A stretch of DNA of 64,000 nucleotides, taken from the NCBI GenBank assembly GCA_012845835.1, contig JABAKD010000009.1, forward strand, positions 10,779,785-10,843,784. The letters run 5' to 3'. This stretch comes from Undaria pinnatifida. Its lineage: Eukaryota; Sar; Phaeophyceae; Laminariales; Alariaceae. Made by a program: the position numbers and the translations under genes. Within the stretch, counting starts at the first letter, position 1, and the number at the start of each line of letters is the position of its first letter. Shown piece after piece: positions 1-64,000 of the stretch. The notes under the pieces are model-generated. The model was not told the DNA's origin and ran no database searches. It was given only the letters and a program-made list of their open reading frames with translations.

Positions 1-500
1 TTTTATTAGCTCCGATTCGCAGTCCCATTTGCTCGGCCGCTCACTGCTTGTACTGGTGAGGGTACCTTACCGCATTTCCGAGAAAATGGTTGACATACAT
101 GTAGGGTGAAGCCCCCTTCTTTTTTTATAGAAAAAGTGGTGAGCTCTCCTGGTACTGGTACTGCTCACTACGGTGGTTGCTGCTGTGCGTACCATTGTAC
201 GCGTATTGCGGTAAGATGTGGACGTGAGGTTTTCCAGATTCTAGCGGAATACGAAGAAAGCCATTGTTAATACTCGTACTTATACGTAAAGCTCGAAAAA
301 CTCTCATGAACGAAGCAAACTACAAATAGTATGGAAATGAGAAACATGTCAATACCTCGACGCACGTACGAAATACAGATACCTGGTAACCAGGTACCTG
401 GTATTTAACAGTACGAACACCGACGAGCAGAGAGCAGGGGAGAACGATACACAGCCATGATCACCACACCACAACCACAACCACCACACACACAACTCAC
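1..500 (-). other. intron and unresolved downstream part of the plastid-protein gene
   Basis: This stretch lies downstream of the GTGAGT splice donor of the minus-strand plastid-targeted gene, so it should hold its first intron and perhaps later exons. I see no second exon I can defend. Two TACCTGGTA motifs sit at 380-388 and 395-403, joined by an AACCAGGTA in the opposite sense. The gene probably continues past the window edge. Confidence 0.4.
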
Positions 501-884
501 CATTTGCTCCTCCATAAAAGCCTCTCTGCTCTCCTCCTCCCGCGACGACACCTGCTGTTGCTCCTGCTGTTGTTCCTTGGTGTCAGGAGCCACGGCCTCC
601 TCCGTCCTTCGCCTGTTCAGCTCGCGCTGGAGATCGGCGAACGAAAACCCGTCATCACTGCTGTCACCATCACCACTTTCCCCCGCACCTGCCCGTACAG
701 CAGCAGAAGAAGAAGGCGCCCACCTATCAGGAGGCAACCATGAGGAGCAGGAGAATGGCGACGATGCGTGTCGACGGGCCTCCGAACCTCCGAAGAGCAG
801 AGGCGCTGTGAAGGCGCTGGCGGGAGAGAAGAACGGTGCCACGAGCAGAAACAGGAGCGAGGCGCCTGTGGAAGGCGCTTTCAT
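501..884 (-). CDS. plastid-targeted protein, first exon (partial)
   Basis: First exon of a nuclear gene for a plastid protein of unknown function. It starts at the ATG at 884 (MKAPSTGAS) and runs 128 codons to a GTGAGT splice donor at 500-495. Residues 1-25 form a hydrophobic signal peptide that ends in SPASAFTAP. The ASAF motif, with Phe at +1, is the bipartite targeting signal used to cross the periplastid membranes in algae with red secondary plastids. A Ser/Arg-rich transit-peptide-like stretch follows, then an acidic Ser/Asp segment, the helix-like FSFADLQRELNRRR, and a Gln/Glu-rich tail (residues 100-128). The mature domain must be in later exons, so the function cannot be named. Reading past the donor gives a Cys-rich nonsense tail, which supports a real splice site there. 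Confidence 0.72.
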
Positions 885-1992
885 GTTCAACTGCGACTGC
901 TGCCGTTGTTGCTATTGCTGATTCTGTTGCTCAGCCACCTGCGGCGGCGGGGGTGCCTGGACTGCGCAGGGCAGAGCAGCAGGTAGAGCGTGCGTCTGCC
1001 TGAGCCTCTTCCTCGGGGTTATGCTGTGTAAGCAACTGCGGCTGTAGAGCTGCTGCTACTGATCGAGAGAGTCTGAATCGAGATGTTTCATGTAGACACA
1101 AATGGGAGTTCACATGAACAATTCAAGTATTTGGCTACAGGGGAACAGGGGACGAGAATACTCAGAGTGTATGAGCAGCCGGGTACCACGGGGAATAGGG
1201 GACGAGAATACCAGAGTGTATGGTGCGTGGCGCAGCCCGTACAACGTCTATTGGCACCCGGTGTACTTGGCACCTTCATTCTACACTGCTTCCGCGAAGC
1301 CAGAACCGCATGGAGAAGCCCCCCCCAAGGTCGGTGGGGGGGATCGCAGGAGGGAAATTGTTTTTGGTTATAAACATAAAAAAAGGTAAAAAAGCAACTG
1401 ATCGACACATGACGCGTATGAAAATGCGTGGAAGTGTGGTGATAGCTTTATTTTTCCCCATCCGCCGGAGGATTAAAAAAAAAAAAAAAAATGAAATAAA
1501 AAGGTATAATATCCGATCGAGGGCGCACAAGGAAGGTTATCCGGCACACCACGCCCCCCCCCCCTCCCCCGCCCCCTCCGAGGCCCCAAAAAATATCGTT
1601 TTCAACATGTTTTTTTTTTTCAACTTGTTTCTTTGCTTAGTGGTTCGTTTCTTGGCTGTGCCCATGTGGATGGTTTACTGCACACTCTCGCGTTAACAAA
1701 GAGGCTTGGCAAACAAGCCAACATTGCCAGAGCAAGGGATGTCAAACTGTACTTTTTTAGGTGGTTTAGGTATGTAAATCCTTGCGTCAATGCAAGGTGG
1801 TCAATGTAGTCAGAAATAATCAATGGTGGGCAAGCGCCGCGCTTGGGCACGAAACCCTGTAAGCCTTCGTGCCCTTGATGTCCAAACACGGCGCGCACGT
1901 GCCTCCTGGTTGTTCCACCGTTCTCGCACAGCCTGGGCTCAAGATGCCGCGGGAGGCAGTTGGCACCGCGTGGAGATACACGCGATTCAGGT
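885..1992. other. intergenic region with short repeats and homopolymers
   Basis: There is no gene I can support here. The 885-1080 stretch is upstream of the plastid-protein gene and rich in CTG/CAG words. At 1140-1173 and 1190-1222 lie two copies of a 33-bp repeat containing GGGGACGAGAATAC. Homopolymer runs follow: A at about 1474-1490, C at about 1553-1564 and T at about 1610-1620. Minus-strand frames at 1620-2095 look partly protein-like, but I recognise no domain. Confidence 0.4.
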
Positions 1993-2508
1993 TTATCCAA
2001 GCCTCCCACGACACCCCCTGGTTGTCAATACCATGGAGAGTGATGGGTAGTGTTGGAGAACAGGCTCCCGGACAGCCGGACGTAATCCCGCGCAATAGAT
2101 GGGAGCGTGGACAAGCGTTCTTTCGGCGTGACCACTCCTGTCTGCAGCGTCGGAGAAAACACCATCCATATAAATGCCCGCGCCCTCACAATCCTCAAGC
2201 CCGTTCACAACTCCCGTCGCAACCACGTCAGCGAAACTGCCCGCGCCCGCACCACCCTCACCCTTACTCACAACTCCCGTCGCCACCACGTCAGCGTCAC
2301 CGCTTGCGCCCCCGCCGCTACTACTGTCCATCAACACCGGCGACTCCTTCGCGCCGTCCGTGGCGCTCTTCAATTTGAAAAAATCCAGCAATGTGCGCCC
2401 GCTCCCCACCGCCGCCGCGGCACCAGCACCCCTGTCGACACACGTTGGTCGACATGCAACTTGCGACATGAGCAATAGCAATTGATCGGCCGTGGAAAGA
2501 AAATACAA
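1993..2508 (-). CDS. candidate exon with in-frame 21-residue repeats and a PIP-box-like motif
   Basis: Open minus-strand frame of about 171 codons, probably an internal or terminal exon rather than a whole gene. It contains GRTLLDFFKLK, which resembles a PCNA-interacting (PIP) box, QxxLxxFF, except that the leading Gln is replaced. A Gly/Ser/Asp-rich region follows, with two tandem copies of a 21-residue unit around ADVVATGVV. The DNA repeat has a 63-bp period, a multiple of three, as expected of coding sequence. It lies about 440 bp downstream, on the same strand, of the zinc-ribbon exons at 2948-3650, so it may belong to that gene, but I could not find an acceptor in matching phase. The function is unknown and the PIP reading is inference. 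Confidence 0.3.
   Translation of the reverse strand: MYFLSTADQLLLLMSQVACRPTCVDRGAGAAAAVGSGRTLLDFFKLKSATDGAKESPVLMDSSSGGGASGDADVVATGVVSKGEGGAGAGSFADVVATGVVNGLEDCEGAGIYMDGVFSDAADRSGHAERTLVHAPIYCAGLRPAVREPVLQHYPSLSMVLTTRGCRGRLG
2205..2330. repeat. 63-bp tandem duplication
   Basis: Two adjacent copies start at 2205 and 2268 with TCACAACTCCCGTCGC; the period is 63 bp. They lie inside the minus-strand candidate exon and keep its frame. Confidence 0.8.
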
Positions 2509-2555
2509 ATTTGATCCTGCTTTTCACATACACACATCGACAAGGCCTGCAGCCT

Positions 2556-2781
2556 CATACACTGCGCGACTAAAATACGTCCAGCGTGGCAGTTCCCAAA
2601 CTGCTGAACACGCGCGAACAACCTTCCGTAAAATTGTGAAGCAGTGTATTAACAACCAGGTATATTTCATACACTGCGCGACTAAAATACGTCCAGCGTG
2701 GCAGTTCCCAAACTGCTGAACACGCGAGAACGACCTCCCGTAAAAATTGTGAAGCGGTGTATGAACAACCAGGTATATTTC
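2556..2781. repeat. 112-bp tandem duplication
   Basis: Two copies start at 2556 and 2668 with CATACACTGCGCGACT. They differ at only a few bases and one or two small indels. Each ends near AACCAGGTATATTTC, a relative of the dispersed TACCWGGTA motif. Confidence 0.9.
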
Positions 2782-2822
2782 ACAAACACCATATCATAAA
2801 TAAAACATAGATCTAATGTACC

Positions 2823-2885
2823 ACGCAGCTTGCAAAGTTGAGTTTCGACCATTCAATCGGTCGTACTCACAGATGACGTTTTATG
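2823..2885 (+). repeat. dispersed 80-bp core, divergent copy
   Basis: It contains GCAGCTTGCAAAGTTGAG, then TTTCGAC and ACTCACAGATGACG. The same order of words occurs at 23247, 63722 and, in reverse, at 52010 and 61368. No coding content is seen. Confidence 0.5.
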
Positions 2886-2947
2886 TTTGTTTATCGAAAC
2901 TGCTTGTGCTAGCGAATGCAACAACTGCTATCCTCACAAGTCCTCAC

Positions 2948-3650
2948 TTGTGTTGAAGCGACTGTTCGTGAGTCTCCACGTCGGGTCAGGCTCAGTTGCT
3001 CTGTATTGCGTCCGAAATCGCGCTTGCACTTCTTGCACACCCAGTTGCCGCTGCTGGTCTTCGCGGCGATTTTTCCGATAGGCGAAGTGCTCTGCTCGCA
3101 TGCGAAAGGCGTGCAGGGACCAACAGGGACGCGGAACTGAGTTAGTTCGCAGTTCGTGCGCGTTTTTTTTATCGATTTTGATCATGCGGCGACGGCTTCT
3201 GATATTGCTGCTCTGCTGCTGCTGCTGCTGCTGCTGCTGATGCCAAGGCTAGGCTTCTGCTATTACTGCTGATGTTGTCAGTTTTGGGGGAGGAGGCAGC
3301 ACGACACACACTGCTCGATGGTGATCACTTTTATATATAGACTCTATGATAAACCAGAGTTTTGTCTTTCCAGTGCTTGCCGCTGCTGCTGCTGCTGCTG
3401 TGAGGTACACAATACCCTCCAATATCATACTACAACCCTCGTGCCTCTCCACTCACTCTCTGTGCTGTGCCGAACACTCATGCTCAATGGCCTGGCCCTC
3501 CTCCATTCCTGAACCGTCACCGAAGTTGGCTCCGCAGCAGCAGGTGAAGTCCTCGCCATCGGCTAGCTTTCCACAGACGCTTTGTAGCCAAGCTGTCTTG
3601 TCGAAGGAGGGTTGTAGCAGGGGTCCCTTCACCGTGGAGGCTGTGCTCAT
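2948..3650 (-). CDS. zinc-ribbon protein, 5' exons (model from splice signals)
   Basis: Unrecognised host gene. Exon 1 runs from the ATG at 3650 to 3457 (64 codons plus two bases, then GTGAGT) and has a Cys-rich FTCCCGANFGDG segment. A short exon 2 (3397-3355) after a CAG acceptor fits the phase and gives a poly-Ser run and GKHWKDKTL; its GTTTAT donor is weak. Exon 3 (3091-2948, 48 codons) begins after GCGAGCAG, encodes NWVCKKCKRDFG, a CxxC half-zinc-ribbon, and ends at a GTGAGG donor. Exons 2 and 3 join in phase 0. Overlapping frames on both strands are lower in quality. A TATA-like box lies about 125 bp upstream of the ATG. The CAG microsatellites fall in the exon 2 acceptor and in intron 2. 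The candidate exon at 1993-2508 may be the continuation. The protein may be nuclear, but no function can be assigned. Confidence 0.45.
3212..3402. repeat. paired CTG microsatellites
   Basis: Two (CTG)n runs on the plus strand, at about 3212-3239 (nine or so units) and 3382-3401 (six units), about 150 bp apart. On the minus strand they are (CAG)n inside the zinc-ribbon gene, the second one forming a predicted 3' splice site. Confidence 0.85.
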
Positions 3651-3759
3651 TGTGGCCACTCTCTATTGCTCTCTCCCTTTTTCTCCGTTGCTCTGCGCTG
3701 TGCGTAGCTGGTACGAAGGCTGCTGCTGCGCGACCAGGGGGCTGCGTGTCTGCTCTATA

Positions 3760-3790
3760 GTACCGCCCCTGCCCCTTTATTATATAGGAT
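3760..3790 (-). promoter_or_regulatory. TATA-like promoter of the zinc-ribbon gene
   Basis: On the minus strand TATATAATAAAGGGG (3786-3772) is followed directly by a GC-box-like GGGGCAGGGGCGG. It lies about 125 bp upstream of the ATG at 3650, with no other gene between. Confidence 0.45.
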
Positions 3791-4629
3791 TTAGAATGGG
3801 GGTTGTTTGCATAGGAAATGATGTGGCGTAATGGGGGGGGGATGGGGTCTTCGTACCCTCCCCCCCCCTCTGGATGGGCGAAAAAAAAGTTTTGGTGCGT
3901 AGGTGTCGAGATTTTTTTTTTTGTGCACCCTTGATCCGATAGTTGCCTCTAGACATTTTACGGTATTTATACGAAGCCCGTCACAAGAAGCATCTTATAC
4001 CGGCTGCGCTCTTTGGCCAAATCATCCCTGTGCCGAGCTATGACCACAAACGCCAGGGAAAACTGGCTTCGACACTCTCAAGGGGTTTTTCACCGTCATA
4101 TATACACATGTTCGTTTATAGCGCGGGGTTCGACGTTCAATGGCGGCGTGCTGTAGCGGTACTCCGAGAGGGGGATGCGTGGTTGGTCGGTGTTGGGAAG
4201 CGTGATCCTCATTGGTTCCAGAGTCTTTATTGGTCTCTCCTCATGGCTCGCTGGATAGACTCAAAAAGCTCATATGCATTATTTCCCTGCATTGAATACT
4301 AAAAGACAGACATAACAGGGCTGCAGGGTAGCGCAGGGTAGAGCAGGGTAAAACAGGGTAGAGAAGGTAGTGCAAGGTAGTAAGACGTGGGGCGTCATGC
4401 TTGTCCCATCATCGTCACCTACATTACCGCCCATCTACGATGGCCTTGACGTGAGTGTGACATCTAATGTAACGTTGTTTCACCTCAACCATGACATGGT
4501 TTCACGTCGAATCTATAAACCATCCTTCTACGGAAGGCACTCCATTACATCAGGCCACCCCGAATAGTCGTAGCTGCAGATCACCTGGCAATCAAAGGAT
4601 GTCAACAAAACATCCAGAATTGGAAAGGG
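3791..4629. other. intergenic, with G/C-run hairpin and 10-bp repeat
   Basis: No gene is seen. At 3833-3870 a G9 run and a C-rich run flank a short loop, giving a strong potential hairpin. At 4323-4381 a 10-bp unit around CAGGGTAG repeats five to six times. It is not a canonical telomere repeat. Confidence 0.55.
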
Positions 4630-7600
4630 GATCGAAGATGCGGCTATTCGAAACAAACGAAAATGAGGCTATAGATTCCCCCACACCTCCTGATTATGAG
4701 GCTTAAATACCTCATTGCAAGATATACAACCCTATGATGGAGCTCACAACCGTGAGAGCTCGGGGAAGGGTATGTACCTAGGGTATACCAGTAACAGTCG
4801 GCCAACGAAAACACGAAGGGTAAAGCCGCTGAGCGCTGGAATACAAAGGGAGCCAAAGAGGAAGGTAAAGGCGCGGAAACAATGTCAGAAGAGAAAAAGG
4901 AAATACGTGTCACGCTGTGAAGGCCAGACACATTTACGGCCTGGAGCGTAGTGCCGAAGGGGCGGGCGGTTGGGCCATTGCCGAAAGACAAGGGAGAAAG
5001 CAAGGGACACTGCCTACCTAAATTAGCGTCAGAGTCCGCAACATTGGACATGGAAAGCTGACGTGGGGCCATCGGTTGGACGGTGAAAGAGAAACAATCA
5101 AGACGCGAAGAAGTACGCAAGCGTCGGGCCACTGGCCGAAATGCAGAAGAGCAAGAGCCTAAACGAGAAAAAACAAAGAACAGTGCCTAGAACAATGTCA
5201 GGGTCCGCGAGGTTGGACCTGGAAGGCTGACGTGGGACCATTGGTCGAAAGGCAAAGCTATAAAGAACCAGTACGCTGGGGTGTAACGGAAGCACAAGGG
5301 CCGTAGTGTGGGACGTAGGAGGCTAGCATAAGGCCCTTGGTCGAACTGTAGAACGGGAAACCGAGGCTACCAAAACAAATCGCGAAAACGCAGAGAAGAA
5401 CAACACCTAAACAATGACACAGACAACACCAAAATGGTGGTACTAGAAGCGTGTGTGATACGCCGGAAATCTGAACCGGGGGGCAACAGTGGAGTACTCT
5501 CAGAAGCTATCTGGGTACACGACCAGGAAAACGGGAAGAGATAAGTGGTGAGGTCACCTAGCCAAAGCAATACGCAAACAAGGACGAAACAGAAACGTAG
5601 ACACAGAAAGACGGAAGGTACTATCGGAAGCCGGAAAGAGAGTCCACATATGACACCTTAAGAGGCTAGCAAATAACGGGAACAATGCCAGCAAACGTAG
5701 CGAGGCTATTCAACCATAACAAAGCAAGCCAAAAATGGGGTCAACAAGAAGATACTCGTTCAGCTCGAAGCAGCGCTGGAAGTGTCTAGCTGCAGAAAGA
5801 ATGCAGGGAACAGAGAAGACAATATGAAGAAAGCCGCAGCTAGATACTATACGTCGGGAACACGGGGTCGCTAACGTGAAGCAACCCTAAAAAGGTAACC
5901 GAGAAAAATGCACGGAAAAACAGAAAGTAGGCAAATCGTGTCATAGCAACGTACTGCAGCCTGACGAAAAAAAGGAGGGTCCATAGCAAGGGACCTTGAA
6001 AGGCTATTTTCAGAAAACAAGAAACACTAGGTACTAAGCGAAGGCATTCCTCCAAAAGCGATTTCGCCGAAAACATAGCAAGAAAGGGGGTCGACAGGAA
6101 ACGACCTACATGGGCTGCGAAGCCAAACTGGAGTCAAAACGTGGGACCGATGCGATAGGTACGCCAACAAGGCAAGAAAAAAACGGGGGCCAAGAGGGGA
6201 CGGCCTGTGGACTGCACAGTCAGGACGGGCTGTAAAGCCATGACTAAGGCCGGTGTAGTTGAACCCCATGGGCGGGTATGCCGAAAAGAAACAAAAAAAG
6301 GTGGTGGAGATAAACAAGACCTGTTAGCTTCAAAGCCAGGACGGGGGTCAGTGTCGTTGGACTGTAGGGACATGGGTGGCGAGAAAAAAAAAGTAAGAAA
6401 GAGTGGACCAGGGGAATGGATCCGCTGACTACAAAGCTAGAAAGGAACCCGACAGCAAGGAGCTCTACGGAGCAGGTACAACCAAACAAGAAGGTAGAGG
6501 CCAAAGAGAACCGACAGATGGGCTGGAGAGTCGGCACGGGACCGCTAACGTGGAACCTAAGGGGTCGACAATATGGGACCATAGACAGCAGCAATAGCTG
6601 GAATGCCGTAATACTAAGTGGCTGGGGCTAAAGTGCAACGACGTCAGTCGTGGGAAGAAGTTCACCAAGAAGCAAGAAAGGTCCAACAACAAAAGGGAAC
6701 TATGCCAAGGGGCAAGGAAAGTCCAACAACAACAAGAAAGGAGGTGATGCCGCGCGAAACACGAAGAGAAATAGCGCGGGAAGCATCTATGTTGTCGCCA
6801 ATCACATAAGGCGAGGTGAAATCGAGACGATGGAAAAACACGACATGGTTCGGAAGCGTCATGGTTCGTTGGTATACACGAAACGTGGGCAGGCTGCATC
6901 GGCGGTAGAAGGCGGAAGCAAAAGCACAATGGTGAACACTCGTCGTACTGTAAAAAAGTAGAACAACTTGGGCACAAGTTCAAGATCGAGGCGACCATGA
7001 AGATCACCGCAAAACGAACAAATGCCATGCTTTGAATGCGCCAAAGAAGACAAAAGACATACGACTACTACGTTAAAACGTTGTTGGACCCTCAACGATA
7101 CTCAGACTGTAAGGGAGGACTCTGGGGGGCCACGACGTGATAACACTGACTATACTGGTACCTACCAGGTAGAATTGTACTGAGGCAGTAGGGTCCAAAG
7201 CTAATACGCGCACTAGGCGTTCACGAACGGATTTTTCCCAAACGATAGGGGAAAAGGCTACTACGGTGGGTCGTCTGCTGCGCACAGCTATAACCACTAA
7301 GGAGCAAGCGAGTCCAGAAATAACAAGAAAAAACAAATAATGCCCGCGTTGCATGGACGCGAAAGTGGAAGGTATAGGTTCCGAAAGTGCACGAACGCCA
7401 GAGTCGGGAGGAAATACGTTCCGAAAATGTACACACTGCAGAGGGGAGAGGGTGTACGTTCCCATCGGGCACATAGTGCAGGGGAAAGGAAAATCAAGAT
7501 AGAAAAACAAGCTAACACGATATTTGCTTTCAACTCATACCGCAACAGCGGTAAAACGGGGTATTAACACAGCGGAGGACCCAGAAATTCTGCGAAAGAG

Positions 7601-8033
7601 CACGCGCATGGTGCAGACGATATCTTGGCTGAGAAGGAATCAGACGAAACTGTTATGATGTCGCGGGCGGATACCATAAGCCGGACAAAGGGAGGGGGCA
7701 AATCACGTACAACTCTAAAAATGCTAGCGGGGCGCATGCACAGCGTGCAAGCGAAGTTCAGGCTAATAAGGATCAAGCGAAACTACCATGGTTTCGGGGG
7801 TTGATACTATAAAGAAGCCTAGAGGGGGGGGGATCGTGAACAAACGACGGACCCGATAATACTAGCAAATGGTTGATGTCGTGAAACTCTGAAAAGGTGG
7901 CCTACTATAGAGTCATTCCTGTTGGAAGCTAAGCGACGAAAAATAGGCGGAAACACACGCGAAAGCACTTGGATGTCCAACCGAGAAGAGGGGACTCGTG
8001 CAGGGCGATACGACGCAAACAAGGTGAACGATA

Positions 8034-8330
8034 AGCACCTACGGCGTGCGTAGTGCAGAAAACAGAGGAAGGGCCAGAGCGCATATACCACAGTGGTAAG
8101 AGAACGAATACAACGCCTCAATAAGCACCTATGACGTACGTAGTACAAAGAGTTGAGGAAGGGCTAAGACATGTATGCCATAGCGGTGAGGAAAAAAAAT
8201 GTGACGTCGCAATAAGTACCAATGACGTACGTAGTGCAAAAAGCAGAAGAGCCAAGATGGGCATACCACAGCGGGTTTGGAGACATATACGACGCCCAAA
8301 TATGCACCTATTTCGTACGTAGTGCAGAAA
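8034..8330. repeat. four about 90-bp tandem units
   Basis: Units begin near 8034, 8124, 8212 and 8300, each with a form of GCACCTATGACGTACGTAGT. They diverge by roughly 10-20% by eye. Confidence 0.75.
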
Positions 8331-9474
8331 GCAAGGGAAAGGCCAACGAAAACAAATCCACAGCGATTTCGCGGGCCGCAAAAGGGTATGCTAAGCCGAC
8401 GGGAGGAAACGAAAACACGGCAGGTTTGAGGCCAAGTTACGAAAACGGGGTAGGTTAAACCGGCACAAACAGGAAGACGGAACCATCACAAATTTTCGGC
8501 CTGGTTACGAAAATGGAGCTAGCTAAATCAGTGGCCGGAAGGCCAGGGTAGCACACCGACGCAAGCACGCAAACATATGTGCTGGTCAGAAGTGGGACAG
8601 CCCGAAAACTCAAGGTAGCAAACCGACACAAGCACGCAAACATACGTGCTGGTCAAAAGTGGGACAAGCCGAAAAGTCAAGGCAAAGAAGAGGGACCTTA
8701 AAACTAACTGAACAACAAAATGAAACCCAAAAAAGAAAATCAAGAAGCCAATGCGCACAAAACAAATGCCATGAAAAAAACTCAAGAAGGAACTCAAGAA
8801 ATATGTTTAGGGGGAGGGGCAACAAGACAAAAGGGTAAGTGCGACTCAACGCGATAATACCTTGGCTGCAGATATCCCCGTCGCGTGGCGTTGTAGACAC
8901 ACCGATCCGTAGATTGTGTTCCGCGAAGATGTGCAGTAGACACGCCGTAGGTTGATCGTGGAACCGGATGGCGTAGGGTCTGAAGAAAAATCCGATGAAA
9001 CGCGGCTGGTGGTCGTACTAGGGTGTGCTGCAGCGCTCCGATCGCGAGACAGTGACGTCGTGGCGTTCGCGGAAGATGTGGTAGGAGCGCTGGAGACGGA
9101 TGATGGTCCAGTAAAACGCGTTGAAGAGCTCCGAGTACGAACCAGTGAGGGTGACGTATTCGCAGACGATACGGTAGGAGCTCTGTGACGGAAAAAGACG
9201 AGGCTGTAGTAGCTCAATATGGTTGGTTGAAGAAGGTGTCGGATAGCGTACGCGGCGGTGAAATGTGCGTGTTCCGCGGCGTACATGTAGACACAAGCGT
9301 TGACGCTGTAGTCCTTTAAAGTGGGCCTGTGGAGATGCCTGCGGTGCTCGTGGTGGTGGAGTTAGTTTTTTTTTTCTTTTTACGCGGCGAGGATGATGGC
9401 ATGGTTGCTGACATAGGCTGTAGAGAAGGCCCGAAGTAGCCGACGATGGCGGCGGTGACGCTGGGGGTGGTTGG

Positions 9475-9745
9475 TAGCGGGCTGAAGGAGCAGGCCTACC
9501 GGCGCGGTGGCTGCAGGAGTCGGCGAAGTATGACCCAGATGGTCGTCGCTGATGATGCGATGACGCCGGAGTTGGTGGTAATGGCCAGGAAGAGGGCGCG
9601 TTGCCGGTGGTAGCGGTTTGAAGCGGCAGGCCCATCGGCGCGGTGGCTGCAGAAGTCCATGATATATTTCCCAGATGGTCGGAGCAGATGGTGGCGACGA
9701 CGCCGGGGCCGGTGGTAGTGGCCAGAAAAAAGGTTTCCTTGTCGT
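9475..9745. repeat. 133-bp tandem duplication
   Basis: GTAGCGG starts at 9475 and 9608, each followed by GGCGCGGTGGCTGCAG and CCAGATGGTCG. The copies are clearly related but diverged. Confidence 0.75.
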
Positions 9746-9832
9746 TGGTAGTGGCTTAAAGGGGGAAAGCATCGAATGAAGTAGTCGCGGAAGACGGAGG
9801 TGGAGCTCAGGTGAAAGGTACAGCTCTGATGA

Positions 9833-10140
9833 AGGTGGAGCTCTGGTCGCGAAGCTCAGGTGACGACAGGTGACGACGAATCTCCATGCAAGAGGAGCTC
9901 TGGTCGCGAAGCGCAGGTGACGACGAAGCTCTGTCGAAGATGGAGCTCTGCAAAAGGTGGATCTATGATCGTGAAGCTCGGGTGACGACGAAGCTCTGGT
10001 GAAAGGTGGAACTCCGGTTAAGGTGGAGCTCTGGTCGCGAAGCTCAGGTGACGACAGGTGACGACAAAATCTCCGTGCAAAAGGAGCTCTGGTCGCGAAG
10101 CGCAGGTGACGACGAAGCTCTGGTCGCGGTGTTCGCGCGG
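9833..10140. repeat. array of GGAGCTCTGGTCGCGAAG units
   Basis: The unit GGAGCTCTGGTCGCGAAG followed by CTCAGGTGACGAC recurs four times or more, with a higher-order period near 190 bp (9834 and 10023). Frames in both directions stay open because of the repeat, not because of coding. Confidence 0.75.
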
Positions 10141-13100
10141 CAGTGGAGGGGGTCGATGATCTTGAAAGTGCAGCCACAGGTACTGGCGAGAAAAAAACCG
10201 TAGTCGGAAGGGCTGTCCACAGTTTCCTGCGGCGGCTGTGGAGCGATGACGGCTCTGGGAAAACAATGGTCCGACGGAGGATGAGGAGGGCCAAAAAGAG
10301 ATGCGCCAATGGTGGACGCTGGAGAGAACGAAGGACGGCCTGAAAGCCGATCCAGGAGGAGCGCCAGCGTCCTCGGCGCCTTTCTCGGAGCTGGCTAGCG
10401 AACCGGAGGCGATGTCATGGGCCGAAATAGACCCGACGGAGGTTTTGGGGCGGAGAACGGGTCGACGGGTTTTTGGTATGGTCCGCAACGGTACGTTGCC
10501 GAAAGTATTTTCATCGAAACGTGATGGTGGATGGGGCAGGAGGGAGGGGGTTTGAGCCCACCCAAGTCAATACCTAACAGGAGAAGTGCATGGTTTGCGC
10601 GTCGCCGGTGGATGGGGGCGGATGGTGATGGTGGGTCGAAAGGGAGGAGGAACTAGCCCACCCAAAACGGTACCCGGAATGGAATGCTCACATCTTTCGA
10701 CGTGGGCAGCGAAGAGGCCGTGGAAGGGCCCGATTTTTGGCTAAAAAGGTCCCATACGTACCAGGCTCGGGAGGTTCAAGAGCCCGAGAAAAAAGAATAA
10801 CAAACTCGGAAAAAGGGGGGCGGTACAGTGGTAGAGGTGGGTCGCAGTGGAGAGGGAGCGAGCCCACCCAAACCGATAGTCGGTTCGGAACGCTCATGCC
10901 CGGTAAAAAAAAAACAACACCAACTCAGAAGATGGGAGCGGCGGGTTGTGGTGCTGGGTTGGGAGGGGCGGGGAAACGAGCCCACCCAAGCCGATGCCCG
11001 GCTCGGAGAGGTCATAACCGGAAATGAACAAACCCACAGGTTCAGATGGTAAACCTTTAGAATTGTTAGGGTAGGGGGGGTGGCGGCGTGGCGTCACAGA
11101 CGTGCCTTCAGGGACGGGTAAGGGTTGCCTAGGTTCAGATGGTAAACCTACAGGGTTGTTGAGGTAAAAGGGGGATTGCGGTATTGGTATCGCAAACGTG
11201 TCTTCAGGGACGGATGGGGATTCGCGACCGTTGGATTGGAGGGGGACTGTTCGGTGTTCACTGGCAACGGAAACAGAATCAGTCGATGGTTGGACAAGAA
11301 AGACACGTACCGCAAGAAAAAAAATAACCCATTGGGGAATAGAACGTCGTGGTGGCGAACCAAGGTGGATATGAGAAAGGCGATGTAGACGAAAGCATTG
11401 GCACGCGAGCGCCGGTGAACCGTGGTTGGGAAGGTCGTCCGTTGTTGTGTCGTCGCCGAAGGCTGAAGGACCGTTGGTGGTATGGATCCGGTTGATGGGG
11501 GGGGGTAGCTAAAGAGCTGGGTCGGGAGCGATAAACCGTGGGTGTGTTGTGGTTGGGGAAAGACAGACAGGTCGTCGTTGGCCTGGGTACGCTGGTGGGT
11601 AAACTGAAAGGCTGGCCGGGAGGTACCGTTGGTAGCCTGGTATAGGCGAGATGGTTCGTGCTAGGGTAGCCGTGAAAAGGGGGCGGTAGGGGCTCCAACG
11701 TTTGTCGAAAGAAGAACTAACCAGACCGTGAGGAGGAGGGCGGCTGCTATCTCCAGATGGTCGGCGGTGTCGAGGATAGATCGGTGACGACGTCGAGGAA
11801 GTCAACCCAATAGGATGGAGTGAATGGCTGTTATCCTCGAATCCGCAGTGAACATCGCCAGGCGGTGACCTTCGGCGGGATATACGGGACCCGAGCACAG
11901 TGGCTCTGTTGGGTCGCGTGTGGTCAGAAGCGTGCAGGCGGTGGGCCGCGGTATGAGCTGGATCGGCGGAGACAGGAGCAAGGCGGCTCTTTGGTAACAC
12001 GTCAGGGTGGAGAAGGCTATGGGGGATTCGGCAGGTGCGCCTCGGTGGCAATGGAGGGGGCCGGGACAGAGGTGCTCCGTGGAAACCGGTCGCGTTGCAG
12101 GGGGGAGCGCGGCAGAGTTGTCCTGCCGCGTTGGAAAGGGTCGGAACGAGGTCGGCAGTAGGAGGGTTCGGTGAGAAAGGCCGAGACCGAAAGGGGACGA
12201 CTCGTTTGCAACGCGGCGGCTTAGGGAGGAAAGGCGGCTGCCAACCGATTAAAGCGGTTACTGCTTCTGCCGATGGATAGGATTGCTAGTCTCGGGTGTA
12301 CCGTTGCGGAAGCTAGAGATACGAACTGGAAGGGCGGTGGTAGGTGTCGAGGGTCGTTGGGTGGTGGTACGGGATTTTTTTCCGGCGTTTGTCGGCCTCG
12401 GAACCATTGTCTCAGGTAGATAGTAAACGAGGAGCTCCGGCACTTGTCGGTCTCGGAACCAATGTCCATGGCTGGTCGTTACCGATACTTGGTCGAAGCC
12501 GGGTGAGCTGCGGGGTCGTGGTGTCGCTCAAAATGTCGGTCTCGGGCCATGTCGGAAACTACTCCACACGGTGATAAGAAAAAACCTTAGAAGAAGAATC
12601 CAAAAGGGTGGCACTGCGAAAGGCTGAACATCCCAAAAAAGGTAGTTCGGTGTGGGCTGGCTGCGGTGAGCCGCCAAGCAGTGGTCAGTTGCGGCTGTCT
12701 ATAGGACTGTCGCGTGGCGATGGCGAGGGTGCAGCTGGCTGATCTAGAGAAGAGAGCCGGCTGGGTCCACATGATCACAAAGGGAATCTCGGCATTGTAT
12801 CACCGGGGCTCTGGGAGGGTCTCCGTGGGTGGCGTTTAAAGGAGCGGGGCGAAGATACCCTGGGGGTCCTGTCTCCAAGTGGTGGAGAAGGATATAACTC
12901 GCAAGGAAATGCCGTACCTGTGGTCCGTGTCCACGCAATCCACGAGGGTTGCGAGGAAGACGCGGCAGGGGGCTCAGGGCATTTCCTGGTCAACTATGAT
13001 CGCGAGTCTTCCGTCGTCATGACGGGACTGTCCCTTGAGCCCAGGGGCAGTGGTGCTGTCAACACCGTGGCAGCGAGTGGGAACCCGTCGTTCGCGGGCC

Positions 13101-14516
13101 CAACGCTGGCACTTGAAAAAAGCGTACGTCCTAGGACGAGCGCGGGTGGAGCCGGCGATAAATAAGCGAGGCGGGCTGAGGATGCGATGGCCCGGAAAGT
13201 GAAGCAGAATTTTCGTGCTGCAGTCCGGAACCGCTGGTAGCCGTAGGTATTAGTTCTTCGGCAAGCAGCGTTGCTCATCGGTGGAAGACGTCGAGTGGAG
13301 CCTCCCGGTTGGGCTCGACGTCTTGGCCTCCCCGCACCCACACCTCAAGACCATCGCTAGAACAAGGGGGTCAGGCTTGGACAAGCGATATCGCATGTAT
13401 GGGGCTGGGCGGGGGGGGTAGATTGTTGTGGGGCGGGGGCGTGGGTGAAGCTAGTTCTTTCAAAGTTGAAGCTGGACCCTCGTCCCGCAATTAGATGGGC
13501 TGGCGCTGGTAGTGCTGTATCGGTTGATCAGCGTGTAGCGTCCAGAGTTTTGTGCCGTGATGGTTATTGGCCGGCCACGCTGTTGTTGCCGATATTGTCG
13601 TCGTTGTCGCAGCAGTTGCCCGAGGAAGAAAAGCGATGATGGCGCTTTCGCCCCAAAAACAGTTGCCATGGCATTTATAGCGAGCGGCATTGGTTGTCGC
13701 GGGTTATTGTCGGGTGATAGCGCCGGGTTTACGGTCCGCACGTTTCCGCCAATACCGAAAGTAAAAACCAATATCCTGAAGCATGCCCATATCTGGGTTG
13801 AGCGCACCAGAGGCGTAGCGGTGTTGCTACAGTGGGAGAGTGTCGCTAGCACGATGCAGGCGTCAGGAGAAACGCCCGACAGCCAGCGGAGTGGTACTCG
13901 ATGGCCAGGAGGTTGAGAATGATGCTCGTCGCAGGTTGTGCCCCGTATCGCAAAAAGTGGTGGTTGCGAGCCACCACTTTTTGGGGTTCGTGAGACAGAC
14001 GCAGGCGTCGTGGGCGTCACAATTTGGGTGGTCGCGACCGCCGTCGCAACCACTACGGATAGGATGGCGTCTGCGTCGTTGAGCGACTTTGCTGTCGCTG
14101 TTACTGCGGTCAATATCGGTGATGTAGGTGGTAGGCGGAGAAGAATGGCGGTGTAGGAGGTAGTCGGAGAAGAACGGTGGTCTTAACCTGAGCGGTAGGT
14201 GGTGTGTGGGGGGGGGTGTGCGGCGTTTTTGCGGGCTGGTTGCGGAGGGCGCGTGCGGCGTTTTTATGCCGTGGGTTCACGGGTGGTGGGTGCTGGGGCT
14301 TGGAGCGTGTAGGAAAATGCGGCAGTAAAGTTAGTGGGCGGCTCTGTGGCCGTTTTGACAACTGTAGTAGCGGCGGGAGTGGATCGGAATTTCAAGGAAA
14401 TAGTCCGGACAGGTAGTGGCGTAGAAAGGCGACGGTCGCGGCATCGGGATTGGTTTGACTCGATAGTCGTTTGTACAACTGCATCAGCGGCGGAAGTGGG
14501 CCGGAATTTCAAGGAA

Positions 14517-15100
14517 GAAAACCCGACCAGGCAGAATACCGCAGACGGAGCGTCTAAAGATGCCGACATGAGTCGTATTTGCGTAGGTACGACGTGGCCA
14601 ATAATCCCAAAAAATAGTATACCGCAGACAGGGGTGTCTTTGGGTGCCGCCCGGTCGAGACCGTGGGCGCGCCGGATGCAGTTGTGAGCGAGAGCCAGCA
14701 AACAAAAGCAGGGGCGATTGGGCGCAGGGGGTTAAGCGCGGTGATGGGCGGGCGATTTTGAACCGTTGCGGTGATAGACGCGGCCGCGTGGGGTGGGCGG
14801 TTATGGGAGAAAACCCGACCAGGCAGAATACCGCAGACGGAGCGTCTAAAGATGCCGACATGAGTCGTATTTGCGTAGGTACGACGTGGCCAATAATCCC
14901 AAAAAATAGTATACCGCAGACAGGGGTGTCTTTGGGTGCCGCCCGGTCGAGACCGTGGGCGCGCCGGATGCAGTTGTGAGCGAGAGCCAGCAAACAAAAG
15001 CAGGGGCGATTGGGCGCAGGGGGTTAAGCGCGGTGATGGGCGGGCGATTTTGAACCGTTGCGGTGATAGACGCGGCCGCGTGGGGTGGGCGGCTATGGGA
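14517..15100. repeat. 292-bp tandem duplication, nearly identical
   Basis: Copies span 14517-14808 and 14809-15100. By eye they differ at one or two bases (for example GGTTATGG against GGCTATGG at the end), so this is a recent duplication inside otherwise old, decayed sequence. Confidence 0.92.
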
Positions 15101-15830
15101 GCCGGGGATGGGATGTGAGCAGGAACGTGTCGGTTGGGGCGGTAGTCGTGGCTCAGATGGGGGGGGGTGGGGGTGTGTGCAAGAGTCGGTCAAACTCGAG
15201 TACGCTGGTGGGGCACAAAGGGCTGTAGTCGCGGTGGCGTACTATTCGGTAACCGCCGCGGCACTGGCCTAATGGATGCCGTTGCGGCGACACACTCTGT
15301 GGTAGTCGTCGCTGTACTTGCGGCGTTGTTGCGATCCCCCACGGGAAAGAAACAAACCTCTTGGCCCCAGGCGCTAAACGAAAATCGCAGTCGTATCAGG
15401 TGGGCGTCTCTCGTAGAGGGATCCGTTTTCCTAGCCTCGGCGTGTAAGGTGGCCGTACCAACCGTCGAGGAATCCGGTTTGACTGAAATGGGTCGGGGTC
15501 AGTGGCGGCGGTGAAAATGCCGTCAACGACCCCGGCCACAAAAATGCGCTCCGGGCATTATTTCGATTTTATTGAACTGAATGACAAGATCCTTCACCGT
15601 AACTGTACCACCCATAGCTACAGTAGGATAAGAACGCGAAGCGCACTGTTCATTGTGAGGGTTGAGGGGTCGGGTCTTGGTTGGTGCGGGATTTGCCGCG
15701 AGGGTTGGGGGGGGAGCTCCATGTTGGTCCAGAATGGATAGGAAATGAGGAGACTTGGTATCGCACGCACCGGAGTGAAGAAGTAGGATGCAGTACAGGT
15801 AGTTTTCGAACGTCACCAAGAAGACCAGAA

Positions 15831-16673
15831 GGTGATGGACGATTGTAGATATTCCCGGGGGAGGAGCGTGGTGCTCGGGAGATGGTTAGAACCACCGATT
15901 TATCCAGTCGAGAACAAAACAAAATCAGACCTTACCACACGGAAAATGTGTGTAACTATTGTACCCGTCGATAACCTAAGCTATACTTGAGGTTTTCCGA
16001 AGCAAAAATCCGGACCTAAAAAAGACGGTGTACTTCTGGGGTGCAATGTTTTAAAATTACCGGCGGGCTCCGTGTAACACGCGTAATATACTGGTGAAAA
16101 AGGTTAGGTAGATGGCACTCGGAGTGCTGTTTCACTCAACAGAATTTTGCTCAAGCATGATCCTAATACAGTTTGGGTCATTCCAACGCTTCATTAGGTC
16201 GCGGGTGCATAGCTCGCAAAAAACGGAAGCCTTACAAGAATAGCTCCAACACGCATGGAGTATTAAGCGTACAAGGCTCTTGGCAGGTTGAGTCTTCACC
16301 CTCACAGAGGTTTTCCAAATAGAACAGTGCACCAGGAGAGGATACTATACTGTGATCATAGTACCGTTATGACATAGTGGGACATGCTTGACATGTAATA
16401 ACGTCCCACGCGCATTCCGGCGATGACACCCAGAAAAAATTAATGCACCGTGACAAAGCAATCATTGCCAATTGCGTAAGTCAGCATTATACGAGCAACA
16501 CGTGCAGCATAGCTGTACTACTTTGATTTTTCTTCACGAACAAAAATAAAAGAAAACACAGGGGCACGTCAGAGCTGAGACATGCCAAACGAGTGTCAAT
16601 TTGGCAGAAACGCGGGGGGGGGGCATGCCGTGGTTGCTCGCAAGATTATCATCAAGCAGTTAACAGCAGGAAC
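15831..16673. other. no gene seen
   Basis: AT-richer unique-looking DNA between the purine-rich tract and the LINE fragment. A G8 run lies at about 16615-16623. No reading frame, repeat or RNA gene can be supported. Confidence 0.4.
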
Positions 16674-16976
16674 TTGCCTGAGACCTTGCCCCACGTCGAA
16701 CTTATCCGAGCACACTCCATCATCCAGCCGCACGCATGCTTGCATACCGTCGTGGAATTTGCGAGTGACAGCGAGCATTCTCGGTGGCACGCCAAAACGA
16801 GCAAGGACATCCCACAGAAGGGTTCGATCGACGGAGTCGTATGCTTTGGTGAGGTCGATAAAGCACAAGTAAAAGGGGGTGTCCTTCTTCCGCGCCAGCT
16901 CCTGCAGTCGTCGTACTACGAACATCATGTCAACCGTCGACCGTTGAGATCTGAACCCACGCTGTTCCTCCGGCAT
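16674..16976 (-). mobile_element. LINE (non-LTR) reverse transcriptase fragment
   Basis: The minus-strand frame encodes about 100 residues of a non-LTR reverse transcriptase palm region: [17 protein letters not shown], then [17 protein letters not shown] (the motif with the first catalytic Asp) and QGLRQ. The GFR..RST..M and AYDSVDR spacing is typical of LINE elements of the RTE/Jockey/CR1 type and unlike Ty3 or Copia enzymes. The similarity stops after GLRQ, just before the expected motif, and the FADD motif is absent. On the other side it stops exactly at the minisatellite that opens the duplicated segment. This is a short relic of a 5'- and 3'-truncated element. Duplicate copy 2 (56.3 kb) does not contain it. 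Confidence 0.85.
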
Positions 16977-16984
16977 AGACTATA

Positions 16985-17290
16985 TTACTCCAGAGTACCC
17001 AGGTACAAACCACGGCTGTTTTGGTCATACTTAGTTAGGTGTAGTGGATATGTACAAGTACTCTGGGGTAACCGGGTGCCAACCCTGGCTGTTTTGGTCA
17101 TACTCAGGTATTAGGTACCCACCCGGTACCAGAGTATGTACTACTCCGGGGTACCCAGGTACCAATCACGGCTGTTTTGGTCATACTTAGTTAGGTAGTA
17201 GTAGATATATACTCTGGGGCAACCGGGTACCAACCCTGACTGTTTTGGTCATACTCAGGTAGGTACCCACCGGGTACCAGAGGATCTACC
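16985..17290. repeat. GGTACC-rich minisatellite, left edge of duplication copy 1
   Basis: Two half-units of about 70 bp alternate. One has ACTCTGGGGYAACCGGGTACC, the other ACTCCGGGGTACCCAGGTACC; both then read CTGTTTTGGTCATACT. CTCTGG and CCAGAG close the first half-unit as an inverted repeat. The same array, with a different unit count, opens copy 2 at 56285-56660. Confidence 0.85.
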
Positions 17291-17694
17291 CTCGCTCCTA
17301 CTAAACATTAAACACGCCCCTAGCACAATATAGGTCTGTGTTCGCACGTGTCCGTTGCGCCGGCCATGACGTATAACGGGTCACTGACGTTTTACATAGT
17401 GGGCGCCGTATCAGATATGCCTGTCAATAGTGTACCCATACATTACCTGGTATAATAACAACATCACATCGAGTCGTTGGACACAAACAAGGCAGTGACG
17501 CCCGGGTCCGTCGCGCGGCTGGACAGGTCACATCACAAAAGCAGCCAACCGGAAGGGCCATTGGACTGATGCCACACCGACCACACTGAATGTCAGTTAA
17601 ACTTTTGATGTTTCGTGTCCTTGGATATTGGATCTTTGGATCCAGTCTCCCCATATCTTTTTTGCGTGTGTTGCCTTTTGGTTGACTCTTTCTT

Positions 17695-17906
17695 GCGTTC
17701 TGCCCCCTCTCTTTCTCTATATCGCTCTCTCTGATCTCTGTCTGTCTGTGCATCGCATCCCCCACCGCACCGCGTCGAGCCTGCACACACAGAGCAGACA
17801 GCTAGACGGGAACCACTCGGTAATAGGTCTTTGGTTATCCACAAGGCAGCCACAGCAGTAGCAGCAACGCTCCCAGCTCTCCCACTCTCACCCCTTTTCT
17901 TCGAAG
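17695..17906 (+). promoter_or_regulatory. CT-rich leader upstream of the secreted-protein gene
   Basis: The tract CCTCTCTTTCTCTATATCGC and following CT-rich sequence lie 150-210 bp upstream of the ATG at 17907 and are retained in copy 2 (57095-57130). No clear TATA box is seen. A pyrimidine-rich initiator or leader is a reasonable reading. Confidence 0.3.
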
Positions 17907-18137
17907 ATGAAGGCACCACCGTTCTTTGCGCTGGGCACTGTTTTTCTTGGGGTAGCAGCATCGGCGCTCGGCTTCCTGAGTGGCACCAGCGCTGAGCAGG
18001 AAGGTGAAGAGAGATTTGGACCTCACCACCCGAGGCACACGTGCTACTGCGAGCACTCCGCCACCGGCGACTCAGTGGACCAGGTCCTGTCGGGACACAT
18101 CACTATTTTCCGTCCGATCGTCTGCGAGACCACCCAG
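17907..18137 (+). CDS. secreted/signal-peptide protein, first exon (duplicate 1)
   Basis: Unrecognised gene. The ATG at 17907 opens a 77-codon frame that ends at CACCCAG followed by GTGCGC, a plausible phase-0 splice donor. Residues 1-22 (MKAPPFFALGTVFLGVAASA) are a signal peptide; no ASAF motif follows. The mature part has an acidic start (EQEGEE), a His-rich stretch, CYCEHS and HITIFRPIVCE. The same exon is retained in the second segment copy (57296-57526) with two base changes: one silent, one turning Cys46 into Phe. A likely last exon lies near 19430-19514. There the frame ending PFRWPVPPAVGAAASSMTPA is kept in both copies; the differences are mostly silent, and the stop is TGA in one copy and TAA in the other. 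Exons between them could not be placed. Location is secretory or cell surface by inference. Confidence 0.5.
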
Positions 18138-20144
18138 GTGCGCGTTCGGTGCTCAGTGCGTGGGTGTGGGGTGGGTCTTGTTGCCCTTCTTTTGGGGGAA
18201 CCATGACGGCAAAAAATGATGCCATTGCGTATTTTTAGGCTAGAGCATCGCGGTCACACGAAACGGCCCGGGCTGGAATGAGGGTACACGGGGGGTGTCC
18301 GGGGTACAACGTCGGTGCGACATGCACGCCGGCTGCCTGATATTTTACTTGCTGTAGCACTGCTTGACGCTTTGCGTTTCCTACCGGTAGGTGGCAGCTG
18401 GTGAGAGACCGCCCTTACCTTTCGCTTCCACGTCGCTTATACCTGTGGGTGTCTCCGTGCTGTGCGTTACGGTTGGTGTTTTCCGTTTTATATCGTATCG
18501 GAAGTTCCGATATATCATAAATCCTATCGAACATCGAATCGAAAACAGCATCGTCCCGATATCCGGGTTGAACGCCGTGCTTCTTACATCATATCGGGGA
18601 GGGGATGACGCTCTGCTGCTGTCGTCCTCTCCACCCCTGTTGAGAGGGTGTCAAGGTGAATAGTTCGACATGAGGTGTCAGAAAAAGGCAAAAATACGTG
18701 CTCCTTCGGCAGTACCATTATCCCGTTCGTTTAGTGAGTATTTTATTTCCGCCTCGCATGCTGTTTATCGTATCGGAATGGGACTGCTCAGCGATTCGAT
18801 CGATCCGATTCAATATCGGGTTGTTCAGTGGATATCGGGTGTTTGACGTCCGTATCGTATCGGAATCGAGTATCGTTCCGATACGACGACCTGCTTTTGT
18901 CGACTAAAATAATGATGAGATCGCATTGCATCTCGGGCGCACGAAGCAGCCACAGCCCGGGCTATTGTGTGCAGTGTGGAGGGGTAGAAGGTAGAAGATG
19001 TATCCGAAGCCCGAAGCATGGACGCGTGTTACGCATAACACGTACCTGGTATATACAGAAGTATGCCTCGCGTTCGGAGTCCGCGCGCCGCAACTGGCTC
19101 AGGCAACAATCTTTCGAGTTGCTGTTCGCGGGAATTTGAAAATAGCAAGCCCTTCGTCGGAAAAGGGGGTTCCAAGCCTACTTACTGGAAACCCCTATTT
19201 TCGTTGTGTTTGAGTTCTGGTTTGAGTTCGAGTGCTACGGCAATGCAGGGCTCGCAATGCAGCAGCTGCAGCGTGTACAATGTCTGGTATCTCAGCATTT
19301 CATATCAGGGATTCGCTTGTGGAGTGCTGGTGGTGGTGGTGATGATGGCGATGCCGGCTATATGCCTACGAACAGGCTTTGTTTGCTTGTTGTATCCGGG
19401 GTACAAAAAGGGGAGGCTACGACACCGAGTGACCATTCACATCGGCCCAATGAACCCCTTCCGCTGGCCTGTGCCTCCGGCCGTCGGTGCGGCTGCATCC
19501 AGCATGACACCTGCCTGACGCGGTAAGTGAGCAGCGGAGAAAGAAGTACAAGGGTGCAAGAAGACCGTTTAACATGTTTGCATTCTACTCTGTTTGCACG
19601 CCCCGAAAGGGAGGGGATGGTAGTGTTCCATCCCCCCCAGGTGCTGCTTTCAAGAAAATATTTGCGGTTGCAGTTCTCGGGTGCCGTTCGCAGTTTTTTC
19701 GGCCAATTTCGTACGAACGGGCGACGGCGTGTTTAGTTGTTTTTAGCCGTATTATATAATAAGCGTCATCCCTGTCACCGCGCCCTGTCACTACTATCCG
19801 AAGCGCAACGTAGTAAGAAGGGGTACCACACGCGAGCAGCACGATCATGAGATATGTTACACTTTCTTTTACGTACTGCTGCACGTTTTTCCCGTAATAG
19901 GCGGATGGCAAGACTAGGCAAGACACGCACTTACTTGTCGTTCGTTGCTTAGTTTGCGATACCCACGTTCCAAGTGATGGCTCTCGTCTCCACGTGATGA
20001 TTATTCCTCACGCACAAGCAACCAGTACTCGTAACACATCATATCGTACAGCTGTTGACGGTTGTTGTGTCCGCGTTTTCTTGACAAGATAAATTAGATG
20101 GTATCGCGGGTGAGCTGGTGGGTGAACCGACCACCAAACACTAG
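18138..20144. other. intron or intergenic DNA of duplication copy 1
   Basis: Frames at 18391-18663 and 19063-19526 shift between the two segment copies, so most of this is not coding, except for the possible last exon near 19430-19514. Palindromes of the TATCGGAA type occur at 18496-18512 and 18856-18885. A TACCTGGTA site is at 19043. Confidence 0.4.
18496..18885. promoter_or_regulatory. TATCGGAA palindromes
   Basis: At 18496-18512, TATCGGAA and TTCCGATA flank a single G. At 18856-18885, CGTATCGGAA and TTCCGATACG flank a 10-base loop. Both are perfect and both persist in copy 2 (57872-57888 and 58241-58270). More ATCG/CGAT words lie between them. Binding sites or hairpins are possible. Confidence 0.4.
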
Positions 20145-20194
20145 GGCTGCGAGTTGTCTGGAGTTCCCGGCTACGAGGTAGCTGTTAGTTTTTG

Positions 20195-20261
20195 GTTGGC
20201 TGGCGACTGTTGATAACTGACTGTAGTCGACTACCTGGTAGTTGACTGGCGCCAGCCAACC
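20195..20261. repeat. 12-bp-arm hairpin around a TACCTGGTA site
   Basis: GGTTGGCTGGCG (20195-20206) and CGCCAGCCAACC (20250-20261) are perfect inverted arms. The 43-base spacer holds GTCGAC and TACCTGGTA. The arms are kept in copy 2 (59550-59561 and 59606-59617) while flanking bases vary. AGGGCTGC and GCAGCC lie further out, so a hAT-like MITE is possible but unproven. Confidence 0.45.
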
Positions 20262-20417
20262 AGTCGGCTAAACCCGCTGCAGCCGCCCACGGCGGGCCGG
20301 TCAGAGGCGCCTCCGGAGGCAAAAATTGCGCTATTTGACTTAATTTTACACACAAAAGAAATTGATAAACCGAACGAGTTTATCTCTTGTTTTGATCACG
20401 AAACAGATGCGTGCTAA

Positions 20418-21147
20418 GGCCATTTCTTATGCAGTCGGATTCCACCAGTCGAAAACGGCCCTTTTCGACTGGACTTTTGTTCGACGGGATTCTTCTGGTC
20501 CTTCTTCTTATCGTCAGTCGAGTTGATTTTATAGTTTTTGCGCTCTTCCTAGAGGCGGTTGGTGTGAGGGAGTACTGCTGTACAGCAGGCGAAATCGGTT
20601 GGCAGCTCTGTGCTTCGCGCTGTCTCCGCGAGCAACGGCTCGACGAACCTTCGTCCCAGCGAGTTGGTGGCTTTGGGCTTAGCCGAAAGCCGCCAAAGCT
20701 ACGTTCGTGGAGTTGCACTCAGCCGAGAGCCGCCAAAGCTACAGCAGGCGCAGCCGTTGTTGGCAGCATGGGATCGAGACCGCGCGCTGCTGCCGTCGTG
20801 TGATACACGCTGCTGGCGAGCGGAACTAGGAATGCGCCACGCTGACTTGCTGCGAGAAGCAACAGCTGGGATAGCCAAGCCAGCGTCAGCGCCTTGCATG
20901 GTGCTGAAGTGTGGTACCTGGTATGGGTGTGTGGCCGTGTGGCCAAACTTTTTCGACTTGAGTTTTTCGACTGGAGGATCCAGTCGAAAAAGTCGAGTTT
21001 TTCGACTGGATCCGCCAGTCGGAATTCTCATTCGAAAAAAGTTGAGTCGAAAAAGCCCTTTTTGGACTGCGTAAGAAAGCCCGATTTGGGCTTCAGTCGA
21101 AAAAGGCCGTTTTCGACTGGCGGAATCCGACTGCATAAGAAGTGGCC
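20418..21147. mobile_element. Tourist-like (PIF/Harbinger) MITE, copy 1a
   Basis: Nonautonomous DNA transposon of 730 bp. It begins GGCCATTTCTTATGCAG and ends with the inverse (CTGCATAAGAAGTGGCC); the terminal inverted repeats are about 43 bp and continue through CAGTCGAAAACGGCC. A TAA lies directly outside the left end and another outside the right end of copy 1b, matching the 3-bp TWA target duplication of PIF/Harbinger elements. The interior is packed with CAGTCGAAAA/TTTTCGACTG boxes in both orientations. No transposase is encoded; the open frames through it are not kept between copies. Confidence 0.75.
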
Positions 21148-21929
21148 ATTTCTTATGCAGTCGGATTCCGCCAGTCGAAAACGGCCCTTTTCGACTGGAC
21201 TTTTTTTCGACTGGATTCTTCTGGTCCTTCTTGTCGTCAGTCGAGTCGACTTTATAGTTTTTGTGCTCTTCCTAGAGGCGGTTGGTGTGAGGGAGTACTG
21301 CTGTACAGCAGTCGAAATCGGTTGGCAGCTCTGTGCTTTGCGCCTTCTCCGCGAGCAACGGCTCGGCGAAGCCTCGTCCCAGCGAGTTGGTGGCTTTGGG
21401 CTTTAGCCGAAAGCCGCCAAAGCTACGTTCGTGGAGTTGCACTCAGCCGAGAGCCGCCAAAGCTACAGCAGCTGCAGCGGTTGTTGGCAGCATGGGGTCG
21501 AGACCGCGCGCTGCTGCCGTCGTGTGATGCACGCTGCTGGCGAGCGGAACTAGGAATGCGCCACGCTGACTTGCTGCGAGAAGCAACAGCTGGGATAGCC
21601 AAGCCAGCGTCAGCGCCTTGCATGATACTGCAGTGTGGTACGTGGTATAGGTGTGTGGCCGTGTGGCCGTGTGGGTGTGTGTTCGGTGGCGGGATGAGCG
21701 ATGTGATCAGTTCAAAAAACACGTGTAAAACTTTTTCGACTGAGTTTTTCGACTGGAGGATCCAGTCAAAAAAGTCGAGTTTTTCGACTGGATCCGCCAG
21801 TCGGAATTCTCATTCGAAAAAAAGTTGAGTCGAAAAAGCCCTTTTTGGACTGCGTAAGAAAGCCCGATTTGGGCTTCACTCGAAAAAGGCCGTTTTGGAC
21901 TGACAAATTCGACTGCACAAGAAATGGCC
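21144..21929. mobile_element. Tourist-like (PIF/Harbinger) MITE, copy 1b
   Basis: Second tandem copy, 786 bp, sharing the GGCC at 21144-21147 with the end of copy 1a, so there is no target duplication between them. Its right end is GGCC at 21926, followed by TAA. The period between copies is 726 bp. The right TIR has drifted more than the left. Confidence 0.75.
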
Positions 21930-22810
21930 TAAAGTTCGTCTCAATTGACATACTTTTAAATGGATGTGCCACAAGTATAGACTTTTACATTTTTTTCTCA
22001 GTTCGGGGGTCTCTCACTGGTGCTACCTTGTGTCGTAACGGTACATACTCGTGCGGCAGGCAGTAGCACACCACCGGTAAAGACAGAACACAATATTGGC
22101 TTCCTACGACAGGAGCATAGAGAAACATGGTACATGGATCATTGGCCGCCGGCAATCCAAGACCGGTTCATAATTGAGCTAAATAGAAACGACATATAAC
22201 ATGTCATACCCTCACTGGTATTGGAGGAGTTACCAACACACCAAGCCAACATGTACCCTACGAGCTGTCGTTTCTGAGCCCGCACACAAATGCCCAGGAA
22301 AAACGTAGACGAAGCGAAATAGGAAAATCCGCGGGGGCAACACCGGTGAGCCCGCCCAGCGGTGGACCAACCCACGGCACGATTCGATACGGGTACACCC
22401 ACACAACTAATTTTGCGTGAGAGCTACGTTGCACTCCTTGTGTGCTCGTACAAAGATGCAGAACCCGGCGAATCACCCCGCATCAAACTACGCACCCCTG
22501 TGCAAGCGTGGCAGTGCTATATGTCGCCGGGAAATTCGTACCTCGTTAGAAACAAGCCTTCCTACTCTCAAGGAAACCCCAAATGAAATACGAAAATAGT
22601 TGGATAATTGGCACCGCCGTACCTAACTATAATGTGTGCAGTTGCAAGCTAATAACTAGCTGGCGACTTTTAGTCAGCCGACTCACGGCCATACCTAACA
22701 CACCACCAGTAGGGATGTGGTACTGTACATCAAGTCATTATCGCGTGCTGATTTTGTCTATTTTTGGTGATTAGTTTTAAATCGCGTCATGTGATTCATT
22801 GTTGTTGGCT
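21930..22810. other. noncoding part of duplication copy 1
   Basis: Several frames look open (for example minus strand 22139-22476), but small indels between the two segment copies break each of them differently, so I do not call a gene. TTGCAAGCT at 22642 recalls the dispersed core. Confidence 0.4.
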
Positions 22811-23246
22811 AACAATTATGTGCCAGGTATTCAGTACGAATCATCATATGTACCTGGTATCAACTACTGCTGTGAATAATTATGAGCTTTAGTTGATCAT
22901 CATTAATAGATGTACATCATTATTAGTTGATTATTTTGTGACAGACCAAACGCGTTTTTCGTTGGAGCTGGCGAAACAACTGCCTGCGGCGCGACCTAAA
23001 GGATGCTTCGAAAGATATAACCGGTAAAAGCCACTGTTCATATTAATAATTAAGCCAAATATTGGATTTCCGCGAACCATGATATTGACAAGTTTTGGAA
23101 AAATCCATAAAAAACGATGCCACGATTCGCGACAGAAAAAGAGTTGATTGTTTTTTGACAACGCGACATACTGTCTGTAACACCAATTTGCACAGTCATG
23201 AAGTGTGATTTTTTTAGAGGAGGCTCCATTCGGCCAGCTGGAGCCG

Positions 23247-23330
23247 GAATAAATGCAGCTTGCAAAGATGAGTACGTATTGACCTGAAATTAGTCGAACT
23301 CACGGCTGACGTCCTTGATTTTTTTGTATA
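23247..23330 (+). repeat. dispersed 80-bp core, reference copy, right edge of duplication copy 1
   Basis: It starts GCAGCTTGCAAAGATGAG, continues with TTGACC and CTCACGGCTGACGTC, and ends TTTTTTTGTATAAAATG. The homology of the large duplication stops here: the next bases are a tRNA-like sequence in copy 1 and a different repeat in copy 2 (63806). Confidence 0.8.
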
Positions 23331-23425
23331 AAATGAAAAATCCCTACGAGCACGAGAATGCACGCGGTGAGACTTGAACCCACGACCTTGCCGTGTTACT
23401 GGCGGCGAGATTCGCTCACCATCAT
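23331..23425 (-). mobile_element. tRNA-derived SINE head, copy C
   Basis: On the minus strand an A-box-like TGGTGAGCGAATC (23421-23409) and a B box GGGTTCAAGTC (23381-23371) are spaced as in tRNA genes. After the B box it reads CGCGTGCATTCTCGTG, close to the CGAGTGCATACTCGTG that follows the B box of SINE copy A. The T-arm GTGGG/CTCAC pairs well, but acceptor and anticodon arms do not, so it is not a working tRNA gene. Confidence 0.5.
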
Positions 23426-24418
23426 ACCTTCCTATATACCACGTTTGCACTTCCACTCCATCGCTACATGGGGGATGCAATTGACACCTTATGCAGTACT
23501 TGTCTACTGATTATTGAAGTTGTCGATCGCACCACAACCGCCGACATAAGATATAAACCCCAACCTTGTCGTTGTTGTCTCACATTAACTCTTGTCAAAC
23601 ATCTAGAGTCCGTGGTCACACAGAGGTGCTGGAGCCCTGGGAAGATCCGAAAAATCCGGAGACCCGACCGACTACCTCGTACCACAACAGAGATTGGCTA
23701 TATAACCGGTCGGTTCGGTAGTAGTAGCAGGTGATTCACAGGCAAAAATAACACCACACCCGTAACATTTTCGGCATTGTTTTCGTCGCAAGATATGATG
23801 AATAGAGACGAAAGTACGGCAGTTTGCTCCACCTGGGCAGTTATCTCGTGGGCGGTGTCATACAACAAGAGGACGAACAGACTAAGAGTGCTACCGGAAC
23901 GCATGATGCCTCGTGTTCTCATCAAATATCATCGGCCATCAGCCACCAACTTGCGGTTTTGGTTCGTTGGGTTTGTTGTGCACAGCCTCTCTGTTCTTCT
24001 GTTGTTGGTTAGCAGCTGTCGGTTGTTGCATAATAAAACAGGTTTTCCAACCGGCGGCGTTCTTCGCGGTCAGCGCTCGCACACCGCATTGAAGAAACCG
24101 ACGCTTATTGATACACACTGCTGTGCCATCGTTCCATCGCCATCATTGCTATTATTATTCTCTCTCTTGAGGCTACCACTGCCAGAAATATTCCTGCCAG
24201 CGGTCTGCGGTCTGTTACAGAAAATGGAGGAAAGTGTGTGCTTGGGTTTCATTCATATCGATATACCTTGTATATACATACTACTAGAGGTATGGTACTA
24301 CTTCGCCGTGGAAATAGAAGAAACGAGAAACCAAAACGTGACGTTGGGTGTTTCGCAAACAATACATGTTTCGTCAAGTGCTTTTTGGTGTAAAGAGGAG
24401 AAGTTTTTTGTCACACAT
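23426..24418. other. no firm gene
   Basis: Both strands carry mid-length frames (plus 23777-24427, minus 23698-23925). The minus one begins with a signal-peptide-like MRSGSTLSLFVLLLY. I recognise no domain and see no clear splice pair, so neither is called. Confidence 0.3.
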
Positions 24419-24560
24419 GACTGGTGACTCGCTGCGCGAGAAGGCACTTGGCGATCGTCGGCAGTGGCGGAATGTTTTATCACATTTGACCGCGCGAGAA
24501 GTCACTTGACGATGGTCGGGAGTGGTGGAATGTTTTGTCACACTTGACTGGTGGAATGTT
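24419..24560. repeat. two and a half about 60-70-bp tandem units
   Basis: The unit runs from TGACTGGTG or TGACCG through GCGAGAAG and CACTTG to GGTGGAATGTTTT and TCACA. Copies start near 24419, 24487 and 24546. It lies about 50 bp beyond the helicase stop. Confidence 0.75.
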
Positions 24561-24592
24561 CATCGCTACAGACGTGGTTCGCCTGACCAAAC

Positions 24593-25862
24593 TTAGTTTA
24601 CGTTGTAGACCCCCTGCAATCCATGGCCACTACTGTGAACGTCCCGAGGCCAAAGCCCTCTCCAACCGTCGGGGGCGTCATACGCTTCCCGTGCGTCCCA
24701 TAGGGTGGCGTACGCCACTCTTCTCCCCCGCGTGTCGATGGTTACTGTCGCTGGCGCTTTTCGGCGCAATTCCGCGAGCGCGTTGATGGCGTCCATTGGG
24801 GGGTGGAAGGCCTCCTTCATGAAATCGCGGGCGGCGCCTCTGTCGCGCAAAACAGCACTCGGCAAGACTATGAACAGGCCCCCAAGAGTTTTACCCCTAG
24901 ATACAGCGGTATACCCCTGGCCCTGGGCGAAGAATCCTCTACTCGGAATCCACACGGCAACCCGCTCGAACCCAACACCCTGTACCCTATGTATAGTCAT
25001 ACAAGCGGCGACCATGAGCGGCCACTGCTTCACTATGTAAGCTCCGCTGACGGCAACTCCCCTGCAGAACGGAACCCATACGGCCTTGTCCTCGAAAGGC
25101 TGCAGCTTGACTCTGCTCCCTTTCCCCTTACCAGTCGTTAGCTCTACCTCAACCCACGCCGGCCTTTTGTGGGCGAGGGTGGTCTCGTGTGCCTCGGCTT
25201 CTAAGGAGGCGTCGGTATCCTGCCAACCTCTAACGACGCCACAGGTAGCGTTGACGACCCCCCGCTGTTGGTCTACATTTTTAGTGATGACTACCTGAGA
25301 GGCGTGAAGTTGGCACGCGAGGGGTAGGGATGGAAGCGTTAGGTTTTGCATGGAAAACGCGAAACGTTAGTGAACTTGTTGCTCCGATCGCGGCAGGTGG
25401 AGGTCGGACGCGAACCCTCACCTTTAGCCCTTGGTGCAGGACCAGTGTGTCGGGCAAGTCCGCGTACTCGAGGACGATCGGATGACGGCCTTTGTCTCGC
25501 TTCAGCTTGGCGCCGTTGTGCTTGACAAAAGCCTGGGCGTGTAGAATCCTCGCCTCTTCCCCTGCGTCCTCAAGCGCCCGCAGGTGGTCTTCGTTAATCT
25601 CGTGGCACTGAGGTACCGTGTCGTCTTGGTCGGGACTGCTTCTCTTGTAGGGGGCGATGCAGGGTGTTGCCTGTGCGGCGTCGACGAGGGAGTCCTGTGT
25701 GGTGTGCTCCAGGGTGTCGTTGCCGACGAGGCCCACCACCCGGTTGAGGAGGACGTCCCACGCGACCCCGTCATCCACGCCGTCGTGAAGGTCGTCTAGA
25801 CGGGTTTGCTGACCATGCCGGGCTTGTTGTCGACGTCGCAACCAGTTTGACGAGGGGCGGCG
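24593..25862 (-). CDS. PIF1-type helicase, C-terminal half (5'-truncated)
   Basis: C-terminal half of a superfamily 1B DNA helicase of the PIF1 type, as encoded by Helitrons, some viruses and cells. The first exon (about 25862-25422) has QQTRLDDLHDGVDDGVAWDVL, HEINEDHL and LPDTLVLHQGLK. After a 127-bp GTGAGG...CTCAG intron (25421-25295), the second exon (25294-24593, 233 codons plus stop) continues in phase 0 with VVITKNVDQQRGVVN, MTIHRVQG (motif V region) and GQGYTAVSRGKTLGGLFI (motif VI, with the Arg finger region). The read across the splice matches the family. Walker A and B motifs should lie upstream, but the DNA there (25870-26540) holds a tandem repeat and no such motif, so the 5' half is missing. 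It lies 3' of the OTU gene on the same strand. A Helitron2/Helentron origin is my leading idea. Confidence 0.75.
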
Positions 25863-25950
25863 CCGTCCATCATGGTTTTGAAGAGAGCCTGATTCCGTTT
25901 AGTATCTTCGTGGTACCTCCGTCGGCGGTTCTGCGTAATAGTTTGGGAGG

Positions 25951-26090
25951 TGTTGCGAGGGCAGGATGTTGTCGTAAGCAACGTATCGGACGAGCGGATG
26001 TGGTTTTGAACGACAATGAGTGTTGCGAGGGCAGGATGTTGTCGTAAGCAACGTATCGGACGAGCGGATGTGGTTTTGAACGACAATGGT
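25951..26090. repeat. 70-bp tandem duplication
   Basis: Two copies start at 25951 and 26021 with TGTTGCGAGGGCAGGATG; the period is exactly 70 bp and they are almost identical. It sits where the missing 5' half of the helicase would be. Confidence 0.92.
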
Positions 26091-26543
26091 TTGATGCTGA
26101 AACGGTGAAGAGCAGTGGGACGACCCTTTATTATTGCGTAAAGTGCCACCGTAAACCACATACCTCAGCACGCCTGTTGTTACGCAGAAATCTCTGACGC
26201 TCATGGGTGGGCAGGTTGGCCCCCGAGGTATCTGTCGCCGGCGAATGTGGAAGGGGGGATGTTTTGGCGCCACGCTTTCGATTTCCTTCCCCTTTCCGAG
26301 GGGTCACTCCCACATCGTTCGCCGAAGCAAGACCACCACCCGGCAGGAGCAGCTCGAAGTGGCCGGAATAGGTCGCCGCCCAGTCGTGGACGCGGGTATC
26401 GCTAGGGTTAGCGGAGTTGTAGAAATACAGGTGGATGGTCTTGACGGAGGCGCGGTGGGAGTAGATGGTTGCAGTAGACCCCTGTAAGGAACGTGGGAAC
26501 GTGCGATGGAGGCCTAAGTTTGGGGAAATCAGAGGGACGAAGC

Positions 26544-27947
26544 CTAGTGTACGTAGTCGAAGTAAAGCTTAATATGATCAGTGCGGTGGACACTCCTCAA
26601 GCACACCTGCTGGATGGAGCGGTGGACGACGAGGGTGTCCGCAGGGCCTCTAACCCAGACGACGATGGTAGCCTCCAAGGCCTCGGCAACAGCCGGAAGC
26701 ACGCCCAGGGAGAGATACCGTCTAGGTGGGAAGAAATTTTGGCGCAGATGAGTCTCTAAGTCGGAGAAGTGCTTGATATTGTCGATGGAGTCGAGCACAT
26801 CGAAACCCATCATACGCGCCCGGTTTCCCATGAGGAGACGAAGAGGGGGGTTTCCTTCCGGGGCCGAACATTGCCGTACCAAGTCGGTGAAAGAGAGGGC
26901 GCGCCCGGCGGTCACGTGAAGCACGATGAAGTTGGCGATTTCATTTTTGAGGCGGAGAATGTCGCCGAGAGGATGCTCGTATTTAGTCCGCTGTGAAGGT
27001 AACAGCAGAATTCGGCGGGCAAGGCCGCATGGTGTGAGGACAATGTGCGCATGGGATCGGTTGTACGCAGGTGTAGGATGTAACGTGCTGAAAGACAAGA
27101 ACCATTGTTACAGGACGCCCAGACGTAGCTGGAGACGCCTACACACATAGGACATGACGCATAAACAGGCGACGGAAGGGATTTGCACCCCAGGAACGCC
27201 GGTGGAAGGTGAGGTAGTATGGCGGGTTCGAACAGTTTCGAACACGCACGCGTATGCTACAAACGCAAGCACAGGACGCACACACGTAGCTGGAGACGCC
27301 TACATACATAGGAGATGATGGATACACAGGTGACGGAACGCATTTGCACCGCAGGAACGCTGGTGAAAGGTGAGGTAGTAGACTATAGCAGGTTCGAAGA
27401 CGTACGGGTATGCTACAAACGCAAACACACGGGAGTACTGCTGCGCTACACATGTACGTACTCTACACACGCGGCGAGAGCGGTGTGCACGCCGCTGTAC
27501 ATACAAACACAGCTGTGACCATGCTGAGTGCGTAGCGTATAAGCAATGCCGTGTACATACCTGTCCCAAGAAGGTGCAGTTCCCGTTGAGCAGAGAGTGC
27601 CAGCCGCAGTTGCCATCCCCCCTGCACGGAACAGTGCGAGTGTTCCGGCGCTGTAGAACGAGGCCATTCGGGCAGTGCAATTGCTGAATGGATTGTTGTT
27701 GCCCTCGCAAGGCGGAAGGATGTAGGACGAACTCCAAGCGATGACGCAGAGAGAGCCCTGCAAATGTGTATTGGAACAGTTGGTCTCCCCAGTCGTCAAG
27801 ATACCGCTCTGCTGTAAGGACGTTCCGCTGCATGTTGTGCAGAGATTCAAACGCAGCACCAGGTGGTGGTACGCCGTGACGTTTGAAGAGGGCGAAGAAC
27901 ACGCAGCCGCAGAGGAGGAGGAGCGTAGAACGAGCGAAGGGGCTCAT
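26544..27947 (-). CDS. OTU-family cysteine protease with N-terminal membrane anchor
   Basis: Probable deubiquitinase-like OTU protease of about 277 residues in two exons. Exon 1 runs from the ATG at 27947 to 27561 (129 codons) and ends at CAG followed by GTATGT. Exon 2 starts at 26990 after TTACCTTCACAG and runs to the stop at 26544. Both are in phase 0. Residues 9-25 (TLLLLCGCVFFALF) are one hydrophobic segment, so it is likely membrane-anchored or secreted. CRGDGNCGWHSLLNG carries the OTU signature D-G-N-C with the nucleophilic Cys, and the His of TDHIKLYFDYV near the C terminus fits the catalytic His. The 570-bp intron holds a tandem repeat. The gene lies 680 bp upstream of the PIF1 helicase on the same strand. 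OTU and helicase genes occur together in Helitron2/Helentron elements, but a host OTU gene is also possible. Confidence 0.78.
27111..27435. repeat. 161-bp tandem duplication in the OTU-gene intron
   Basis: CAGGACGC starts at 27111 and 27272. Both copies then read GTAGCTGGAGACGCCTACA, ATTTGCACC and AGGTGAGGTAGTA. By eye they are about 85-90% identical. Confidence 0.85.
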
Positions 27948-27975
27948 AGCAGACACCCACAGCACGCTCCGGAGA

Positions 27976-29690
27976 CCACCAGCGCTGGGTTGGCAGGCCA
28001 GCCGAAGGGTGCTTGTATGCTACTACTAGCAGTGTAGAGTGTGTTGGTGTTCGTGTGTGTGTCCCAAAATGCACCCACGAGGTGGTTGTTTGCGTGCGAG
28101 GGTGTAGTTCGTCACGCGGTTTGATTTGAATCGCAGCCGTTTGAATTTTATGGTTTTGTAAGGACGAGGAGGGTTTTTTGGGAAGGGACGTTCTTTCCGC
28201 AGCCCAGGGCACAACGAAGTGAAATGTTTGTGTGTTGTGTTGTTTTTTTTTTGTTGTTGTCCCGCATCGTGATGTAGCAGGATCGAACAGCAGAGGCGCA
28301 AACGTTCCAGCGCATGCACCACCAGCGCTGGGTTGGCAGGCCAGCCGAAGGGTGCTTGTATGCTACTACTAGCAGTGTAGAGTGCGTTGGTGTTCGTGTG
28401 TGTGTCCCAAAATGCACCCACGAGGTGGTTGTTTGCGTGCGAGGGTGTAGTTCGTCACGCCGTTTGATTAGAATCGCAGCCGTTTGAATTTTATGGTTTT
28501 GTAAGGACGAGGAGGGTTTTTTGGGAAGGGACGTTCTTTCCGCAGCCCAGGGCACAACGAAGTGAAATGTTTGTGTGTTGTGTTGTTTTTTTTTTGTTGT
28601 TGTCCCGCTTCGTGATGTAGCAGGATCGAACAGCAGAGGCGCAAACGTTCCAGCGCATGCACCACCAGCGCTGGGTTGGCAGGCCAGCCGAAGGGTGCTT
28701 GTATGCTACTACTAGCAGTGTAGAGTGCGTTGGTGTTCGTGTGTGTGTCCCAAAATGCACCCACGAGGTGGTTGTTTGCGTGCGAGGGTGTAGTTCGTCA
28801 CGCCGTTTGATTAGAATCGCAGCCGTTTGAATTTTATGGTTTTGTAAGGACGAGGAGGGTTTTTTGGGAAGGGACGTTCTTTCCGCAGCCCAGGGCACAA
28901 CGAAGTGAAATGTTTGTGTGTTGTGTTGTTTTTTTTTTGTTGTTGTCCCGCTTCGTGATGTAGCAGGATCGAACAGCAGAGGCGCAAACGTTCCAGCGCA
29001 TGCACCACCAGCGCTGGGTTGGCAGGCCAGCCGAAGGGTGCTTGTATGCTACTACTAGCAGTGTAGAGTGCGTTGGTGTTCGTGTGTGTGTCCCAAAATG
29101 CACCCACGAGGTGGTTGTTTGCGTGCGAGGGTGTAGTTCGTCACGCCGTTTGATTAGAATCGCAGCCGTTTGAATTTTATGGTTTTGTAAGGACGAGGAG
29201 GGTTTTTTGGGAAGGGACGTTCTTTCCGCAGCCCAGGGCACAACGAAGTGAAATGTTTGTGTGTTGTGTTGTTTTTTTTTTGTTGTTGTCCCGCTTCGTG
29301 ATGTAGCAGGATCGAACAGCAGAGGCGCAAACGTTCCAGCGCATGCACCACCAGCGCTGGGTTGGCAGGCCAGCCGAAGGGTGCTTGTATGCTACTACTA
29401 GCAGTGTAGAGTGCGTTGGTGTTCGTGTGTGTGTCCCAAAATGCACCCACGAGGTGGTTGTTTGCGTGCGAGGGTGTAGTTCGTCACGCCGTTTGATTAG
29501 AATCGCAGCCGTTTGAATTTTATGGTTTTGTAAGGACGAGGAGGGTTTTTTGGGAAGGGACGTTCTTTCCGCAGCCCAGGGCACAACGAAGTGAAATGTT
29601 TGTGTGTTGTGTTTTTTTTTTTTTGTTGTTGTCCCGCTTCGTGATGTAGCAGGATCGAACAGCAGAGGCGCAAACGTTCCAGCGCATGCA
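27976..29690. repeat. five-copy 343-bp satellite array
   Basis: Units start at 27976, 28319, 28662, 29005 and 29348 with CCACCAGCGCTGGGTTGG, each exactly 343 bp apart. Copies two to five are nearly identical and the first has a few differences. The array begins 29 bp upstream of the OTU start codon, so it occupies that gene's promoter region. Repeated minus-strand frames of 98 and 135 codons in each unit follow from the repeat; 343 is not a multiple of three and I see no protein signal in them. Confidence 0.95.
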
Positions 29691-30020
29691 CCACCAGCAC
29701 TGGGTTGGCAGGGCAGCCGAACGGTGCTTGGATGCTAGTAGCAGTGTCGGGGGGGGGCGACGCGCCCCCCCCCGAACCCCCCCCCCCGGGCCCGACACAG
29801 TGTGCGTTGGAAGGACCCTCACCAGCAGCTACTACTAGCAGTGTAGAGTGTGTTGGTGTTCGTGTGTGTGTCCCAGAATGCACCACCAGCACTGGGTTGG
29901 CAGGGCAGCCGAACGGTGCTTGGATGCTAGTGGCAGTGTCGGGGGGGGGCGACGCGCCCCCCCCCGAACCCCCCCCCCCGGGCCCGACACAGTGTGCGTT
30001 GGAAGGACCCTCACCAGTGT
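29691..30020. repeat. two 192-bp satellite variants with GC hairpins
   Basis: Related to the 343-bp unit by their first 60 bp (CCACCAGCACTGGGTTGG at 29691 and 29883). Each then has a G9 run, CGACGCG and a C9 run, followed by a C11 run and GGGCCCGACA. The G and C runs can pair perfectly, and TGTCGGG can also pair with CCCGACA. Confidence 0.88.
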
Positions 30021-30055
30021 GCGTTCGAAAAAGTACATGGAAAAACTATAGTATG

Positions 30056-30258
30056 TAAAAAACACGATTGCAAGCTCTGAAACTTGTGATTATTCTCGCG
30101 TCGTCGCCATTATAGTTGACTGTGTTCGTTTTCATTAACGACTAATTACTTCGAAGTAATTATTAAATGAACCCGACTTTGGACAATTTATTCGTGAATC
30201 TGATCAACCTGAAAACGGGTTGATGTACATTCGTCTACACCCCTAAACAAGACTAGAC
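30056..30258. repeat. about 200-bp dispersed repeat with 20-bp palindrome
   Basis: Begins AAAACACGATTGCAAGCTC and recurs at 63802-64000 at about 97% identity by eye. It contains the perfect palindrome TAATTACTTCGAAGTAATTA at 30143-30162, then a small CAACC/GGTTG hairpin and a tail ending AACAAGACTAG. No coding content is seen. Confidence 0.8.
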
Positions 30259-30696
30259 TAGTCTAATATGTTATCTTTGTCCGCTCATTCCATGAGGGAG
30301 GCGATAGGCACCACCAACAAGCAGGAGGGAGGTCCTGCGCTGTGCGCCCCCACAGCTTCGCGCCTACGCTGCTGTGAACTCTGTGTGTGCTCTTCCTGGC
30401 CATCGACAGCCAGCACACACTTGCGGCCAGTTTCCGTGCCGATAATTTATCGTATAATATGAAATTAGCAGAGAGTGTAGGGAGAACAGGAAGACACAAT
30501 CATACTAAAGTATGTCTGGTACTTCCTTGTGTCGCATTTCTTCGGCTGCCAACAGGCACATGAGCAGTGGGGGCTCCGTTTGGACTCAACGCTCTGCGTC
30601 CATCCGTCTCTTCCTTCTCCGCCCATACGCTCACCACAGTATGTATCCTCCACCCATCCCCGTCTCATCTGTATCTGCACGCCGCGCATAATTTAG

Positions 30697-31175
30697 GTCG
30701 TCCACGTCATGGCCGGGAAGGGCTTGACTCTGTGGTCGCACGGTGTGTTGAGTACGTCGAACGTGCACTTCGTCGTTCACAAGGACGCGACGCTGATCCT
30801 TCAATCGAAGGAGGGTATCGACCTTCGCCGCCACGAGGTACGTACATGACAAGTTCCAGTGTTTCGTATGTATGTACCAGGTAGTCTGGTCTACAGCAGT
30901 AGCATGTATTCGTTATGTGTGCGTCGTACGTATTTCGCGCATGTATGTTTGTATGCTGTGCGTGCTAGGGTGCCTCTTTCTGGAGCAGCTATCGGTGGGG
31001 AAATTTGGCGCTACTGCATCGTAGCATTTCGATGTATGGCATTTATTTGCGTGTCATGTGTATGTGTTGTATGCTGTGCTGTATGTGTGTACCTGTTTAG
31101 GAGGACCTACAGCCGAAAGCCTCTCGGATGTCGCCGTACTATCTTTGCCACACGACAACGTGCATCAAAGTATAA
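30697..31175 (+). CDS. small two-exon protein, unknown function
   Basis: Unrecognised host gene model of 67 residues. Exon 1 holds an ATG at 30709 in good context (GTCATGG) and 43 codons (MAGKGLTLWSHGVLS ... IDLRRHE) and ends at GAG followed by GTACGT. Exon 2 starts at 31101 after ACCTGTTTAG and reads EDLQPKASRMSPYYLC to a TAA at 31173. Both junctions are phase 0. AATAAA-like words about 50-75 bp past the stop (near 31225-31250) fit a poly(A) signal. The frame is open back to an ATTTAG at 30691-30696, so exon 1 could be internal and the true start further upstream. The composition is ordinary for a soluble protein; no motif is recognised. Confidence 0.42.
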
Positions 31176-31389
31176 CCCTCAACCACGATCACTCACAGCA
31201 CACCTCGGTGTAAAGAACAGCACCAAGAGGAAACAAAATAAAATGACAAATAAAAATGCATAAGGTATACGGAAACTGGTGCACGTTGCCTTCCTCCATT
31301 CTGCACCTACTGCCGACTTAGCACCGATCTCTACTGCAGTATTTGCAACAGCGCATTCTCGGTGTACCCGCGCGTACATAAAAGCCGGT

Positions 31390-31720
31390 CGCCCCGGTGG
31401 CGTATCAGGTTATCCTCGAGCCTGGTATAGGTCAATTTCGTGAGTTCGAGCCCCGCCGAGTGCATACTCGTGTAGATTCGTTGGAACTTTTTCTTGTGCA
31501 CAAATTGACTTGCGGAAAGCGCGAGAGCGTGAGTTAGCAACACTCGATGAAAAATCGACGAGCAGTGGCATTGCTGAACCCTATGCGCGATGAAAATTGA
31601 ACGCAAGAACCGGGGGGGAGAAGGGACGACACCTGTGACCACGGCTTGTCCAGAAGCTGGAGAGTAAAAAGGGTAAGAAAAAAAGAAGAAAAAAAAAAAC
31701 ACCTACCCAAGTGTGACAGC
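31390..31720 (+). mobile_element. tRNA-derived SINE, copy A
   Basis: The head has Pol III promoter boxes: an A box TGGCGTATCAGG (31398-31409) and a B box GAGTTCGAGCC (31442-31452), spaced as in a tRNA gene. A body of about 170 bp follows, then the tail ACACCTGTGACCACGGCTTG (31629 onward) and an A-rich end. Body and tail are shared with copy B. No ORF. Confidence 0.65.
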
Positions 31721-31954
31721 GGTATGATGGCCTAAGCAACGAGGATTGGAATACCGTCACTCACAACTCGTGAACAGCTATTTTAATAGATAAAGTAAAG
31801 AAAGAACCCGCGGATTTAAGATCTGCCTGACGGGCAAACAACAAGAGCCCTTGACGCGACCTTGTATTTCTCTTTGATGTACCCCACTGGCAGTGCAATT
31901 GCGGTGTTATTTGTTGTTGTATTACTTGTTTTTTTTGTGGGGGTCTTGCTCGTA

Positions 31955-32290
31955 CACTCATCCCATGTTATTTCATGGAGGTAGATGGGAGCGTCCACGG
32001 CAGCACGTGGAAGCTACCATGGAAGGTATTTCCGTGGACGTAGTGTAATCTTCCATGGAAGTAATGGAAGCTTCAATGGAAGCAGTTTTCATGGACGTAG
32101 GGGAAGCAGCTTTTTTCCACTCATTCCATGTTATTTCATGGGACCTGAACCTTCCGTGACAGCAGTAGTAGTGAAAGCTTCCACGTGAATAAGGACGCTT
32201 CCATAGATAGTTGGAGTGGAATCTTCCATGGAATCATAGAAGCTTCCATAGTGGAAGCTTCCATGGGATCTTCCATCTACTTCCACGATG
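31955..32290. repeat. cluster of CTTCCATGGAAG-type palindromic words
   Basis: About twenty forms of TTCCATGGAA, GGAAGCTTCCA and TTCCACG in both orientations fill 330 bp. Two direct copies of CCATGTTATTTCATGG flank part of it (31964 and 32127). It resembles a foldback or binding-site array. No gene is seen. Confidence 0.6.
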
Positions 32291-32558
32291 AACAAAAAAT
32301 GTAAAAGACCGTTTGTTTTGCACCAACAACCTCGCCCAGCAAACGATGTGCACAGGGTATGTACTACATGACCCAGGCTACAGCAGTAATATGATAAAAG
32401 CCGGTATTCATACTGCAGTACCTGGTAAACATTAACAGTGTGTAGAACATTCTGATGTGTGTAACCATGTAAGCCCTCCCGCGATCCCGGCGTACGTACG
32501 TGCGTATTATTTCCAACATTCTTCCGCTGCACTTCAGTCTTCTTCGCGAGCGCTGATC

Positions 32559-35500
32559 ATGGCCGCAGGCACGGTGGTCATCAACTGGCCGGCGCGGTTG
32601 GTCAGCTTGTTCGACAAGGCCGCAATCAACGTAAGTTATCGGCCTCGTAAGTATGAGGCTATAGTACTTGCCAACAGCAGATTATTTTCGCTTGTATTGA
32701 GGATTTACTGCTCTGCTTGCTGTGGTCTAGCGGTAGAGTATCTATCATCTCTGCTTCGCGGTTGCGCTGGGGTTCTACTCTCGACTGGTGTAGTTGTGTA
32801 TTATATCCTTGCGCCCATTTTTTCTGAATGTTCTTCCGTCGCCAAAAGGAGTGCGAAAACCCGAATTGGCAAAAAGAAGTACCAGTAGGATGTAAATCGG
32901 CGAGCATGAGGGAATGCTGAAAATCCGTATGCGTATGCATGCGTGATAGAAACGACGGCAAGTATCGGGGGGCGGGAGGGGTGAGAGAAGACACCTGCGT
33001 GTAACCACGGCTTGTCTAGAAAGCCGTTGAGGGCAAAACCTCCCGCTATTAATAGTTGTAGTATGAGAGTATGAAATTGATGAGTAACAAGTGATGGCAG
33101 ATCGATGTTCGTTCTGTATGAGCGAACTTTTCACGCAATGAAGTACCAGTTCTATATACCAGGTATGTCGTAGGTCGACGTCAATCCTGTAGGCCTGCAC
33201 CACCGATTAATGACTAGGTTACGTGGGATTAGACTTAAGTAAGGTTCAGTCGCACGTGGGCGACGAAAGGAGCTACAGTATGGTGCCAATAGACTTGTAC
33301 AGTAGGCCTCGTTGCTTGAACTCCCTGCGATATGGTTTCTTCTTCTGTTTGTTGCTGTGTACGATGGGTGATAGGCGGTTTTTAAGTTCATGCTGCACAT
33401 GGTGCTATTAGTACCAAACATGGCTAATTCATGCCCCGAGTGGGCCAAACACTCATGCCCCGAGTTGGCCAAGCACCGCTCCGCTGCTCGCTGGCTGCAG
33501 TGCGTACCTCCATGTACCTAGACGTGCAACTTTCGGGCCGGGTCGCATTTTTTTACCAGGTACAGCTCGTTCGTGACACGTACTATTCATACAATGGTAG
33601 AGGATTATCGCCTATTTGTGCAGCTCGTCCGTGACCCGTACTACTATCGTAGAGGGTTATCGCCTATTTTTCCTGAGGAACCCGTTTCCAACTCCTAGAA
33701 CTATCCTAGTCAAACTCCAAGTGTTTTGTCCCGATGCGAGAAGTGCGGTGCTAAACGGGTGAAGAACCTCTATGTACTACATACCCCCCACCCCAACCGC
33801 TGACTTTTGCACAGTTGTAAGCTACCGGTAAGCCCGATACACCAATAATCGCATGAGCTACTAATAGTTCTCTTCTCACTACTAAAAATGGTATGATTTG
33901 ACGCTTGTTACGATCGGGGTATACCGGGTATAGTACAGTAGTATAATAGTATAATACTATACTACTTGTACATAGCACTTCTTGGCTAAAACGTTTTCTG
34001 AATGACGGGACTCCTCGTATAGACTATAGACTAGAATAGACGAAACAAATACCCGCGGTCCTCGTTGGACTCCTACTATACCGTATGCCAGTCGTTGTGT
34101 ATCTATTAGTAGGCCATGAAACTTGTTTCGTCGAGTTGCTCTTCCGGAATTTTGGTCAGAGTCTAGTTTCTGGGTTACTGTGTATGGATACTAGAGCTCC
34201 TGAGGTGAGAAGCCCGGGGAAATGTTGGGGCGCTCCTACCGTACTACAAGGTTCCCCTCCCTTCGGGAAGTGCCTAGGGGAGTGGCGCAAGGACACATGA
34301 TTATTTTCTACCGGACGCAATGACCATTTGTTATTATTGTACATACATACAAAAAAGACTTGCCCGGGAAAATAACGAATTCGCATTTTACCCGCAGTAC
34401 TTCTTGGGTGTACTCAATAGCAGTACTTTTAGCACTTTTTGGGTACTCGATATAGACGTGCCCACGACCGATCTATTGTTGAGAAAATACACACAACACC
34501 ACTTGACAACACACAAAACCTTTACACCCGTACGAGTATGAAATGTATGATGTGTATGATTTCGAGAAGAGCGTCACACTTCGAACTCCAGCTTAAAGAC
34601 CGCTAGGAAGCGAGAAGGGGCACGTGTGGTGTGCGATGCGGCTTACTGTAGGATATTGTGTAAAGAGCACGTACCAGGTATTATTGAGAACGAGGGAGCA
34701 AGAGGACAATACGTGACAGGCTATGACAAAAGCAACTCGACGCCGTAAAGAGGATATATTTTTTTCCGTGGGGTATTCCTCCACTCCAGAGTGACTGGAG
34801 CCTGTCCTGTGACTATGGACTTGATTATGCGAGGTAATGTGAGAACAACAACGACGGCACGCGCACATGGTCTTACCTATAGCGTTTTGCTCTCCGCATA
34901 TTTTCTGCTTTCTGTCATTTGCGATCTTGGCAAAAAAAAAACAGAAAAAATACTCTTTAAAGAACTGCCTCTGTGGACGAAATTGTATAGACTAAGGATG
35001 GGTTGGTATGTAAATTATTACTTGTACAAATATCCCCATGTTCCCGCATCGTTGGACACGCGCACCCCGAGCGGCAGCACAGCAGAAACGTGTGGTATGG
35101 TGGGGTGACAAATTATGACAGGCTCCGACACAAGCAACTCGCCGCAGCATGGCGAGGACACGCCGCGCGCACACAAATTATGTTGCCTACCGCTGCTGCT
35201 GTGTGGCAGGGTTGTAGCGTTGTGCTCTCCGCATGTTGTCTGCTGTCTCCATCTGCGATCTTGCATACACGGTGTTGCCTACCGCTGCTGCTGCTCTGCG
35301 GCAGAATTGTAGCGGTGTGCTCTCTTGGCATGGTACGACATCATATACGAAGGACACGAACATGAACATGAATCTTAGGACCGTTTGAGTGCTAATATGA
35401 TATTCAAACGATCTTTACTCCTTATGCCGGCATGCCACTGGACACTTGACAGAAGCAGCAGTAGCAGCAGCAGCAACAGCAGCAGCAGCGAGAGGTAGTG

Positions 35501-38500
35501 GCGTATAGGCGGGTAGAGCATCGCAGGCTCCGATCAAAGCAATCACCTACTACAACAGCAGCCACACGCGCATAGAGTTGCCGGCTGCTGCTGGGTGGCA
35601 GGATCGTAGCGTGGTGCCCTGTGCAAAAATAGGGAAATGTACGTGTACCCTTCTTCGAGCAGAAAACCCGGTTTGCATCCAAATCTTGCGTGTGTACACG
35701 AGGATTGGGGATGCAGAAACCCAATCCCCGGGGATGTTGCGGAAACCCGGGGATTTACCTCAAGTGTGCCAAAGACCAAATAAGTTAAAAAGGCTTGCCA
35801 CGCGCGACTCACTGCACGGATCGCGCCCAAACCTCGGGCAACGAGACCCCAACGGTCGAATTGTGCCCACCCCATCCGACGTTTCGGACAAAGGTGCGAG
35901 CACGAAGAGATGTGCCCAAAGAAAAAAAAGAAATGGCAATTAGACGTATACATATTTAGCAGCATGCGTGATTGTTGTAAGTACAAGGGCTCCGCTCCAG
36001 GGGCGGTTGGCGCCGCCCGCTACGCTCGCGCAAGGAAGAAATACAACTAAATGTAAACGGGGCAAAAAGAAAAGGCCCATGATTTGGGGCATTTAGCGAT
36101 TTGATAGTGCCAAGAGCTGTTTTATACGCAGAGCTGATTGCCCCGGCCTGTGTTGTGTGTGCTTGTTGGCGATGTCACGTTCTAATCGCCAGTATGGGTG
36201 TAATTTTCGGGGGGGGGGGATGGAGGACCGAGAGAGGACAATCAAATGAAGAAAGCGAAACGAAGACGAGTACACACGTACATACATTCCGGTCGGTACC
36301 GGGTATCGCATGATACCCGGTACTGCTTTATGTCCGAAAGAAAGCACCGCAGGGCAGGGCAAGGCACGGCACCGTACGGCACCGCACGGCGCTGCGTTGC
36401 TGAGCTATAGCTGGGTTGAGCCGAGCTGTGAGCGCATTTTTTTTTTCATTCAACATACAGTACCTGGTACGTACAGCAGTAGTACCGGTGGTATGACACT
36501 TGGAATGATACTTGGCATGTATGTAAGAAAAGTACAGGAAAAAGCACGCAGCACCGCACAGCATCGCAGAGCACCGCACAGCAGTAGTACCGCACCGCAC
36601 GGAACTGCGCGGCGCTGCGCTGCTGAGCTAGCGCTGCGGTGCGCTCTGCTGAGCGGAGCCGAGTTGATGATGAGCCAAGCTACAACAAGATGGGACTTCT
36701 GGTATGGCATGAACTCACCACGGCACAGCACTATACAGCACCGCACCACACCACACAGCATCGCACAGCAGTACCGCACCGCACGGCAGGGCACGCCAGG
36801 GAACGGCACTGCATGCTGTGTGCCACTGGGCGGAGCCGAGCTGATGGTGTGATGAGCCAACCTGAGATCAATAGGATGAGACCTCTTCTGGTACATGATG
36901 GACGCTATGTGCAACTACAAAAGAAACGCGAAGAAATCGAAGAAAAGCTGGACCGTTCCGCAAGTAACGAGAGGAGGCGGTGTCTAGGAAATAGGTGGTA
37001 TTCCCAAAAAACAGGACTTTTAAACTTATGGGAAGCAAAACATTCAACTTCCCAAAAGAAAATACTGTTGAACTTGAATTTTGGAAAATAAAAAATGAAA
37101 GCGCTGACAAGCGCTGTTTCGGGCATCCGAGCCCGCTCAGCCGTCCGGAGAGGAGAATGTCTTAAAGTTAGTGTGGAAAGCGAAAAACAATGGAGGCCTC
37201 TCAGGGCCTCTCAGGATATGGATATTTGTAAGTAGTTGTATGTACGTATGTTTATGTTGGATACAAAGCTATTGGGTGTCCTAGCTCCTCATACGAGGAC
37301 CTCCGTCAATGACTAAAGCTTTGGGCCCACAATATCACGCTCTACTTTTACCGTTGCGCGGCTCTCGTGTCGCCAGCATAAAACGGACAACATCTGACAC
37401 TTGATAAACTCGCACGCAATTGTCTCCTGCTGCTGTTTTTGCTGCTGCTGCGGTTGTTGTGGTTATATTTGCTCTTGTGGCGTGCTGCTGACATTGCACG
37501 GCAGAAGGACACGTTTCGCATCGTCCGCTTGGTGGACAATGGCAAGATATGGTCTCAGCTTCAGCTCAGGCACTCTCCAACCTCGATCGTGTCCGAAAAC
37601 ACGATCACTGACTCGCCAAAGGTATGTCCATGTACATATCATATCAGGTATCATCTATAGCATGTTGTGTGTATGTATGCGAAGTACAAGGTTCCCCTAC
37701 GGGATGTGGTTTCCTTGAAATCCGGGGGGTGTCGCAAGTTGAAGAGGGGGAACACAGGCGTTCCTACGTATGAGCTGTAAATAACAGGTACCAGGTACCA
37801 GGTATAGCATGAAATCAACTTTGAAAGCTGTAGAAAAATCGATTACGAAGCCACCGTGCTGGTAACCAGGCAGGTAGCACCAACCAGCGTAAACGTGTTC
37901 ATAGTTTAGTCTATATAGATGTATATGTGTGTTCGTAGCAACGATATTACGCGTCACAGGTATCATACAATCGGAATATCGACTGCCACCGTCGCTCCAC
38001 TATAATAACAGCAATGTGAAATGATAATGCTTCAATTCGGTACCAGGCACGTATGTTTTTCTTTTGCCAGTTTCGTGTCAAAGACTTGATCACCTTACTA
38101 ATATATAGGGCCGGCTGACGGGCGTATCGGTGCCTGAGGCTTTTGTAGGTTTGGTATGGCCATTCTGGCACATTTAAATGTGTTTTAGCTCGGCTTAGTT
38201 CTCGATCTCACAGCTGGAGTGCAATTTTATATCAGGTATGTAGTAAACACTCGGTTGGCGGTATTCATTCTCTCGTGCTCGTGACGCTCCCCGTCTTGCG
38301 GTACATATATACAGGCCTCTTGAAGCGGCCAGTGTTTGTCGGAACTCTGCCATCAGTTGCCCTCTTGCGCACGATATGCAATCATGTTACAGTTTGGTAC
38401 ATGAGGCTTGAACACGGCTTTGTCATACCTGGTAAATATGTACAGGCCAGAACTCTGGTTCCACCCTGCTTTTCTTGCCCTGTTTTCTGTTTCTCCCCGC

Positions 38501-39150
38501 TTTTTTCACAACCGCCCTCATTTTGGCAGTACGCGTACGTGTGGAAAATGACCCGCCTCCCACTGCAAGACGTGGACGTTCACGAACCGATTCGTTCTTC
38601 CTCCATGCCCACCTCCACCACCTCCACCACCTCCACCCCCGACGACTGGGACGACGATGAGGAGGACGTATTTGGCGAGGACGGTGAATCGGCCGTAGTG
38701 GATGAGGCGACATGCTCCCCCGCCGCCACGACCCCGACCACCAATCGAGACGACACGGCCGTGCCCTTCCCCCCCCGCAACGAAGTCCTCGAGGGTCACG
38801 AGACCGAGCAATTGGTGTGCGATGACTTGAAGGGGGAGAACGGGGGCGAGGAGGAGAACGGAGTGGAGAAGGAGAACGGGGGAGAGGAAGAGGAGAAGAA
38901 CGAGAAGGACGAAAAGGAGGACGAGGAGAGCCAGGAGGAGCAAGACGGGGACGTCCGCCGCTGCGAAGAACATGTGGTGTCACCCCTGTTCGTGTACGAT
39001 GTGCTTCTTCGCGGCGAGGTCACATCAGCAAGCGGAAGCTCCGAGGTGTGCCCTGCCGCTGACGAGGCGGTGATGTTCGACCACTTCGAACTAGACACCC
39101 TGCTTGACACACCAGAGCAAGAGATCGGCCAGTCGATGTCCGAGGACGAG
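32559..39150 (+). CDS. acidic multi-exon protein, exons 1-3 (unknown function)
   Basis: Unrecognised host gene with long introns. Exon 1 is 32559-32630 (MAAGTVVINWPARLVSLF, 24 codons, then GTAAGT). Exon 2 is 37505-37621 (39 codons, KDTFRIVRLVDNGKIWSQ, flanked by CACGGCAG and GTATGT). Exon 3 starts at 38530 after a pyrimidine tract and TTTTGGCAG with YAYVWKMTRLPLQDVDVHE. All three junctions are phase 0, which supports one gene. Exon 3 encodes a Ser/Thr stretch, DDWDDDEEDVFGEDGE, and a long Glu/Lys/Asn region likely to be disordered or coiled, then CEEHVVSPLFVYDVLLRGE and FDHFELDTLLDTPEQEIG. Beyond 39150 the exon runs into a palindromic amplification. The undamaged end seems to be the second sense copy at 40788-41178 plus DNA to 41350. 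Nuclear or cytosolic location is a guess. Confidence 0.5.
32715..33040 (+). mobile_element. tRNA-derived SINE, copy B
   Basis: A box TGGTCTAGCGG (32723-32733) and B box GGTTCTACTCT (32771-32781) are 37 bp apart, a tRNA-like spacing. The body word AAATCGGCGAGCA and the tail ACACCTGCGTGTAACCACGG (from 32991) match copy A (AAATCGACGAGCA, ACACCTGTGACCACGG). It lies inside the first intron of the acidic gene. Confidence 0.65.
33041..34700. other. intron DNA, nothing firm
   Basis: Part of the 4.9-kb first intron of the acidic gene. TACCAGGTA sites lie at 33157, 33554 and 34672, and a pair of GTACAGCTCGTTCGTGAC-like direct repeats near 33560-33640. No exon or RNA gene is supported. Confidence 0.35.
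34710..35640. repeat. degenerate about 405-bp tandem modules
   Basis: The words GACAGGCTCCGACACAAGCA recur in variant form near 34716, 35117 and 35526. CTACCGCTGCTGCTG with GGCAGGGTTGTAGCG appears at about 35186, 35279 and 35582, and TTTTGCTCTCCGCAT at 34885 is a further match. Within the first module, 34765-34858 is also found at 55752-55845. Confidence 0.5.
34765..34858 (+). repeat. 95-bp repeat shared with 55752
   Basis: It has GGGGTATTCC, then CTCCAGAGTGACTGGAGCC (a 6-bp-arm hairpin) and GACTTGATTATGCGAG. The copy at 55752-55845 lies just outside the end of the LTR element. About 90% identity by eye. Confidence 0.75.
35641..36320. other. intron DNA, nothing firm
   Basis: No gene is supported. 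Local CCCGGGGAT repeats occur at 35725-35755 and a G9 run at about 36211. A minus-strand frame of 147 codons (35986-35543) has no recognisable domain. Confidence 0.3.
36330..36870. repeat. degenerate GCACCGCACAGCA minisatellite modules
   Basis: Three modules (36335-36440, 36540-36680, 36720-36865) each hold runs of 10-bp units like GCACCGCACA or GCACGGCACC and end with GAGCCGAGCTG or GAGCCGAGTTG. Still within intron 1 of the acidic gene. Confidence 0.7.
38187..38230 (+). repeat. dispersed core, partial copy
   Basis: CTCGATCTCACAGCTGGAGTG followed by ATTTTATAT matches the inverse of 61371-61412 and 62340-62380. It lies in the second intron of the acidic gene. Confidence 0.45.
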
Positions 39151-41178
39151 GAGGAGGAGGGCCGATCTCTTGCTCTGGTGTGTCAAGAAGGGTGTCTAGT
39201 TCGAAGTGGTCGAACATCACCGCCTCGTCAGCGGCAGGGCACACCTCGGAGCTTCCGCTTGCTGATGTGACCTCGCCGCGAAGAAGCACATCGTACACGC
39301 ACAGGGGTGACACCACATGTTCTTCGCAGCGGCAGACGTCCCCGTCTTGCTCCTCCTGGCTCTCCTCGTCCTCCTTTACGTCCTTCTCGTTCTTCTCCTC
39401 TTCCTCTCCCCCGTTCTCAAGCTCCGAGGTGTGCCCTGCCGCTGACGAGGCGGTGATGTTCGACCACTTCGAACTAGACACCCTTCTTGACACACCAGAG
39501 CAAGAGATCGGCCAGTCGATGTCCGAGGACGACGACGAGGAGGAGGGCCGATCTCTTGCTCTGGTGTGTCAAGAAGGGTGTCTAGTTCGAAGTGGTCGAA
39601 CATCACCGCCTCGTCAGCGGCAGGGCACACCTCGGAGCTTCCGCTTGCTGATGTGACCTCGCCGCGAAGAAGCACATCGTACACGCACAGGGGTGACACC
39701 ACATGTTCTTCGCAGCGGCGGACGTCCCCGTCTTGCTCCTCCTGGCTCTCCTCGTCCTCCTTTTCGTCCTTCTCGTTCTTCTCCTCTTCCTGTCCCCCGT
39801 TCTCAAGCTCCGAGGTGTGCCCTGCCGCTGACGAGGCGGTGATGTTCGACCACTTCGAACTAGACACCCTTCTTGACACACCAGAGCAAGAGATCGGCCA
39901 GTCGATGTCCGAGGACGAGGAGGAGGAGGAGGGCCGATCTCTTGCTCTGGTGTGTCAAGAAGGGTGTCTAGTTCGAAGTGGTCGAACATCACCGCCTCGT
40001 CAGCGGCAGGGCACACCTCGGAGCTTCCGCTTGCTGATGTGACCTCGCCGCGAAGAAGCACATCGTACACGCACAGGGGTGACACCACATGTTCTTCGCA
40101 GCGGCGGACGTCCCCGTCTTGCTCCTCCTGGCTCTCCTCGTCCTCCTTTACGTCCTTCTCGTTCTTCTCCTCTTCCTCTCCCCCGTTCTCAAGCTCCGAG
40201 GTGTGCCCTGCCGCTGACGAGGCGGTGATGTTCGACCACTTCGAACTAGACACCCTTCTTGACACACCAGAGCAAGAGATCGGCCAGTCGATGTCCGAGG
40301 ACAAGGAGGAGGAGGAGGGCCGATCTCTTGCTCTGGTGTGTCAAGAAGGGTGTCTAGTTCGAAGTGGTCGAACATCACCGCCTCGTCAGCGGCAGGGCAC
40401 ACCTCGAAGCTTCCGCTTGCTGATGTGACCTCGCCGGGAAGAAGCACATCGTACACGCACAGGGGTGACACCACATGTTCTTCGCAGCGGCGGACGTCCC
40501 CGTCTTGCTCCTCCTGGCTCTCCTCGTCCTCCTTTACGTCCTTCTCGTTCTTCTCCTCTTCCTCTCCCCCGTTCTCAAGCTCCGAGGTGTGCCCTGCCGC
40601 TGACGAGGCGGTGATGTTCGACCACTTCGAACTAGACACCCTTCTTGACACACCAGAGCAAGAGATCGGCCAGTCGATGTCCGAGGACGAGGAGGAGGAG
40701 GAGGGCCGATCTCTTGCTCTGGTGTGTCAAGAAGGGTGTCTAGTTCGAAGTGGTCGAACATCACCGCCTCGTCAGTGGCAGGGAACACGTGCCCTTCCCC
40801 CCCCGCAACGAAGTCCTCGAGGGTCACGAGACCGAGCAATTGGTGTGCGATGACTTGAAGGGGGAGAACGAGGGCGAGGAGGAGAACGGAGTGGAGAAGG
40901 AGAACGGGGGAGAGGAAGAGGAGAAGAACGAGAAGGACGAAAAGGAGGACGAGGAGAGCCAGGAGGAGCAAGACGGGGACGTCCGCCGCTGCGAAGAACA
41001 TGTGGTGTCACCCCTGTGCGTGTACGATGTGCTTCTTCGCGGCGAGGTCACATCAGCAAGCGGAAGCTCCGAGGTGTGCCCTGCCGCTGACGAGGCGGTG
41101 ATGTTCGACCACTTCGAACTAGACACCCTTCTTGACACACCAGAGCAAGAGATCGGCCAGTCGATGTCCGAGGACGAG
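38758..41178. repeat. palindromic amplification array in an acidic coding exon
   Basis: Two sense copies of the exon (38758-39150 and 40788-41178, over 99% identical by eye) flank four tandem 386-bp units plus a partial fifth. Inverted arms begin with GGCCGATCTCTTGCTCTGG at 39160, 39546, 39932, 40318 and 40704; direct arms begin AAGCTCCGAGGTGTGCC at 39420, 39806, 40192 and 40578. So sense and antisense versions of the same coding text alternate, and both strands show long open frames. The first inverted arm pairs with about 258 bp of the left sense copy; the later hairpins have arms of about 95 bp with spacers near 30 bp. Units differ mainly in the GAG/GAC codons at the spacers. Confidence 0.95.
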
Positions 41179-42241
41179 GGTGGAAGGGGAGAAGGGCAAG
41201 GGAGAGGGGACGGAGGGGGGGACGGAGGATGCCAAGGGCGAGACTTTCTTCGGATGGCTGCCCTGGAGCGGACGCGCTTAGCGAGAGCTGCAAACAGCTC
41301 GCGAGAACGCGGGACAGGGGGACGTCACGATAAACGACAAGGCGTGCATTGTGAGTCAGTGGAAGTTTCGTTACGCTGCTGTACATCTGTACATAGTACT
41401 CGGGGTAGAGATGTATTTGTGATAGATGCGCATGCGGTATTGGCAGCATTTTTTGTGTACATTGGGCATGCGGTATTGCAGCATTGTTTGTGTACATTGC
41501 ACCCCTTAGTGGTATCCGAAGTCTAGACCGCCGTGGTGTCGCCACGAAATACAATGCTTACTGATCTCACGGTATCGCAAAATCTGGATTGCCTACGACA
41601 TGCACGATACCCATGCAACGCAAACCATGGAGCAATCCTTGTGCTAGTGCTAGTCGTATTCGTATTCATACTATTAACAGCAGGTAGTCACTAATATCAA
41701 CCAGCGTGCCGTGCTAAGGATAATCAATCGATCAAAGACATGAAACAACAAATAAGCTCCACCTCCATTCATCCAACCATCCTCCCATCCGTCCATCTAT
41801 CCATCCTCGAGAAAATAAATAAATACTTGAACACCAAATTTTCTTCACCGAGTGTGCCCCATCTTCCCCTCCTCATCTCTCCCCTCCTCTCTCCTCCCCT
41901 CCCTACCCCTTCTCTGTTGGCCAACTATGTTATCGCAGAAGGTCACAGTGGACGGAAGACCCGTCCTGGCTAGGTCGGGAAGGTTTCAATGGGAATTCAT
42001 GAACCGGATTTTGCAGAGGAGGCCTCGGGATGGGGGTTACGAGGTGCAACTTGCCGACGACGACGCCGGCCTCGAGGTTCAACTTCGGGGCAGATACGTG
42101 TGGGGCATGCGTGTGGGTGGCGAGGGGATGGGCAAGCAAGCTGGAGGATTGAATGCAGGGGGTGATGACGCCGAAGGCGATGGCCGTGGAGGGAGAAAAA
42201 TCTGGGGGGTTTCCGCCTCAGACTGGATGGGAGATTTGTAA
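41179..42241 (+). CDS. acidic multi-exon protein, end of exon 3 and last exon
   Basis: Past the second sense copy, the plus-strand frame that reads best is GTEDAKGETFFGWLPWSGRA. It is shifted by one base from the acidic frame and then meets a TAG (41279-41281). The same frame goes on as NAGQGDVTINDKACI to a GTGAGT donor at 41351. The last exon (41939-42241), after a long pyrimidine tract and TATCGCAG, joins in phase 0 and reads KVTVDGRPVLARSGRFQWEF, then GGYEVQLADDDAGLEVQLRG, and stops at 42241. The frame shift and TAG suggest that the rearranged gene is damaged here, or that an exon boundary is missed. The FDKAAIN end of exon 1 and this NDKACI end both sit at phase-0 donors, possibly an ancient exon duplication. 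Function unknown. Confidence 0.4.
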
Positions 42242-44076
42242 TCTTCTTGTTTTTTTTGTTCTCTGTGGTCGTCGTTGTCTTCGTCGTTGGTGCCATAAGC
42301 CCTTTAGACACAGAACTATTACAGCTGCACCCACGTTTTTTTGGGGGGGGGGCATTGCTTGATTTTTTTGTGTGCGATATTTTTTGCAGTATTGCGGTGA
42401 AATAATTTCCTCGCGTAGTGGGCAGCGCGTGTGGCATCACGCGTCGCCGCGGGGAGGAGGTTATGAATAGTTAGACTGACTCCTGGGAGTATGGCTGGCA
42501 CGTCTGGTTGTAGGTTTGGAGTTGATGTTGTTTGGGAGGGGCTTGGAAAGGGCGATGGGGGGGGGGGGGGGGGGGGTCGGGGGCAGGGCTGGCTGAGCAG
42601 AAATCGTCGGAAGAGGTGGGGAAGGAGGTCGTAGAGCAGGAACGGAATCTGAAATTCGCATGCGGTGCCTTTTTCTTGAAGCTGTTATACGGGCCTGTCG
42701 TCCTTCCCGGGTGAAGGGTTTTGCTTTTGGTACGCTGGTAATTAGCCTTGTTGTCTTGGGTCGATTTGAGTCGCCGCTTGACACAGGGGGTAGGCTATGC
42801 TGAACTCTCCAATTGCGTGGTCGCGGGGGAGGGGGTGACCATGTTCAAAGAAAGGCGCTGGATAGTTTACTATCGAACCAGCCATCTTGTATCGAAAGAG
42901 TGTTTGCTGGGAGCCTTGTCGTCGACGTTGGACACAGCAGCGCAAAGGCACGCCCATAGCACGGTCGAGGAGGGTTCGTGTTTGGCACAAGGTGACGCAT
43001 GGCCTACGTGCGTGCGTGCGACCAGTCTGGGTTTCTGCTACGGTATCTGTGTGTGCTCTTTCACGGTGCATGCGGAATGTTCACGGTAGCTTAATCAGAA
43101 TGCGGGTTTTATTTCACGCGGTACCATAGTGAGGTTGTTCCGACATTCGTACTTGGCGTAAACAACCCGTTGCTCCGTTGCTCTTGTCACCCTCTACTAT
43201 AAACTAGTACTGTAGACTAGTAGTTGTTCGCTCCCGAGGGCTGGAAAGTTGAAGCAGTTTTTGCAGCCCACGTCGTAAGGTGGAAGTAAATCTGACCCAA
43301 CAACTTGGACGTGGTGCAAGGATCTTTGTATCTGATGTCGACATGGGGGGGGCTGGGGGGGGGGGGTAAGTAATAATAAAGCTGCACACCACGGGACCAA
43401 TAACAGGTCAAGCTCTACGTTGTCTGCTCTGTGCGTGCGTATGGAACGTGACCAAGGCCCAGCTCATCTCGCATGACTTTCATCATCGATCGGCGAGCTT
43501 CTGGACAAGCCGTAATCGTGCGTGCATCCCCTTGCCCCCGGTGTATGCGTGCGTGCCGTGGCTTTTATCTTCGTGTCACTTATACCAAGGCGTTAGAAAT
43601 ATTGAATATTGCGAGCCTATGCTAAACGATCACCCTGCCCTCCCTTCCCCAGCGTTCTGTTGCTGTGTTATTCTAACCCTCTTGCGAGTACCATCACCCG
43701 CCCCCGCCCCCCCCCCCCGGATTTTGGAGATTAACTACTTGGATTAAGACGGGGATATACTTGATCCGTTGGAGTGGCCAACAACAGCGAAGAGCGGAAG
43801 AGCCATTGTTAATGTACGGGGGTACCTATAATAATGAGCAATTTATCTCAGGTTCTTCACCAGATGAGCTCTACAATATACTTGTATAATAAGATTAAGG
43901 GGCTGCTACAGACACAGGCCACCTTCTGCAGGTTCCTCTACTAGGCAGGTTCCACGTTGGTCACTCACTTGTACTAGATAAGCTCGTGTCCTAGTTCCAC
44001 ACACTCCACGGACGAACTGAATAACGTTCAATTCCGCGAGGCAAAACCGCCATCCCCTTTTTCCTATACGCACATG
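42242..44076. other. intergenic, no gene seen
   Basis: Unique-looking DNA between the acidic gene and the LTR element. There is a long G run at about 42558-42577, a G-rich tract at 43344-43368, and a C10 run near 43710. No exon or RNA gene can be supported. Confidence 0.4.
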
Positions 44077-44154
44077 CCTTCAAGGCATGTGAAGCCCTTT
44101 TATATCCAGCCGTATCCCATATCTTACGCCTTGTTAGGCTCCCATGACAATACC
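44077..44154 (-). repeat. terminal direct repeat of the LTR element, left end
   Basis: 78 bp with GGCATGTGAAGCCC and ATATCTTACGCCTTGTTAGG, matching 55563-55641. CACATGCC and GGCATGTG form a hairpin at its edge. Confidence 0.75.
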
Positions 44155-44792
44155 ATAACACTAGCCCACCCCGATGAGCCGTATATGCAGAAATATGCAA
44201 GATTCGGGGGAGCACCGATTCCACGATCTAGAACATGACTCGAAGATGCGGCTTTTCACAACCTACTCACACACCTCTACCCTGCGAGGCTACGAAGTCT
44301 CAGGAAAAATGCTACAGCAGAAAACGTCAAACGAAGAACGGAAGATAGGGAGATGGGAAAAAGGGTACAGAACACTCCGGCGAATGGCGGGAGTGACAGG
44401 CGCGAGAGCTATCACTTCCACAGAATAGCGAGGGAAACGGGGGCAGAGAAGAGGGAAAACGGGAACTATGCAGAAATATAAAAAACATTAACAAAAAGCG
44501 AAAGCGCTGGGGTCGAAGGCGGAAGAGTCAAAAACCTCGCGAGCAAAACCCCAAGCGGTCGCAAAAACGTACCAGAACGCGCTACGTACGAAACCCAACT
44601 CGCGCGCGCGGAATGGACATCGTGCCCCACCCTGCGAAGGCGACGTCAAAACCGGGCGGAGAATTACCAGAAACATCCCCCCAGGAAAACTGAATCAAAA
44701 ACCCAGAACAAAAACGAATGTCCCCCAAAGAAGCAAAATTCAAAACCGGGAAAACCGGATCAAAATACTCGAGGGCGGTGGTGGCCTGAACG
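44155..44792 (-). other. 3' untranslated part of the LTR element
   Basis: Purine-rich plus strand with no frame I can assign, between the last coding region of the fossil element and its left terminal repeat. Its composition and the word TCGAAGATGCGGCT resemble the start of the 4.6-15.8 kb tract. Confidence 0.45.
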
Positions 44793-47700
44793 TCAACTAG
44801 CCACGTCCGCGCCTCGAGATTCATCTACGCTACTTTGAATCCCGCGTGCAACTGATCCACCCCGGCGGAGTTGAAGGCACCAGGAACCTTGAACACCTCC
44901 TGTCGAAATCGTGTGGTGAGCCGGAGAGAGCGGAAGCTTGATCGGTCCCGCGTCGTCTACAAAACGTACCAAATATTCCCCGTCGATGGATGTGCGAGCG
45001 CCGATTTTTGCAAGCCACCACCAGCCGTCATCGGCTTTGTACCAAAAATGGGCCCCATTGAGGAACACCGTGGTGCTGTAGTGGCGTAACCAGTCAGTGC
45101 GCGGCACGCAGCCGTAGCCAGGTGCCAAGAAACGTTCGCCGTTAGCACGGGAAAGCTCGCGTTGTGCAGCTCCAATGCGCATCTGCCGATACAGGCGGTC
45201 GGTTTGGCGGTGTTGGTTCGGAGTGCCAACCCAGCAGAGCGAGATCTGCTGGCGTGAGAGCTGGAGGTCCATTTCCCGTTCCCACGACGGGCGGGAGAGC
45301 GCAGTCCAATGCGTCTCGTACATCACCGCGATGACCCCACCTCTACCACGGACCGATTGATGGGCAGTGATACTTTCCACCTCTAGCCGATGGAGGGGCG
45401 CCGACACGTCGTCTTGGGTCACGTGATATGGGGGGGATTTTTCGTAAAATTGTTGAGCACGTACGGCGTCAACCCATCCGGAAGGTACTTAGGCATGTCG
45501 TCGCGGTCGTGGCGGTTGGTGCAGGGCTTGCAGCGCTCGACGGAGACGCGGCGGTGGGCATCCGCGCCGGGCATGTCTGTGGGGAGGTCCAAATAAAGGA
45601 GCTTATCCCCGAGAGGGGAACCGTCCGGTGCGTCGCTAGAGGGGCAGGGGCCGACGGCAAGGATCTTGTAGGGGCCCGTCGAATTTAGCGCGATTTTGGT
45701 CTTGAGCGCCTTTGCATCCGTGCCGGCTCTCGCGCCTTGGCGAGTAATGGAGGCCGTATTATACAGCCAAACCCAATTACCCACAACGAAGTTGGGAACC
45801 TGCCGCAAAGCGTCCGAGAGGGCGGAGTTCCGCCGTTCCACGCGGGAAACTGTTAAGGCATGCATCTCGCGAACAATACCATTGGCGCGCTGTTGGTGTT
45901 CTGACGCCAGGTCGCAGTATGCGAGGTGGTCGCGGGCCAGGCTCTGATGGCCGGCGACCCCGGATTGGTTGCAAATAGTGAGGGGGGGCGCGGGAGTCTG
46001 CCCATGTGAACCTCGTTGCGGGCCAGACCAGTGGCGGCACTGACCGAATTGTTGTAGGCGAACTCCACGTGCGCTAACTGCGCATGCCAATCGTCTTGGC
46101 GTTCGTTGACGACCATAGCCAGCATTTGGGCCATTGTGTGGTTAACGCGCTCCACACCACCGTCGCCGCTTGGATGGTAGGAGCTGGTGGCGATTTTTCG
46201 AACACCAAGAAGCTCATATACGACGTGTGAAAGCTTGGAGCAGAACCGGAGGCCGTTGTCCGAGAGGATGCTACGTCGACACCCTCAAAATGAATCGTAC
46301 CGGTTGATAAGGATGTTGGCCGTGCCTTCAACTGTAAATTCAGCGACGGTGACGGCGAACATGTCCGCACGACGGCTAAAGCGGTCGGTGAAAAGCAAAA
46401 TATAGGTGTTACCCCGGAGCGTGGCCGGCAACGGCCCAAAATAGTCCACGCTTACCGCAATGCCCGGCCCCGGAGGGAGGGGAATCCAAACGATCGGCCA
46501 TCGAACCGTCAGTCGCGGTGTCTCCCGCGCTTGGCACTTCAAGCAATGGCGCAACCACCAGCGGGTGCATATGCTCATTCCTATCCACGCATAGAAACGC
46601 TCGAGCATGCGAAGTGTGCGTGCCGTGCCTAGATGGCAGGGAGCAGTCGAATGGCAGGCTTGCATGATCCAAGGGTGCATGAGTAGCGGCACGTAAATAC
46701 GGATTGGTTCGTCGCTTAAAAGGCAAGCCGCGCGCCCCGCAGGCCGTAAGGAGTGGTGGGCCGGGTTTGGATTGCGGACGAGGAGGACAACGTCCTCGTC
46801 GGTAGTATGGAGGCGGCCTTTGCCAGCGAGCTCTTGGATCTCCGAGAAGGGGGGGCGCTGGTGTGAGACAAAACGCGCTAAGACTTCGGTGGGCAATGTA
46901 TTGTATGGCGGCGAAGCGCGTAGGCTCTGCACGTTGCTCTCTCTTCCCAGTCGGCGGGCGAATAACGCGCAGCGGAACCACGAAAGTGTAGTTCGGCAGC
47001 AGCGCCGAGGGCGTCCAAATCGGTCGCAGGGGCGGAGGGGGGCTCCGAAGGAGTCGAGAGCCCTAACAGCGGGAGACCCAAAGGCTCCGCTCGGTCGCGG
47101 TCAGACGGGATTGGTGACGTCGGGACAGGCGTTGGGGCTCGAGCTGTGTTCGCGGCGGCAGCAAAAGGCAGTCGAGGGCGCGAAACGCGCGGTGGATGGT
47201 CGACCCGAGAGGAAGACGTCTGCAGAACCCGGCCGGGTCCGAAACCATAGTCAACCGCAGGCTGCGCGGCCCCGGCCGCAGCGGCTGTTCTTCGGCGTGT
47301 CCGAGTGGAGATGCGGCCCGTAGGCGGGAGTGCAACGGAAGCCTCCAATGGGGGCGTAGGAGCCCTCGGGAGTAAGTCTGGCGGAGTAGCCCCGGAGGGT
47401 ACCGCGAAAACCGGAGTGAGAATGGCGTCGGCGGCAGGCCAAAATGGCGCGCGGCCGAGGCGGTCATCACCGGTACCGACGAAAGCAGAAACACGTGCCA
47501 CGAATCTCCCGGTGGAAGCAGAAAGGTCGTCAATCCTCATACGTGACCCGTGTGCGCGAAAATCGCAAAAATCAGTGGAGGTAAGGGGGAGCCCACCCAA
47601 GACGGCCCTATCGGGTAGGTGCACCGGCCTACCCAAGCCAAATGGCGGGGATCGATGTGGACGGGGTGAGCAGGCCGCAAGTCCTGACGAGGTATATGGC

Positions 47701-50700
47701 CTCATCGTCGATAAGGGTGAGGCGGCTAGAACCGCTGCGGTCGTGCTCAGTCGCCGGCTGTGGCAACCGCGAGAGGAAGTCAGCATTATCATTGCGCTTC
47801 CTTTCCGGTACTCTAGTGTGTAGTCAAACGCGATGAGATACTCGAGCCACATCTGGACTCACGCGTTGTGGTCTCCGAATTTTCCGATACTTTTCAGAGC
47901 CTTGTGGTTCGAGAAAATGCGAAACTTCGTACCCTGTAGGAAGCCTCGAAGGGGCTTGATCGCCCATGCGATGCTGCCCGCTTCCAACTCAAGCGGCGTT
48001 CAATGTCTTTCCGAGTCGAGGGTAGCGCGGCTAACATAGGCAATGGGTCTCACGGAGCCGTCGGGCTGTTCTTGCTCTAGCGTAGCGCGAAAGCCGTCAA
48101 TGCTGGCGTCGCAGTACACCTGAAAAGGGCGGAAGCCGTCATCCACGGTGTCCCAATCGGGGAAGACGAGGACCGGTGGAACTCCGCAAGCTTGTCACGC
48201 ACGATGACTTCCATTATCGGCGTGAACAGAATGTTGACGTCCTCCTTGAGGAGGGCCGTGATTGGTCGAATCCGCATATCTGGCCGAAACTTTCGGTAGT
48301 GCGAAAGGCCACCTAGGAGAGAGCGCAGCTGCTTCAGGTCGCGAGGCATGGGCATGAGGGTGAAAGCCGACGCTTTCTCGGCGTTTGGACATACGCCCGC
48401 GGGCGAGATGGAGTGGCCCAGGAAATCGGCGTCCGTCGCGCCGAGTCTGGCTTTCGAGGGGGATAGCTTAAGGTTGTGCTTGCGCAGTCGCTCGAAAAAG
48501 AGGGCACGGATGGTTTTAATGTGGGTCGACGGATCTGAATCGAACACAACCACATCGCCCAGGTACGCCGCAACCTGTTCCAAGCCCTTGGTAACCTCGT
48601 TGATCACCTTCACAAATCAACCAGGCGATGCGCTGCTTCCCTGAGGCATACCCAGCCACTCATAAAGGCCCGTGGGCGTGCAGAATGCCGTGAGTGGAAC
48701 TGTGTCGTTGTGGGCGGCTATCTGGTGAAACGACGACACTAGGTCGAAAAGCGAGAAAACGCGTCCCTTGCCCAAAGAGTCCAGGACCTGATCCACGAGC
48801 GGGATGGGCAGCTGGCTGAGTCTGCTAATGTCGTTGAGCTCCGTGTAGTTAACAGTGATCCGAACCCCGCCAGATTGTTTTGGGACGACCGCCAGAGGGC
48901 TCGAGTATGGCGAAGTCGAGTGTTGGATCAGACCGGCAGCGTGGTACTGATTGAGGGTGGTGTCCACCTCTTTGGTCAAGATCGGGTTAATGAGATGTAG
49001 TCGGGAGGTGACAGGCTTACTGCCCTCCGGTACCAAAATTTCGAAGGGCATCAGAGAGAAGGAGCCAAAAACCGTTTTGGAGCTGGAAAAAAAACTTCCG
49101 GAAATTCGCGGAGGACGTCACCTAGTTCCTCGATGGCCGCAGGGGTCCACTCCGGGCTATGTAAGTCAAAAGTTATTTTGCGGAGATGCTTCGGCAGGCG
49201 GTGCCAGTCGCGCAGGAACAAAACCCTTTGTTCGGGAGTCAAACGCTCGAGCAGGGCAGGCGAGGGCGAGGCCGTGGCTGCAGCCGCTGCGAGAGAGGGT
49301 TCCAGAATGGCCGCCACCTCAGGCGCGTTTGTGGGCGGGGAGACGGCTGGTGCGCTGTTCGTACTCTGGAAAACGGCAATGGGTGCGCGCATCAATGGGG
49401 CGTGGGCGACCCCCAGAAGGTCGCCAGGATCGCGGTCGGTCGCGCCAATGATGGGGAGAACTTGTCGCCATGAAGCGGCAAAACTTTCTTCGGCAAGAAG
49501 AAGATCCGACTGTGGCAACATTTCGACGAGATAGTGGCCCGTAAAAGCTGGTAGGCCGTTACTGCGGACCAAATTAACAGCGAGCAGCTGAGGCTCGTCT
49601 GACAAAGCGACGCGATCGGCGCCATCCTAACGGAGACAAAAACCTCCCCCAGAGGCGAGGGGGTCGGGTACAAAAGCCGATGCACCCGTGGAGGCATGGT
49701 GAAATAGCGTCAGCTCCCCGAAAACCCTCTGGTCAGAGGGGCGGGGAGGGAAAGAGCGGTAGGACCGCGTATTAAAACGCACCCAGCTATCGCGTCCCAG
49801 GAGCACCGCGTGTTGCATAACTGAGGGCGGAACGACGCAGGCCCACACGGCGAGAGAGCTCGCCGCTTGTTCAGCCCGGAAAAATTGGACGCTCAAGCGG
49901 ACGCTCGTCGAAGTTCGTATGGAAGCGGATCTGCCGAATTTCCCCCAGGAACGTGGGGCAGAGCCCTGCTCGCAATTCACGGCGGCCACGCCACCCGCAA
50001 GCATCTGCTCCAAGACGTCACGGCGGATGAAAGTCTAGGTGGAGCCCGTGTCTAGGAGCGCGACACAACCAAAAACTGTAGAGGCGGTAGTTCCACTATG
50101 CACGGTAATTTTGGTGGTAATAGAGGCGATGTCGAGCGTAATCGTGTCTCCGACGAGGCCCGGGCCGTGCTCGGGGAGCAAAGGCATGTCCGCGGGGGTG
50201 AGCGCGGCGCACGAGGCGATAGCCAGCACAACAGGGCTGTGGTCCGCTGGCGCGTCGAGAAAATGGGTCGAAAATTCTGAAGGAGGACCGGGGCAAGCAC
50301 GTGCTGAAGTCGAAGCGCGTCGGCGGTGCGGTGTTAGTCTCGTGAATTCCCTCGGACTGTATTGGAGTGTAGAATTGAGGAGAAGAGGGGTGTGCGAACC
50401 CGTCCATGCCGTGGCGAAGGAGGTCGCGGACGGTAGAAAGAGCCTGCTCGAGCAAGTTCCTTCCTCCCCACAAGTGGGGGTCATGGGCGTCGCGGTCGTC
50501 CGCCTGGAGGCCGATGCCCCACACCTGATCAAAAGGGCTGGTTTCAGCTAAAACTTGTTACCAGTGCCTATAGGGTGGTGTTCACTCTCCGAGTTTTGCG
50601 AAAACTTGGCAAAGTCCCAGCGAGAACGGCGTTTTCGCGTTGCCGCTCCCAAATGGCTTTGTCGAAACCCCGGACGCTCCGTCCGATGCGCTTGTGCGAT

Positions 50701-52009
50701 TGGGGTTCCGACGTGCTCAGTATGAGCTTCAGTGCACGGTGGTCGTGGAAGAAGCGTGCCTTTTCGGCCATCATAAATTGCTCTGCGCAACAATACAAAA
50801 CGTCGTTGTCGACAAACGCCGACGCTGTCCATTGCGAAAAAATGTAGGGGGGTCGCCAAAACAACACGACGTTAGCCGTGGAATACTCGTGTGTAGGGGT
50901 AAAATTCGAGGAGGGCGAGCCCTCGGAGGGTATGGCTGAGGCGCGCAGTGCAGCCCTGTGGGGGCACTGGGTCGCCGACGCGGACCGCGTGGCCGATCTG
51001 CCGGTCACCGGCGGTGGGGCGTTATTGCGCGTAGGGGAAACGTCGCCAAAAGTGGTTCTCTCTGCGCCCATCGATTGGGGGTCAACAGGGGCACGGGGAT
51101 CGGAGCCAATTCTGCTTGACGAGAGGAGCGAGTCACCCGCGCGACGGCAGGCAGATACCCCGGTTACGTTGACCGAAGGTTGTGGAGTCACCGTGGGTTC
51201 GACGGGCAGTGTCGGGATCGCCTGTTTCACTGCTGCCGTGGAAGTCCGGGGGGGGTGCTCGCGGGCACGCAAAGACAAAGGAAAGCCTGCAGACACTCCA
51301 GACGAATTTAAAAACGGGCCTCGGATGGGCGGCCCTTGAGTGCCCGCCGGAGGGGGTTTCTGCCCTGTACTCACGTCTGGGAGACGGGGCGGGGTAGCTA
51401 GTCTCGCTGAATCCTCTGTGATAGGGAACAGACCAGAATGCCCACCGTTCATGCGGGGGAACGCCGAGTCGAGCGCTAAAGAGGGGCTCGGGGGTTCCGG
51501 CGCCGGCCTTCCCGCACCTCAAACCAACCGTCGTCGTATGGTCGGGACCAGAAGGGCGGGGTGTGTAGGAGCGAGGCAGGGGGCGACGCTCTCGCGAAGA
51601 GTCAATGTGGCGCGGTGGGTCTAGACCCAGGGCGCGCGTTGCGCGATGGGGAGTGTTGCTCAAGGCAAGAGCTCCCGGCGCGGCAGTGGTGCCATTAAAA
51701 TAATTGTCAGCAGGCGTTGCAACACGCGTGGGCGGGACGCGGGGTCTGGGCGCAGCCGGGTTCAATCCCGGGCGGCGGCCAGTACATGGTTGTAAAGTCG
51801 GTGCTGTAGGCAAAATGCCAGATGCGCGGTGATTTTCGGCGGCGGTTGGCAGCGAAGGAGCGCGAGAGCTGGTCGCGGTAGCAAGATGTGCTATGTCACA
51901 AAGCCTAGGAAGGGTGCCGGTACCCATGATCAGCGTCCGGGGCTTGGGGTCAGTGGTCGAGGCTGATCGGCGCTGGGCGCTTGACGAGCGTGGGGCACGG
52001 ACATCTCGT

Positions 52010-52095
52010 GAAATATGTATATTAAAAATAATTTTCAAGGACGTCAGCCGCGAGTTTGACGAATTTCAGGTCAATTGTCATCTTTGCAAGCTGCG
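52010..52095 (-). repeat. dispersed 80-bp core inside the LTR element
   Basis: On the minus strand it reads CGCAGCTTGCAAAGATGA, TTGACCTGAAATT and CTCGCGGCTGACGTCCTTG, very close to the copy at 23247. Its place inside the fossil element suggests a later insertion. Confidence 0.75.
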
Positions 52096-55000
52096 TTGTT
52101 GGTACTCGTAATATACTATATGAGTGAGTTTTTATTGGGAGGTGTCTTGTTTTTCGTCCACTATAATGTATTTGTTCCCCTTGCAATGCTGGCGGTGGAC
52201 GCGCGAGGGGTGCCGTACCACCGTCCTGGGCGTCAATTACCAGTGCGGAAAATGCCGGGTTGACGCGCATTTGGGTTACTATTGTTCGATAGACCAAGGC
52301 GCATGTTAGGGGCGTTATTCGGTGAGGCGGGCGAGGGCGGGACTGGTTGGTGCACAGTTATGGCTGAGCTATTGGTGTTTTTACCGTAGCCGCCGTCAGA
52401 CCCCTGCTGTGAAAACCGGAACGCGCGTCTTGGGAATTGTGACCGGAGTTGGAGTTGTGGACTGACCCTGGCCGTGTTGCCGGCCTGGCCGGTGCCGGCG
52501 GCCCTTGCGAGAGCTGGTTCCGGGTCCTCCTGTTTTGTTGCCGCGGCGGTAGCGCAGCATGCGTTCTTGCCAGCGGCGGTACGCGGCGCCGTTGTCCCCG
52601 AGCTGACCAAGCTCGGGGTTGATGCACCCGCTAGCATTAATAAAGGTTGCGAATACTGTTCAAAAGAATGTGACGTCTCGTGGCAAGTAAGGCAGTGTCC
52701 TTGGTTATCACGAAGGGCTGCCGCGCGTGCGGTCGGCGAAAGGAGGCTGTTCCATAGAGGAGGGTCATCGGTCGAAAATGTATCAGTAACAGTGCAAACT
52801 TCATCACAGTGTGCAAGCGGCCAGTGCGAGTACGACGCGGATGAGACCCAGGGGTCGGTGGGATCTTGTAAAACATTCATTACTACCGGGTTGCGTTGCG
52901 AACCCGTCGCCCAAGCAGAAGTCTGCGATGTCGCGCGCCCCCGCCCACGGCCCGGGGCGGCAGGCGGGGGACCCGACGCGGCGGAAACACGTCCCCCAGA
53001 CACCGCAGGTAGCGAAAATAATTTTGCGCCGTTAATGGCTGGTGTTTTGTTATTCGCAAGGGTACCCAAAGCTAACCACATAGCATCAATTGAACCAAAA
53101 GGCTGAGGACGAGTTGCCAGCTCTCCAGGGTACAAACTAGGCATGAGCTGCGGAAACTGCTCGTTTACGCTAAGACGCACAATCTCCAGTACCAGCCCCA
53201 ACCCTGGCGCCAACGCGCGCTCGCTGCCCGTAAACCCCAAAACAACCAACCGAAGAGCGCGGTAGTAAGCCGCGTAAGGGGCACCGTTGGGCACGCCAAA
53301 GTTATGAAGCTCGCTAAGAGCAGATGCCGCGTCTCCGTTGTCAAGCTGCCGGCTCAGCACTTGGACGAGAAGTTCAAAAGCCGCCGGACCGGAATCTCCT
53401 CGTTTGATTGCTCGCGAGACCTGGCCAAAAGTGTCATCAATGACGGTGTTGAGGGCGGGGGCGGACGGTTTGTCAATGTTGATAGCACGCTCGACAGCTC
53501 GGTGGAGGGTGCGTTCCCACCCGGGGATCCAAACCGGGAATTTCAGGCCGTCTCTACTGCAGCGTGAATCGCAAATCATGAGGATGTCGGTTGGGCTTCC
53601 TTGACCGAGCGCATCAGTTGTTGGGCGGCGAGAGCCTGGTTGAGGTTTGTGGGGGGCAAGGATATGATGCGCGCCATCTTGCGCGTGTCATTATTGACGT
53701 ATTTGTACTTGACGGTGTCTATGTGATCGGCTTCTGCGCGGGCGACGGCCTCGTCTACGGCGGCCTGCCGCTCGCGGCCGAGAGCGGATGACAACGGCTG
53801 TGCGCCTTCGGCAGAAATGGTCATTTTCGCCAACCTCTCCGTTAAGGGGACTACATCTACCAAGGACGGAACTTGTCTCTTGAGCGGTTGTACCACTTTG
53901 ACGTCAGGGGGAGGTGACCCAACTTCCCCCCCCCAGTGAAGAGTCGGAGGGTGGGCCCGGGGTGTAGGAACCAGGCCCCCGACCCGAGTTCTGGCGGCTC
54001 GATTTCCCCCCAGCAGACCTTCTGTGGCCTCCTCCTCCCTTGCTGCGGTATACCGAGCCCATGCGGCGCCCGTTCTCACCACCTCCGCTGCTGTGGCCGG
54101 AGCCGCCGTGGTAATTTCTGCCGGAACCACCTCCCTGACGGTCGCGGTTGAGGTTGGCGGCCTGGTTCGCCAAATCATCGGCGTACTCCGAGGGGGTCAG
54201 CCAGAGGATGCGCTCGGACGTGGACGCGTGGGCGCTCCTGAGCGCGTCACAGAGGGCGTGCACGATGACGGTGAGGTGCTGGGTGAAGTATGAAACCGGG
54301 CCCGTCTTGCCCCTCGCGTCGCGCACCGATAGCCGCCGATCCGGTAGCTGGGCCAGCACTGCCGACGCTGCTGCCACGACCTGGCCCGCTCGATCCGTGC
54401 CGAAATGCGCGGTCCTGTCCCCCGCCGCCATGCAGGGGAAACTGCCATCCAGAAAGGCCCCGTCCTTCGAGATGGTCGGTGTTACCGCGTCGGGACGGGC
54501 CACAGCCGCCGCGGGAGGGGCTCCCACAGCATCGGCGGGCGGGGCGCCCAGGAATTTGATGGCCGCCGCAGCCGGGTGGTTCCCAGCGTCCGCGGCAGGG
54601 GCTCTCTCGGCAGGTAAAGCGCCCAAAAAAGAGGCAGGAGAGCAGCGCGGCGTTGGTTGTGCGACGGGGTACGGCCCAAGGGCCTGGACTGGGTTTTCCG
54701 CGGCAACAGCGGCGGGGTAAGGCCCTGGGGCCTTGTACGGGGTTCCCGCGGCAGGAACGGCAGGAATTCCTGAGGAATAGGGCGCTACTGCAGCTGTAGC
54801 GGCGGGAACACGACCACTGTGGCGGTGCTTGTCGCCGGTCTTGGCGAGAACCCTTTTGGCTCGCTGGACGGCAGCACCTGCCTCCTGCGACTTTCGGGCA
54901 GCCACCGCCACCTCAGGCTGCCCTAGCGCGATCCTCCTCCTCCCACTCCCGCATGACGCGGAACCTCTCCTCGGTGGCTGCTCGCGTCCGCCGCTCCGCT

Positions 55001-55562
55001 CCCACGTGGGAGGTGGCGGCTTTGGCGTGCGTCGCCTTGGCGGTGGCGAGCGCCCCGGTGTAGGCACGGGTCGCCCCCTCTTGAGCCAAAGAGGCCTGCC
55101 GGGCGGCGTTGGACAGTACCCTATCCTGGACAGCACCTGTCCCTAGAGGGAAGCCGAGACAATTGCGGACGTCGGCCGGAATCCTCCGCCAGTGGTCCTC
55201 AGTGAGGGTACCCTCGAACATGGGGGGCAGGGCCGGGGTGGGTGGGAGCTCCGGCTGGAGGGGCGGCCCCTCGCCATGGTCCCGGTGGGCCGGCCCTGAT
55301 GGCTCCAGCTCCTCGAGCAGCAGGGAGCCCGTCCCCGTGGGGGGGGGTGGTCGGTGGCGGCGCAACCCCGTCCCCCCTTTCACGGAGGGGAAGAGCGTCG
55401 TTGTCCGTGTCGCCATGCGGGGCGAGTATGTGGTCGACCACACCGTCCGAGAGGTAGGAGAAGGCGCTCCTCTCGTCCTCGGAGAGCTGGTAGCGAACGC
55501 CGCGGCGTCGTCCGTACGTGTCCCTCCACCGATCCTCGTCCGATCCCGTAGACATTTGTACT

Positions 55563-55641
55563 CCTTCAAAGGCATGTGAAACCCTTTTATATCCAGCCGT
55601 AATCCATATCTTACGCCTTGTTAGGCTCCCAGGGGAATACC
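55563..55641 (-). repeat. terminal direct repeat of the LTR element, right end
   Basis: 79 bp matching 44077-44154 in direct orientation. It abuts the apparent gag start, leaving little room for a primer-binding site. Confidence 0.75.
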
Positions 55642-56284
55642 GTACGTAGACTGACTCCCGATTTCACTTTTATATGTTTCTGGTGGAGGCATGAATTGCG
55701 TCAGCTGTGATATATGCGTGTACCACCTTCGGGTTGTGTGTGTTTTCCCTGGGGTATTCCTCAGCTCCAGAGTGACTGGAGCCTGTTCTGTGACCACTGA
55801 CTTGATTATGCGAGTTAATGTGAGAACAACACTGACACCAACAACCATAACAAAAATACCTCCACTCCAAAACTCCATGTTGTTTTAAAAAACACTACGA
55901 GCGCCACCACCCTCCCGATGAACTCACGAATTATCATCACTGCGGCCAAGCGCGTGCGACATCAGCTGTCCAGCGAATCACTGATGCAGCCCACCCCCCG
56001 TCAGCCCGCAAATGTGTTGGGAGCTGTTATCATGGGCAATAAAATGGATGGCGGTGAATACATGTACCTGGTATGCGTTGCTATAACCAGGGCAATACCG
56101 TAACATTGCGTCGTAACATGAACAGCGGTGAACGCATGCCCCTCTTCAAGCTTCGAAAAAAACTAGTTCGATACTTGTAATAATAACAATAATATAGTCT
56201 ATGCAGTTCAACAAGTCCACAATAATCGAACTGGCACTTTAGCAACTGGGTGCGTATGTGTACTGTAGCAGTAGGGTGTAGGGT
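55642..56284. other. spacer with shared 95-bp repeat
   Basis: It holds the 55752-55845 copy of the repeat also seen at 34765 and, at 55690-55715, a faint trace of the dispersed core (TCAGCTGTGATATATGCGTG). TACCTGGTA is at 56065. No gene. Confidence 0.5.
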
Positions 56285-57295
56285 GCATACTCTGGGGTAC
56301 CCGGGTATCAACCCTGAGTGTTTTGCCCATACTCAGATAGGTAGCCACCGGGTACCAGAGTATATACTACTCCGGGGTACCCAGGCACCAACCACGCCTG
56401 GATGTTTTGGTACTTCCAAGTTAGGTAGATATATACTCTGGGGTAACCGGGTACCAGCCCTGACTGTTTTGGTCATACTCAGGTAGGTACCCACCGGGTA
56501 CCAGAGTAGATACTGCTCCGCCGGGGTCCCCAGGTACCAATCACGGCTGTTTTGGTCATACTTAGCTAGGTAGTAGTAGATATACTCTGGGGCAACCGGG
56601 TACCAACCCTGACTGTTTTGGTCATACTCAAGGTAGGTACCCACCGGGTACGAGAGGACCTACTCTCGCTCCTACTAAACACTGAACACGCCCCTGTCAA
56701 CAGTACGAGTACAATAATAGAGGTCTGTGTTCGTATAGGTGTCCGTTGTGCCGGCCATGACGTATAACGGCATCACTGACGTTTTACATAGTGGGCGCCG
56801 TATCAGATACCGGTATGCCTGTCAATAGTGTACCCATACAGTACCTGGTATAATGAAACATCACATCGAGTCGTTGGACACAACAAGGCAGTGACGCCCG
56901 GGCCCGTCGCGCGGCTGGACAGGTCACATCACAAAAGCAGCCAACCGGAAGGGCCATTGGATTGATGCCACACCGACCACACTGAATGTCAGTTAAACTT
57001 TTGATGTTTCGTGTCCTTGGATATTGGATCTTTGGATCCAGTCTCCCCATATCTTTGCGTGTGTTGCCTTTTGGTTGACTCTTGCGTTCTGCCCCCTCTC
57101 TTTCTCCTTATCGCTCTCTCTGATCTCTGTCTGCCTGCGCATCGCATCCCCCACCGCATCGCGTCGAGCCTGCACACACAGAGCAGACAGCTAGACGGGA
57201 ACCACTCGGTAATAGGTCTTTGGTTATCCACAAGGCAGCCACAGCAGTAGCAGCAACGCTCCCAGCTCTCCCACTGCCACCCCTTTTCTTCGAAG

Positions 57296-57526
57296 ATGAA
57301 GGCACCACCGTTCTTTGCGCTGGGCACCGTTTTTCTTGGGGTAGCAGCATCGGCGCTCGGCTTCCTGAGTGGCACCAGCGCTGAGCAGGAAGGTGAAGAG
57401 AGATTTGGACCTCACCACCCGAGGCACACGTTCTACTGCGAGCACTCCGCCACCGGCGACTCAGTGGACCAGGTCCTGTCGGGACACATCACTATTTTCC
57501 GTCCGATCGTCTGCGAGACCACCCAG
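57296..57526 (+). CDS. secreted/signal-peptide protein, first exon (duplicate 2)
   Basis: Second copy of the exon at 17907-18137, again 77 codons to CACCCAG followed by GTGCGC. It has the same signal peptide (MKAPPFFALGTVFLGVAASA) and HITIFRPIVCE end. Two bases differ: a silent change in a Val-Phe-Leu stretch and Cys46 to Phe (HTFYCEHS instead of HTCYCEHS), which removes one of two close Cys residues. The frame past the donor ends sooner here than in duplicate 1, as expected for intron sequence. Flanking noncoding DNA has more differences and indels, which hints at constraint on the exon. The matching last exon would be near 58803-58888. Function unknown. Confidence 0.5.
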
Positions 57527-59698
57527 GTGCGCGTTCGGTGCTCAGTGCGTGGTTGTTAGGTGGGTCTTGTTGCCCTTCTTTTGGGGGAACCATGACGGCA
57601 AAAAATGATGCCATTGCGTATATATAGAGCATCGCGGTCACACGAAACAGCCCGGGCTGGAGTGAGGGTGCAGGGAGGGTGTCCGGGGTGCAACATCGGT
57701 GCGACATGCACGCCGGCAGCCTGATGATTTACTTGCTATAGCACTGCTTCACGCTTTGCGTTTCCTACCGGTAGGTGGCAGCTGGTGAGAGACCGCCCTT
57801 ACCTTTCCCTTCCACGTCAGCTCATACCTCGGTGTCTCCGTGCTGTGCGTTACGGTTGGTGTTTAATATCGTATCGGAAGTTCCGATATATCATAAACCC
57901 TATCGAACATCGAATCGAAAACAACATCGTCCCGATATCCGGGTTGAACGCCGTGCTTCTTACATCATATCGGGGAGGGGGGGCGCTCTGCTCCTGTCGT
58001 CCTCTCCACCCCTGTTGAGAGGGTGTCAAGGTGAATAGTTCGACATGAGGTGTCAGAAGAAGGCAAAAATACGTGCTCCTTCGGCAGTACCATTATCCTG
58101 TTCGTATCGTGCGTACCAGGTACCATTTTATTTCCGCCTCGCATGCTGTTCATCGTATCGGAATGGGACTGCTTAGCGATTCGATCGATCTGATCCAATA
58201 TCGGGTTGTTTAGTGGATATCGGGTGTTTGACGTCTGTATCGTATCGGAATCGAGTATCGTTCCGATACGAACTGCTTTTGTCGACTAAAATAATGATGA
58301 GGTCGCATAGCATCTCGGCCGCACGAAGCAGCCACAGCCCGGACTACTGTGTGCAGTGTGGAGGGGTAGAAGGTAGAAGATGTATCCGAAGTCCGAAGCA
58401 TGGACGCGTGTTACGCGTAACACGTACCTGGTACACAGAAGTATGCCTCGCGTTCGCAGTCCGCGCGCCGCAACTGGTTGTTGTGGCAAAAATCTTTCGA
58501 GTTGCTGTTCGCGGGAATTTGAAAATAGCAAGCCCTTCGTCGGAAAAGGGGGTTCCAAGCCTACTTACTGGAAACCCCTATTTTCGTTGTGTTTGAGTTC
58601 GAGTGCTACGGCAATGCAGGGCTCGCAATGCAGCAGCTGCAGCGTGTACAATGTCTGGTATCTCAGCATTTCATATCAGGGATTCGCTTGTGGAGTGCTG
58701 GTGGTGGTGATGATGATGGCGATGCAGGCTATATACCTACGAACAGGCTTTGTTTGCTTGTTGTATCCCGGGTACATAAAAGGGGAGGCTACGACACCGA
58801 GTGACCGTTCACATTGGCCCAATGAACCCCTTCCGCTGGCCTGTGCCTCCTGCCGTCGGTGCGGCTGCATCCAGCATGACACCTGCCTAACGCGGTAAGT
58901 GAGCAGCGGAGAAAGAAGTACAAGGTGCAAGAAGACCGTTAACATGTTTGCATTCTACTGTTTGCACGCCCCGAAAGGGAGGGGATGGTAGTGTTCCATC
59001 CCCCCCAGGTGCTGCTTTCAAGAAAAGATTTGCGGTTGCAGTTCTCGGGTGCCGTTCGCAGTTTTTCCGCCAATTTCGTACGAACGGGCGACGGCGTGTT
59101 TTGTTGTTTTTAGCCGCATTATAATAAGCGTCATCCCTGTCACTACTGTCCGAAGCGCAACGTAGTAAGGAGGGGTACCGCACGCGAGCAGCACGATCAT
59201 GAGACATGTTACACTTTCTTGTACGTACTGCTGCACGTTTTTCCCGTAATAGGCGGATGGCAAGACTAGGCAAGACACGCACTTACTTGGTTGTTTAGTT
59301 CGCGATACCCACGTTCCAAGTGATGGCTCTCGTCTCTACGTGTATTGATGATTACGGTTTCCTCACGCACAAGCAATCCAGTCCTCGTAACACGTCATAT
59401 CGTACAGCTGTTGACGGTTGTTGTGTCCGCGTTTTCTTGACAAGATGAATTAGATGGTATCGCGGGTGAGCTGGTGGGTGAACCGACCACCAAACACTAG
59501 GGCTGTGAGTTGTCTGGAGTTCCCGGCTACGAGGTAGCTGTTAGTTTTTGGTTGGCTGGCGACTGTTGATAACTGACTGTAGTCGACTACCTGGTAGTTG
59601 ACTGCCGCCAGCCAACCAGTCGGCTAAACCCGCTGCAGCCGCCCACGGCGGGCCGGTCAGAGGCGACTCCGGAGGCAAAAATTGCGCTATTTGACTTA
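57527..59698. other. intron or intergenic DNA of duplication copy 2
   Basis: Counterpart of 18138-20417. It keeps the TATCGGAA palindromes (57872-57888, 58241-58270) and the GGTTGGCTGGCG hairpin (59550-59617). About 80 bp that precede the MITE in copy 1 are missing here. Confidence 0.45.
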
Positions 59699-60479
59699 AT
59701 TTCTTATGCAGTCGGATTCCGCCAGTCGAAAACGGCCCTTTTCGACTGGACTTTTTTTCGACTGGATTCTTTTGGCCCTTCTTATCGTCAGTCGAGTCGA
59801 TTTTATAGTTTTTGTGCTCTTCCTAGAGGCGGTTGGTGTGAGGGAGTACTGCTGTACAAAACAGTCGAAATCGGTTGGCAGCTCTGTGCTTCGCGCTTTC
59901 TCCGCGAGCAACGGCTCGGCGAACCCTCGTCCCAGCGAGTTGGTGGCTTTGGGCTTCGCCGAAAGCCGCCAAAGCTACGTTCGTGGAGTTGCACTCAGCC
60001 GATAGCCGCCAAAGCTACAGCAGCCGCAGCCATTGTTGGCAGCATGGGGTCGAGACCGCGCGCTGCTGCCGTCGTGTGATACACGCTGCTGGCGAGCAAA
60101 ACTAGGCATGCGCCACGCTGACTTGCTGCGAGAATCAACAGCTGGGATAGCCAAGCCAGCGTCAGCGCCTTGTATGATACTGCAGTGTGGTACTTGGTAT
60201 GGGTGTGTGGCCGTGTGGCCGTGTGGGTGTGTGTTTGGTGGTGGGATGAGCGACGCGATCGGTTCAAAAACACGTGTAAAACTTTTTTCACCGAGTTTTT
60301 CGACTGGAGGATCCAGTCGAATAAGTCGAGTTTTTCGACTGGATCCGCCAGTCGGAATTCTCATTCGAAAAAAGTTGAGTCGAAAAAGCCCTTTTTCGAC
60401 TGCGTAAGAAAGCCCGATTTGGGCTTCAGTCGAAAAAGGCCGTTTTGGACTGACAAATCCGACTGCATAAGAAACGGCC
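59699..60479. mobile_element. Tourist-like (PIF/Harbinger) MITE, copy 2
   Basis: Single copy corresponding to the tandem pair in copy 1. The left end has lost its GGCCA and starts TTTCTTATGCAG; the right end is intact (CTGCATAAGAAACGGCC) and followed by TAA. CAGTCGAAAA boxes fill the interior. Confidence 0.75.
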
Positions 60480-61367
60480 TAAAGTTCGTCTCAATTCAAC
60501 GACTTTTAAATGGATGTGCCACAAGTATAGACTTTTACTTTTTTTCCCCGGTTTGGGGGTCTCTCACTGGTGCTACCTTGTGTCGTAACGGTACATACTC
60601 GTGCGGCAGGCAGTAGCACACCACCGGTAAAGACAGAACACAATATTGGCTTCCTACGACAGGAGCATAGAGAAACATGGTACATGGATCATTGGCCGCC
60701 GGCAATCCAAGACCGGTTCAGAATTGAGCTAGATAGAAACGACATATAACATGTCATACCCTCACTGGTATTGGAGGAGTTACCAACACACCAAGCCAAC
60801 ATGTACCCTACGAGCTGTCGTTTCTGAGCCCGCACACAAATGCCCAGGAAAAGCGTAGACGAAGCGAAATAGGAAAATCCGGAGGCAACACCGTTGAGCC
60901 CGCCCAGCGGTGGACCAGCCCACGGCACGATTCGATACGGGTACACCCACACAACTAATTTTGCGTGAGAGCTACGCTGCACTCCTTGTGTGCTCGTACA
61001 AAGATGCAGAACCCGGCGAATCACCCCGCATCAAACTACGCACCCCTGTGCAAGCGTGGCAGTGCTATATGTCGCCGGGAAATTCGTACCTCGTTAGAAA
61101 CAAGCCTTCCTACTCTCAAGGAAACCCCAAATGAAATACGAAAATAGTTGGATAATTGGCACCGCCGTACCTAACTATAATGTGTGCAGTTGCAAGCTAA
61201 TAACTAGCTGGCGGCTTTTAGTCAGCCGACTCACGGCCATACCTAACACAGCACCAGTAGGGATGTGGTACTGTACATCAAGTCATTATCGCGTGCTGAT
61301 TTTGTCTATTTTTGGTGATTAGTTTTGAAACGCGTCATGTGATTCATTATTGTTGGCTAACAATTAT

Positions 61368-61440
61368 TATATAAAATGAAAATACACTCCAGCTGTGAGA
61401 TCGAAGATTTCGTCGAAACTCATCTTTGCAAGCTGTGTGT
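61368..61440 (-). repeat. dispersed 80-bp core at the left end of the insertion
   Basis: On the minus strand it reads CACAGCTTGCAAAGATGAGT, TTCGAC and GATCTCACAGCTGGAGTG, then TTTTATATA. Confidence 0.75.
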
Positions 61441-62335
61441 GATACTCCGATCGCGCGCATTACGAGTTGTGTGTCCTCATTAAGGATATAGGTCGGCGAC
61501 TCCCCTTGCAACTACAGTGTAGCTATCAGGGTCAACAGGATGATTTAAGTCAGTCTGTGCGCGGAAACTATAAAACCCGTTTCTGAGGGGGACAAAATCT
61601 GACAGCTGTGAAGGGAAATGTATCCTTTTATCAAGTGAATCTTGTAAGTCGAATAACCGGTGAGGGGGGTGGGGCGGAGTTTTGAAGGACGTGCGGGCCT
61701 GGTTTTGATCAAAAGCGAGCGGGTTTGGAGGGGGGGGGGGGGGAAGGGAAAGGGGGCAATTTGTGCATGTAAGCAATAAATCCTTTCGAGGGGATAAATC
61801 TGACGGTTTTGGCACCAGTATGTTATTGGGGGCGGGGGGGGGGGGGGGGGGGGTTGGGGCGGGGGGGGGGGGGGGCGGGCGGGGGGGGCAGCTCAATATG
61901 TGCCTGGAAACTATACATTATTTTGAGGGGATAAATGTGACGGTTTTGGAAATATTACATTAGTTTATCATGTATATCCTGGGGTAAGTCGTACAATCAG
62001 TGAGTAAAGAGAGGGTGGAGTGTTCGAGGGGGTGGGTTGGGATGAGGTGGGGGGTGGGGGCGGGGGGGGGGCGGGGGGGGGAGGAAGGGCTTTAGGTGAG
62101 GGGTTTGTTATACGTGTGGTGCTAGGTCTAGGCGATGGTGCGGGTGATGGGGAAGAAGGGGGCGTTCGAGGCGGGGGGGGGGGGGGGGGACACAGCGGCA
62201 TGGATGGCTCTCGAAAGATAATGAGGTGATATCCTGTGCGTGAAGTGTTTATTAATGTGGCAGATTTCGATATTTGGTGGGGCGTTTGAGTAAGGGAGAG
62301 CAAGAGGGGGGGGGGGGGATTTTTTAGGAGGTTTA

Positions 62336-62400
62336 GGTCACAAATAATATTCAAATACACTTCGGCTGTGAGATCAAAGATATGTAGCAGCTTGTTATAC
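62336..62400 (-). repeat. dispersed core, partial copy inside the insertion
   Basis: TCACAGCCGAAGTGTATTTG (minus strand) matches the 61371 copy. It is followed by words (TTATACGCGTGGTGCTAGG) that also occur at 62108, so it lies in an internal repeat. Confidence 0.55.
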
Positions 62401-63721
62401 GCGTGGTGCTAGGTCTAGGCGATCGTGCAGGTGGTCGGAAAAGAGGCGGCGTTGGAGGGGGTGGGGATTGGGGGGAAAATAATTGAAAACTACGTCATGG
62501 ATGGTCAGAAAGATAATGACGTGATATCAACTGCGTATAGGTGTTTATTACTCGGGCCGATTTTGATTGTGAGTGGGGCGTTTGGACAAACTAGGCGGAA
62601 GGGGGGGGGAATCGGGGGACGGAGGGGCGGGGGGGGGAGGGTTGGGGTTTTTTATTAACAAGAGGGGTCAGTGGAGGGGGAGGGGAGGGGGGGGGGGGGG
62701 GGGGGGGGGGCGGGGGGCGGGACATTTCAATATGTGCGCGGAAACTATATATATATCCTCAAAGGGGACAAACCTGACGATTGAAGCAAAAAGACATCCC
62801 CTTATATCATCTGGCTTGTAATGTTTACTATTCCAGAAGGTTTGATGTTAGATGCAGCATGCAACCCAGTGTTTAAGTGTAGTAAATAACGTGTTAAATC
62901 TTCATAATTTGTTGTTGTATGATACATCGATCGAAAGCTAGAATATTTTATAGAATATTTGTAGGTACCATTGCTTTCTGACATGGCTAATTATAAGAAA
63001 GAGATACGTATTGTCAAATACAACAGGCGAGGTGATGTGGTCATGCACTGTTTGTCACCATCATCATACGGTTACCATTATTTTCTGACATCGCTAATTA
63101 TACGAAAGAGATACGTATTGCCAAATACAGCATGCGAGGTGATGTATGTGGCCCTGTACTGTCTCCGCCATTGAGCGTTAGAGGGAGGGATGCGAATCGT
63201 CAGTTTTAAAGGAACGCTTGGTATACATGTGCTCAATTACGTTACCTCGTTAGTCATACTTGGTATACACGCGCTCAATTACGTGCCAGGTATTCAGTAC
63301 GAATCATCATACGTATGTACCTGGTACCAACTACTGCTGTGAATAATTATGAGCTTTAGTTGATCATCATTAATAGATGTACATCATTATTAGTTGATTA
63401 TTTTGTGACAGACCAAACGCGTTTTTCGTTGGAGCTGGCGAAACAACTGCCTGCGGCGCGACCTAAAGGATGCTTCGAAAGATATAACCGGTAAAAGCCA
63501 CTGTTCATATTAATAATTAAGCCAAATATTGGATTTCCGCGAACCATGATATTGACAAGTTTTGGAAAAATCCATAAAAAACGATGTCACGATTCGCGAC
63601 AAAAAAGAGTTGATTGTTTTTTGACAACGCGACATACTGTCTGTAACACCAATTTGCACAGTCATGAAGTGTGATTTTTTTAGAGGAGGCTCCATTCGGC
63701 CAGCTGGAGCCGGAATAAATG

Positions 63722-63805
63722 CAGCTTGCAAAGATGAGTACGTATTGACCTGAAATTAGTCGAACTCACGGCTGACGTCCTTGATTTTTTTGTATAAAAT
63801 GAAAA
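63722..63805 (+). repeat. dispersed 80-bp core, right edge of duplication copy 2
   Basis: Essentially identical to 23247-23330 over its length. The next base starts the 200-bp repeat shared with 30056. Confidence 0.85.
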
Positions 63806-64000
63806 AACACGATTGCAAGCTCTGAAACTTGTGATTATTCTCGCGTCGTCGCCATTATAGTTGACTGTGTTTGTTTCCATTAACTACTAATTACTTCGAA
63901 GTAATTATTAAATGAACCCGACTTTGAACAATTTATTCGTGAATCTAATTAACTTGAAAACGGGTTGATGTACATGGGTCTACACCCCTAACAAGACTAG
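63802..64000. repeat. about 200-bp dispersed repeat, second copy (runs off the window)
   Basis: Matches 30056-30258, with the same perfect 20-bp palindrome (TAATTACTTCGAAGTAATTA at 63888-63907). It ends at the window edge in AACAAGACTAG. Confidence 0.8.

Follow-up and report, generated by a model that had tools for sequence, protein, structure and literature searches.

The array-bearing exon

The window, the whole stretch of 64,000 nt of the Undaria pinnatifida genome analysed here (C61:10779785-10843784, within the 511,146,479 bases in 68 contigs that were searched), was examined for direct, inverted and tandem repeats and compared with the whole genome. It carries an exon at 38530-41350, flanked by splice-like sites, in which a full sense copy is followed by four 386-bp units, by a fifth that is broken and by a further sense copy. 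The first sense copy (S1, 38530-39159, plus strand) runs from a splice-acceptor-like CAG/TACGCG to the first fold-back and ends in a 29-nt spacer at 39131-39159. Five antisense arms then start at 39160, 39546, 39932, 40318 and 40704, with a spacing of exactly 386 nt, and the repeat search returned the same direct period of 386 bp.

Each unit consists of a 259-nt antisense arm and a 127-nt truncated sense piece, the latter comprising 95 nt of sense arm and 32 nt of spacer. Antisense arm 1 (39160-39418, minus strand) leads from exon position 622 back to 367 in the coordinates of a plain paralog, and truncated sense arm 1 with its 32-nt GAG/GAC spacer follows at 39419-39545 on the plus strand. 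Both the repeat search and the junction map place the next three units, in the same alternation of minus-strand antisense arms and plus-strand truncated sense arms with spacers, at 39546-39804 and 39805-39931 (unit 2), 39932-40190 and 40191-40317 (unit 3), and 40318-40576 and 40577-40703 (unit 4). Antisense arm 5 (40704-40787, minus strand), delimited by the junction map, is broken off after 84 nt at junction J3. The second sense copy (S2, 40788-41169, plus strand, exon positions 255-633) ends at junction J4, where the distal exon part (41170-41350, plus strand, exon position 1159 onward) is joined at the 10-bp microhomology GAGGACGAGG; a splice-donor-like GTGAGT begins directly after it at 41351.

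An earlier note made from the sequence had described four exact 386-bp periods of alternating direct and inverted arms of one coding exon at 38758-41178, between two nearly identical sense copies and with acidic GAG/GAC runs as spacers. The alternating order, the exact spacing and the four full units are borne out, as is the likeness of the flanking copies (99% over 300 nt between 38760-39059 and 40788-41087), and the spacers are indeed runs of GAG, GAC and AAG. The description needs amending in that the units are 98-99% like the first unit, so that their spacing is exact and their sequence is not, and in that a broken fifth unit is added. Direct and inverted arms are both present, but the long arms are the antisense ones and the sense arms are truncated. 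Thirty inverted pairs were found; in the 25 longest, the 266-nt arms are 97-98% complementary and the 95-nt arms 99-100%. The exon, from one splice-like site to the other, is also wider than the span first given.

The view of the array as a rebuilt coding exon proved too generous. The S1 sense frame closes at a stop codon at 39268-39270, 36 codons into antisense arm 1, and the S2 frame enters the distal exon part shifted relative to the open cluster copies of the family. The window gene copy is therefore disrupted, and it is probably a pseudogene or the source of a truncated protein. As the earlier note anticipated, its predicted transcript would fold into serial hairpins: one 386-nt unit folded as RNA gives a perfect 95-bp stem at -255.5 kcal/mol (z = -18.0, 100 shuffles), and folded as DNA it gives z = -19.2 (100 shuffles). 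Searches of the window for tRNAs and for Rfam families at gathering score were both negative.

The plain exon and its gene family

The exon occurs without an array in a paralog at C61:10896160 and in a tandem cluster at C61:9.25-9.41 Mb (cluster A). The genome search matched eight places in the cluster; the seven copies read (9.27-9.41 Mb) are all plain, and 140 kb of the cluster hold about seven similar copies. In three of the seven copies read, a single frame stays open from one end of the exon to the other, and a protein search found 533-aa open frames at four cluster places. CAG/TACGCG and GTGAGT border the exon both in the window and in the copies scanned. The intact exon encodes an acidic product in which a short motif occurs twice, in diverged form, the second occurrence reading about LKVGDVLRGKL.SA...AVWPAADG.LMFG.F. 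The motif is also found at seven weaker matches on other contigs, three of which were read.

At the curated cut-off, Pfam gave nothing for the intact exon product (P0001), the window exon, two downstream pieces or one distant paralog. Three Pfam matches to P0001 lie below the cut-off, the best being CDC45 at E 0.0037, with 16 of the 34 bits needed, and the sole match in a PDB search had E = 0.28. Upstream of the array, the pattern of divergence by codon position gave no clear exons.

Over about 204 codons, dN/dS against a cluster copy is 0.72 for the window copy and 0.76 for the 10.896-Mb copy, and it is 0.55 between these two. Two pairs within the cluster give 0.31 and 0.35 (7 synonymous and 8-9 other changes), and one further pair is free of synonymous changes, so that it yields no ratio. 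From these values the cluster copies may be under some constraint, and the outlying copies would seem to be under little. The window copy and the plain 10.896-Mb paralog differ by 0.6% upstream, a divergence that by itself gives no proof of whether the plain or the array-bearing state is ancestral.

Junctions of the array

The window exon was segmented on the plain exon of the C61:10896160 paralog, the sole reference for the junction map. In exon coordinates the array reads +1 to 651, -622 to 367 and +531 to 654, is repeated through four units, and ends with -622 to 542, +255 to 633 and +1159 to the exon end. Small breaks in the map at 583-587 and near 79-104 are indels between the paralogs and do not mark junctions. 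Four kinds of junction are present: a fold-back at the GAG run (J1), a return jump (J2), the restart of S2 (J3) and a distal jump (J4). All five fold-backs restart at exon position 622, and the four return jumps all lead from 367 to 531. The word GAGGAGGAG immediately precedes the fold-back at each of the five places.

The J1 loop measures 29 nt at S1 and 32 nt at the other four fold-backs, and J2 leaves a loop of 164 nt between the arms. Read by eye, the microhomology amounts to 2 bp at J1, none at J2 and 1 bp at J3; at J4, which is a direct jump, it is the 10-bp word already given, found at both places.

A second array in another family member

When the second motif was used as a genome query, alternating plus and minus matches appeared over C61:11258071-11267158. 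They mark a second array of about 9 kb (C61:11258061-11266908) in the same exon of another family member, built of sense and antisense copies of exon positions of about 932-1151. Twelve of its 15 units measure 589-604 bp and the other three are shorter. The 12 full units have a mean identity of 94.5%, with 91-99% between the neighbours listed. Identity between sense and antisense arms ranges from 69 to 93% across 16 units and is 81-93% in 15 of them; some were scored over only 35-125 columns. Since its arms have diverged in this way, the second array is the older of the two.

Its fold-backs lie at two sites. At the first, GAGGAGGAGAGGGG is followed directly by CCCCTCTCCTCCTC (beginning CCCC) with no loop in the first unit, and the site has decayed to a 14-nt loop in some later units. 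The second lies just after GAGGAGGAGGGTG and has a 10-nt loop. The second array is no copy of the window array; such structures are present in two family members and lie in each case at a GAG-rich place. The finding is remarkable mainly for this older, longer array of a different exon part in another family member.

A background rate for such repeats was taken, with the low-complexity filter on, from 264 kb, much of it tandem copies. The 140 kb of plain cluster contain a single inverted pair (at least 50 bp, less than 3 kb apart), against 38 in 124 kb surrounding the window; 36 of the 38 fall within three copies of the window array. Perfect hairpins (arms of at least 20, loops of at most 40) number four in the 140-kb cluster and 12 in the 124 kb, where 11 belong to the arrays; the 13 kb examined at 11.26 Mb have 17.

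The association of fold-backs with GAG runs was expressed as a rule chosen after the junctions had been seen, namely a position whose 14 preceding nt contain three GAG and at least 13 purines. Positions that satisfy it make up 4-5% of the plain exon. By eye, the first fold-back of the window and the loopless fold-back at 11.26 Mb conform to the rule, and the 11.26-Mb fold-back with the 10-nt loop fails it. With two independent sites and a rule picked afterwards, the association is suggestive only. Genome searches for (GAG)4 and (CTC)4 separated by 0-30 nt, and for the reverse order, gave no match in either case and carry no weight either way on fold-backs at GAG runs.

A probable origin by template switching

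We consider it probable that the array began as a small inverted triplication, formed by replication template switching in the acidic exon of one member of a tandemly duplicated gene, and was then multiplied as a 386-bp composite unit. This account rests on the junction map, the loop at the GAG run, the coinciding junctions, the plain paralogs and the second array. At the GAG run, a purine-rich nascent strand would have turned back on itself (J1), served as its own template over about 256 nt and then switched forward again (J2). The direct repeats so created would have allowed unequal exchange or slippage to multiply the unit, and the second sense copy would have been gained, and the second domain lost, through J3 and J4.

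Among the closest known structures are the small inverted triplications (SITs) of yeast lacking Rad27 and of tumours, which have been described as rare mutations (PMC13334657). There, the DUP/IN/DUP segments have medians of 148/160/148 bp, the two spacers have a median of 30 bp, and the microhomology is dominated by 6 bp (PMC13334657). SITs lie preferentially near microsatellites and are unstable, their formation is raised when FEN1/Rad27 is lost, and gain or loss of units by slippage has been proposed (PMC13334657). The window array shares with SITs the sense/antisense/sense order, the scale of a few hundred bp, the position inside a gene body, the spacer of about 30 nt at the fold-back and the breakpoint at a simple repeat (PMC13334657).

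In the window, a sense copy is followed by an antisense segment of 256 exon positions and by a sense segment of 95 nt plus spacer, which is the DUP/IN/DUP order, and the fold-back spacers, at 29 and 32 nt, are close to 30 bp. The return junction, however, has a loop of 164 nt in place of a second spacer of about 30 bp, and the microhomology at three of the four junctions is shorter than the reverse-complementary 6 bp that is the mode for SITs. Because of this long second loop and the shorter microhomology, the window unit works like a SIT without being a strict member of the class. It differs further in sitting in a reference genome, with four units and a fragment, and in having a counterpart in the same gene family. 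Template switching at a hairpin, suggested in the earlier note, is supported by the junction map and by the likeness to the published SITs; taken as a whole, the array observation is confirmed and the earlier interpretation partly supported.

ODIRA (PMC10766183) and DUP-TRP/INV-DUP rearrangements (PMC4352052) are likewise sense-antisense-sense outcomes of replication template switching. They extend over kilobases to megabases and involve an origin or long inverted repeats, whereas the window array measures hundreds of bp within one exon. The open literature yielded no paper on template-switch tandem arrays of alternating orientation, and for brown-algal inverted repeats none of the matches listed concerned such an array by title. 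Here a reference genome seemingly retains an inverted triplication that has been multiplied, and a second family member has undergone a similar process. The arrays thus offer a natural test of whether purine-rich GAG codon runs are hot spots for fold-back, and of whether fold-back accidents are raw material for hairpin-RNA genes.

A possible hairpin-RNA role

The template-switch account concerns the origin of the arrays. An alternative that accepts the same birth differs by claiming a kept function: the arrays would be hairpin-RNA loci, transcribed with the host gene and diced to RNAs of about 21 nt that silence the intact tandem paralogs, and selection would keep and multiply the hairpins. 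Two separate arrays have come from two parts of one exon in a single, recently amplified family, and the window array lies between the splice-like sites of its host gene, as this alternative would have it. The long inverted repeat is able, by prediction, to form dsRNA, as the perfect 95-bp stem of one unit shows (z of -18). Complementarity to the supposed target is also present, with 132 of the 549 distinct 21-mers of the window array found exactly in 140 kb of cluster A, together with 50 of the 3265 distinct 21-mers of the 11.26-Mb array. Ectocarpus, also a brown alga, has one Argonaute and mostly 21-nt small RNAs (PMC12867755).

In Drosophila, amplified coding genes have given rise to tandem hairpin loci (PMC10317233). 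Between species hp-CG4068 numbers 9-20 copies, and the hp-tHMG cluster, which goes back to an amplified gene, comprises 13 hairpins (PMC10317233). Like these loci, the arrays are tandem inverted repeats of variable copy number with complementarity to intact paralogs (PMC10317233), and like hp-tHMG they are derived from an amplified coding gene (PMC10317233). They differ in that the hairpins lie inside an exon of a family member, that the arms of the older array have decayed and that they are known here from DNA alone.

That decay, to 69-93% complementarity over 16 units, speaks against selection on the hairpins, as stems in the older array have not been kept perfect, and the constraint between groups of the family is weak (dN/dS of 0.72 and 0.76, and 0.55). 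Mismatches in the older array comprise 147 G-U, 71 A-C and 160 others over 2876 columns in 16 related units. The excess of G-U carries little weight because the units are copies of one another; for a typical unit the counts are about 8 and 4. Judged from the sequence, the arrays could have a silencing role, and the second array hints at an exon prone to breakage, or perhaps at a silencing RNA of the gene's own making, but we regard the hairpin-RNA reading of the arrays as unlikely. The bolder form, in which the acidic exon is a repeated birthplace of hairpin arrays that feed an Argonaute/21-nt system and so hold down a recently amplified, perhaps selfish, tandem family (eight copies at 9.25-9.41 Mb), is in our judgement unlikely.

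Multiplication of the 386-bp unit

Because the five fold-backs and the four return jumps coincide, the composite unit must have arisen once and then been copied; a separate template switch for each unit is rejected on the same ground. The units have since come to differ. Unit 2 keeps the ancestral CTTTTCG implied by both sense copies, CTTTACG is common to units 1, 3 and 4, and units also carry private changes. Sharing of variants between non-adjacent units is expected if the units multiplied by exchange, and unequal exchange or slippage between the 386-bp direct repeats would explain the pattern simply.

Multiplication, with the template-switch origin retained, could instead have been a single event in which a small intermediate, hairpin-capped or dumbbell-shaped, was replicated by a rolling mechanism resembling ODIRA at a tiny scale. 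The geometry is apt, as the unit corresponds to a closed path around a dumbbell with a 95-bp stem and loops of 32 and 164 nt (95 + 32 + 95 + 164 = 386), and hairpin-capped intermediates are known for large inverted amplicons (PMC10766183). However, the unit-specific variants, with CTTTACG in units 1, 3 and 4, fit later exchange as well, and no origin or extrachromosomal form was seen. The inverted triplications published for the ODIRA route are also far larger and hold an origin (PMC13334657). We therefore think a single rolling event quite improbable and favour exchange or slippage after template switching.

Further copies and the assembly

The window array (copy 1) recurs 33.6 kb downstream at C61:10851939-10854708 (copy 2), and a partial third copy (copy 3) starts right after a 500-N gap at C61:10863709-10864208. 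Within the array, copies 1 and 2 differ by 27 substitutions and 25 indels in 2851 columns, and copies 1 and 3 by no substitution and three indels in the 1462 columns of the array part. Comparison of copies 1 and 2 over 17.8 kb gives 27 substitutions and 121 indels; 1-bp events account for 114 of the indels, and 115 indels and 22 substitutions fall between 38 and 46 kb. Copies 1 and 3 show 52 substitutions and 69 indels over 24.8 kb, with 26 of the 69 at 42-44 kb. This pattern looks like a local failure of polishing in very recent duplicates, and copies 2 and 3 could belong to a single copy, as its two sides, or be an assembly duplicate. Since they are near-identical and partly unpolished, and one adjoins the gap, copies 2 and 3 are weak independent proof of the array.

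The earlier note had itself asked for an assembly artefact to be considered, and palindromic reads or a mis-resolved repeat might have entered the consensus. A chromosome-level assembly of Undaria pinnatifida, of 511,280,173 bp in 114 scaffolds, is reported in PMC7058681 as produced from PacBio data with Falcon, Arrow, Pilon and 3D-DNA. The region is a difficult one, with the 500-N gap directly preceding the array part of copy 3; the clustered, mostly 1-bp indels between copies 1 and 2 have the look of an unpolished long-read consensus; and, with no substitution between the array parts of copies 1 and 3, copies 2 and 3 may be one. An artefact, however, would hardly yield ordered junctions and unit-specific changes in the same order in copies 1 and 2: the marks of units 3 and 4 (EDKEEEE; LEASAC and LAGKK) recur in that order in copy 2. 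The unpolished copy 2 has the same units, as it would if raw long reads had spanned them. Nor would an artefact readily account for a second array in another exon part of another paralog, whose full units are 94.5% alike and whose arms are only 69-93% complementary. Given this older, diverged array, we hold an artefact of assembly or library to be very unlikely, although the number of units in the window array, as it stands in the assembly consensus, is uncertain.

An inverted-repeat transposable element was considered as well, but the junction map shows exon sequence throughout the array.

Related arrays and paralogs

A second array of sense and antisense units, of about 590 bp each, lies at C61:11258061-11266908 (stretch L029); it is built from another part of the same exon than the window's array, and in another paralog. 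Close to the plain exon of two copies in cluster A, the tandem paralogs on the same contig, there are perfect hairpins with arms of 22-24 nt (L015, ~6796-6890; L017, ~6643-6737). Three distant paralogs, L030, L031 and L032 from contigs C32, C48 and C1, have in common the motif LKVGDVLRG...AVWP..DG.LMFG, and belong to an unnamed family; very acidic or His/Asp-rich runs adjoin two of the three.

How many copies of the window's array lie around the 500-N gap at C61:10863709-10864208 (end of stretch L010, start of L011) is doubtful, as right of the gap the sequence begins partway through one such copy, and in the copy on the left 1-bp indels are clustered.

Other features of the window

Long minus-strand ORFs at 44793-55620, part of which is included in the segmental duplication, look like the gag/pol of an LTR retroelement, judging by eye from their motifs. 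The tandem-repeat search returned a 343-bp period in 5.1 copies with 99% matches (27975-29737), a 292-bp repeat in two copies (14516-15101) and long G-rich runs (61828-61888 and 62676-62721).
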